Source: Actinomycetota bacterium (GTDB lineage: Bacteria > Actinomycetota > Actinomycetes > S36-B12). From it: a stretch of DNA of 43,922 nt. The translations under genes and the position numbers were made by a program. The notes below the pieces were generated by a model, which saw only the letters and a list, made by a program, of their open reading frames with translations, did not search any database and was not told where the DNA came from. Positions 1 through 43,922 of the stretch are shown here, piece by piece. How positions within the stretch are numbered: position 1 is the stretch's first letter; every line of letters begins with the position of its first letter. The DNA is taken from the NCBI GenBank assembly GCA_009700485.1, contig WLLZ01000003.1:1-43922 (forward strand), given 5' to 3'.

Positions 1-2
1 TC

Positions 3-572
3 ACCGAGGATCTCGAACTCGTGCCGATCACCGCCTACAACAAGACCAAGATGGTGGCCGAGCGCGTCCTGCTCAGCTACGCGGACAAGATGCAGGTCCA
101 TTGCGTCCGCCCCGCGACCGTCTGCGGGGTGTCGCCCCGCATGCGATTCGATGTCAGTGTCAATCTCCTGACGCTCCAGGCGCTCCGCGATGGCAACATG
201 ACCGTCTTCGGCGGCGATCAGGTGCGCCCGAACATCCACATCGACGACATCGTGGCCGTCTACGGCCACTTCCTCGATCACCCCGATATCCCTTCGGGTG
301 CCTACAACGCCGGCTTCGAGAACATCTCGATCGCCAGCCTCGCCAACATGGTCGCTGGCGAGACCGGTGCCACCATCGAGGTCAGCGAATCGAACGATCC
401 CCGTTCCTATCGGCAGGACTCCACCAAACTCCTCCAGACGGGGTTCACGCCGAAGCGTGATGTGCACACGGCCATCGTTGACATCATCGCCGCCTACCGA
501 TCCGGCGAGATCCAGGACCGCGATGAATGGCACACCGTTCGCTGGATGAGCCAACTCGGCCTCGGAAGCTGA
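3..572 (+). CDS. NAD-dependent epimerase/dehydratase (extended SDR), 5'-truncated by window edge
   Basis: Frame is open to the window start; YNKTK (YxxxK) catalytic motif, 'VRPATVCGVSPRMRFD' and 'RPNIHIDDIV' typical of sugar-nucleotide epimerases. Confidence 0.85.
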   Translation, partial: TEDLELVPITAYNKTKMVAERVLLSYADKMQVHCVRPATVCGVSPRMRFDVSVNLLTLQALRDGNMTVFGGDQVRPNIHIDDIVAVYGHFLDHPDIPSGAYNAGFENISIASLANMVAGETGATIEVSESNDPRSYRQDSTKLLQTGFTPKRDVHTAIVDIIAAYRSGEIQDRDEWHTVRWMSQLGLGS

Positions 573-582
573 GGGCAGCTTC

Positions 583-1242
583 ATGGGACGCGAGATCGAC
601 CTGCTGGCCAACTATCCTCAACCGAAGCGCGATGTCGAGTCTCGCGGCGGCGAGAAGACCGAGGCGGATCGCGCCATCGCCCGGCAATTCGGTGAGGCGT
701 TCTTCGACGGCGACCGACGTCATGGGTATGGAGGATTCAGCTACTCTCCCAGGTTCTGGCAACCTGTCATTCCGACGTTCCAGGAGCACTTCGGGCTGAC
801 AGCCGACTCCTCACTACTGGATGTGGGGTGCGCCAAGGGCTTCATGATGCACGACCTTGCTGAGTTGATCCCCGGGATCACAGTGAAGGGCACCGACATC
901 TCGCAGTATGCAATCGAGCACACGATCGACGATATGCAAGAGCATGTCCAGGTGGCCGACGCCAAGAGTCTTCCATTCGATAGCGATTCCTTCGATGTGG
1001 TCATCTCCATCAACACGATCCATAATCTCGACCGCGAGGGATGCGCCCAGGCTCTCCGGGAGATCGAGCGGGTGTCCAGGGGCCAGTCCTTCGTCACCGT
1101 CGATGCCTATCGCAATGACGCCGATCGCGATCGCATGGTCGCTTGGAACCTTACCGCCAAGACGATGATGTCCACGGATGAGTGGATTCACTTCTTCGGC
1201 GAGGCTGGCTATACCGGTGACTACTACTGGTTTATTCCATGA
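583..1242 (+). CDS. class I SAM-dependent methyltransferase
   Basis: 'SLLDVGCAKGFMMHDL' motif I, 'LPFDSDSFDVVISINTIHNL' motif; overlaps next gene by ATGA. Confidence 0.85.
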   Translation: MGREIDLLANYPQPKRDVESRGGEKTEADRAIARQFGEAFFDGDRRHGYGGFSYSPRFWQPVIPTFQEHFGLTADSSLLDVGCAKGFMMHDLAELIPGITVKGTDISQYAIEHTIDDMQEHVQVADAKSLPFDSDSFDVVISINTIHNLDREGCAQALREIERVSRGQSFVTVDAYRNDADRDRMVAWNLTAKTMMSTDEWIHFFGEAGYTGDYYWFIP

Positions 1243-2207
1243 CCGATGACCAGCTTGAGATGCGACTGCTAGGTGCCATGCTGCGACTGCGAATGGTGGA
1301 AGAGGCCATCGCGGCCCACTACCCCGAGCAGGAGATGCGGTGCCCCGTCCACCTCTCGATCGGCCAGGAAGCGCCGTCAGCAGCCTTCTCCCTCGCCGTT
1401 CAGCGGGAAGACCTAGCTGTCAGCACCCATCGCGGGCATGCGCACTACCTCGCCAAGGGCGGCGCGCTCGGCCCCATGATCGCGGAGATCTACGGGAAGA
1501 GCACCGGCTGCTCGAAGGGTCGGGGTGGCTCCATGCATCTGGCCGACAAGGACGCCGGGTTCATGGGGACCTCCGCCATAGTCGGAAACAGCATCCCGGT
1601 CGGGGTCGGTCTGGGCCTAGCGCTTCAGATCCAAGGGCGAGCCCAGGCAAGCTGCGTCTTTATCGGAGATGGTGCCACCGAAGAGGGTGTCTATTACGAA
1701 TCAGCGAACTTCGCTGTCGTTAAGAACCTTCCCGTCGTGTTCCTGTGCGAGAACAATCGCTACTCCGTCTATAGCCCTCTTTCGGTACGCCAGCCCGAAG
1801 GTCGAAGTCTCACCCGGGTGGCGACTTCACTGGGACTGACATCTGTGGAGGTCGACGGCAACGATGCCATCGCCTGCTACCACGCGGTCGATCGCGCACT
1901 ACAGCAGGCACGAGGCGGTGGCGGCCCGCAGTTCCTCGAGTTCCATACCTTCCGTCACCTCGAACACTGCGGTCCAAACGATGACGACCATCTGGACTAT
2001 CGGCAGCCCGGTGAACTTCAGTCATGGCAGCAACGCGATCCAATCGATCTGTTGCAGGCTAAATTGCTTCTAACTAACCATGACCTCAGCAGTGAAATCC
2101 AACCAATCCGCGAACGCATTAGCAATGAGATCGAGACCGCTTTCGCCGAAGCAGCAGCAGCTCCCTTCCCCGACCTCGAAGAATGCATGCGAGATGTCTA
2201 TGCCTGA
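1239..2207 (+). CDS. TPP-dependent dehydrogenase E1 alpha-like subunit (pyruvate/acetoin dehydrogenase type)
   Basis: 'RGHAHYLAKGGALGPMIAEIYGK...GRGGSMH' and TPP motif 'GDGATEEGVYYESANFAVVKNLPVVFLCENN'. Confidence 0.9.
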   Translation: MTDDQLEMRLLGAMLRLRMVEEAIAAHYPEQEMRCPVHLSIGQEAPSAAFSLAVQREDLAVSTHRGHAHYLAKGGALGPMIAEIYGKSTGCSKGRGGSMHLADKDAGFMGTSAIVGNSIPVGVGLGLALQIQGRAQASCVFIGDGATEEGVYYESANFAVVKNLPVVFLCENNRYSVYSPLSVRQPEGRSLTRVATSLGLTSVEVDGNDAIACYHAVDRALQQARGGGGPQFLEFHTFRHLEHCGPNDDDHLDYRQPGELQSWQQRDPIDLLQAKLLLTNHDLSSEIQPIRERISNEIETAFAEAAAAPFPDLEECMRDVYA

Positions 2208-3276
2208 TAACACCATTGCCCGTAGGGAACTCACCTTCGCCCAGGCGATCAACGAAGCGACGCACCAGGCCATGGCGGCCGACCCGACAGTGATCTGCTT
2301 TGGTCTTGGAGTTACCGATCCTGGAGCGATCTTCGGAACCACTCGCGGCCTTGAGGAAGCGTTCGGCCCAAGCCGGGTTTTCGACATGCCGACATCGGAG
2401 AACGCGATGACGGGCGTCGCGGTTGGTGCGGCCATCGCCGGCCTAAAGCCACTCATGACCCACCAGCGACTTGACTTTTTCCTGCTCGCAATGGATCAAC
2501 TGGTCAACTCGGCCGCCAAGTGGCACTACATGTTTGGTTGCCAATTCAATGTGCCCATCACAATTCGGCTGATCATTGGCCGCGGCTGGGGCCAAGGTCC
2601 GACCCACTCGCAAAATCTCCAGGCCTGGTTCACCCATATCCCCGGCCTCAAGGTCGTCATGCCGACAACGCCGGCAGATGCCAAGCAGCTGCTGCTGGCG
2701 AGCATCGATGATCCGAATCCAGTTCTCTTCCTTGAGCACCGTTGGCTCCACAACCTCACAGACGATGTGCCTGAGCAACCAACCCACGGGCTGATTGGCA
2801 AAGCGCGGGTCGCCAGGCAGGGCGACGACATAACGATTGTTGCCTCTGGCTACCTCACATTGGAAGCGATCCGCGCTGCCGATTACCTCACGGGCGTAGG
2901 GATCAAATGCGATGTCATCGATCTGCGAACGCTGAGCCCGCTGGACTGGCCAGCCATCTTCAAGTCAGTGCACAAGACCGGCAGACTCATGGCCGTCGAC
3001 TCCGGTGCCTTAACCGGCTCCATCGCCGGCGAGATCATCGCCCGCGTTGCCAGTGAGAGGTTCGCGGATCTCAAGGTCGCCCCAAGACGCCTGGCCCAGC
3101 CCGATGTGCCTGAACCAACCAGTTTCGGTCTGACGCGCGGGTTCCATATTCGGAGCCGATCAATCGCCGGTAGTGCTCTTGAGATGATGGGCGAAACAGG
3201 AGACGTATTGCTCGGGCAGCTCCCAGATCCTGTTCCGCACGACGTGCCAGGCGACTGGTTCAAAGGTCCCTTCTAG
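2194..3276 (+). CDS. TPP-dependent dehydrogenase E1 beta-like subunit (transketolase pyrimidine/C-terminal domains)
   Basis: Start trimmed from ORF-track 2080 to ATG 2194/2200 overlapping the alpha stop; 'REITFAQAINEA'-type N-terminus, 'SENAMTGVAVGAAIAGLKPLMTHQRLDFFLLAMDQLVNSAAKW'. Confidence 0.88.
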   Translation: MSMPDNTIARRELTFAQAINEATHQAMAADPTVICFGLGVTDPGAIFGTTRGLEEAFGPSRVFDMPTSENAMTGVAVGAAIAGLKPLMTHQRLDFFLLAMDQLVNSAAKWHYMFGCQFNVPITIRLIIGRGWGQGPTHSQNLQAWFTHIPGLKVVMPTTPADAKQLLLASIDDPNPVLFLEHRWLHNLTDDVPEQPTHGLIGKARVARQGDDITIVASGYLTLEAIRAADYLTGVGIKCDVIDLRTLSPLDWPAIFKSVHKTGRLMAVDSGALTGSIAGEIIARVASERFADLKVAPRRLAQPDVPEPTSFGLTRGFHIRSRSIAGSALEMMGETGDVLLGQLPDPVPHDVPGDWFKGPF

Positions 3277-3291
3277 GAGTTTGGATTTCTC

Positions 3292-4152
3292 GTGAGCATG
3301 TTTGAGTGCGAAGACCTCTTCGACTATCTAGCTGAACAAAACGATCGACATGCGCGTACGACCTCGTGGTGGCGCATCAATGACTTGGTGGCACGCGAGT
3401 CAATAGCCGCCCTGCGCCCTCAGTTTGACGCACTCGCACCCTTTCCTTTCGGTCCTGTAGGCAGCACCACGTTCCCGTACTTCCAAATGGGTGCTATCGA
3501 TTCCCTAGACCTCTTCGGGCTGGACGAACTTATCCTCTTCTCCTTCTACTGGAGAAACCGTGACCGCTACAGGAACGTGGCAGACATCGGCGCGAACATC
3601 GGCCTTCACAGTGTCATCCTGGGCAAGATGGGCATGGACGTAACAAGTTACGAGCCTGATCCCGTACACCTTGCGGAGTTGCGCAGGAATCTTGCGGCCA
3701 ACTCCCTTGACCAGGTTTCCGTCGTACCGCACGCGGTCAACACCGACGGCGGATCGGTGGAGTTCACCCGGGTTGTGGGTAACACCACTGGCTCGCACAT
3801 ATCCGGAGCCAAGGAGAATCCATACGGAGAACTGGAGCGCTTCAACGTGCCTGCCACGTCAATAGGTGATGCTATTGAGGGTAAGAGCCTTGTCAAGATG
3901 GACGTTGAGGGCTACGAGGCCAGATTGTTGCTGGCGCTCCAAGACAGTGACTTCGCGACCATGGACATCGTTGGGGAGATCGGTTCGGAGGTCAACGCGC
4001 GGAGTATCTTCGAAAGATTCGCGGGCACCAAGGTTCACCTCTTTTCCCAGAAGAAGAATTGGCATCCGGCGAAGAGCCTCAACGACATGCCATCGAGCTA
4101 CCGCGAGGGCTCCGTCTTCCTCAGTTGCAAGTCCGAGATGCCATGGGAGTGA
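3292..4152 (+). CDS. FkbM family methyltransferase
   Basis: 'NVADIGANIGLHSVILGKMGMDVTSYEPDPVHLAELRRNL' and 'VKMDVEGYEARLL'; SD aggag before GTG. Confidence 0.88.
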   Translation: MSMFECEDLFDYLAEQNDRHARTTSWWRINDLVARESIAALRPQFDALAPFPFGPVGSTTFPYFQMGAIDSLDLFGLDELILFSFYWRNRDRYRNVADIGANIGLHSVILGKMGMDVTSYEPDPVHLAELRRNLAANSLDQVSVVPHAVNTDGGSVEFTRVVGNTTGSHISGAKENPYGELERFNVPATSIGDAIEGKSLVKMDVEGYEARLLLALQDSDFATMDIVGEIGSEVNARSIFERFAGTKVHLFSQKKNWHPAKSLNDMPSSYREGSVFLSCKSEMPWE

Positions 4153-4200
4153 CACACCCATCGATGGACGATTCCAGGACCTACCTGAGTGCGAGGAACG

Positions 4201-5019
4201 ATGCCTAGCGCCATCGTTGTTGGCGTGAGCAGTGGGATCGGCGAAGCAATCGCCCACGCTTTGTTGGATCTGGAGTGGTCCGTCGTGGGCACAGTGCGGC
4301 GCACTTGCGAGACGGATGCGTCTTATCTTTCAGGCGTGATTGACTATTGTGACCTCAGCGAGGTCGCCTCCGTTGACAGTTCACTACAGAGAATCTCGGA
4401 TCTTTCGGCTTCGTGGGACGCACTAGTCGTGGCACCCGGCACCTTGGAGCCGATCGGTCGACTTAGTGACGTTGATCCAGACGCTTGGGCGCAATCGATC
4501 GACGTCAATTTCGTAAATCAGGTCAGGATCGTTCAAGGGCTCTTGCCTTCGGCGAGAAAGGACGGCGACCTACAGCCGATCGTAATTTTCTTTGCCGGTG
4601 GCGGATCAAACTCGGCAACAGTCGGCTTCTCTGCCTATACCGCTGCAAAGATTGCACTGACGAAGGTGACGGAACTCCTCGACGCCGAGTACCCGAATGT
4701 TCGTTTCTGCATCATCGGCCCTGGTTGGGTCAATACAAAGATCCACGATCAGGCCTTGTCGAATCCCCGCACTCCGATTGATATCAGACTTGAGACCGAG
4801 AGACGGAGAAGCGCCAACGACTTTGTTTCCATGGCTGACGTAGTTGATACAGTGCTGTGGGCGCTGGGTGCTCCCAAGGATGTTGTAGGCGGACGCAATA
4901 TCTCGGTAGCACATGATCCCGTGCACCAAGTGGAATTCGCTGCTGGTCTTGCTGCCGACCGCGACTTACTGAAGCTCCGGCGAAACGGCAATGGCTATCG
5001 ATGGATGGAGCAAGGGTGA
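4201..5019 (+). CDS. SDR family oxidoreductase
   Basis: 'VVGVSSGIGEAIA' (GxxxGIG), 'YTAAK' catalytic motif; start chosen at ATG 4201 after GAGG. Confidence 0.85.
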   Translation: MPSAIVVGVSSGIGEAIAHALLDLEWSVVGTVRRTCETDASYLSGVIDYCDLSEVASVDSSLQRISDLSASWDALVVAPGTLEPIGRLSDVDPDAWAQSIDVNFVNQVRIVQGLLPSARKDGDLQPIVIFFAGGGSNSATVGFSAYTAAKIALTKVTELLDAEYPNVRFCIIGPGWVNTKIHDQALSNPRTPIDIRLETERRRSANDFVSMADVVDTVLWALGAPKDVVGGRNISVAHDPVHQVEFAAGLAADRDLLKLRRNGNGYRWMEQG

Positions 5020-6815
5020 CGGGCTTGAGTGAAAAGCTGGCTGATGCAGTAGCCCGTTTCTGTGCCGAACGGCAGTTCGGCACAGCATTTGTGGTGGCGG
5101 GTGGCGCCTCCATGCATCTGATACACGGCTTTGCCGACACGCCTGGCTGCGAGTACATACCGATGCATCACGAGCAGGCAGCGGCAATGGCTGCCGACGG
5201 TTACGCTCGATCCAGTGGCGGAACCGGACTTGCAATTGCCACGAGTGGCCCAGGGGCGACCAATCTCATCACCGGGATTGCGGGTGCTTTCTACGACTCG
5301 GTTCCGGTCTTGTTCATCACTGGCCAGGTAAGCACGACACGAATGGTGGGAGACACGGGTGTCCGTCAGATCGGCTTCCAAGAGACGCCGATCGTTCCCA
5401 TGGTCAGCGCCATCACAAAGTCAGCTGTCCAAGTAATTTCACCCTCTCGGATTCGATACGAAATGGAGCGCGCATACTGGACGATGCATCATGGTCGGCC
5501 TGGTCCCGTTCTCGTTGACATCCCGGACGACGTGCAGCGCGAGCGGATATCTTGGGATGAGTTAGAAGGCTTTGCCCCTCCGGTCGAAGAGCCACTAAGG
5601 CCGTCTCCAAGCGAACTGTCTGCTCTCGCGCAGTTGCTTCAGGTCAGCCAGCGACCCGTTCTCGTCGGGGGCTGGGGAGTCCACCTGTCGAAAGCAGAGA
5701 GTGCGTTCCGAGCACTGGTGGCCAAGTGGAAGGTTCCGACGGTCCTCACTTGGGGAGCGGCTGACCTACTAGACGGGGAACATCCACTCCGCGTTGGCAC
5801 TTTCGGCACCCATGGAACTCGTCACGCCAATCTGGCCATTCAGAACGCTGACCTCGTTGTCTCCGTGGGGTCGCGACTGGACACCAAGGCAACAGGGAGC
5901 CCCGTGAACTCTTTCGCACGGGGTGCACGGAAGGTGGTCGTAGACGTTGACCCAGCAGAACTTGCGAAGTTCTCAGCCTTTAATCTAGAGGTTGACCTGA
6001 TGATTCGTGCTGACGCGGGACTCTTCCTTGAAGCAGCGAGTACTTTGCCTCGTTCGGCCCGCGACTTCTCGCCCTGGATGGAAATCATTCGAAACTGGCA
6101 GGTCGCCTTCCAAGCCTATGATGATGCAGCAAGGCAGGGAGAAGGTGTTGACCCCTACCGCTTCATGCGAGACCTTGGGGATTCGGCTCCAGAGATGCTT
6201 GATCTCTTCCTTGACACTGGTTGCACTCTGCCATGGCTCCTGCAGGAATTCCGACCTAAGCCCAGCCAACGCATTTTTCACGACTTCAATAACACTGCCA
6301 TGGGTTGGGCTTTGCCCGCCCTAGTGGGTGGGATGACCGCGAGCCCGGAAAGGCCAGCCGCCTGCATTGCCGGTGATGGAAGTCTCATGATGTCGGTCCA
6401 CGAGTTGGCCACTTTGGCCGGGCGCCGGGGGGCAGCCAAAATCATACTTATGGACAACTCGGGCTACTCCATGATCCGGCAGACTCAGGACCAGTGGTTG
6501 GGCTCGGATTATTCCGCGTCCTCGCCAGAAGGCGGGCTTACATTTCCGAATTTCGGACAGCTCGCCGAAGCATTTGGTTTCGAGTACGACAAAGTTACGC
6601 GAGATGCGGAAGCTTCCTCGAAACTCAACGAATTCTGGAGGAGCCAACGAAACCACCTCTTGCATGTTTCCATCTCAACCGATGCGCGGGTGATCCCACA
6701 GGTGAAGTACGGACGGCCGAATGAGGACATGGAGCCGTTGCTTCCCCGAAGCTCCTTTCTCGATGCCATGATCGTAGAGCCACTCGACGTGTCTCGATAC
6801 GAGGAGACCACGTGA
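5016..6815 (+). CDS. thiamine pyrophosphate-binding protein, acetolactate synthase large-subunit-like
   Basis: 'PMHHEQAAAMAADGYAR' (catalytic Glu), 'SGPGATNLITGIAGAFYDSVPVLFITGQV', TPP motif 'GDGSLMMSVHELATLAGRRGAAKIILMDNSGY'; GTGA overlap supports GTG 5016 start. Confidence 0.92.
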   Translation: MTGLSEKLADAVARFCAERQFGTAFVVAGGASMHLIHGFADTPGCEYIPMHHEQAAAMAADGYARSSGGTGLAIATSGPGATNLITGIAGAFYDSVPVLFITGQVSTTRMVGDTGVRQIGFQETPIVPMVSAITKSAVQVISPSRIRYEMERAYWTMHHGRPGPVLVDIPDDVQRERISWDELEGFAPPVEEPLRPSPSELSALAQLLQVSQRPVLVGGWGVHLSKAESAFRALVAKWKVPTVLTWGAADLLDGEHPLRVGTFGTHGTRHANLAIQNADLVVSVGSRLDTKATGSPVNSFARGARKVVVDVDPAELAKFSAFNLEVDLMIRADAGLFLEAASTLPRSARDFSPWMEIIRNWQVAFQAYDDAARQGEGVDPYRFMRDLGDSAPEMLDLFLDTGCTLPWLLQEFRPKPSQRIFHDFNNTAMGWALPALVGGMTASPERPAACIAGDGSLMMSVHELATLAGRRGAAKIILMDNSGYSMIRQTQDQWLGSDYSASSPEGGLTFPNFGQLAEAFGFEYDKVTRDAEASSKLNEFWRSQRNHLLHVSISTDARVIPQVKYGRPNEDMEPLLPRSSFLDAMIVEPLDVSRYEETT

Positions 6816-7939
6816 CATTGCAACGTTCTTTTCGCGCCGCGGTCCTTGAGGAGTGCGGTCGTCCCCTCGCGATCCGGGAGTTGCAGATCCCCGAGCTCGG
6901 GGCCAGTCAGGTGCTCATCAATGTTCGATACAGCGGCGTCTGCCGTAGCCAGCTGATGGAGGCTCGGGGTATGCGAGGAGACGACCCCTGGCTACCGCAC
7001 CTTCTCGGCCATGAGGGTGTCGGAACTGTGGTGGAAACGGGACCGGGCGTGACCAAAGTGTCACCTGGTCAGGTCGTTATCATTGGATGGATCCAATCGA
7101 GTGGGCTGACGTCCGCTAATCCTATATTCATGAGTGGCGACGTCCGGATCAATGCGGGTGCCGCAACTACATTCAGCGAGATGACCGTGGTGTCTGAGAA
7201 CCGGGTTTATGCCAAGCCTGAGGGAGTCTCGGATAAAGCCGCCGTTCTCTTCGGATGCGCCCTTCTGACCGGTGCTGGCATGGTTCTCAATGAACTACCC
7301 CCTCGGGAGACGGACAACATCATCGTTATGGGATTGGGCGGTGTTGGGATGGCCGCTGTCATTGGAGCCCTGACGGCTCAACCGGCGATGGTGATCGCTG
7401 TCGACATTTCACCTGAGAAGAGGGCGTTGGCCCTAGAGTTGGGAGCCGACATAGCGCTGGACTCCTGGGATCCGGAGTTCGTTGACCACATTCGCGACCT
7501 CACCGACGGCGGAGCGGACGCTTGCTTCGAGTGCGCCGGAACCACTGCGACGATTGAGCTAGCCCTCGACTGTGTCAGGCCAGCCGGGGGCACGGTGCTC
7601 TTCGCTTCGCACCCTCCCGCGGGTGATCGGATCCGTGTTGATCCCTTCCACTTGATCAGCGGGAAGAAGTTGCTGGGGTCATGGGGGGGCGGGGCGAAGC
7701 CTGATTCAGACATCCCTCGGATGGCCGCTGCTATTCGCGGCCGGGGCATTGATCTTGAGGTACTCGTCAGCGATGAGTACGCGTTGGAGGAGGTCAACCA
7801 GGCTCTCGACGATATGGAAGCGGGTCGCACGATTCGCCCGCTACTTGGCTTGGATGAGTTATGCGCGAGTGACACACCCGACTTCTCAGCCGGTAACGGT
7901 GTCTTGATGGCCATGGGCGATGGAAGAATCGATCAGTGA
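6812..7939 (+). CDS. zinc-dependent alcohol dehydrogenase (MDR superfamily)
   Basis: 'GHEGVGTVVETGPGV', Rossmann 'VMGLGGVGMAAVIGA'; GTGA overlap with upstream TPP enzyme. Confidence 0.9.
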   Translation: MTLQRSFRAAVLEECGRPLAIRELQIPELGASQVLINVRYSGVCRSQLMEARGMRGDDPWLPHLLGHEGVGTVVETGPGVTKVSPGQVVIIGWIQSSGLTSANPIFMSGDVRINAGAATTFSEMTVVSENRVYAKPEGVSDKAAVLFGCALLTGAGMVLNELPPRETDNIIVMGLGGVGMAAVIGALTAQPAMVIAVDISPEKRALALELGADIALDSWDPEFVDHIRDLTDGGADACFECAGTTATIELALDCVRPAGGTVLFASHPPAGDRIRVDPFHLISGKKLLGSWGGGAKPDSDIPRMAAAIRGRGIDLEVLVSDEYALEEVNQALDDMEAGRTIRPLLGLDELCASDTPDFSAGNGVLMAMGDGRIDQ

Positions 7940-9063
7940 GGGCAACTCGAGACGTGAGCAGTCGCGGCAAAGTTCGGTTCCGGGCGTGGCTGAGCAGGGC
8001 GCCGCTTGGTCGCTCCCTACTATCAGCACGGTCGGGACTTCGTGGCACGTATTCAATACGTCGTCGCGTACATCGGGAGGCCGCGGCCATCACCCAGGCT
8101 TTGGCCATCAATCCAAACACCAGACTCCGAGTCGTCAACGACAATGCGGTCTCACCGCCAACGTATGGGAATCTCTTTGAAGTGATCATGCTCGCCCGTT
8201 TCTTGGAAGCAGGTGGTCACCGCGTCGAGTTCGACATTGTGGATTCAGGCGACAGACGAGCTGACTGGGGCGAACTAGATGCCACCGCTCAAACCAACTT
8301 CGCCCACGATCAAGTCGCCCTCGCCAGATACCTTCTGCCGAAACCCGTCGTGCAGCACATGCTGTCGTCACCCCTGAGGGTAGAGGAACAGCATGCCTGG
8401 AACCCCGCTCTTACCCTCTTTTCGGGAGCATATGATCCACCCGTGTACTCTCTGGCCCCCTACCTTTTACATGTCCTTTCCACCGGACGCACACGGTCCA
8501 TACCAGCGGGGTTTCTCCTCGACGCGAATTCCTTTCCCATCTCGATTCAAACACCGCCTCCGGAACAGCCTTACATCGCTTGGCACGTTCGTAGAGGCAC
8601 CTGGTCTCCAGAGCGCAACGCAACCGATAGTGCACTGGCGTCCGACCTACTCCAATTGCGAGAAATATTCCCGCGTCACTCCATCATGCTGTTTAGCACA
8701 CCAAACGGAATAGAGCACGCGCTACAGGTACTCTCAGATGAAGGATTGATTTCCGACATGGAACGAGACGGTCTGGCAGTGGTAGGTCAACCTGAAACTG
8801 GCTTCACCGCAGCCGTTCCTTGGATTCTGGGCGCGGACTTCTACTTCCAGCGGATCGGCGGAGGCATGGGCATAGTGCCCATCTACTCGTCAATGCCTTA
8901 CCTGCAGATCAACGATTGGAGAAGCTATTACTACGGAATCGATGGCGACCGCCTAGTGCCTTGGGCACGGGTCAACCAGCAGTACATCGTTCGCGCCGAC
9001 GCCGCCAAGATCCCAATCAGGGAAGTAATCAATAGCAGTCAGTACGGTGAATTGGTGAAGTAG
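7936..9063 (+). CDS. hypothetical protein, possible glycosyltransferase (GT-B/fucosyltransferase-like motif)
   Basis: GTGA overlap with upstream gene; 'WHVRRGTW' resembles HxRRGD-type motif, 'GGGMGIVPIYSSMPYLQIND' late in protein. Confidence 0.6.
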   Translation: MRATRDVSSRGKVRFRAWLSRAPLGRSLLSARSGLRGTYSIRRRVHREAAAITQALAINPNTRLRVVNDNAVSPPTYGNLFEVIMLARFLEAGGHRVEFDIVDSGDRRADWGELDATAQTNFAHDQVALARYLLPKPVVQHMLSSPLRVEEQHAWNPALTLFSGAYDPPVYSLAPYLLHVLSTGRTRSIPAGFLLDANSFPISIQTPPPEQPYIAWHVRRGTWSPERNATDSALASDLLQLREIFPRHSIMLFSTPNGIEHALQVLSDEGLISDMERDGLAVVGQPETGFTAAVPWILGADFYFQRIGGGMGIVPIYSSMPYLQINDWRSYYYGIDGDRLVPWARVNQQYIVRADAAKIPIREVINSSQYGELVK

Positions 9064-9177
9064 GCCGAGCCTTCACATGCAGGCGAGGTGCCTCGAGCCG
9101 GGATCTTTGTGGGCCGCCGCCCAATGCCTCATACCTTCCCGGTGTCGGCGCCGCGCAGAAACTGAGGTCGTTGAGTT

Positions 9178-10167
9178 TCATTCATGAGTGGCAACTGCCC
9201 TCAGGCAATCGCGGCTCGTCCCGTACACGAAGTTCAACTGAGCCACTCGATCGGCGGATTGCGTGCCCAGTATCTCGTTCTTGGCTGACCGCACTGCCCT
9301 AAGGAACGGAACTAATGACTCGGGTAGGCCGTTGCGCACTTTAGTTCTCCACGCTACCCCTGGCCGATGAAACTCTTTCGGGCTTTGTTCGCCAGGCGGA
9401 TCAGGCAGTATCGGGTGTGAGCATGACTTCAAGAACTCCACGCGCCAACCTGCGCGAGTCAATGTCATTTCAAGACTTTCTGGCGAGAAGAAGCATAGGT
9501 GAGGTGTCTGAAATGCCAACGTTGCACTTCGTGATCGGAAATCGTCGTGTGGAACTTCAATTACTAATGCACCATCATCAGAGACGACTCGATGCAGATC
9601 GTCCAATAACGCGGGCACATCTCTAGCCGCATAATGTTCAAGGGAATGACTGAGGATGGCAATCTTCGCCTGCTGCCCACCTGACTCGAGGAGTTCACTG
9701 ATGGAGCCGTAACTCTTTGCACCGAACAGTCGCTGATACATGAGGTCCGCCCCGGAATTCAACTCGATTGCTGACAGGGCAGGATCTTGAAGAGTTTGCT
9801 GAGCCGTCTGAAACGCACCCCCCCAACCCGGCCCCAAATCAAGCAACGCATCCCCCGCTTGGAAGTCACAGAACATGGTGGCTAAGGACAACTGCGACAG
9901 CGAACGAAAATCGATTCCGGCATTCCCCGGAACCTTCTTTCGTCGGTCAAAATCCATGTAATATACTGATGATTTTTCGCGATAGTGACTTCGGTAGAAC
10001 TCATTTAATGACCCTGAGTCAGGTGCGGGGCTTGCTTGGCCGAAACCGCACATTTGACATACTTCGATGCTCAGGTTCGAGAATAGATCCAAGTCCGGCC
10101 AACCGCCATCAAGATATGGAAAAAAGGTAGAACCGATTTCACTGCATACCGGGCAAGCCATTGCCAC
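9178..10167 (-). CDS. class I SAM-dependent methyltransferase with N-terminal zinc-binding region (C-methyltransferase-like)
   Basis: 'CPVCSEIG...CQMCGFG' paired Cys, 'FYRSHYREKS', 'DALLDLGPGWGGAFQTA' motif I, 'SHSLEHY'. Confidence 0.85.
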   Translation of the reverse strand: MAMACPVCSEIGSTFFPYLDGGWPDLDLFSNLSIEVCQMCGFGQASPAPDSGSLNEFYRSHYREKSSVYYMDFDRRKKVPGNAGIDFRSLSQLSLATMFCDFQAGDALLDLGPGWGGAFQTAQQTLQDPALSAIELNSGADLMYQRLFGAKSYGSISELLESGGQQAKIAILSHSLEHYAARDVPALLDDLHRVVSDDGALVIEVPHDDFRSRSATLAFQTPHLCFFSPESLEMTLTRAGWRVEFLKSCSHPILPDPPGEQSPKEFHRPGVAWRTKVRNGLPESLVPFLRAVRSAKNEILGTQSADRVAQLNFVYGTSRDCLRAVATHE

Positions 10168-10239
10168 TGGTTTCCTTCCTCTGGCTATGATCAGGTGGGT
10201 TGTGCAGGTAGTTAAAGTTTAGTCCTTCGGGAGGATGAA

Positions 10240-11145
10240 TTGACCGAAAGCATTCCACTAGGCCAAAATGCGCCTCACCGCCACGTGACTTGGCAAGTGC
10301 CCGACCACATCACCGTGATCGCCGAGGTCGGCATCAACCACAACGGCGACATAGCTCTGGCCAAGCAACTCATCGACATCGCTGTGGAGACCGGCTGCGA
10401 CGCCGTCAAGTTCCAAAAGCGCACCATTCACCTCGTGTACGCAGCCGAGGTCCTTGACGCTCCACGTGAGAGCCCCTGGGGCACTACCCAGCGCGCGCAG
10501 AAAGAGGGGCTCGAATTCAGTCGCGAGCAGTACCAGGAAATCGATGCCTACTGCCGTGACCGAGGTATTGCTTGGTCGGCATCGGCGTGGGATATCCCCA
10601 GCCTTGACTTCATCGAGGAGTTCGACCCGCCCTTCCATAAAGTCGCATCAGCCATGCTCACCCATCAGGCCTTCATAAGGGCAGTGGCCAGCAAAGGCCG
10701 CGTGACCTTGATTTCGACCGGCATGGCGACCTTTGACATTATTGACGAGGTCGTGGACGTGTTCAAGGCCGCTTGCACGCCGTTCGTGCTGCTTCACACC
10801 GTCTCGACGTACCCGTCACCCGAGGCCGACCTGAACCTGTCGATGATCCACACCTTGCAGGAGCGGTATGGCGTGCCTGTTGGCTATAGCGGTCACGAGC
10901 CGTCGGTATCCCCCTCGGTCGTCGCGGCAGCACTTGGTGCCACGGTGATCGAGCGCCACATCACTATCGACCGATCGATGTATGGAAGCGACCAAGCTGC
11001 TTCTTTGGAGGAGAACGGGCTGCGCCAACTCGTCAACACCATCCACAAGATCCCCTCGATGCTGGGCACCGGCGAGAAGGATTGGGCCCCCGGTGAGCGC
11101 GAAGTCGCCGGGAAGCTGCGCTATTGGGAGTCGGCGGGTGGATAG
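10240..11145 (+). CDS. N-acetylneuraminate synthase (NeuB) family protein lacking the C-terminal SAF domain
   Basis: 'TVIAEVGINHNGDIALAKQLIDIAVETGCDAVKFQKR', 'VPVGYSGHEPSVSPSVVAAALGATVIERHITIDR'; TTG start with GGGAGGA 5 nt upstream; only ~301 aa. Confidence 0.9.
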   Translation: MTESIPLGQNAPHRHVTWQVPDHITVIAEVGINHNGDIALAKQLIDIAVETGCDAVKFQKRTIHLVYAAEVLDAPRESPWGTTQRAQKEGLEFSREQYQEIDAYCRDRGIAWSASAWDIPSLDFIEEFDPPFHKVASAMLTHQAFIRAVASKGRVTLISTGMATFDIIDEVVDVFKAACTPFVLLHTVSTYPSPEADLNLSMIHTLQERYGVPVGYSGHEPSVSPSVVAAALGATVIERHITIDRSMYGSDQAASLEENGLRQLVNTIHKIPSMLGTGEKDWAPGEREVAGKLRYWESAGG

Positions 11146-11746
11146 CGTCGACGCTCGGCGCCTTGTCCTATCCCAACTGCAGGATGCGCTGAGTGTCCAT
11201 GAAGCACTGTTGGGTTCAAGCGAGATTACCAATCAAATCGTGACGTGGGCGAAGACCTGCGCGGATTCTCTGGCCCAAGGTGGGGTGATCTTCTTCGCGG
11301 GCAACGGCGGGTCCTTCGCCGATGCTCAGCATCTCGCGGCCGAACTAACCGGCAAGATGGGCAGGATGCGCTCACCGCTTGCTGGAATCGCGTTGGGTAC
11401 AAACAGCTCATCGATGTCGGCGATCGGCAATGACTTTGGCTACCAACTCACCTTCGCTCGTGAATTGGAGGGCCTTTGCCGACCCCACTGTGTTGTCATC
11501 GCTTTGACTACGAGTGGCAACAGCGCCAACGTCCTAGAACTTGTCGATCAGGCCAACGTGATGAGTGTTCCCACTCTCGTATTCACGGGGGCCCACGGCG
11601 GCGCTGTCGCCGAGCGGTGCGATGTTATCCGCGTGCCGAGTGATCGCACCGAACGCATCCAGGAGATGCACATCCTCCTTGGTCACACGTTATGCCTGCT
11701 CATCGAGGAGTTCCTCGGACTCTTTCCATCTGAACCTGCGAGCTAG
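11138..11746 (+). CDS. SIS-domain phosphosugar isomerase, GmhA (phosphoheptose isomerase)-like
   Basis: 'FFAGNGGSFADAQHLAAELTGKM' and 'VIALTTSGNSANVLELVDQA'; in-frame GTG at 11138 overlapping NeuB stop. Confidence 0.9.
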   Translation: MDSVDARRLVLSQLQDALSVHEALLGSSEITNQIVTWAKTCADSLAQGGVIFFAGNGGSFADAQHLAAELTGKMGRMRSPLAGIALGTNSSSMSAIGNDFGYQLTFARELEGLCRPHCVVIALTTSGNSANVLELVDQANVMSVPTLVFTGAHGGAVAERCDVIRVPSDRTERIQEMHILLGHTLCLLIEEFLGLFPSEPAS

Positions 11747-11749
11747 TTC

Positions 11750-12580
11750 ATGGCGCGAACCTTCGACTTGGGCTGCTCCTTCGGGATTATTCAGGGCCGC
11801 CTCAGTGCCCAAACCGACCGTGGCTACCAGTCCTTCCCCTGGGAGACTTGGGAAGCCGAGTTCGGATTGGCCGCCGATCGCGGCCTTGAGCACATCGAGT
11901 GGGTGCTGGATTCCTGGCGACTTGACGAAAACCCACTCCTGAGCGATACGAGCGGCGTGATTGGACGCGCTCAGGAGACAGGGGTTCAGGTCCTCTCGGT
12001 CTGTGCTGACTACCTGATGGATCGACCCTTGGATGTAACTGACTCCGGTTCGTGGGCAGTTCTCAGTCAACTCGCTGATGCAATGCGGGAACTCGGAGCG
12101 CAGTGGCTGGTGGTCCCTTGCGTAGACCAATCGTCACTGCGCACCCCGTCATCGCTGGCTCGGTTTGCGAGCGCTGCTGATCAACTTGGCGGGGAGTTGG
12201 CCGGGACAGGTATTCGCGTCTCCCTTGAATCTGATCTCGGGCCCGCCGAGTTCGCTGCACTACTCGCCAACTTGGATCCAGAGATTTTCGGCGTCAACTA
12301 CGACATCGGTAACAGCGCCTATCTCGGGTACGCGCACGATGAGGAGTTCGACGCCTACGGCGACCGCATCTCCCTAGTTCACATAAAGGACCGACTTTTC
12401 GAGGGCGGATCAGTGCCCTTGGGGCACGGCAACGCTGACATCCCGGGGGTGATCGAGCGGCTACGGGCGATGAAGTTCAATGGCCCTGTGACGATGCAGG
12501 CTTTCCGTGATGCCCCGGGCATCGAAATCTTGGACGATCAACTGCGCTGGCTGATGCCCATCCTTGAAGGCAGCGCCTGA
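11750..12580 (+). CDS. sugar phosphate isomerase/epimerase (xylose isomerase-like TIM barrel)
   Basis: 'IQGRLS', 'VNYDIGNSAYLGY', 'LVHIKDRLFEGGSVPLGHGNADIPGVIERL'. Confidence 0.85.
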   Translation: MARTFDLGCSFGIIQGRLSAQTDRGYQSFPWETWEAEFGLAADRGLEHIEWVLDSWRLDENPLLSDTSGVIGRAQETGVQVLSVCADYLMDRPLDVTDSGSWAVLSQLADAMRELGAQWLVVPCVDQSSLRTPSSLARFASAADQLGGELAGTGIRVSLESDLGPAEFAALLANLDPEIFGVNYDIGNSAYLGYAHDEEFDAYGDRISLVHIKDRLFEGGSVPLGHGNADIPGVIERLRAMKFNGPVTMQAFRDAPGIEILDDQLRWLMPILEGSA

Positions 12581-13341
12581 TGGATCTTGGGCTCGCTGGG
12601 AGACATGTGCTGGTTGCCGGGGCTTCCCGGGGTCTGGGCTTCGCCATTGTCAGCAACCTCTTGGCCGAGGGGGCCAAGGTAACCTCGGTGGGCCGAGACC
12701 CAGAGTCACTCGCTGCCGCAAGAACGTTTTGGCTGACGGGTGAACCAAACGCCATCGTTAACACTCTTGCGTTGGACCTTTCGGATCAAGCTTCAGCCGC
12801 AACACTTGCCACCTACCTGACCGACGAAGGTGGTCTGGACGGAGTGATCGTGGTGGCCGGTAGCGGGCGGCCGACAGGTGAGCCGCAAACCACGGCCTTT
12901 GCGACAGCGACTGCACTTAATGTGATGCCCGCCTTGGTGACTCTCGAGGCGGCCGGCCCGTTACTTCGAAAGAGCTCGAGCGGTTCCGTCGTCCTCATCT
13001 CCTCTGTTGCGGCGATGGAATACATCGATTGCCCTCCTGAGTATGCCGCCGCAAAGGCGACACTGCATGCCTACGCGTCGCATTGGTCGCGTGAGTTGCG
13101 GCCGGTGCGCGTCAACGTGGTGGCCCCCGGAAACATTCTTACTGAGGGATCCGTTTGGCAGCGGCGCATGCGCGAGGATCCAACCGCGTTGGACGAGTAT
13201 CTTTCAAGAGAGGTCACCCTCGGGCGGGTGGCCGAGCCGGAGGAGGTAGCGCGCGTGGCTGTGTTTCTGGTATCCCGCGCAGCGAGCTTTATGACAGGAT
13301 CCACAGTGGTCGTGGATGGCGGACAGGTACGCCAATGGTGA
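12580..13341 (+). CDS. SDR family oxidoreductase
   Basis: 'VAGASRGLGFAIVSNLLAEGA', 'YAAAK', 'VNVVAPGNI', C-term 'MTGSTVVVDGG'. Confidence 0.9.
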   Translation: MDLGLAGRHVLVAGASRGLGFAIVSNLLAEGAKVTSVGRDPESLAAARTFWLTGEPNAIVNTLALDLSDQASAATLATYLTDEGGLDGVIVVAGSGRPTGEPQTTAFATATALNVMPALVTLEAAGPLLRKSSSGSVVLISSVAAMEYIDCPPEYAAAKATLHAYASHWSRELRPVRVNVVAPGNILTEGSVWQRRMREDPTALDEYLSREVTLGRVAEPEEVARVAVFLVSRAASFMTGSTVVVDGGQVRQW

Positions 13342-14156
13342 GCCAATCGCTCTTCGACCTAACCGGCCGCGTAGTCGTCATAACAGGCGCCGGCGGGCTG
13401 CTCGGTCAAGAGCACGCCTTGGCAGTCGGTCGCGCTGGTGGCATACCCGTACTTCTTGAGCTCTCGCCCGAGGCCCTGGCCGCGGCGGCCCGCCGACTGG
13501 ATGCGGAGGCGATCTCGCACCTCGCCATTGAAGTTGACCTCACAAGTGAGGCCCAAATCGCTACCGCGGCGGGCGAGATCAAAAAACAGTTCGGCGCTGT
13601 GTGGGGGCTGGTCAATAACGTGGCCTCCAACCCCCCGATGGGCTCGGCGGCGCAGGGCGCTGACCGGCTTGAGGCTTTTCCGCTCACCCAATGGGATCAC
13701 GACATCCGGTTGGGGCTGACGAGTGCGTTTCTGTGTTCCCGCCACTTCGGCGAGCAGATGGCTGAAGCAGGTGGCGGTTCGATCATCAATGTGGCTTCCG
13801 ACCTCGCTCTGATCTCACCAGACCAGCGCATGTATTCCGTAGGCCTCCCGGAGGGCGCATCCGCACCGGTGAAGCCAGTTTCCTACTCGGTGGTTAAGTC
13901 GGCGCTCCTCGGATTGACGCGGTACCTCGCCACCTACTGGAGCCCGATCCCGGTGCGCTGCAACGCGCTCGTCCCCGGTTCTGTTGGCGGCACTCAGAGC
14001 CCGGACCTGACACGGGAATTGACATCCCGCATTCCACTCGCACGTCTTGCTGAACCAGGTGAGTATCAGGGGGCGCTGGTGTTCCTGCTCTCCGATGCAT
14101 CGGCATACATGACCGGCGCCAATCTGGTGATGGACGGCGGGCGCACGGCATGGTGA
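13335..14156 (+). CDS. SDR family oxidoreductase
   Basis: Start trimmed from 13155 to ATG 13335 overlapping upstream stop; 'VVITGAGGLLGQEHALAV', 'YSVVKSALLGLTRYLA', 'YMTGANLVMDGG'. Confidence 0.9.
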   Translation: MVSQSLFDLTGRVVVITGAGGLLGQEHALAVGRAGGIPVLLELSPEALAAAARRLDAEAISHLAIEVDLTSEAQIATAAGEIKKQFGAVWGLVNNVASNPPMGSAAQGADRLEAFPLTQWDHDIRLGLTSAFLCSRHFGEQMAEAGGGSIINVASDLALISPDQRMYSVGLPEGASAPVKPVSYSVVKSALLGLTRYLATYWSPIPVRCNALVPGSVGGTQSPDLTRELTSRIPLARLAEPGEYQGALVFLLSDASAYMTGANLVMDGGRTAW

Positions 14157-14965
14157 CGCCCGGCTTGGATGCTAATGAGAACATGATTCGCGATGAGGTC
14201 TGGGCTCTAGTTCCAGCAAGGTCAGGATCAAAGGGAATTACCGACAAGAACCTGCAGGAGGTTGAGGGTGTCAGTCTTCTTGGTCTTTCGGTTCTAGCCG
14301 GCACCGCAAGTGCCGCGATTGATCGGTGTTTTGTCAGCACGGATTCCCAAGCGTATGCCGACGAGGCCCGCCGTTACGGAGCGGAAGTGCCCTATCTCCG
14401 GCCGGATAGTGCATCCAGTGACACGGCGACTGATCTTGATGTCTTCCTTCACTTCCTCAACTGGGCCGCTGCCAATATCGAACACCTGCCGTGGGCCGTG
14501 GTGCACCTTCGCCCGACAACCCCATGCCGCGAGCCGGAGCGCGTGAATGAGGCCGTTCAACTCGCAAGAGAGGTCTCCGCATCTGCGACCGCAATTAGGT
14601 CTGTGCATGCCGCCGCAGAATCCCCCTTCAAGTGGTTTCTTCGAGATACCGACGGTTACCTAACGACGTTTGACCGAGGGCGAGAGCTCGACGCATCCAA
14701 CCGCTCTCGAGCGGAATTCGAAGATGTTTACATTCCGAACGGGTATGCGGACGTGGTTTTCACGTCTCATATCATCCGTACTGACCTACTTCATGGGAAT
14801 GCTGTTCGACCTTTTCTTACTGAGCCAGTTATCGAAGTTGATGGCCCCTTCGAACTCGAACTTCTTCGTCGGGCAGACTCTATTCCCCCGGCTCTGCTGT
14901 CGGCAGCTTCACTTGTTCGCGGTAACCGCAATTCCGCTCCGGAAAGGGAGACTACCCCTTCATGA
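14150..14965 (+). CDS. acylneuraminate cytidylyltransferase (NeuA/KdsB)-family protein
   Basis: 'LVPARSGSKGITDKNLQEVEGVSLLGLSV', 'FVSTDSQAYADEARRYGAEVPYLRP'. Confidence 0.88.
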   Translation: MVTPGLDANENMIRDEVWALVPARSGSKGITDKNLQEVEGVSLLGLSVLAGTASAAIDRCFVSTDSQAYADEARRYGAEVPYLRPDSASSDTATDLDVFLHFLNWAAANIEHLPWAVVHLRPTTPCREPERVNEAVQLAREVSASATAIRSVHAAAESPFKWFLRDTDGYLTTFDRGRELDASNRSRAEFEDVYIPNGYADVVFTSHIIRTDLLHGNAVRPFLTEPVIEVDGPFELELLRRADSIPPALLSAASLVRGNRNSAPERETTPS

Positions 14966-16302
14966 TCAAGACTGAATTCCGAACGATTGTGACAGAAGTC
15001 CCCCATCCAAAGGCTCTCGAAATGGCTGACCGTCTTGCTGCTGTGGAATCTCATTCCATGCACGGGCAACTGCCGGTCGTCTGGGATAGGGCCGTAGGGT
15101 CCTCCGTCTACGATCCTTGGGGCAATCGCTGGATCGACTTCACCAGCACGATATTCGTTGCCAACGCAGGTCATGCGCATCCGCTCATCGTCGATGCGAT
15201 TGTAAAGACCGCTCAGAAACCACTTCTTCATGCCTACAACTACCCGACCGCGGAGCGCCTGAACTATCTCGAAGAACTCATCAGGGTGACTCCCTCTTAC
15301 CTCGAGAAGGCATTCCTAGTCTCAGCGGGCACAGAGGCGATTGAAGTTGCCATCAAATTGATGCGCATGAACGCAATGGCTGCAGGCAAGCGACGTTCCG
15401 TTGTCGTCAGTTTCGAAGGCAACTGGCATGGGAGAACCACCGGCGCTCAACACCTAAGTTCTAACGTCGACCAGCGATCCTGGATTGGCCATGAGGATCC
15501 GGGCGTACTTCGTCTACCCTTCCCCTATCCGTGGATCGCGGAGGCCACGAGCGACCCTCGAGGGTTCTTCCGCGAGACGCTGCAACGTGAGTTGGACGCT
15601 CGCGGCTGGACTTTGAAGGACGACATAGCGGGTTTCATGCTTGAGACCTATCAAGGATGGGGGGCGGTCTTCTACCCGGCTGACTTCGTGAAGGAAGTGG
15701 AGCGGGCCGCAAAAGAGAGTGGTGGCCTACTTGTCTTTGACGAGATGCAGGCGGGTTTTGCGCGCACAGGTGAACTGTTCGGATACCAGCACTATGGGGT
15801 GCAACCGGATCTGGTGTGCTGCGGTAAGGGTGCAAGTTCGAGTGTGCCGCTCGCATTCGTACTGGGTTCAGGCTACCTACTCGACTTACCTTCCGTCGGC
15901 TCGATGTCATCGACGCATTCAGCGAACCCAATCAGTTGCGCAGCAGGACTTGCCAATCTCAAGGCGATTGAGAACGAGGGACTTATCGAGCGAGCGCGTG
16001 ACCTCGGACTTCAGTTCCATGCGGAGCTCAATAGCATTGCAAATGCGTCACCCGCAGTATCGAGCATTCAAGGACTTGGCATGGTCGCTGCCATCATTAC
16101 CAATGGGGTGGGCGACGCTGATGCATCCGCCATTGCCACTGAGATCTCATGGGAGTGCATGAGACAAGGGCTCTTGGTTGTCCATACTGGACGCGAGTCG
16201 GTAAAGATCGCACCGCCACTGACGATTGCCCTAGACGCAATGATCGAGGGCTTGTCCGTCCTAAGGAAGGTGATCGACGATGTCACAGCAAAGCACAGTT
16301 AG
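14962..16302 (+). CDS. class III PLP-dependent aminotransferase
   Basis: 'FLVSAGTEAIEVAIKLMR', 'GLLVFDEMQAGFARTGELFGYQHYGVQPDLVCCGKGASSSVPLAFVLG'; ATGA overlap. Confidence 0.92.
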   Translation: MIKTEFRTIVTEVPHPKALEMADRLAAVESHSMHGQLPVVWDRAVGSSVYDPWGNRWIDFTSTIFVANAGHAHPLIVDAIVKTAQKPLLHAYNYPTAERLNYLEELIRVTPSYLEKAFLVSAGTEAIEVAIKLMRMNAMAAGKRRSVVVSFEGNWHGRTTGAQHLSSNVDQRSWIGHEDPGVLRLPFPYPWIAEATSDPRGFFRETLQRELDARGWTLKDDIAGFMLETYQGWGAVFYPADFVKEVERAAKESGGLLVFDEMQAGFARTGELFGYQHYGVQPDLVCCGKGASSSVPLAFVLGSGYLLDLPSVGSMSSTHSANPISCAAGLANLKAIENEGLIERARDLGLQFHAELNSIANASPAVSSIQGLGMVAAIITNGVGDADASAIATEISWECMRQGLLVVHTGRESVKIAPPLTIALDAMIEGLSVLRKVIDDVTAKHS

Positions 16303-16729
16303 CCCACTGAACGCCCTGAGGCATCATGCAGTGACAGGACCGTCGGCCAACATCCTTCAAGAATTCTATGAGTACTTCGGTTTCACCCAATTGATTATTG
16401 AGGAGTCACCCGACCCCGAGTACATCCAGGCTCTTACGGGCGGGGCCTGGTCTGCAGCACGCATCTTGAAGCTCAAGAATTCTGTTGGAGACGTGCTTGA
16501 GATCATCGAACCATCGATTTTGGCAGGCGAGTTAACCTCGGGAGGTGCAGGAAACTGGTCGCATCTCGCTTTTACTGTGCTCAGTTGTGACGAGGCCGTG
16601 AGCGACGTTCTGGGCATGGGAGGTCACTTGGTCGGAGGCCCAGTCACCAATCCTGAGGCCCCCTTTCGTGTGGCCTACGTTCGGGATCCTGCTCTCAACC
16701 TCATTGAACTCGTTGAGGCAATGCCATGA
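16280..16729 (+). CDS. VOC (glyoxalase/dioxygenase fold) family protein
   Basis: 'RHHAVTGPSANILQEFYEYFGF', 'WSHLAFTVLSCDEAV', 'AYVRDPALNLIELVE'. Confidence 0.85.
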   Translation: MSQQSTVSPLNALRHHAVTGPSANILQEFYEYFGFTQLIIEESPDPEYIQALTGGAWSAARILKLKNSVGDVLEIIEPSILAGELTSGGAGNWSHLAFTVLSCDEAVSDVLGMGGHLVGGPVTNPEAPFRVAYVRDPALNLIELVEAMP

Positions 16730-16771
16730 CCGCGCAACACTTTGAGGAACTGCCTGTCGGGATAGACCAAC

Positions 16772-17443
16772 ATGAGTCGTGACTACCTTGATGTCGAGTA
16801 CTCGGCAACTGCTCGGCCCATGACGGACTATCCAAGTCTTCTGGCGGCTCATTTGGCGTCGAAGTGGGATATCCGCTCGGGCCAGAGTCTGCTTGATGTT
16901 GCGTCCGGACGTGCGGAGATGTCAACAGGCTTCACCTCACTGGGGCTAAGGGTCACTGCACTGGATGCGTCCCCCGAGGCGGAGCACTTCGCCATCCAGG
17001 GGGGGGCGGACTTCATCTCAGGGGTAATCCGCCCGAACGAACCGATGCCAGTGGCCGATGCATCCTTTGACGTGGTCTTCTGCAAGTCCTTCGTTGAGCA
17101 CCTGCGCGAACCAATCAACTTCGCCGAGGATTGCTATCGAGTCTTGAAGCCTGGGGGCAAGGTCATCTTCCTGACTCCGGATTGGGAATCGAACCACCGA
17201 ATCTTCTTCGACGATGTCACCCACGTGACTCCATTCTCAACCGTCACGATGCAGCAACTGCTCGTGTTGAGCGGTTTTGAGAATGTGATCAGTTATCGGT
17301 TCAGGCAATTGCCCGTCACATGGCGATACCCGGCGATGAACGCCGTGTGTGCAGCAATCGCGCCCTTAGTGCCCAGCCGGACGACTCGGAAGTTCTTACG
17401 TTGGAGTCGCGAGTTGATGGTGTGCGGGGTGGGCATCAAGTAG
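16772..17443 (+). CDS. class I SAM-dependent methyltransferase
   Basis: 'SLLDVASGRAEMSTGF', 'FDVVFCKSFVEHLREPINFAEDCYRVLKPGGKVIFLTPDWE'; contains a G8 tract at 16999-17006. Confidence 0.88.
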   Translation: MSRDYLDVEYSATARPMTDYPSLLAAHLASKWDIRSGQSLLDVASGRAEMSTGFTSLGLRVTALDASPEAEHFAIQGGADFISGVIRPNEPMPVADASFDVVFCKSFVEHLREPINFAEDCYRVLKPGGKVIFLTPDWESNHRIFFDDVTHVTPFSTVTMQQLLVLSGFENVISYRFRQLPVTWRYPAMNAVCAAIAPLVPSRTTRKFLRWSRELMVCGVGIK

Positions 17444-17539
17444 AGGAAGCCTCCTCGTGAGTCTTCACGTCGTCGACACCTCGTGTAGTCTGCACTCCGA
17501 TCAGACCAAGATTCCTATCCGCTGGGAGGCTGAGACCAA

Positions 17540-18341
17540 ATGGGACAAGTGAGAATGATGGACTTGGCCGACCTTCGTGCCTTTCTTGAAGACTGCCCCC
17601 CCCCCGGCGCCGTCTGACTTAACGCAATCATCCGGAGATGAAAGCGACCTGCCGTACGAATACGAGTTGGATGATCTCTTCCACCTTTACTCGACCGTGC
17701 GCAGAACTAGTTGCGTATCCGTCCTCGAATTCGGATCTGGTTGGTCGACGGTAGTCTTTGCGTTGGCGCTTCACGAGAATGCAGAGTATTTCGGGGACGA
17801 GCACCGGCGGCTAGTTCGCCACCCGAATCCATTTCAAATCCTGACCATCGATGCCTCCGACCACTGGCAGGAGGTGGCCCTCGCCCGGCTCCCTGACTGG
17901 CTGAGATCAACCGTGCGGCCCGTCTCATGCAGCGTCAATCTCGTTGATCGATATGGGTCGTACGTGCACCTCTACGAGAACGTCCCAGAATTCGTGGCGG
18001 ACCTTATCTATCTTGACGGGCCGGATCCGGAACAAGTCCACGGCGCAATTAACGGCTTTGAATACAGCGAACTCCATACCCTTCCGATGGGCGCTGACAT
18101 TTTGCGCATCGAACCGCATGTTTGGCCGGAGACAATGATCATCACCGACGGCCGGACAGCGAATGCTCGCTTCCTCGCCGCTCACTTGCGCCGTAATTGG
18201 CAGGTGATACATGACCCCTTCGGTGATCGAACCACGTTCCGGCTGGAGGAGACTCCATTTGGCCCGGTGATTGAGAAGCATTTGTCTACGCGACTAGCGG
18301 CGGCGAGGGAGTTGAGGGACAAAGAAGGTCCGAATATCTAG
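17540..18341 (+). CDS. hypothetical/SAM-methyltransferase-like protein, apparently frameshifted at a C10 tract (17596-17605)
   Basis: GGGAGG 10 nt upstream of ATG 17540 opens 'MGQVRMMDLADLRAFLEDCPPP', which hits TGA at 17615-17617; the long downstream frame (ORF track from GTG 17577) has 'VSVLEFGSGWSTVVFALAL'. Removing one C joins the two frames. Confidence 0.65.
17596..17605. repeat. homopolymeric C10 tract inside the 5' end of a coding gene
   Basis: Counted directly: gactg-CCCCCCCCCC-ggcgcc. Confidence 0.9.
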
Positions 18342-18418
18342 CGGATTAGTGAAATGTGAGCGTTGCTGTTGATTCACGAATCGCCCAATTGCGATGGATC
18401 CTACCGTGCACAGGACGA

Positions 18419-18424
18419 TAAGAT
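18419..18424 (+). promoter_or_regulatory. candidate -10 TAAGAT of a leaderless transcript starting at ATG 18432
   Basis: TAAGAT-N7-ATG, no Shine-Dalgarno. Confidence 0.35.
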
Positions 18425-18431
18425 TCGGCTG

Positions 18432-20246
18432 ATGAGCGAGGTCACGGATTCCAACACCACCAAAGGTGACCGCACATATCTTGTTACAAGTGCGCTTGAG
18501 CGTACTTGGCCATCGGACAGACATATCGTCTTCCTGGGCCAATGGTGCCTTCGATATTCGCGGCGCGAAGTCTGGTCAGGGCTAGACTACTCGGTCGCCC
18601 CTTACCACTGGGATGATCGAGCGCAAATACCGAAAGATCTTGAATACATCAATGACATCTATGAGGCCCTGCTCCCGGAATTGGCTCGGGTGTTAAACGA
18701 GATTCATGGAGTGAGCTACTCGGTGCGGTATTGGCGCATCGTCGTGGGTTCTTGGCTCTATTACTTCTCCCAGGTGGTCATGGATAGATGGAGAGTTCTA
18801 CAGTGCGCAAGTGAGTCTTATTCGAGGCCCACGCTTCTTAGGGTTACTCCGGATGACACACCTCTAGCCTCGCCTAACTCAGCGGCCTTTCTGCGTGCGA
18901 CTGAAAGCGACGAGTGGAATGAACGCTTGTGCGCGGACATTGCTGATCAGTGGACAAATATAGAAGTAACTAAGACCCAACAATGTCAAGTTATCAACCG
19001 CCCATTCAGGCTAAAAAGCGAGCAGGCAGGAAACGTCAGATCATCCATCCTGCGGATTCTGTACTCCATGGTTGTTAAGCCTCTGGATTGGTTAGCCCAA
19101 CGACGTATCTTCTATGGTGAGGGAGTTTCACTACATTCGGATTATCTAAGCCGGCCAAATAGGTTCGCACTTTCCGTTCTTATGCGCCAGGTTCCCTCGA
19201 TGAGTTTGCCTATCCAACTTCCACAGACTGACGCCCGAACTGCCTCGCGAGCATGGGGGCTGACGACGGCCGACGGCGATGCGTTCAAAAACGCGCTTGC
19301 GGTACTGATCCCGCAATACTTACCAACGTGCTTTCTCGAAGGATTTGAACAGGCGCAGGCTCTCGCAGCTCATTCAGGGTGGATACGCAACCCCCGTGTT
19401 GTCATGACCGCCAATGCTTTCGACAGCGATGATAGATGGAAGCTGTGGGCGGCAGAACAGGTCGACAAGGGAGCGAAGTTGGTCATTGCTCAGCATGGTG
19501 GAGGGTATGGCTCACAACAGTGGTCGGCAATGCAGAACTACGAAATGAGCATCAGCGATCGCTATCTCACATGGGGATGGAGCGACCCCCAAGAGGCTAA
19601 GGCATATCCAGCACCAGCTACGAAACTAGTAGGAATGCGCGTTAGGCGCCCAAGACGAACCGGAAAGTGCGTTCAAGTTACTGCTTCTCTGCCGAGGCAG
19701 AGCTATTGGATGTTCGGCGCCCCCATCGGGCCGCAGGTTCACGACTACATCGACGACCAGTTTCGTTTCGCTGCCGCGCTGAACGTCAATGTGCGGGAGG
19801 ACCTCTTGGTGCGTCTTTACCATCGTGACTACGGTTGGGACCTACAGCAACGATGGCAGGACCGTGAACCAACTATTGCTACTGACCCTGGTCGCCAACG
19901 ACTGGATCGCATTCTGCGCGAGGCTCGGCTCTATGTCGCAACCTACAACGCGACAACTTTTCTTGAGTCCTTCACCCAAGGAATTCCTACTGTGATCTTC
20001 TGGGACCCGGAGTTTTGGGAACTTTCGATTGAAGCCAAACCATACTTTGACGTCTTACGGCAGGCCGGTATTCTTTTCGACGATCCCGTTAGTTGTGCAG
20101 CGATGGTGAATTCAATATGGGATGACGTGCCTGCTTGGTGGGAGTCCCCTGACGTCCAGTCCGCCGTTATATCCTTTTCTGAGCGATTCGCGCACGTGGG
20201 AGCGCGCCCATTAGGTCGGCTAAAGAGTGCACTTATCGATTGGTGA
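18432..20246 (+). CDS. LIC12162-like surface-glycan transferase family protein
   Basis: 'TYLVTSALERTWPSDRHIVFLGQWCLRYSRREVW' N-terminus and 'LYVATYNATTFLESFTQGIPTVIFWDPEFWEL' recall that family; start placed at ATG 18432 with TAAGAT 7 nt upstream. Confidence 0.75.
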   Translation: MSEVTDSNTTKGDRTYLVTSALERTWPSDRHIVFLGQWCLRYSRREVWSGLDYSVAPYHWDDRAQIPKDLEYINDIYEALLPELARVLNEIHGVSYSVRYWRIVVGSWLYYFSQVVMDRWRVLQCASESYSRPTLLRVTPDDTPLASPNSAAFLRATESDEWNERLCADIADQWTNIEVTKTQQCQVINRPFRLKSEQAGNVRSSILRILYSMVVKPLDWLAQRRIFYGEGVSLHSDYLSRPNRFALSVLMRQVPSMSLPIQLPQTDARTASRAWGLTTADGDAFKNALAVLIPQYLPTCFLEGFEQAQALAAHSGWIRNPRVVMTANAFDSDDRWKLWAAEQVDKGAKLVIAQHGGGYGSQQWSAMQNYEMSISDRYLTWGWSDPQEAKAYPAPATKLVGMRVRRPRRTGKCVQVTASLPRQSYWMFGAPIGPQVHDYIDDQFRFAAALNVNVREDLLVRLYHRDYGWDLQQRWQDREPTIATDPGRQRLDRILREARLYVATYNATTFLESFTQGIPTVIFWDPEFWELSIEAKPYFDVLRQAGILFDDPVSCAAMVNSIWDDVPAWWESPDVQSAVISFSERFAHVGARPLGRLKSALIDW

Positions 20247-20347
20247 GGCAGAATCTAAACAATTGAACCTGGATTGAAATTACATTTCCCTCCGCAAAGA
20301 GCGCCCAGTTAGCGACGCCCTTAGTAATCCTAGATTAAAAACAGCCT

Positions 20348-20367
20348 CGGGTTAACACACAAACCCG
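20348..20367. terminator. candidate weak terminator/hairpin between convergent genes
   Basis: CGGGTT-aacacaca-AACCCG stem followed by gtcgctttatt, in the ~350-nt convergent intergenic region. Confidence 0.3.
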
Positions 20368-20600
20368 GTCGCTTTATTCAATCGTAGAACTTCAATGCGT
20401 GGCATTTCGTGCCGGCTTACCAAATTATGGACTGGAAGTTTCACTCGGCGGGAAAGACCTTTCCTTGGATACATTTACGGGCTCCTGAATTGTCACTACC
20501 TAGGGCGCCAAGGTTTCGCTAAGCCCACATCAAATACTCACCTATGTCCCTAATCAACGTTACTACGCCCTCTAAATGAACTGTCTCTAAATAGGGACCT

Positions 20601-21575
20601 TCACGGAAAAACAACGGGCGAGGTTGAACTTGTTGACTTTCGAGCAACGACCAAAACATAACGTCCGGCGTCAGGCACATGGGTATTTAATGACATTTCA
20701 ATCTCCATCAGAATTTTTCTCTCATGGTCCTGGAGAATTCCTGGCCGAGAAATTAATGCGTGCGGGTCTCCGGGTATACCCGAACATGACCCAACTGCGG
20801 ACACTGATAGTACTTCAAGACCTGATGCTTGCATCACGTTTCTGAGTTCATCTGCATGAATCCAAGAGAACTGGATTTCTCGACCGGGTGACAATGGCCC
20901 CGAAGATGAATTCATCACCCTCCTTGCATCTGCAAATCGATTGTCCTTTAGCAGGAGCAGAACGTTGTAGTAGGTGGTTCGAAAGGAGCCGATGAAGAGC
21001 CCCTTATCTTTGAGCACTTCAACGAGCCGAGCGAACTCATTAATCCAGTTCGGGTGATAGAAAGCGACCTCTGTCATTACTGCTATATCAACGCTCCTTG
21101 ATTGCGTTCTTTTGAGTTCCTCTCCGATCTCACTGCACGTGAATACCACGTTGTCGATTCCTTCGGAAGCAGCAGCGCTGCGCGCAGTCATCAAGGCCGC
21201 CTCCGAGATGTCAATTCCGGTAACGTCTGCTTGCCGATATCGGCTGGCGAAGCGCATCGACATCCTGCCCTGTCCGCACCCTAGGTCCAGTATCGATTTG
21301 ATCGAATCCTTAACCGGCAGCATTGGCAGTATTTGCGCCCAGTACTGCTCGGCGTAATAATCCTCGCTCTCAGATGTCAACATGTTGTAATTGGTTGAGT
21401 GAATAATGGTCTGTTTTTGATCCGCATGAGAAGAGGAAAAAGGACCGCCCGAATCCAGGGCGGCGATGGCTCGCAATTCAATTGACTCAGCAGACCTTCG
21501 CGCTTTACTTGCCAAGCGCCTAAGAACGCTTTGAAAAAACCGCGTGGAGTCATTCGTTAGGGTTCGCATGTTCAC
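20601..21575 (-). CDS. class I SAM-dependent methyltransferase
   Basis: 'SILDLGCGQGRMSMRFASRYRQADVTGIDISEAAL', 'VDIAVMTEVAFYHPNWI'. Confidence 0.85.
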   Translation of the reverse strand: MNMRTLTNDSTRFFQSVLRRLASKARRSAESIELRAIAALDSGGPFSSSHADQKQTIIHSTNYNMLTSESEDYYAEQYWAQILPMLPVKDSIKSILDLGCGQGRMSMRFASRYRQADVTGIDISEAALMTARSAAASEGIDNVVFTCSEIGEELKRTQSRSVDIAVMTEVAFYHPNWINEFARLVEVLKDKGLFIGSFRTTYYNVLLLLKDNRFADARRVMNSSSGPLSPGREIQFSWIHADELRNVMQASGLEVLSVSAVGSCSGIPGDPHALISRPGILQDHERKILMEIEMSLNTHVPDAGRYVLVVARKSTSSTSPVVFP

Positions 21576-21608
21576 GCGCGGCCCGGACGATCTCGAGTAA
21601 AAATCCGT

Positions 21609-22208
21609 CTATCCATAGGCATTGTGCTCGCCATCGCGCCTCCAGTCATAGTCCCTCCTAGGCGTTTTCCATTCGCTGCCATACGTGTATTCAAGTATGA
21701 CCGCAGGCGTTCTCGGCACGGACATTGACTTCCCATAAAACGTTGCATCGCCGAGTGGGAACAACGCTGTAGTCGGTTGTGCGTAGCCTTCTAGCGTCCA
21801 TAGACATTGGATACTGGAGATAGGAAGGCGCATCCGACTGCAAATGGCAACTATGTAGCGTATCCAACCTGAGTTCTTGGGGACTTTCCAGAGGGTCACC
21901 ATCTCATCACCTTGGGGAGCGAAGAAGTTGAGATCAACTTTCGTCCCCATGAATATGAAGGTCAGGTAGTCACTTCCAGAGCCGTCGTCCTGAACAATCA
22001 TCCCGCGTGACTCGAATGCGCGGCGAATTGCACCCCTATCCTCAAGATGACCGAGCCCGAAGTCGAGATCCACATCCCAAGGGATCAGTTCACCGTCACG
22101 AACCAGACCAAGTAGTGTCCCGTTGCATAGCCAATAGTCCAGCCCCAATTCGTCAAGTATCTCCACGGTCGTTACAAGGGCAGTAACCCGCGCATCCTTA
22201 GTCGTCAC
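21609..22208 (-). CDS. LicD-like / nucleotidyltransferase-fold protein
   Basis: 'ILDELGLDYWLCNGTLLGLVRDGELIPWDVDLDFGLG' matches the LicD/fukutin-type pattern (G-T-LLG..R....I.WD.D.D). Confidence 0.75.
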   Translation of the reverse strand: MTTKDARVTALVTTVEILDELGLDYWLCNGTLLGLVRDGELIPWDVDLDFGLGHLEDRGAIRRAFESRGMIVQDDGSGSDYLTFIFMGTKVDLNFFAPQGDEMVTLWKVPKNSGWIRYIVAICSRMRLPISSIQCLWTLEGYAQPTTALFPLGDATFYGKSMSVPRTPAVILEYTYGSEWKTPRRDYDWRRDGEHNAYG

Positions 22209-22214
22209 AATAAG

Positions 22215-22850
22215 TTACGACTTTCCGGAGAAGACGACTCGCATCACTATGGGATCTTCACTCCCGTATGGTGCGAAGCCACGTTCAACCTCAAAAGAGT
22301 TGACGGTAAATCGCCTGTCGACCTTCTCTTTGAACTCATCCGGGACGATAAAGCGCCGGTAGTGATCTGTCATGTAAGTGTTTCGTTCAATCAATTCACC
22401 TTGCTCGTAAAGTTCATCAAAGATGGTCCGCGCCTCAATGCAGACCAATATTGGGCCTAAATCGTATTCTGCAAGGTGATCCAGCAAGGCGTTCTCGGCT
22501 ACCTCAGAATCTGCATGTAGCGAAAATCTACTGTAGACAACAAGTCTGCTCGCCTCCAAAGTGGCGAAATTGACTTTCGAAAAGTCTCCTACCGTAAGGG
22601 AATAGCGCTGAGTCGCAATCCGTGCTCCCAAGAAGCGCTCGCCTGCACTCTGTATCGCATTGGCGGATAGGTCGACACCTGTATAGAAATCGGCGCGGCG
22701 CACAAGTGCGAGACCATCACGTCCATTGCCGCACCCGAGTTCGACCACCGAATCAGTTGGAAGGAGTAGATCAGCCGCTACTTTCGTACAGAACGGAGAC
22801 GGAGAATCCTCATTGAAATCAGCGTAGTGGTGGTCCCAGAAGGCAGTCAT
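22215..22850 (-). CDS. class I SAM-dependent methyltransferase
   Basis: 'SVVELGCGNGRDGLALVRRADFYTGVDLSANAIQSA'. Confidence 0.85.
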   Translation of the reverse strand: MTAFWDHHYADFNEDSPSPFCTKVAADLLLPTDSVVELGCGNGRDGLALVRRADFYTGVDLSANAIQSAGERFLGARIATQRYSLTVGDFSKVNFATLEASRLVVYSRFSLHADSEVAENALLDHLAEYDLGPILVCIEARTIFDELYEQGELIERNTYMTDHYRRFIVPDEFKEKVDRRFTVNSFEVERGFAPYGSEDPIVMRVVFSGKS

Positions 22851-22940
22851 GTCCCGTTTCCTCTAGTTCCTAGGCGTTGATTTCCTGAATGTTCGCTACA
22901 GCAGGAAACTGCACAACTTCCACGTTAATAGTCAACCGAC

Positions 22941-22964
22941 CCCGATAACTTGTACCTTATCGGG
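22941..22964. promoter_or_regulatory. perfect 8-bp inverted repeat CCCGATAA-CTTGTACC-TTATCGGG in divergent intergenic region
   Basis: Read directly; lies between the 22850(-) and 23022(+) gene starts. Confidence 0.5.
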
Positions 22965-23009
22965 CCCGCAAAAGTTGTTCGCCACCAGTACTTTCTGTCA
23001 GACACAGGG

Positions 23010-23015
23010 TAGTCT
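23010..23015 (+). promoter_or_regulatory. candidate -10 TAGTCT of a leaderless transcript starting at ATG 23022
   Basis: TAGTCT-N6-ATG, no Shine-Dalgarno. Confidence 0.4.
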
Positions 23016-23021
23016 CCTGCA

Positions 23022-24176
23022 ATGGAATATCGCAGTTCGCCGATACGTGTCTCTGGGTCAGATGTTGGACAATCTGAGTTATCGGCGATCGCCAGCGTCT
23101 TTGAACGTGGCTATTTGGGCATGGGGGCCGACGTCCAGGAATTTGAGGGGCTGCTAGCAGGCTATTTCGGTCGCCCCGTCGCCTGCGTGGCGACCGGCAC
23201 GGCGGCCCTACAACTGGCGGTTCAGTGCTGCGGTATTGGGCCGGGGGATGAGGTGCTAGTACCCTCCTTGACGTACGTGGCGGCCTTCCAGGCTATTTCG
23301 GCCACGGGGGCCACCCCTGTTCCCGTTGACGTCCTCCAGGATTCGCTGACGATCGACCCCGACGATGCTTGTCGGCGACTCTCTGCCCGCACCAAGGCTG
23401 TGATGCCGGTGTATTACGGGGGTGGAATTCGCGAACTGGATCGGGTCTATTCGTTGGCTGAAGAACACGGTCTGCGGGTGATCGAGGATGCGGCTCATGC
23501 TTTTGGCACGGTCTTCGGCGGCAAGCGGGTCGGGTCTACGGGTGATGTTGCCTGCTTCAGTTTCGACCCCATCAAGAACCTGACTTCCGGCGAGGGCGGC
23601 TGCGTCGTTTCAGACGATGCGGAGTTCATGGAGCGGGTGCGGGATGCCCGGTTGCTAGGGGTCAAGGGGGACTCGAAAGCTCGGAATAGTGAGCGCCGCC
23701 TGTATGAGTTCGAGGTGGATTCGCAGGGCTGGCGCTACCACATGAGCAATATCAATGCTGCGATTGGTAAGGCTCAGTTCGAGGTGTTCCCTATGCGCGC
23801 TGCAATGCGTCAGCAACTCGCCCAGAAGTACAACGAGATCTTAGGATCGTCCTCGAGTATCCAGATCCTTCCTTACTCGTATGACGATGTAGTACCACAC
23901 ATCTATGTGGTTCGTTTCGCGTCTTCAGCGGTGCGCGACCAAGTGAAAGCTCGACTGCTCAGCGAGTTGAACGTCGAAACTGCTCTCCATTGGTATCCCA
24001 ATCACTACTTGGCTCGGTACCGTTTGCCCGCCGAGGCTCTACCCGTTACCGAGGATGCGTTTAGTCGGATGCTCACACTACCTCTGCATACCAAACTCTC
24101 GGTAGAGCAAGTCACCCAGATCGCGCAATTCGTGAGTGTGGCTGCTGAGTCTCAGGAAGTCCCATTGGATGACTGA
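23022..24176 (+). CDS. DegT/DnrJ/EryC1/StrS family sugar aminotransferase
   Basis: 'ATGTAALQLAVQCCGIGPGDEVLVPSLTYVAAFQAI', 'VIEDAAHAFGT', 'CFSFDPIKNLTSGEGGCVV' (PLP Lys). Confidence 0.93.
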   Translation: MEYRSSPIRVSGSDVGQSELSAIASVFERGYLGMGADVQEFEGLLAGYFGRPVACVATGTAALQLAVQCCGIGPGDEVLVPSLTYVAAFQAISATGATPVPVDVLQDSLTIDPDDACRRLSARTKAVMPVYYGGGIRELDRVYSLAEEHGLRVIEDAAHAFGTVFGGKRVGSTGDVACFSFDPIKNLTSGEGGCVVSDDAEFMERVRDARLLGVKGDSKARNSERRLYEFEVDSQGWRYHMSNINAAIGKAQFEVFPMRAAMRQQLAQKYNEILGSSSSIQILPYSYDDVVPHIYVVRFASSAVRDQVKARLLSELNVETALHWYPNHYLARYRLPAEALPVTEDAFSRMLTLPLHTKLSVEQVTQIAQFVSVAAESQEVPLDD

Positions 24177-25101
24177 CTCGCAGGACTCGCCCCTCGTCTC
24201 AGTGATCATGAACGCACATAATTCCGAGGAGTTCCTTGCTGAGGCGCTCGCGAGCGTACTAGCACAGTCGTACACGAACTGGGAAGTTATCCTTTGGGAC
24301 AATGCATCAACGGATGGAAGCCGAGCCGTCGCTGAGTCCCTTGAAGATGGCCGTATTCATTACTTCCAGGTGCCTGGCAAAGTCTCGCTCTACCAGTCTC
24401 GCGTGAACGCGCTCGCTAGGGCATCCGGACCACTTATCGCGTTCCTTGACTGCGACGACACTTGGCATCCTGACAAATTGAGCAGGCAAGTGCCCGAGTT
24501 CTCTGATCCATCGGTCGTCGCAAGTTGCACCCACTATCACGTCTTCTACTCTCAGCCCGATCCAGCACAAGCGATGCGTGTAACTCGGACATACCGCCCA
24601 AGTCATGTTGAGTTGATCGATGTGCTCTCTGACTACCGCGTGGGAATGCTAACTCTGATGATCCGGCGAGATGCGTGCAAGCGGTTTCTCCCTGAGACAC
24701 CCCCAGACTTCAGCATCATCGAAGATCTAGACATAGTTGCACGAGTGCTGCAAGGAGGATCTCTAGCAGCCGTCAGCGAAGCCCTTGCAACCTACCGCAT
24801 GCACGACAATAACTTCAGCAGGGACGTTGGACTCTTAGTCGAGGAACGCGACGCGTGGCTGGAAGCCTTCAACGAGTGGTGTCCTCCGGACATCAGCCGA
24901 GAGAGAGTCCGTCGCGCCTTCCAATCCGCTACCTACCAAATACTCGCTAGACAGTCCTTGATCGAAGGAAGCCGCTCAAAAACTCTGCGAAACGCCCGGC
25001 AAATGATCATGGGAATCGACAAGGTGAAGTATCTGGTTGTTGGCGCACTCACGCCTCGCGGAGTCTGGCCCGCACTGTTGGCAAGGTTCTCCGCTCCATA
25101 A
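24169..25101 (+). CDS. glycosyltransferase family 2
   Basis: 'PLVSVIMNAHNSEEFLAEALASVLAQSYTNWEVILWDNASTDGS', 'AFLDCDDTWHPDKL'; start ATG 24169 overlaps upstream stop. Confidence 0.92.
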   Translation: MTDSQDSPLVSVIMNAHNSEEFLAEALASVLAQSYTNWEVILWDNASTDGSRAVAESLEDGRIHYFQVPGKVSLYQSRVNALARASGPLIAFLDCDDTWHPDKLSRQVPEFSDPSVVASCTHYHVFYSQPDPAQAMRVTRTYRPSHVELIDVLSDYRVGMLTLMIRRDACKRFLPETPPDFSIIEDLDIVARVLQGGSLAAVSEALATYRMHDNNFSRDVGLLVEERDAWLEAFNEWCPPDISRERVRRAFQSATYQILARQSLIEGSRSKTLRNARQMIMGIDKVKYLVVGALTPRGVWPALLARFSAP

Positions 25102-25202
25102 CGTCACTTCCCCGGAGCGCAGATAGGCCCACTGTTTTGACGCGCCTACAATCGTGCGAATCCCACCCGGGTGTCCCACTCAAGCTGAGAGGTGACCGGA
25201 CC

Positions 25203-26591
25203 ATGAAACGATCAGCCCCGCATGCGGCACGTAACCTACCAGCACTAGGACTCGGGCTCGCGATCTTCATCATCGTCCTCATCGCCACCCTTCATTCACA
25301 CCCCTACTTCGGGAATATGGATGACGGCCGCCTATTGAGCCTGGCCCAATCAGGGGGCCCTCTTCACTTTGCCAACTACCTGGCCGGCGGCACCGAGACT
25401 GGGTTCATTCGCGCTACCTCGATGGTTATCGTCTGGCCCACGTACTGGCTGGGCACCGTTGCAGGCCCTGTTTGGTTCTACCTTGCCAATACGGCTCTGG
25501 TTTTCGCCTGCCTCATAGTTTTCGGCTCAGCCATGGGCCGGCTTCTGGGCTGGAAGTCGGCGTGGCTGGGCGTCGTATTCCTGTCAGCGGCGCTGCTGTG
25601 GCCGTACACGGCGGAACTCTTCTTCTACCCGAGTCTCTCCGAGAAGGGGATCATACTCGGAGCAGCACTGATGTTCTGGTGGATTGCCGAGGCGCCTCGA
25701 TTCACGTCACAGATCGCCTACTGGGTCAGCCTTGTGGCAGTGAGTCTCTTCGCATTCGCGACGAAGACTCAGATCCTCATCTTCGTCCCAGGGTTCCTTT
25801 ACGCGCTGTGGGCGTGCCGCTCCACTGCTGGCGGACAACTCAGTAAGGTTCGCGCCATTGTGGTGAGCGGGTACCTGCTCTTGCTGTCGGCTCTGTTGCT
25901 CATGCTCGCTCTCCGAGGCTCCTACACGAAGGCAACCCAAGGGTCCTTCGACATGTCATTCCTGAGTGACCGACGGTTCCAGTTTCTCGCTGTGCTGACC
26001 ATTCTCTACGTGCTTGCGCTAGTTACCCGAGTTATCCTTCGGAGGAATCAGCCTCCCGATTGGGTGCCCGCCGTCATGCTCATCAGCATGTGCGGGACAT
26101 TCGTGATCTGGGATATCAGGAACTACTTCCTAGCCATTGCGAGTGTCATGGTGGGCTGCGCGGCTGCAGCGGTCGCGAGTTGGATGCGCTCATCATGGCA
26201 GCAGGTAGGTTTGGCTGTGGTCCTTGTCATTTCGGCGTCAGCATGGTTGCTCTTCAGGCTTCCCGCTGTGTATGGGAGCCTGGCATCTGTCGGAGACTTC
26301 CTCGCCTCCCCGATCGTTAAGCAACTTGACGCGGAGCGTGCGACCGTCTACGTCTCATGCATGGAGGCACCTGATCACTACAACCGATATGCGGCCAACC
26401 TAGGGCTGTCCGGGCTCACCTTCGCTTTCCTTGCCAACCGGCCTTCCGTTGTCCCCTCTGATCAGCCTCTTGGAAATGAGTACATCTTTGGCGACGCGCG
26501 GCTATGCCCATGGTCGCCCGACTCTGCAGACTGGGCGACGGTCTGGACAACCGGGGACGCCAAAGCCTTTCAACTCTTCGCTAGCCGATAG
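25203..26591 (+). CDS. multi-spanning membrane protein, possible GT-C-type glycosyltransferase
   Basis: Many hydrophobic helices; 'FGNMDDGRLLSLA' acidic residues after first TM; SD gagagg before ATG 25203. Confidence 0.65.
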   Translation: MKRSAPHAARNLPALGLGLAIFIIVLIATLHSHPYFGNMDDGRLLSLAQSGGPLHFANYLAGGTETGFIRATSMVIVWPTYWLGTVAGPVWFYLANTALVFACLIVFGSAMGRLLGWKSAWLGVVFLSAALLWPYTAELFFYPSLSEKGIILGAALMFWWIAEAPRFTSQIAYWVSLVAVSLFAFATKTQILIFVPGFLYALWACRSTAGGQLSKVRAIVVSGYLLLLSALLLMLALRGSYTKATQGSFDMSFLSDRRFQFLAVLTILYVLALVTRVILRRNQPPDWVPAVMLISMCGTFVIWDIRNYFLAIASVMVGCAAAAVASWMRSSWQQVGLAVVLVISASAWLLFRLPAVYGSLASVGDFLASPIVKQLDAERATVYVSCMEAPDHYNRYAANLGLSGLTFAFLANRPSVVPSDQPLGNEYIFGDARLCPWSPDSADWATVWTTGDAKAFQLFASR

Positions 26592-26675
26592 CGTTAAATG
26601 TTCTATGGTTCGAGGTCACCCACATGCATCGGTCATAGTCCTCACCATTATCCGGCGAAGCGCCCCAATATTTCT

Positions 26676-27830
26676 CTAACTGCCAACACCCATGGCACGC
26701 GCATGCTTGTAGGCGGTTCCCATCTCCGACACCCATTTGTCTTTCGTTAAAAGCAACTTGTAAACCTCTCGGGCGTGCAGGCGCAGCCGCTGCCCGCCAT
26801 TGATAGTCGCCCCCAATCCACTAAGCAACTGGCTTGCAGATCCATCCTCGTAAATCGCGCCGACATCAAAATCTGTAATGAGGTCAGCGGCACCACTATC
26901 GGCCAAGGCCACCACCGGGATCCCCGCCTCCAACGCCTCGCGAACAACGAGCGGGTATGCGCCCTCCCAAACTCGGCCTGGGAAAACCAATGCCGTGTAG
27001 TTCGGGAGGTGCTCCATGATCCAAGCGCGTTGTCGGACTCCTAGGTTTCCGAGATTGTTCTTGCCTTGGTGCAGAGTTGGAGCCATTTCATTTGAACCGA
27101 CGACGTCAAGCTGCAGTTCGGTCGGCCAAAGCTGTAAGAGTTCAGCGAGGCCCTTCTCCGGAGTGTTTCGGCCGACAAAGATGAATCTGGGAATAGTTGG
27201 GGGCTCGGTGACTTGCGTGTGAATCTCCTCAACGAATCCGGGTATGAGATGAAGTCTGACCTCGGGGATTCCCTGCTGGATCATGAAGGAATGAACGCGA
27301 GCCGACTGGGTAATGATCGCGGCCGAAGCTTTGAGAAGCCTGTTCCCTTTTGCTCCGCCCGCTGTCGAAATTGCCGCAGGGAGCGAGGCGGCCCGAGAGC
27401 CCTGGTAGCAGCCGTGGACGAACGCCGCCTTACTGCCCGATGTGGGGCACTCCAAACAAATGTGACCGTCACGGTAGAGCAGACCATTCGCGCATGACGC
27501 GCGGAAGTTGTGGAGCGTCGTAACAATCGGGATTTGCAACTTGGTCAGCCAGCGCGTACCGAAATTGGGGAAGGTGTTGTGGACGTGGACAAGATCCGGA
27601 GCAAACTCACTGATTGCTCTCTGCGGGTGGCCAAAGTCAACACCTGTCGCCACGCTAATGGCGGAGCGCACCTTGTAGAGAGGGGCCTCGGACTCCTCAT
27701 CAGTGCTACGGAATACCTCGAGAATCTCTATACCCGCGTTTCTAAGGGCGCCTACCTGCTGAAGAACCGCGACATTCTCTCCGCTTGGCTGATCTGAGCG
27801 ATAGAAGCTGTGGACCACGGCTACACGCAT
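26676..27830 (-). CDS. glycosyltransferase family 4 (GT-B, group 1)
   Basis: 'DLVHVHNTFPNFG', 'FIFVGRNTPEKGLAELLQLW', 'YPLVVREALEAGIPVVALADSGAADLI'. Confidence 0.9.
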   Translation of the reverse strand: MRVAVVHSFYRSDQPSGENVAVLQQVGALRNAGIEILEVFRSTDEESEAPLYKVRSAISVATGVDFGHPQRAISEFAPDLVHVHNTFPNFGTRWLTKLQIPIVTTLHNFRASCANGLLYRDGHICLECPTSGSKAAFVHGCYQGSRAASLPAAISTAGGAKGNRLLKASAAIITQSARVHSFMIQQGIPEVRLHLIPGFVEEIHTQVTEPPTIPRFIFVGRNTPEKGLAELLQLWPTELQLDVVGSNEMAPTLHQGKNNLGNLGVRQRAWIMEHLPNYTALVFPGRVWEGAYPLVVREALEAGIPVVALADSGAADLITDFDVGAIYEDGSASQLLSGLGATINGGQRLRLHAREVYKLLLTKDKWVSEMGTAYKHARAMGVGS

Positions 27831-27860
27831 GCTTATACGTCCCATTCCCCGCGTGTCCGG

Positions 27861-28619
27861 CTAAGCATTCATCGCTCCCGTATTTAGGCCGACCAGAGCC
27901 GCATTTCGTATTGCGTCCGTTGTGGTGCGTGATCTCTCCGGATATTCCTTTAGGTAGGAGATCACATCGACAAAGTCAAAATTTGGATTCTTTGGATAGA
28001 GCTCGCCGTAAATCGCCTTCACGAAGGCGTAATCCTCAGGCGTATCGACAGTCCAGCGTAGGTGGGAGAGATCGCCCACACCTGAAACATTAACGATGCG
28101 GTATTTATCCGGTTGCCGATACACACCGAGCGTGACATGTTCACGTTCATTCTTGTCGGTAGAGCTTTCATAAATTTCTTGAAGCACACTCGCTTTCACG
28201 ACTTCAACATCAAGACCATCGGGGTAGGTCGGTGTCATGTTGTTGGAGGCGTAATCGCAGTCTCCTTGATTGAAGCGCGCAACAACTTCGTCTATCACTT
28301 TGGGTGAAATTAATGGGCAGTCGGCGGTTAGCCGCACCACGGTCTCGGGCTGGTACAGGTCAATCACTCGAATAAATCTCGCCAACACGTCGTTTAGGTC
28401 ACCGCGCACAACATCGAATCCATTGGCTTTTACTATCTCTGCTAGCTCATCATCGGAGGCGTCGGTCGATGTTGCGACCACGATGCCATCGAGGGTTTCA
28501 GCTCGTTGGATGCGCTCAAGTTGACGCAAGATCATCGGTTGGCCGGCAAGTGGGGCGAGCACTTTGCCGGGATACCGGGATGAACTCATGCGTGCTTGAA
28601 CTATTGCCAGCGTTGTCAC
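27861..28619 (-). CDS. SpsF-like cytidylyltransferase family protein
   Basis: 'LAIVQARMSSSRYPGKVLAPLAGQPMILRQLERIQRAETLDGIVVATSTDASDDELA', 'RLTADCPLISPKVIDEV'; SD GGGAGG upstream of GTG. Confidence 0.88.
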   Translation of the reverse strand: MTTLAIVQARMSSSRYPGKVLAPLAGQPMILRQLERIQRAETLDGIVVATSTDASDDELAEIVKANGFDVVRGDLNDVLARFIRVIDLYQPETVVRLTADCPLISPKVIDEVVARFNQGDCDYASNNMTPTYPDGLDVEVVKASVLQEIYESSTDKNEREHVTLGVYRQPDKYRIVNVSGVGDLSHLRWTVDTPEDYAFVKAIYGELYPKNPNFDFVDVISYLKEYPERSRTTTDAIRNAALVGLNTGAMNA

Positions 28620-28645
28620 GGCTCAAGCCTCCCAGATGCGGGCGG

Positions 28646-29482
28646 TCATGCCCATGTTCGGGGATCCAACAGCCCAATGTCGCCGGAGGCGAGGCCCTCT
28701 GTATCGAGGCGTTGCTTACAAGTCGCCCACGCTTGGGCGAGATCATTAAGTTCTGCACCGGTGGTAACGCCGATAACTACTTCAGTTATCGGGGCGATGG
28801 TCTTGATGAAAGAAAGTGCTACCTCTATTGGCTGTTCGCCGTTCGACTCGCACCAATCGTGGAACTTGATCACTTCAGGGTGCTGGCCCAGTCGCGTATC
28901 GCTACGTGCAGCCAGCAGGCCTTGCAGGAACACGCTTCGCGCTTGGATTCTCGTGCCTCGCGAGGCGAGAGTTTGCAGGATGTTGCTGTTGATCAGCCGT
29001 TGGTCGAGCACATTTATGGGCACCTGGGCGATTTCAAGTTGACCGAAAATACTGGCAGCGCGATTCAGGTCGGTTTCGTCATAGGCCGAAACCCCGATTT
29101 GCTGCACCAACCTTTTTCGTTTCATGTCTTCTAGTTGTTTGGCCGACGCGTTGGCCTGGGCCTCGGTCAATTGCGCCCAATCATGAATCAGGCAGTTAGC
29201 GATACTGCTTTGCCCCAGCGCGGCGAGGCTGGCTTTTAGTTGGGCTGGGATAGTTTGCGGATCGGCCCCACGCACCTTGGTCGTAATCGAAAAATCCGAA
29301 GCCCAGGAGGCCAACCGGGCCTCGGCATCGCCATACATGCCGGCTGTGTCGATGGCGCCAATACCAGCGCCCTGGGCCACCGCGATGATCTCGGCTAGGG
29401 CTTCATCGGTCAATCGGCCTTGGCTATTGGTCACTCCATAGGGGTTACCCCACTGGGCGGTGCCGAGCACGAGGGATTGCAC
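28646..29482 (-). CDS. aldo/keto reductase
   Basis: 'LVLGTAQWGNPYGVTN', 'IGAIDTAGMYGDAEARL', 'IGVSAYDE'. Confidence 0.88.
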   Translation of the reverse strand: MQSLVLGTAQWGNPYGVTNSQGRLTDEALAEIIAVAQGAGIGAIDTAGMYGDAEARLASWASDFSITTKVRGADPQTIPAQLKASLAALGQSSIANCLIHDWAQLTEAQANASAKQLEDMKRKRLVQQIGVSAYDETDLNRAASIFGQLEIAQVPINVLDQRLINSNILQTLASRGTRIQARSVFLQGLLAARSDTRLGQHPEVIKFHDWCESNGEQPIEVALSFIKTIAPITEVVIGVTTGAELNDLAQAWATCKQRLDTEGLASGDIGLLDPRTWA

Positions 29483-29509
29483 CCGACCATGATCTCACTT
29501 TTCGGCGGC

Positions 29510-29515
29510 TAGACT
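29510..29515 (+). promoter_or_regulatory. candidate -10 TAGACT for leaderless sORF 29523
   Basis: TAGACT-N7-GTG in divergent intergenic region. Confidence 0.4.
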
Positions 29516-29522
29516 GCCGGGC

Positions 29523-29576
29523 GTGGAGATTCTTGCAGGGACTTACGTTGCCGACTCCCAGTGGGTGGTCGCATGA
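29523..29576 (+). CDS. putative leaderless short ORF (17 aa, MEILAGTYVADSQWVVA)
   Basis: GTG 7 nt after TAGACT; its TGA (29574-29576) overlaps ATG 29573 of the next gene. Confidence 0.4.
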   Translation: MEILAGTYVADSQWVVA

Positions 29577-30406
29577 CCATCAGTTCTGGCTCCGCCGCCC
29601 AGATGATACTGGCCCGGGCACTCGAATGCCTGGAGAGTGAAACTCCCAACCCGTTGACCGGGCCCGAGACCATCGAGATGTCCGAGCGATGCGTCGAGCT
29701 ACCGTGGGTAGCCGCCCACCTAGGTGCTCCCGGTCGACTCTTGGATGTCGGCTGGGCAATGTCACCCCCTGAATGGCTCGGTGTCCTGCTCGCCATCCGC
29801 GATCGCGGAGCCGACCTGACCGGTATTGACATCATCGACCCGCAGCGTGTTCGCAGTCGCTATCCGGCCGACCAAGTGGATGCTGTGCTCTCCGTACCTG
29901 CACGAGTCGAAGACATTCTCAACGCAAACCCAACCTCGGGCCACTACGACACCATCAGTTGCGTATCGACCCTGGAGCACATTGGCTTCGACATTGCATC
30001 ACCACCTGAAGATCTCACGAGCGCCTTTGTGAGGGCTACCTCAGCCGAAACAGCAATCGCATCACGCGCTCCTGAAACTGATCGGCTCTTTCTTGATGCA
30101 GCGCACCGACTTCTAGTACCTGGCGGGCACCTACTCATTTCGGTACCAGCCGGCAGTGGCTTACCCATACTTCATCAGGATTCATTGGGGCTATTCACTC
30201 ACCAGTTCGAGTACGACGAAGCCTCATGGGCCCGTATTACTGGGGATAACCGCTTCTCGGTGTTAGCCGAGGCCTACTACAGTCACGATGAAACTCGTGG
30301 TTGGGCACAGGTGGAAACCTTTGCCGCACTCTCCGGCCAGACCAGCGCAATGCAGCCCTTTGCTACTGGCTGTGCACTCGTACGCCTACGCCACATCTCG
30401 AGTTGA
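29573..30406 (+). CDS. SAM-dependent methyltransferase-like protein
   Basis: 'RLLDVGWAMSPPEWLGVLLAIRDRGADLTGIDI', 'YDTISCVSTLEHIGF'. Confidence 0.75.
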   Translation: MTISSGSAAQMILARALECLESETPNPLTGPETIEMSERCVELPWVAAHLGAPGRLLDVGWAMSPPEWLGVLLAIRDRGADLTGIDIIDPQRVRSRYPADQVDAVLSVPARVEDILNANPTSGHYDTISCVSTLEHIGFDIASPPEDLTSAFVRATSAETAIASRAPETDRLFLDAAHRLLVPGGHLLISVPAGSGLPILHQDSLGLFTHQFEYDEASWARITGDNRFSVLAEAYYSHDETRGWAQVETFAALSGQTSAMQPFATGCALVRLRHISS

Positions 30407-30429
30407 GAATTCAATTGAATGGAGCTCCT

Positions 30430-31416
30430 GTGGAATCAACTATTGACGATGCCTCGATACTAATCACCGGTGGCACTGGATCATTCGGCAAAGCCTTTCT
30501 TGAGGAAGTACTAAAAACTCGATCTCCACGACGGGTGGTGGTCTTCTCGCGAGATGAACTCAAGCAATATGAAATGCGCGAGCGCTGGGGTGATGACCCA
30601 AGGGTCCGTTTCTTTCTCGGTGATATCCGCGACCGCGACCGCCTGAAGATGGCTCTGCACGGGGTCGACTACGTCGTGCACGCGGCGGCCTTGAAACAAG
30701 TTGACACCGCTGAATACAACCCGATGGAGTACGTGAAGACGAACATTCTTGGTTCGGAGAATGTCATTCAAGCCTCCATAGAAGCTGGGGTCAAGAAAGT
30801 CCTTGCTCTATCCACCGACAAAGCCTCTTCACCTGTCAACCTTTATGGGGCAACGAAACTCACGGCCGATAAGCTTTTTATTTCAAGCAACCACTACTCG
30901 GCCGCCTACAACACCGCCTTCTCGGTGGTGCGATACGGCAATGTCATGGGTAGCCGCGGCTCGGTAATACCGCTATTCCGTCGCTTGGCAGAGCAGGGAC
31001 AGCCGCTACCAATCACCGACCTTCGGATGACTCGCTTCTGGATCACCCTCCCGCAGGCGGTCGAGTTCGTAATCAGTTCATTCACCCAGATGACCGGTGG
31101 AGAACTCTACGTCCCACGCATACCGAGCATGAGGGTCACCGATCTTGCCCGGGCGGTAGCTCCGGATGCCGAACTCATCGAGGTCGGAATAAGACCAGGT
31201 GAGAAACTTCACGAGGAGATGATCTCTTCCGAAGATTCAAGGCGAACTTTGCAGCTTGCGGACCGCTACGTGGTCATGCCAACTCTTTCACAGTGGGGAT
31301 ATCGAGAGCCAGCAGGCGACCCTGTCGAAGACGGCTTCTCCTACACCTCCGACAACAACGACCTGTGGCTTGACGTTGACCAACTGAGATCAATGCTCAA
31401 CGACCTAAACCTGTGA
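30430..31416 (+). CDS. UDP-GlcNAc 4,6-dehydratase (inverting)-like, PseB/polysaccharide biosynthesis protein family
   Basis: 'ILITGGTGSFGKAFLEEVL', 'VVFSRDELKQYEM', 'HAAALKQVDTAEYNPMEYVKTNILGSENVI', 'STDKASSPVNLYGATKLTADKLF'; GTG start after ggag. Confidence 0.92.
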   Translation: MESTIDDASILITGGTGSFGKAFLEEVLKTRSPRRVVVFSRDELKQYEMRERWGDDPRVRFFLGDIRDRDRLKMALHGVDYVVHAAALKQVDTAEYNPMEYVKTNILGSENVIQASIEAGVKKVLALSTDKASSPVNLYGATKLTADKLFISSNHYSAAYNTAFSVVRYGNVMGSRGSVIPLFRRLAEQGQPLPITDLRMTRFWITLPQAVEFVISSFTQMTGGELYVPRIPSMRVTDLARAVAPDAELIEVGIRPGEKLHEEMISSEDSRRTLQLADRYVVMPTLSQWGYREPAGDPVEDGFSYTSDNNDLWLDVDQLRSMLNDLNL

Positions 31417-31425
31417 TTGGTCACC

Positions 31426-32340
31426 GTGACAAAGTGGCTAGTAACCGGTGCCGGTGGATTCTTCGGAGCCAACGCAGGGGCCTTTCTTAATGGTCGAGTT
31501 GAGTCGGTAGGGGCCTTTAGAAGTCTCGCAGCTAGCTCACTATTTGGAACTAATGTTTCGATCGATTTGCGGTCTGGCTCGTCCATATACGAGGTAGTTG
31601 ATGCAGTGCGCCCCGATGTGGTCGTGCATGCAGCGGCGTTGGCAAGCCACGAGGCATGTGAATCTGACCCGGCACTTGCTCAGCTCGTCAATGTGGAATC
31701 GACAAAGCACCTAGCGCGGGCGTGCACCGATGTCGGTGCCAAGCTCGTGTATCTATCAACGGACGCGGTCTTCGACGGCAGTCGTGGAAACTACACCGAA
31801 AAAGATGCAACAAATCCATTCTCTGTTTATGGCACAACTAAGTTGCTCGGCGAGCAGGCAGCACTTGCCATACACGAGGATGTGCTGATCGCCCGAACCA
31901 ACTTTTTCGGCTGGAGCCCAAGCGGCACGCGGTCGATCTTGGAGTTCTTCGTAAATGCACTGCGCTCAGGTCAGCAGGTTTCGGGGTATACCGACTTTGT
32001 CGTCTCCTCTCTCTATGTTCAGGATCTGCTTTCGGCGATCTACGATCTGGTTGGTTCAGGCCGGCGCGGCGTGGTTCATCTGGGTGCTTCAAATGCACTT
32101 TCGAAGTATCACTTCGGGGTGCAGGTGGCCAGCCAGTTTGGCCTTGATGCAGAGCTGATCTCCCCCGTTACTGCCGCTGTAGGTGGTCATGCCAATTCCC
32201 GAGCACGCGATCTTTCCCTTAACACTTCTCTCATGGAGTCTTGTCTTGGCCGGTCGATACCGACACAGGAGTTTGGTATTGCCAGCGCCTACGATGATGA
32301 AAGTGCCGTCGCACCGCGAGTCACCGGATTTAGGGAGTAG
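31426..32340 (+). CDS. RmlD-like sugar-nucleotide reductase (SDR)
   Basis: 'WLVTGAGGFFGANAGAFL', 'VVHAAALASHEACESDPALAQLVNVESTKHLA', 'YGTTKLLGEQA'. Confidence 0.85.
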   Translation: MTKWLVTGAGGFFGANAGAFLNGRVESVGAFRSLAASSLFGTNVSIDLRSGSSIYEVVDAVRPDVVVHAAALASHEACESDPALAQLVNVESTKHLARACTDVGAKLVYLSTDAVFDGSRGNYTEKDATNPFSVYGTTKLLGEQAALAIHEDVLIARTNFFGWSPSGTRSILEFFVNALRSGQQVSGYTDFVVSSLYVQDLLSAIYDLVGSGRRGVVHLGASNALSKYHFGVQVASQFGLDAELISPVTAAVGGHANSRARDLSLNTSLMESCLGRSIPTQEFGIASAYDDESAVAPRVTGFRE

Positions 32341-32344
32341 ATAC

Positions 32345-33421
32345 TTGAACCACTTCAGAATAGGTGATCGCCTTATTGGATTAGGCCAACCCACCTACTT
32401 CATCGCAGATATCGCGGCGAATCACGACGGTGATCTTTCGCGCGCACTCTCATTGATCACGCTGGCTGCTGAGGCTGGCGCCGATGCGGCAAAGTTCCAA
32501 CACTTTAGGGCCGAGCACATCGTCAGTGACTTCGGCTTCCGCAATCTTGGCGAGCAACTCGATCACCAAGCATCGTGGTCGAAGTCGGTATTCGAAGTTT
32601 ATGAAGATGCCTCGCTGCCATGGGAGTGGACCTCATCGTTGGCCTCGCATTGCAAATCACTGGGGATCGAGTTCATGTCATCTCCGTATGACTTCGAAGC
32701 TGTGCTTCACCTAGACCCCTACGTGAACGCCTACAAGATCGGCTCGGGCGATATCAACTGGCTCGAAGAGTTGGAATTCATAGCAGCGCTAGGAAAGCCC
32801 GTGCTAATTGCAGCAGGGGCATCGACCGCTGATGATGTTGAGCGGGCGATCGCGGTGTTGTCTGCTGCTGGTGTGCCGATCGTGTTGATGCAATGCAATA
32901 CGAACTACACCGGGTCAATCGAAAACCTGGGATTCGTTAATTTGCGGGTGCTTGAGTCATTTGCCGCTTCGTATCCAGATGTGGTGCTGGGTTTGTCGGA
33001 CCACACCCCGGGGCATGTGACTACATTGGGCGCCGTATCCCTTGGGGCTCGGGTGATCGAGAAGCACTTCACCGATGACACCACCCGCGTTGGGCCCGAT
33101 CATGGTTTCTCTTTAGACCCGGTGTCATGGCGGGCCATGGTCGATGACACGCGGCGACTTGAAGCAGCACTCGGCTCAGGCATCAAGGTAATCGAGGCGA
33201 ACGAGCAAAAGACTTTGATCGTGCAGCGTCGATGCGTGCGAGCGGGACGCGCTTTGGCTGCTGGAACCGTGCTCACGCGTGAAGATCTGGCCGTACTGCG
33301 CCCGGCACCGTTGGATGCGGTGCCGGCACAATTAGTTGCTGATTTGATCGGACGCACTTTATCGCGTGATCTGGTGCTTGGCGAGGCTGTGAGCTGGGCC
33401 GATCTGGCACCTGCCACATGA
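32345..33421 (+). CDS. N-acetylneuraminate synthase (NeuB) family protein with C-terminal SAF domain
   Basis: 'YFIADIAANHDGDLSRALSLITLAAEAGADAAKFQHF', 'LGLSDHTPGHVTTLGAVSLGARVIEKHFT', SAF-like 'RCVRAGRALAAGTVLTREDLAVLRPAP'; TTG start after gggag. Confidence 0.92.
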   Translation: MNHFRIGDRLIGLGQPTYFIADIAANHDGDLSRALSLITLAAEAGADAAKFQHFRAEHIVSDFGFRNLGEQLDHQASWSKSVFEVYEDASLPWEWTSSLASHCKSLGIEFMSSPYDFEAVLHLDPYVNAYKIGSGDINWLEELEFIAALGKPVLIAAGASTADDVERAIAVLSAAGVPIVLMQCNTNYTGSIENLGFVNLRVLESFAASYPDVVLGLSDHTPGHVTTLGAVSLGARVIEKHFTDDTTRVGPDHGFSLDPVSWRAMVDDTRRLEAALGSGIKVIEANEQKTLIVQRRCVRAGRALAAGTVLTREDLAVLRPAPLDAVPAQLVADLIGRTLSRDLVLGEAVSWADLAPAT

Positions 33422-34398
33422 GTGACCCGCACGTCATCTACGCGTCAGCAAGTGCCGGCATCCACGACCAACGATGGGTCGAAGCACTCTCAGCCTGCGG
33501 GTTCCAGGTCAAAGTTCTGGCTGCCTCAGGAGATCTTCGTGCGGCAGTGAACGCTTTTGAGCCCCTATCGGCGCCGGTGCTGGCTGGGCCACTGAATACG
33601 GTGACACGGCTGCTGGTGGGGCTTTCACGGCCCGTTATCGGGCTTTCTTGGGGGTATGACCTGCAACAGGATCACACTCAGGCGGTCGCACTGGAGGATC
33701 TGGCCTGGATCAGCGGGCTTGACGGCTTAGTGGTTGATAGCCCGGCCACGCGTGACTTGGCCATTTCGCTTGGCTTGGCGCCTGAGCGCATTTTACTCAC
33801 CCCATGGGGAGTTGATCTTGACCTCTTCACTCCCACCGGGCCAGCGGTCAGCGCTGTTGGCCATGGTTTTGCTAGCGGGTCAAGGGTGGTGCTGTCACTG
33901 CGAACTCATGACACGCTTTACCGAACTTCGGATGTGATCGAAGCTTTTGCGCGCGCGGCACTTGTTGATCCGGCATTGATGTTGGTGATGGGCGGCGATG
34001 GGCCATTGACTCCTGACTATCGGGCGCGCGTTAGAGAGTTGGGCTTGGAGTCGCGGGTTCGATTCATCGGGCGGGTCAATGAAGCTGAGCTGCCCGCCTT
34101 GCTGCGTGGTGCGGATCTCTATGTCACAGCATCGGAGACCGATGGCACCTCGGTGACTTTGCTGCAGGCAATGGCATGCGGTATTCCGGTAATCGCGTCA
34201 CGAAATGCCGGTAACGTCACATGGATCCGAAACGGTGAGACTGGTCAACTGTTTGATGTTGGCGACGTGGATGGACTGGCGTACTTAATGGTCGCTGCGC
34301 ATCCCGAGCAGGTTAGCCGCGAGGCTGCACTAAACCTCGTGAGGAATGAGTGCAACTGGTCAGTTAATAGGCTCCTACTCACAAAACTTCTTACTTAG
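33418..34398 (+). CDS. glycosyltransferase family 4 (GT-B)
   Basis: 'RVRFIGRVNEAELPALLRGADLYVTASETDGTSVTLLQAMACGIPVIASRNAGNVTWI'. Confidence 0.92.
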   Translation: MSDPHVIYASASAGIHDQRWVEALSACGFQVKVLAASGDLRAAVNAFEPLSAPVLAGPLNTVTRLLVGLSRPVIGLSWGYDLQQDHTQAVALEDLAWISGLDGLVVDSPATRDLAISLGLAPERILLTPWGVDLDLFTPTGPAVSAVGHGFASGSRVVLSLRTHDTLYRTSDVIEAFARAALVDPALMLVMGGDGPLTPDYRARVRELGLESRVRFIGRVNEAELPALLRGADLYVTASETDGTSVTLLQAMACGIPVIASRNAGNVTWIRNGETGQLFDVGDVDGLAYLMVAAHPEQVSREAALNLVRNECNWSVNRLLLTKLLT

Positions 34399-35243
34399 AC
34401 TCCCCACTTTGTCCTAATCGTTGTTCTCCCCCAGGCCCCGTATCTCAATGCTGTAAAGGCAGCAAGAAATGGCGCATTCACTACCGCGTCTTTAAGCGTC
34501 AAGCGAGTTACGGGCTCAATAAAATCGACTCTGGCCGGATGGAGCAGCGACTTAACCTGACGAGCCGGTGACCAATTGCTTGCGCGTCCGATCCGGAATA
34601 TCTCCTCGTCAGAGATGCCATACATGCGGCACCTAACGACAACCTCTTCCCATGAAGACTTGCCGACTTCATCGACATAAGCATTCGAAATTGCAAATGT
34701 CGCGCCGAAATCGTTAGCCCAGCGTTCGCACAGTTCCGAGTCATCGGAGAACCGCCTGGTCGGGTCATACGGTTTTGCTCGCAAGAGTTCGCCATCAAAG
34801 AGGGTGGGGGTGCCGATAACAAGTGCTGGTCCTGGGCGGAAGCGACCCTTTCGCCAAGCGTTTAAGCCTTTCGACACAAAGTCGTCGCCATCAATGGAGG
34901 TTTGGGCACTTACTCCTTGCCGGTCTTGTGATTCCAAGCAATCAATCATTATCTGTAGTTGGCCATCCGGCATCACATTGTCAGATCCCATGTTGAGGAT
35001 CAGTGGCTTGGTAGTAACAGCAATACCCATGTTTCGCGCGTAGCCGACCCCCGTGCCCGGGTCCGTTAAGACTTCATCCGCTAGCTGCTCCGCGATTTTC
35101 CTTGTTCCATCGGTGGAACTCGCGTCAACGACCACGATCTGTCCAACACCAGAAGCCCTAAGACTGGTCAAACACCTTTCTATGCCACTGACAGAATTCA
35201 TGGTGATGACGACCACTGAAACGTCGATGGGTTGAAATTTCAT
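34395..35243 (-). CDS. glycosyltransferase family 2
   Basis: 'VSVVVITMNSVSGIERCLTSLRASGVGQIVVVDASSTDGTRKIAEQLADEVLTD'; start ATG 35243. Confidence 0.9.
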   Translation of the reverse strand: MKFQPIDVSVVVITMNSVSGIERCLTSLRASGVGQIVVVDASSTDGTRKIAEQLADEVLTDPGTGVGYARNMGIAVTTKPLILNMGSDNVMPDGQLQIMIDCLESQDRQGVSAQTSIDGDDFVSKGLNAWRKGRFRPGPALVIGTPTLFDGELLRAKPYDPTRRFSDDSELCERWANDFGATFAISNAYVDEVGKSSWEEVVVRCRMYGISDEEIFRIGRASNWSPARQVKSLLHPARVDFIEPVTRLTLKDAVVNAPFLAAFTALRYGAWGRTTIRTKWGV

Positions 35244-35250
35244 GAATACG

Positions 35251-37182
35251 CTACAAGCCCAGTAATGCGGCCTGATGATCAAAATCATCAACTTGTCGGC
35301 GCACCTCTTCGAAAGTGCCTCGAGCTTCAATCCTGCCGTCCTTTAGAAATATCAGTTGGTCAGCTCGCCGGACAGTTGCAAGTCGGTGGGCCACCGTCAA
35401 GGTTGTTACCTCTCCTTCAAGTTCATCAAGCGTTTTTATGATCGACTGCTCAGTTTCTGAATCCAGAGCGCTCGTGGCCTCGTCAAGGACAAGAAGTTTT
35501 GGTCTTGTATACAGAGCACGCGCGATCCCAAGCCTCTGACGTTGCCCGCCACTTAGTCGAAAACCGCGCTCCCCGATAAACGTATCGAGCCCCTCGCGAC
35601 TATCTGTTAAAAAGTCAGCAATGTGAGCACGTCGAAGGGCTTCCCAGACCAATTCATCGTCAATATCTTCATCAGGTAATCCCAAAGCAACATTCTCCCG
35701 GACAGTGCCGGCCACAAGCGCCACACTTTGCGGCACATAGGCGATCGCACCGGGCCATCGGTCAATCGCCTCCCTGGGGGCAAGACCGCTTATCAAAACT
35801 GAACCCTCGTCAGGATCAAGGACACCTAGAACCACGTCAGCAAGCGTCGACTTACCGGCACCCGTGGAGCCAACAAGGGCAACAGATGAACCTTCCTTTG
35901 CTTGGAAAGAAGCATTAATCAGGGCTGGCTCCGGCGCATCTGAGTAAGTGAGAGTCACACCTTGTACCTTGATCGATGCTTCGAAATCCGGGAAGCCACG
36001 AATGATGTGTTCCCTAATCCGTTGCGAGGTCATTCTGGGCGTCTGGGGACTCGGATCAGATTTATTCAAGCGATTAAGAAAATCAGCCATGAAGAATGTT
36101 GGTTGGGCTTGAACTGCTGCATTGCGAATCGTGATTCCCGCACCTTGTAGCCTCAGCATTGAAGGAATGACCCGAGAACCTGCTGCTAGGAAAACGGCCA
36201 CGGTCGAAGCCGCTGCAGCCCAGTCTTTCGTTAGGAATTGCACTACTCCAAGAATCAACACCCCTAGGTAAAGCGCCGACTCAAGAACATACTTTGGGAT
36301 TTCCATAATGAAAGCATTAGATGCGCTAGCCGTCGCAGCCCTACCGACCAAGCCTTCATATCTTGTTACGTAAAGATCGCGCCTATTTAGAACCATGGTT
36401 TCACGGTAAGTGGAGAGCGCTTCGGATACTGCCGTCAAAGTATTGATCGAAGTATCAGTCATAACTTTAGCGTTGCGAGCAGACCATGAACCAAGAATAC
36501 GATGCAAGAAAGCCACAATACTGGCGAAGAAAACCGCACTAACTAGAGTCAGAACAGGATCGTATATGAAGAGCGAAACACCAACAATTATGAATAAGAA
36601 CGACTCAGAAGCAATCATGATTGCTGAACCCAAAAGCGAAACGGTCGCAGCTCCCGCTCCGTTGTTGAGAGCGTAGGTAGCTTCAGAAGTAGTCCATCGC
36701 AACACATCTGCAAGTGGTCTCCGCAAGAATGCCCTCGCCAATTTGACTGATACGTCAGCTTGCCTATTTGCCAGAAATATCGTGATGCGTCTCGACATAA
36801 ATGCTGACAACACGGTCTTCAGGACCAATATCGTCACAGCCGCCAAAGCTAGGTAGACAGTAAGTTGCGAAACAGTTAGCCCACTCAAACCCATTGCAGC
36901 GAGAATTGATTCCGCCCACACTGGAATAGTGCCTTTGGCGCCGATACCAGAAACCGCCACGGCAGCGACTAATCCGATCAAAGCGATTCCCAAGAGGTCA
37001 AGAAGGCCCAGCGAGATTTGAACTAGAGCGGCGACTATCAAAAGCCGTCGCTTCTTGGGGGGCAGCAAATCAACCGCTTGGCGAACTGCCGATGCAACGC
37101 CAGGGTTTTCGAAAGCAGTGACTCCTAGGCTGCCACTTGGATCATCAGGCTCCATCACACTCGAGGAGTCGGCGCTGGTCAC
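35251..37182 (-). CDS. ABC transporter, fused permease/ATPase (MsbA/PglK-like flippase)
   Basis: Walker A 'GSTGAGKSTLADVVLG', signature 'LSGGQRQRLGIARALY', Walker B 'KLLVLDEATSALD'; N-terminal TM domain. Confidence 0.92.
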   Translation of the reverse strand: MTSADSSSVMEPDDPSGSLGVTAFENPGVASAVRQAVDLLPPKKRRLLIVAALVQISLGLLDLLGIALIGLVAAVAVSGIGAKGTIPVWAESILAAMGLSGLTVSQLTVYLALAAVTILVLKTVLSAFMSRRITIFLANRQADVSVKLARAFLRRPLADVLRWTTSEATYALNNGAGAATVSLLGSAIMIASESFLFIIVGVSLFIYDPVLTLVSAVFFASIVAFLHRILGSWSARNAKVMTDTSINTLTAVSEALSTYRETMVLNRRDLYVTRYEGLVGRAATASASNAFIMEIPKYVLESALYLGVLILGVVQFLTKDWAAAASTVAVFLAAGSRVIPSMLRLQGAGITIRNAAVQAQPTFFMADFLNRLNKSDPSPQTPRMTSQRIREHIIRGFPDFEASIKVQGVTLTYSDAPEPALINASFQAKEGSSVALVGSTGAGKSTLADVVLGVLDPDEGSVLISGLAPREAIDRWPGAIAYVPQSVALVAGTVRENVALGLPDEDIDDELVWEALRRAHIADFLTDSREGLDTFIGERGFRLSGGQRQRLGIARALYTRPKLLVLDEATSALDSETEQSIIKTLDELEGEVTTLTVAHRLATVRRADQLIFLKDGRIEARGTFEEVRRQVDDFDHQAALLGL

Positions 37183-37188
37183 CCACCC

Positions 37189-37194
37189 AGCCTA
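37189..37194 (-). promoter_or_regulatory. candidate -10 TAGGCT for leaderless ABC transporter mRNA
   Basis: On minus strand TAGGCT-GGGTGG-GTG(37182). Confidence 0.35.
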
Positions 37195-37318
37195 CTTTCA
37201 CCTAAGGCCTTGAGATCTCACGGCACAATGAAAGCAACCCTTGTCACGGTAGGCTGTGGCCAGAGCCGCAGAGTGAAATCGCCGAATAGCCCAACCCCAC
37301 GTAACAGGGAGTTCGACA

Positions 37319-38179
37319 GTGCAACCTCAAAGCGTCGTCCTCTCGTGGGGGCCTCCGCGCATGGGCACCACCTGGATGTTCAACGTGCTCAGCGAGATGC
37401 TGGTTCTTGCAGAAGTCAAGGCGGCCGTTGTCGCCGACCAGGTGCCTGATCCATCGCCTAATTGGGCTGGCCCAATCATCTTGAAATCCCACCGCGCTGA
37501 TGACCCTGCTTTGATTTCGAATTTCGACGGCAAAATGGATCTCCTTGCTTGCGTAATGCTACGCGACGCTAAGGCTACTTTCAGATCTTTGATCCGAACG
37601 CAAACAGCAGATCGTGCCGAGCTAATCAGCTGGCTTGAAGCTGATGTCACGTCCTATGAAATTGCACTTCCAATAATGCGGAATGTTGTGGTTTGTCGTG
37701 AGGAGTGGATTGCCGCTCAATCATTTGAGGTAATCACCAAACTTACTGATTTTCTTGATCTCAGCCTAGATGCTGCACAGTGTCAGTCTATTGCTCAGAA
37801 ATTTAGTCGCGAAATTGTTAAAAGTGTCGTTGCTCAGCTTGACGAAAAACAAAGTTGGTCCGGTGACTTCAAGAATTTCGATCATAACTCTCAGTGGCAT
37901 GCCGGGCACATCGGACCAGATGACCAATCTGACGTTGAGTTGTCCCCTGCTGAAGCACAACGCCTAGATCTTCTCCAGATCAGGATTGACGCATTGACCG
38001 AGAGCTTCACGCTATGGTCTTGTGTTCGCGGCACCCGCGGGACTAAACCTTTCGGCATTCCCGCAGTGAGCTTTGCTTCCGCGCGTTCTGCTAGTGCACA
38101 ATCTCCTAAATACGGCCTATTCACACGAGTACGAAAGGCTATTCAGACCCTAGCCACGTCAGTGACGAAACCTAAGTAG
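37319..38179 (+). CDS. sulfotransferase-like protein
   Basis: 'LSWGPPRMGTTWMFNVLSEML' resembles the 5'-PSB loop (PKSGTTW) of PAPS sulfotransferases; 'ILKSHRAD'. Confidence 0.6.
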   Translation: MQPQSVVLSWGPPRMGTTWMFNVLSEMLVLAEVKAAVVADQVPDPSPNWAGPIILKSHRADDPALISNFDGKMDLLACVMLRDAKATFRSLIRTQTADRAELISWLEADVTSYEIALPIMRNVVVCREEWIAAQSFEVITKLTDFLDLSLDAAQCQSIAQKFSREIVKSVVAQLDEKQSWSGDFKNFDHNSQWHAGHIGPDDQSDVELSPAEAQRLDLLQIRIDALTESFTLWSCVRGTRGTKPFGIPAVSFASARSASAQSPKYGLFTRVRKAIQTLATSVTKPK

Positions 38180-38182
38180 GCG

Positions 38183-38836
38183 ATGACTTTCATGAGCTTT
38201 CGCAATCGCAGAGCCTTAAAGGCCCTGCGCACCTGTACGCACCTTATGGTCGTTGCCCATCCAGATGACGAGACTCTTTGGGGTGGTGTCCAACTCGCCG
38301 AAGGGAATAACTGGGGCGTTATTTGTTCCACCAATGGGAAAAACCGAGCACGCGCGAACGCATTCGTTAAGGCGATGAAGATTCTCGGATGCTGCGGAAT
38401 CATGCTTGATGTTGCCGATCGCCGCGAGCACCCGCCCACCAACGATGACTTAGAGGAACTAGCCGCATTCATCGGGCCTCTGATAAATGGTCCTGGCGTA
38501 GTGCAAGTTGTAACTCACGGACCAGATGGCGAATACGGACACCCTATGCATATCGCAATTTCCGAGCTGGTCACGAGACTGATGAGAAATGTCGATTCTC
38601 TGTATTACTTCAATTTCTCAGAAACACAAGATGCTCGTGTGCTTAAGCCGCGAGCATGGAACCTTAAAGAGTCTGCAATCGTCAGATACCTCGGCCAGCC
38701 AAGTGAAATGGTCGACTCTGACCGACGGCATTATTTGCTTTCAATGCATGAGGCTCCAGTTCAAGTGGCCGACTACGTTCGCCCCAAAGCCCTACTCCGC
38801 GCTATCTACGCAGGATCCGAGGTAACAATCACGTGA
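38183..38836 (+). CDS. PIG-L family deacetylase
   Basis: 'LMVVAHPDDETLWGGVQLAEG' (AHPDDE zinc motif), 'THGPDGEYGHPMH'. Confidence 0.92.
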   Translation: MTFMSFRNRRALKALRTCTHLMVVAHPDDETLWGGVQLAEGNNWGVICSTNGKNRARANAFVKAMKILGCCGIMLDVADRREHPPTNDDLEELAAFIGPLINGPGVVQVVTHGPDGEYGHPMHIAISELVTRLMRNVDSLYYFNFSETQDARVLKPRAWNLKESAIVRYLGQPSEMVDSDRRHYLLSMHEAPVQVADYVRPKALLRAIYAGSEVTIT

Positions 38837-39666
38837 ACTCGCTCAAACGATTGCTGCCGGCAAAGAGGCGGCCGAAGAAGGCTCGGGTTTTGCTTGTCCC
38901 TGATCAATGGAGTGGTTCTGTGCAGGAGTATTACCACTTCATCCTCGGCTACCTATCGCCCGTAATGCTCTGGATAGATCGCAACCCCGGAAAGCCACTT
39001 GCGATGCGCGACTGTGGGCCGATGAATCCTTGGCTCGACCTTCTTCTCCACAGGTCAGATTTACAGATCATGACTCCTGGAGACATGCTGCACCTGTTCG
39101 CCGGGAAATACAACAAGGCCGCCGTACTCGCTGGCATGGACGACCCAAAAAACTTCAATACAAAAGAATTAGCTCGCTTTCGCCAGTTGGTATTCAACGC
39201 GGTAAACCTCCCACCTGTCACAGACAATTTCGCTATTACCGTGGTAGATAGGCTGACAAGCGGGGCTTTCAATTCAACCTCAGCCGCTGAAGTACCGGCG
39301 TCTGGTGCAGCAGTGCGATCCACTCCAAACCTGAGTTCTGTCATGAGTGGTTACCGTACGGAGCGATCCCTGCGGATCATTGACGCCGCAGAACTTTCGG
39401 TAACTGATCAATTGGCCATGTTTGGCATGACAAATATTCTCGTCGCGCAGCATGGGGCTGGGTTAACAAACATGATCTGGATGCCTAGGGGAGGGCGTGT
39501 CGTCGAGATAATGCCCCCGCTGCCTGACTATGTCTCACCAATCTTTGCGAACCTCGCAGCAGCCTGCGGCCACACACATCAAGTTGTCAGACAGGAATCA
39601 GAACATGCCCCCGTAGATGCATCGCTGCTGCTGCAAGCCGTTACGTTGGCCGAACATTCACCTTAA
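38833..39666 (+). CDS. glycosyltransferase family 61 protein
   Basis: 'FGMTNILVAQHGAGLTNMIWMPRGGRVVEIMPP' typical GT61/DUF563 C-terminal motif. Confidence 0.88.
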   Translation: MNSLKRLLPAKRRPKKARVLLVPDQWSGSVQEYYHFILGYLSPVMLWIDRNPGKPLAMRDCGPMNPWLDLLLHRSDLQIMTPGDMLHLFAGKYNKAAVLAGMDDPKNFNTKELARFRQLVFNAVNLPPVTDNFAITVVDRLTSGAFNSTSAAEVPASGAAVRSTPNLSSVMSGYRTERSLRIIDAAELSVTDQLAMFGMTNILVAQHGAGLTNMIWMPRGGRVVEIMPPLPDYVSPIFANLAAACGHTHQVVRQESEHAPVDASLLLQAVTLAEHSP

Positions 39667-41393
39667 GGAATGCAGACCCCGCCTCTACCGATCGTATGTC
39701 CATCCCGTGAAATCGAGAACTTCTCAGTGCACTCATAATCGGGGAAGGGAAAGTCAAACCGCTCAAACCAGTAGTAGCCGAATGGCTCACCCGCTACCGG
39801 GCTAAATCCTGGATCCGCGTTGACAATGCTGCTATCTGGGGGCCCGAAAGTCTGCCCCCCATACGGTCGCCCCGGCTCACCGTGCGGAACCACCACAATC
39901 GGTGCGATGCCCAAGTTCTTTAGCTGCTCGATCCCCTCGCGAGCGCTAACTCCCCAGTAGTCGAGATCCCAATTACGTTCAGCGTGGTTCTGCCCAGCGA
40001 TGGGGTTAATGAATGCATACGCATATGGGTACCAGCGCGCAACCCCCCAAAGACTCGCCAATACAACCAACATCCCAATCGAGATCGCGGTAACTCGTCC
40101 TGAAACTCTAATTCGGCCCCGGAACAAAGGAGTATTCCGGCGCTCAAACCAGACAATCGGAAAAGCACACAGAACGATAACGGGCGGTGCCACAAAAAGT
40201 AGATGACGGACACCATCATAAAGTTGGACATGAGCAAAAATCATCGCGACCGGTATGCCGAAACCCTGCACCGCAAAGGGCGTAATAGCTAGCAATTCTT
40301 GGCGATTTAGTGCAGCTGGGGTCGATGAACGCCGCTTGCGAAAGGTCGCCATTAGAACAACAATTAATCCCAGCACAGCCAGGAGGATCAAAAGCACAGG
40401 CATTTGGGCCAATAGCCAAATCGGTATGTACCACCATGGGATCTCATTACTAGGCACGTCCACACCGTTTGTACGCATCAACACAACCCACGTGAACTGC
40501 CCACGTGAATACAGCAAGGAGTCGTACAGCCAGTGCAGAAGGGAGATCCGCGCTATCGGATCAGTGACCCAACAAAACGCCATCGCAAACGGGACAGCGA
40601 CCGCGGATGTGATCGCTGGCGCGATCAGGCGTTTGGGATCGCGGAGCCAATACTGCGCAACTATGAGCACCAAACTGAAACCAATGACCACCGCCACTAG
40701 CAGCACGAAGGATCCAGCCCTTGTCGCTAACGCCATCGCAGCACCAATGGATGCAACCAGAGTTCCGAGGATTACCCCGCGTTTTGAACCAAGCCGCCCG
40801 GATCCTTCTCGATCAGCCCAACTAATCACCAGGCCCGAACTAAGCATTGTCAACCCAGCCGCAACAGGAATATCGCGATTGTTCACATGGCTCATACCAA
40901 GCCACCATGGATAAGTCTGCAAGGCGGCCCAAGTAAATGCCCCGGCTAAATTTGACCGAAGAGCAAAGCTGACCGCCATGCCCATGGACGCAGCCGCTAC
41001 GGCCGACATCGCGATATTGACCGCTCCAAGCCACACATACGTCTTTGGATCATATGGGGTTAAAGGCAGCGTCGAGCCCGTAAACGCGGTGTGAAGGAGG
41101 TCAGCTAGTTGGTCAGCCAAAATTCCATAAAACTCATTAGTGTTCGGGACGGATTCATACGCCGCCTGAAGCGACATGGACGGGTCAACGGCGCGTGCGA
41201 ATGACGAAGCTTGAGTTACGAACGTGGCGTCCCAGCCGATACCTGCGATGAAAAGTGCGACCGAAGAAAGCGCCACGCCAATAGCTCCCAGAGCGACAAA
41301 GACCCATATCGCCCATTTCACCCCTTGATGATATCCAGGTGAAGAAGAATTGCGACGCTCACAGCGAATTGTTCCCCGGGTCGTTTTAGACAC
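39663..41393 (-). CDS. multi-spanning membrane protein, GT-C (ArnT/PMT-like) glycosyltransferase candidate
   Basis: Multiple TM segments; 'GIGWDATFVTQASSFA' acidic loop and 'WWLGMSHVNNRDIPVAAG' resembling GH..NPKDIPFA-type motif. Confidence 0.65.
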   Translation of the reverse strand: MSKTTRGTIRCERRNSSSPGYHQGVKWAIWVFVALGAIGVALSSVALFIAGIGWDATFVTQASSFARAVDPSMSLQAAYESVPNTNEFYGILADQLADLLHTAFTGSTLPLTPYDPKTYVWLGAVNIAMSAVAAASMGMAVSFALRSNLAGAFTWAALQTYPWWLGMSHVNNRDIPVAAGLTMLSSGLVISWADREGSGRLGSKRGVILGTLVASIGAAMALATRAGSFVLLVAVVIGFSLVLIVAQYWLRDPKRLIAPAITSAVAVPFAMAFCWVTDPIARISLLHWLYDSLLYSRGQFTWVVLMRTNGVDVPSNEIPWWYIPIWLLAQMPVLLILLAVLGLIVVLMATFRKRRSSTPAALNRQELLAITPFAVQGFGIPVAMIFAHVQLYDGVRHLLFVAPPVIVLCAFPIVWFERRNTPLFRGRIRVSGRVTAISIGMLVVLASLWGVARWYPYAYAFINPIAGQNHAERNWDLDYWGVSAREGIEQLKNLGIAPIVVVPHGEPGRPYGGQTFGPPDSSIVNADPGFSPVAGEPFGYYWFERFDFPFPDYECTEKFSISRDGHTIGRGGVCIP

Positions 41394-41529
41394 CAGCTCT
41401 TGATCAGTTGCAGTGGTATCGACCCTTTGTGGCTCACCCGAGCCTTGGCTCTGAGAGCGCTAACCCTTGAACGAGGGGTCCCACCATAAAAGGCAGCGTT
41501 TAATGCATCAAAACCACATCTGAAACGAC

Positions 41530-41535
41530 TAGCCT
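41530..41535 (+). promoter_or_regulatory. candidate -10 TAGCCT for leaderless sORF 41542
   Basis: TAGCCT-N6-GTG in divergent intergenic region. Confidence 0.35.
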
Positions 41536-41541
41536 CGACCG

Positions 41542-41589
41542 GTGATGACAAATCAATGTTCGCAATTTGCCAACGGGTGCATCGCGTGA
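41542..41589 (+). CDS. putative leaderless short ORF (15 aa, MMTNQCSQFANGCIA)
   Basis: GTG 6 nt after TAGCCT; its TGA overlaps GTG 41586 of the next gene (GTGA). Confidence 0.35.
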   Translation: MMTNQCSQFANGCIA

Positions 41590-42470
41590 GGTCCATATTT
41601 ATCGGCCTTGTGAGCCACAAGAAATCTAAGTTCGCTTATAACCAAGGCCATGATGGTCTCGCGAACACCTTGAAAGTGGCCCTAGTCGAGAAGGGCTTGG
41701 ACGTTCACGTTCAGATAAATACCAGCGATGAGTACTCACCAAACATGCTCCAGATAGACGGCAAGATCGCGTGGGCCTCGGTTTCCGAAACTCTTAAGAT
41801 TGAAGATCAGTGGGGTAAATACTTAAGACATGGGGCTTCGCAACCCAGTACCGCACTAGTTAATTCATTCAGGTCAATATCGCGCCGGTTATGGGCTTTC
41901 ATCCGCTACTGGCGGCCATGGCTTTCTTCCGATTCAACTGCTTCGCCAGGAATTAGCCTGGTGCGTCGGCTACTGAACATTGAGCTGTCGCACGTGCGCC
42001 TGATGCGTGAAGGGATTCGACTCGACACCGATTGGACACTAATCATCGAGGATGATGCTTCTACCCTTGACCTCGTTGACTGTAGAGACGGACTGCTAGG
42101 AATAATCAATGCCTCCTTTGGAGAACGAGGCCCCGCCTATGTCAATATCTCTGAATCATTCACACCTGCACAACTCGGTGTTGATCACCTACTCACGGCC
42201 TCCTCCGGCTCTACTTGGGCAGGATCAGCGTCTCGAGTTATTGCATTATCTATTCGACCCGTCACAAACACTGTTTGCGCGATTCTCTATCGCACCACTT
42301 TTCTAAAAGACCTCTTGACCTACATGGACTCCTTGCCCTTGAGTCCAGTCGTACCCATCGACTGGAAATTGAATGCGGCATTGATGGCGATGACCGCAGA
42401 CGGGAGAATTGGCACGGGTGACTGTTGGACAGTCACGCCTGGGCCAATCGACCAACTCTCAATGCGATAA
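41586..42470 (+). CDS. putative glycosyltransferase (GT25-like DD motif)
   Basis: 'TDWTLIIEDDASTLDLV'; proposed start GTG 41586 (MRSIFIGLVSHKKSKFAYNQG) instead of ORF-track 41556. Confidence 0.6.
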   Translation: MRSIFIGLVSHKKSKFAYNQGHDGLANTLKVALVEKGLDVHVQINTSDEYSPNMLQIDGKIAWASVSETLKIEDQWGKYLRHGASQPSTALVNSFRSISRRLWAFIRYWRPWLSSDSTASPGISLVRRLLNIELSHVRLMREGIRLDTDWTLIIEDDASTLDLVDCRDGLLGIINASFGERGPAYVNISESFTPAQLGVDHLLTASSGSTWAGSASRVIALSIRPVTNTVCAILYRTTFLKDLLTYMDSLPLSPVVPIDWKLNAALMAMTADGRIGTGDCWTVTPGPIDQLSMR

Positions 42471-42477
42471 TGGCTAG

Positions 42478-43248
42478 GTGACCCAAGCTGAAAGAGCGAT
42501 CAACTACATCGCCGGTCGTTTTGGGCTCCAGGTTTCACGGATATCAAGCGCACAAAATCACCTGCCCATTGAGGCTACCGCTGTCGACACGGCCCTAATT
42601 GCCTCATTGCGGCCCTACACGATGACAAGTGGCGAGCGCCTCTGGAGTTTGCTGAACGCCGTTCGGTATGTAATTGATGAAGGGCTGCCCGGCGACTTTG
42701 CTGAGTGCGGGGTTTGGCGCGGTGGCAGTGTGATGGCAATGGCAAAGCAACTAAGTGCTCTAGGTGTAAATGATCGACGCATTTGGCTTTATGACACCTT
42801 CGCCGGCATGACGGCGCCAACAGCGGCCGATGTCGAGGCGGGCACCGGTGTAACAGCCGAGACCATGCTGGCGGGCACCGAAGTAGGTGACGGAAACAAC
42901 GTGTGGTGCGTGGCCGGGCTGAGTGATGTGCAGGCCAATGTTCGGTCAACCGGCTACCCATTCGATCAATTTACTTTCGTGGAAGGCGATGTTGCGGTCA
43001 CCTTGAAGCAGTCGGTGCCTGAGTCGATCTCGCTGCTACGCCTTGACACCGACTGGTATGAATCAACCAAGTTGGGGCTCGAGATTCTTTATCCACGTTT
43101 AGTAGTGGGCGGGGTTTGCATTCTCGATGACTATGGGCACTGGCAGGGTGCACGCACGGCGGTCGATGAGTACTTCGCCGCCACCGGCCACCGGCCGTTC
43201 ATGCATCCAATCGACTACTCCGGCCGCGTCTTCATCAAGACCCGCTAA
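42478..43248 (+). CDS. TylF/MycF-family O-methyltransferase
   Basis: 'GDFAECGVWRGGSVMAMAKQL', 'IWLYDTFAGM', 'LLRLDTDWYESTKLGLEILYPRLVVGGVCILDDYGHW'. Confidence 0.92.
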   Translation: MTQAERAINYIAGRFGLQVSRISSAQNHLPIEATAVDTALIASLRPYTMTSGERLWSLLNAVRYVIDEGLPGDFAECGVWRGGSVMAMAKQLSALGVNDRRIWLYDTFAGMTAPTAADVEAGTGVTAETMLAGTEVGDGNNVWCVAGLSDVQANVRSTGYPFDQFTFVEGDVAVTLKQSVPESISLLRLDTDWYESTKLGLEILYPRLVVGGVCILDDYGHWQGARTAVDEYFAATGHRPFMHPIDYSGRVFIKTR

Positions 43249-43259
43249 CCGCTATCAAG

Positions 43260-43922
43260 ATGACCTCTCCTATCTGGCTAACCATCATCACGGTAGTCAA
43301 GGATGCGCCAGAAGATTTTGCACGCACTATTGATTCAATTTTGCATCAAGACCTTACCGGGGTTGAGTATTTAGTCATCGATGGTTCGTCAAACCGCACT
43401 TCTATCCCCGAAGCCCTCGCAAAGTATCCAGCTATCGATGCTGGGTACTCGTGGGTTGAGCCCGCAGGTATTTATCCGGCGATGAACGCCGGGCTCGCGC
43501 AGGCCACCGGTGATTACGTTTATTTCGCCAATGCTGGGGACACGTTCTATACCGTCGATGTGCTGAGCAAGGTGCACGCGGTGATTGCCTCGACTTCCCC
43601 TAGCTGGTTGTTCGGTGACGCCGAGATCCTCGAACTTTCTGGGGCGAAGGTCATAACTCCGCGCTGGGATTACTTGGGTGAGAAGTCAGTTTCATTTAGT
43701 CGTGGGCACTTCCCGTGCCACCAAGCAACGTTTGTGCACCGCGAAACCCTTCTTAGGCAAGGTGGATTCGATAACACTTATTCAATTGTCGCTGACTACG
43801 CCGCCTTCTTGAAACTGACTTTAATAGCTGATCCGATTTACCTCGATTTCGTAATTGCCACCTTTACCGAAGGCGGTATCTCAACGACCAAATGGCGGGA
43901 GTCATTTAGCCAGTTCCATCGA
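43260..43922 (+). CDS. glycosyltransferase family 2 (WcaA/WcaE-like), 3'-truncated by window edge; not in ORF track
   Basis: Own translation from ATG 43260: 'MTSPIWLTIITVVKDAPEDFARTIDSILHQDLTGVEYLVIDGSS...GIYPAMNAGLAQATGDYVYFANAGD...FPCHQATFVHRETL', open to window end. Confidence 0.9.
   Translation, partial: MTSPIWLTIITVVKDAPEDFARTIDSILHQDLTGVEYLVIDGSSNRTSIPEALAKYPAIDAGYSWVEPAGIYPAMNAGLAQATGDYVYFANAGDTFYTVDVLSKVHAVIASTSPSWLFGDAEILELSGAKVITPRWDYLGEKSVSFSRGHFPCHQATFVHRETLLRQGGFDNTYSIVADYAAFLKLTLIADPIYLDFVIATFTEGGISTTKWRESFSQFHR

Follow-up and report, generated by a model that had tools for sequence, protein, structure and literature searches.

Gene content and conservation of the locus

The analysed stretch of 43,922 nt (hereafter, the window) contains an operon of eight genes on the forward strand (Table 1). 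The preliminary description had reported a block of eight overlapping genes, a NeuB protein without the SAF domain and a lack of the canonical precursor genes, and all three points were borne out. All eight ORFs were found, the junctions comprising five overlaps of 1–8 nt, one overlap of 23 nt and one gap of 3 nt. Pfam matches to NeuB, SIS_2, AP_endonuc_2, adh_short (twice), CTP_transf_3 and Aminotran_3 have E-values from 1e-16 to 1e-81; the VOC protein has no Pfam match. The neuB gene starts with TTG preceded by GGAGG, and the best start of the SIS gene is the GTG at 11138, which gives an 8-nt overlap with neuB. NeuB is the sole Pfam domain of the synthase, and the protein ends 21 residues beyond it. 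NeuC, LegB/PseB and acetyltransferases have no match in the eight-gene block. A separate cassette with PseB and a SAF-containing NeuB is located in the same window, about 7–17 kb downstream of the block.

Table 1. Genes of the operon and its surroundings (positions in the window).
Feature	Position	Strand	Supporting data
Divergent methyltransferase on the 5' side of the operon, possible member	9178..10167	-	68% amino acid conservation in G432
SAF-less NeuB-family PEP-dependent 3-deoxy-ulosonate synthase, 301 aa, KFQKRTI / ASAM type	10240..11145	+	Pfam NeuB 1.5e-70; residues; tree
GmhA-like SIS sugar-phosphate isomerase	11138..11746	+	zinc ligands H/E/Q/H intact
Xylose-isomerase-like TIM barrel protein (AP_endonuc_2)	11750..12580	+	Pfam 4e-22
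SDR1 oxidoreductase	12580..13341	+	GASRGLG and YxxxK present
SDR2 oxidoreductase, gluconate-5-dehydrogenase-like	13335..14156	+	YSVVK
NeuA/PseF-like CTP-dependent cytidylyltransferase	14150..14965	+	Pfam CTP_transf_3 1e-16
Class III PLP aminotransferase	14962..16302	+	Pfam 4e-81; closest solved structure GABA aminotransferase 3r4t, 2.6e-57
VOC-superfamily protein, glyoxalase I / methylmalonyl-CoA-epimerase-like	16280..16729	+	H15, E74, H95, E143 invariant
SAM methyltransferase, probable operon member	16772..17443	+	Pfam Methyltransf_11; companion of the aminotransferase in relatives
LIC12162-family transferase, candidate glycosyltransferase for the CMP-sugar	18363..20246	+	TIGR04331; GT-B-like predicted fold

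The identical eight genes in the identical order are present in a second genome of the same family (G432), with protein identity of 71–88%, and region 9414–16701 aligns with this genome at 76% DNA identity. In all eight genes third codon positions diverge by 0.43–0.56 versus 0.08–0.18 at the first and second positions. Given this alignment and the third-position bias in all eight genes, the block is conserved beyond chance; the eight genes are under strong selection. Locus L136 has the complete set with the order kept, and a locus from Thermodesulfobacteriota (L042) unites HAD-SIS, NeuB, TIM, NeuA, aminotransferase, VOC, methyltransferase, SDRs and LIC12162. Relatives of this NeuB span about 19 phyla; among their hosts are Lachnospiraceae of the gut, marine bacteria of the SAR11 type, Prochlorococcus and Thermoplasmatota. 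Gene families in their neighbourhoods were grouped by MCL, and SIS and HAD were counted per domain. No match to this gene set was obtained in open-licence papers, whether on deculosonic acids, on NeuB together with GmhA, or on NeuB together with HAD-SIS.

The synthase and the isomerase

The NeuB of the window scores below the equivalog cut-off for N-acetylneuraminate synthase (TIGR03569, 234.7 vs 399.65 bits) and below that for pseudaminic acid synthase PseI (TIGR03586, 180.9 vs 340.25 bits). With the synthases of Neu5Ac, legionaminic and pseudaminic acids (NeuB, LegI, PseI) it shares the catalytic barrel and the PEP/metal residues, namely E25, K53, Q55, K129, S132, S213, H215, E234, H236 and D247 (Neisseria numbering). 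K53, Q55, K129, S132, Y186, S213, H215, E234, H236 and D247 are present in 80/80 examined relatives, all of them SAF-less and 275–314 aa long, and E25 in 79/80. Unlike NeuB, LegI and PseI, the short NeuB has M instead of E134 (among the 80 relatives, 63 have M and 11 have S), lacks SAF, and is not accompanied in the operon by NeuC, LegB or PseB. It also lacks F288 and R314, the N-acetyl-sugar contacts of NeuB (PMC6795526), and so do all 80 relatives. The short NeuB has retained the PEP and metal residues, and the residues binding the N-acetyl sugar have been lost. The SAF-less family has the signature KFQKRT...GYSGHE...ERHITLDR.MYGSDQ. On the phylogenetic tree M-type proteins form a single clade (SH-aLRT 100), and the KRTP and KRT[IVL] proteins form separate groups. 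The short NeuBs presumably resemble animal NANS, whose substrate is ManNAc-6-P.

The SIS protein has the fold of the sedoheptulose-7-phosphate isomerase GmhA and all of its zinc ligands (H61, E65, Q175 and H183; PMC5387315), and these H, E, Q and H are kept in 40–42 of 42 SIS relatives. Its best matches in both NCBIfam and PDB are GmhA rather than KdsD. Unlike GmhA, it falls below the gmhA equivalog cut-off (TIGR00441, 144.1 vs 209.45 bits), so its substrate may differ from sedoheptulose-7-phosphate; it has a NeuB neighbour instead of an HldE partner, and in relatives it is fused to a ulosonate-type phosphatase. Since this is the only GmhA homologue found in the source genome, and no protein of that genome scores above the HldE model cut-off, synthesis of ADP-heptose is an unlikely purpose of the enzyme. 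SIS adjoins NeuB in many loci of relatives. The association is strong but not strict, as 30 of the 70 NeuB relatives with full flanks have no SIS within 6 kb, and 17 have neither SIS nor HAD. SIS is restricted to the KRT[IVL] group (40/70 vs 0/8 in the KRTP group, p 0.002), and it was found at 0/28 control loci of SAF-type NeuBs, where flanks are short.

Phosphatases, activation and tailoring genes

The earlier reading had left out several features: the phosphatase and the ThDP branch of relatives, the downstream LIC12162 transferase, and the methyltransferases. A phosphatase of the Kdn-9-P/KdsC type is present in many relatives; none was found in the window, and no KdsC-like protein was detected in the source genome at E<=1e-3 (the genome is 77% complete). 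In relatives this phosphatase is found fused to the isomerase (HAD-SIS, 22 loci) or to the CMP-transferase (NeuA-HAD, 18 ORFs). The fused HAD part scores about 85–103 bits against TIGR01670 and the Kdn-9-P phosphatase model, below the cut-off for both. KRTP-type loci contain NeuA-HAD, and SIS in 0/8; their apparent SIS matches are HAD domains. A 361-aa neighbour from Azospirillum, considered as a HAD-SIS fusion, was rejected, as it is composed of a weak NeuA-like part and HAD. Both types of fusion point to the route from ketose phosphate via aldose phosphate and 3-deoxy-2-ulosonate phosphate to the free acid and then the CMP-sugar, and indicate that the NeuB product would be phosphorylated and dephosphorylated later.

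The NeuA-like protein matches CMP-NeuAc synthetase 6ifd (PDB, 5e-23) and scores 82 bits against NCBIfam PseF (cut-off 205.7) and no more than about 30 bits against models of Kdo cytidylyltransferases, below the KdsB cut-offs. The LIC12162 protein exceeds the TIGR04331 subfamily cut-off (471.1 vs 225 bits). Its AF2 model (pTM 0.76) has a GT-B-like predicted fold, and the Foldseek matches of the model are GT-B enzymes such as MurG (TM 0.2–0.3 over the query); the protein is a candidate for transfer of the CMP-ulosonic acid. A link to Kdo- or sialyltransferases was dropped, since the model gave only a generic GT-B match. As the window itself was the single match above the cut-off in 298 sampled genomes of the phylum, the link between LIC12162 and NeuB rests on few relatives.

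A YerE/AHAS-like ThDP enzyme is encoded at 5001–6815, 3.4 kb upstream of the operon. Nineteen relatives have NeuB beside a YerE-like ThDP enzyme and no NeuA; SIS and HAD are mostly present there too, and RfbF/RfbG/DegT often are. NeuA and ThDP genes are mutually exclusive among relatives (p 7e-7), and therefore the relatives probably route the same acid to two fates. In clustering with YerE-like ThDP and CDP-dideoxysugar genes, the NeuB-SIS pair of relatives resembles the YerE/ErwE/MMAR_2332 branched-sugar systems, whereas the cassette of the window has NeuA and no RfbF/RfbG. ErwE and MMAR_2332 accept hydroxylated 2-oxo acids (PMC12247030), and the keto acid made by NeuB may serve as the donor for YerE-like ThDP enzymes.

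The TIM protein has weak NCBIfam matches of the IolE / UlaE type and no phmmer match in PDB. It co-occurs with SDR2 in relatives (p 6e-9) and may be a keto-sugar epimerase/isomerase or a dehydratase. A GFO/IDH-family gene takes the place of SDR1 in several relatives. The aminotransferase co-occurs with VOC, with NeuA, and with the methyltransferase (p 5e-6). The profile of the VOC protein matches structures of glyoxalase and methylmalonyl-CoA epimerase, with four invariant H/E/H/E ligands. SDR1 (or GFO/IDH), TIM and SDR2 would form an oxidise-epimerise-reduce set altering stereochemistry, and the aminotransferase, VOC protein and methyltransferase may add and adjust an amino group.

The proposed pathway and its alternatives

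A fairly probable function of the operon is a Kdo/Kdn-like route to a 3-deoxy-2-ulosonic acid that is CMP-activated and not N-acylated. The non-canonical 3-deoxy-ulosonic acid suggested in the preliminary description is well supported: the N-acetyl-holding residues are lost, the isomerase has the zinc ligands of GmhA, and HAD is fused to SIS or NeuA in relatives. First, the SIS protein would act on a ketose phosphate, most likely sedoheptulose-7-phosphate, and turn it into the aldose phosphate, in that case a heptose-7-phosphate. The SAF-less NeuB would then condense the aldose phosphate with PEP to 3-deoxy-2-ulosonate phosphate, which from a heptose would be a ten-carbon dec-2-ulosonate. The phosphate would be removed by a phosphatase of the KdsC/Kdn-9-P type, in relatives encoded beside these genes or fused to them. 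Finally, the NeuA-like enzyme would produce the CMP-sugar, the LIC12162-type transferase being its likely user. The protein families, the intact zinc site of SIS, the changes in the NeuB active site, the fusions and the co-occurrence are read from sequences; we infer every substrate and the order of tailoring.

Heptose-7-phosphate (C7+C3) is a plausible substrate and the best single guess; the sequences do not distinguish it from an unusual hexose-6-phosphate. A ten-carbon chain is somewhat less likely than not. The fuller proposal, in which 3-deoxy-dec-2-ulosonic acid formed from sedoheptulose-7-phosphate and PEP becomes, by lineage, a CMP-sugar or a donor for YerE-like ThDP enzymes in branched-sugar synthesis, is more tentative. 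No paper on a ten-carbon sialic-acid-like sugar class was found in the open-licence literature.

With the Kdn pathway (Kdn-9-P synthase, Kdn-9-P phosphatase and CMP-Kdn synthetase; Bacteroides, Prymnesium; teichulosonic acid of Streptomyces) the operon shares a NeuB-family synthase, NeuA-type activation and the lack of N-acyl precursor genes, and its relatives share a KdsC-like HAD phosphatase. A nine-carbon Kdn-like acid, with SIS turning a hexulose phosphate into an unusual hexose-6-phosphate that NeuB extends, is the main alternative and an unlikely one. The KRTP-type sister group from large-genome actinomycetes (NeuA-HAD, 8/8 without SIS) has loci that appear to resemble the Kdn teichulosonic-acid type (cf. 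PMC13011467), Man-6-P is the substrate of Kdn-9-P synthases (PMC6200933), and the Kdn-9-P phosphatase model matches the HAD domain. However, a dedicated isomerase would be superfluous for Man-6-P, and here a GmhA-like one with a complete zinc site would feed a NeuB from a clade other than KRTP, SIS being confined to the KRT[IVL] group; SDR, TIM, aminotransferase and VOC tailoring genes are added as well.

The upstream ThDP enzyme and the 19 relatives with such an enzyme could mean that in the window, too, the ulosonic acid or its relative is an acyl donor for branched-sugar synthesis and is not only CMP-activated. This is improbable, as the operon has NeuA despite the NeuA/ThDP exclusion, and the ThDP gene belongs to a separate group past the divergent methyltransferase. 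The Kdo pathway (KdsD-KdsA-KdsC-KdsB) has the same four-step logic of SIS isomerase, PEP condensation, HAD phosphatase and CMP transfer. An eight-carbon Kdo isomer, made by KdsD-like action of SIS on a pentulose-5-phosphate, would agree with KdsD being an SIS protein and the HAD domain being KdsC-like; it is still less probable, given a synthase of the NeuB rather than the KdsA family and a GmhA-like rather than KdsD-like isomerase. The PseF/NeuA-like cytidylyltransferase is another difference from the Kdo pathway. It is highly improbable that the short NeuB is simply a standard synthase of N-acylated nonulosonic acids without its SAF domain, supplied with precursors by the downstream cassette (PseB at 489 bits, over the cut-off, a SpsF-like cytidylyltransferase and DegT at 23–31 kb). 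That cassette owns a SAF-containing NeuB, neither the short NeuB nor any of its relatives has the acyl-contact residues, and the scores of the short NeuB lie below both curated NeuB cut-offs.

The product of this conserved operon is very probably an uncharacterised sialic-acid-related acidic sugar, formed from a phosphorylated non-acetylated sugar. Named records of the short-NeuB branch are annotated as N-acetylneuraminate synthase, and the product of this branch is probably different. If so, the annotation of many predicted sialic acid producers is wrong, and there is a new acidic sugar to identify. The NeuA/ThDP split would tie the synthesis of ulosonic acids to that of branched higher sugars such as caryophyllose.

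The operon and its conservation

The neuB gene overlaps that of the GmhA-like SIS protein by 8-9 nt, and a 3-nt gap separates the latter from the xylose-isomerase-like TIM gene. The subsequent overlaps are 1 nt (TIM/SDR1), 7 nt (SDR1/SDR2 and SDR2/NeuA), 4 nt (NeuA/aminotransferase) and 23 nt (aminotransferase/VOC). The products score below curated equivalog cut-offs: NeuB with the NeuB (234.7 vs 399.65 bits) and PseI (180.9 vs 340.25) models, SIS with gmhA (144.1 vs 209.45) and the NeuA-like protein with PseF (82 vs 205.7). VOC has no Pfam match; its seven-member profile, with four invariant metal-ligand positions, retrieved glyoxalase 1ss4 (1e-17) and methylmalonyl-CoA epimerases, and the AF2 model (pLDDT 83) agrees with this assignment. 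Downstream lie genes for a methyltransferase and for a transferase of the LIC12162 family (471 bits, cut-off 225).

Coordinates of the gene groups discussed
Feature	Location	Strand	Content
Eight-gene operon	window, 10240-16729	+	eight ORFs, overlapping junctions
Segment aligned with G432	window, 9414-16701		DNA identity 76%
Second, ordinary nonulosonic-acid cassette	window, 23022-33421		PseB (489 bits, above cut-off), SAF-containing NeuB, DegT aminotransferase, SpsF-like cytidylyltransferase, aldo-keto reductase
Group with YerE/AHAS-like enzyme	window, 583-7939		PDH-E1-like alpha and beta, FkbM-like, SDR, YerE/AHAS-like ThDP enzyme, zinc ADH
Azospirillum thermophilum plasmid	L154:1190-20476		full LegB/LegC/NeuC cassette adjoining short NeuB and NeuA-like-HAD fusion
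Methylomagnum ishizawai plasmid	L155:4847-9852		split transketolase adjoining class III aminotransferase, SDR, short NeuB, HAD-IIIA

Besides the window's own genome, a close NeuB (83% identical) is present in one of 147 genomes of the order, G432; none of the six genomes listed for the window's own genus gave a match. The G432 contig preserves the order of the eight genes and the divergent methyltransferase, and in each gene third codon positions diverge several-fold more than first and second ones. The operon is a real unit, and its patchy occurrence suggests that it was acquired horizontally.

NeuB relatives and a probable phosphorylated intermediate

The best 80 NeuB matches came from a single genome collection by one pattern-limited scan, so that their frequencies are not those of nature. 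They span 19 named phyla, archaea included; all 80 are 275-314 aa long and lack SAF, and with few variants they share KFQKRT, GYSGHE and ERHITLDR.MYGSDQ. The catalytic residues of Neisseria NeuB are retained, position E134 is occupied by M in 63 and S in 11 proteins, and the F288 and R314 sites are lost. In the characterized enzyme both of these residues form part of the lining of the N-acetyl sugar site, and activity is lost in the R314A variant (PMC6795526). The nearest solved structure, Leptospira 6NCS, is also short and has no KFQKRT signature. On the tree, the M clade (71 rows, SH-aLRT 100) is separated from the KRTP group, found in large-genome actinomycetes with NeuA-HAD and without SIS. 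The latter is probably of the Kdn teichulosonic-acid type; in S. coelicolor that locus is SCO4873-SCO4882 (PMC13011467).

A single SIS cluster was rejected, as it comprised two domains, SIS and HAD. Counted by domain within 6 kb of NeuB in 70 full-flank loci of the KRT[IVL] group, SIS occurs in 40, HAD in 43, both in 30 and neither in 17. HAD followed by SIS forms one protein in 22 loci, and NeuA is fused with HAD in 18 ORFs. In NCBIfam the HAD part matches KdsC/YrbI or Kdn-9-P phosphatase at about 85-103 bits, under cut-off, and the SIS part of the relatives matches gmhA at 172-200 bits. The zinc ligands of GmhA, H61, E65, Q175 and H183 (PMC5387315), are retained in 40-42 of 42 SIS domains. 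SIS is absent from 28/28 loci of SAF-type NeuB, with flanks of just about 1-1.5 kb. A search of the window's genome (77% complete) for a KdsC-like phosphatase gave no hit at E<=1e-3. The fusions, which involve the steps on either side of the synthase, point to a sugar phosphate as the NeuB substrate and to a ulosonate phosphate that would be dephosphorylated before or at CMP transfer.

Gene modules and neighbouring systems

Co-occurrence was tested in the 70 loci, including one duplicate-contig pair; two tests repeated without the duplicate hold. NeuA and the ThDP enzyme are mutually exclusive (both in 2 loci, NeuA alone in 36, ThDP alone in 19; p 7e-7). TIM is associated with SDR2 (p 6e-9) and is found in loci of the NeuA as well as the ThDP type; the TIM-SDR set therefore probably works ahead of activation, most simply as dehydrogenase, keto-sugar epimerase and reductase. 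The aminotransferase is associated with VOC (10/13 vs 0/57 loci, p 7e-10) and with the methyltransferase (p 5e-6), and these genes are nearly always accompanied by NeuA; they may form a tailoring set on the NeuA side. In some relatives a GFO/IDH gene replaces SDR1, or a class IV aminotransferase the class III one. L042, a locus from another phylum, has practically the window's cassette, with a HAD-SIS fusion and LIC12162. On the basis of its generic predicted GT-B fold and its neighbouring position in a few loci, the LIC12162 protein is a candidate user of the CMP-sugar.

Radical SAM genes (SPASM and B12-binding types) lie near short NeuB in L037, L041, L042, L013, L043 and L045. The window's group at 583-7939 looks like a sugar-branching set. 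A YerE-like ThDP enzyme adjoins NeuB and HAD-SIS, fused or separate, in L020, L023, L031, L034, L047, L061, L065 and L079, several of them with RfbF-type nucleotidyltransferase, RfbG-type dehydratase or DegT, and NeuA mostly absent; there the ulosonate may serve as acyl donor for caryophyllose-like branched sugars. MptE-like proteins (PF01973, Maf-type) occur near short NeuB in L036, L038, L046, L048, L050, L052, L054 and L062, mainly from Lachnospiraceae and several with HAD-SIS and NeuA, which suggests protein (flagellin) glycosylation with the product of the NeuB route. The Azospirillum plasmid, like the window, is predicted to encode a pair of neighbouring ulosonic acid routes.

Substrate and product

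The preliminary description proposed a non-canonical 3-deoxy-ulosonic acid, possibly built from a heptose phosphate. A heptose substrate is favoured, because the KRTP group has no SIS whereas the window's clade has added a GmhA-like isomerase; the SIS-free KRTP group matches the expectation for Man-6-P drawn from central metabolism. No second GmhA and no HldE over cut-off were found in the window's genome, so sedoheptulose-7-P isomerisation would serve the NeuB route alone. The Methylomagnum transketolase is consistent with a source of unusual ketose phosphates. A C10 product is the likeliest single case, though at less than even odds; C9 is less likely, and C8 improbable.

The core proposal is strengthened by the NeuB residue losses, the SIS zinc site and the HAD fusions. 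The operon is genuine and very probably serves a non-canonical ulosonic acid, its putative pathway being a variant of the Kdo/Kdn kind.
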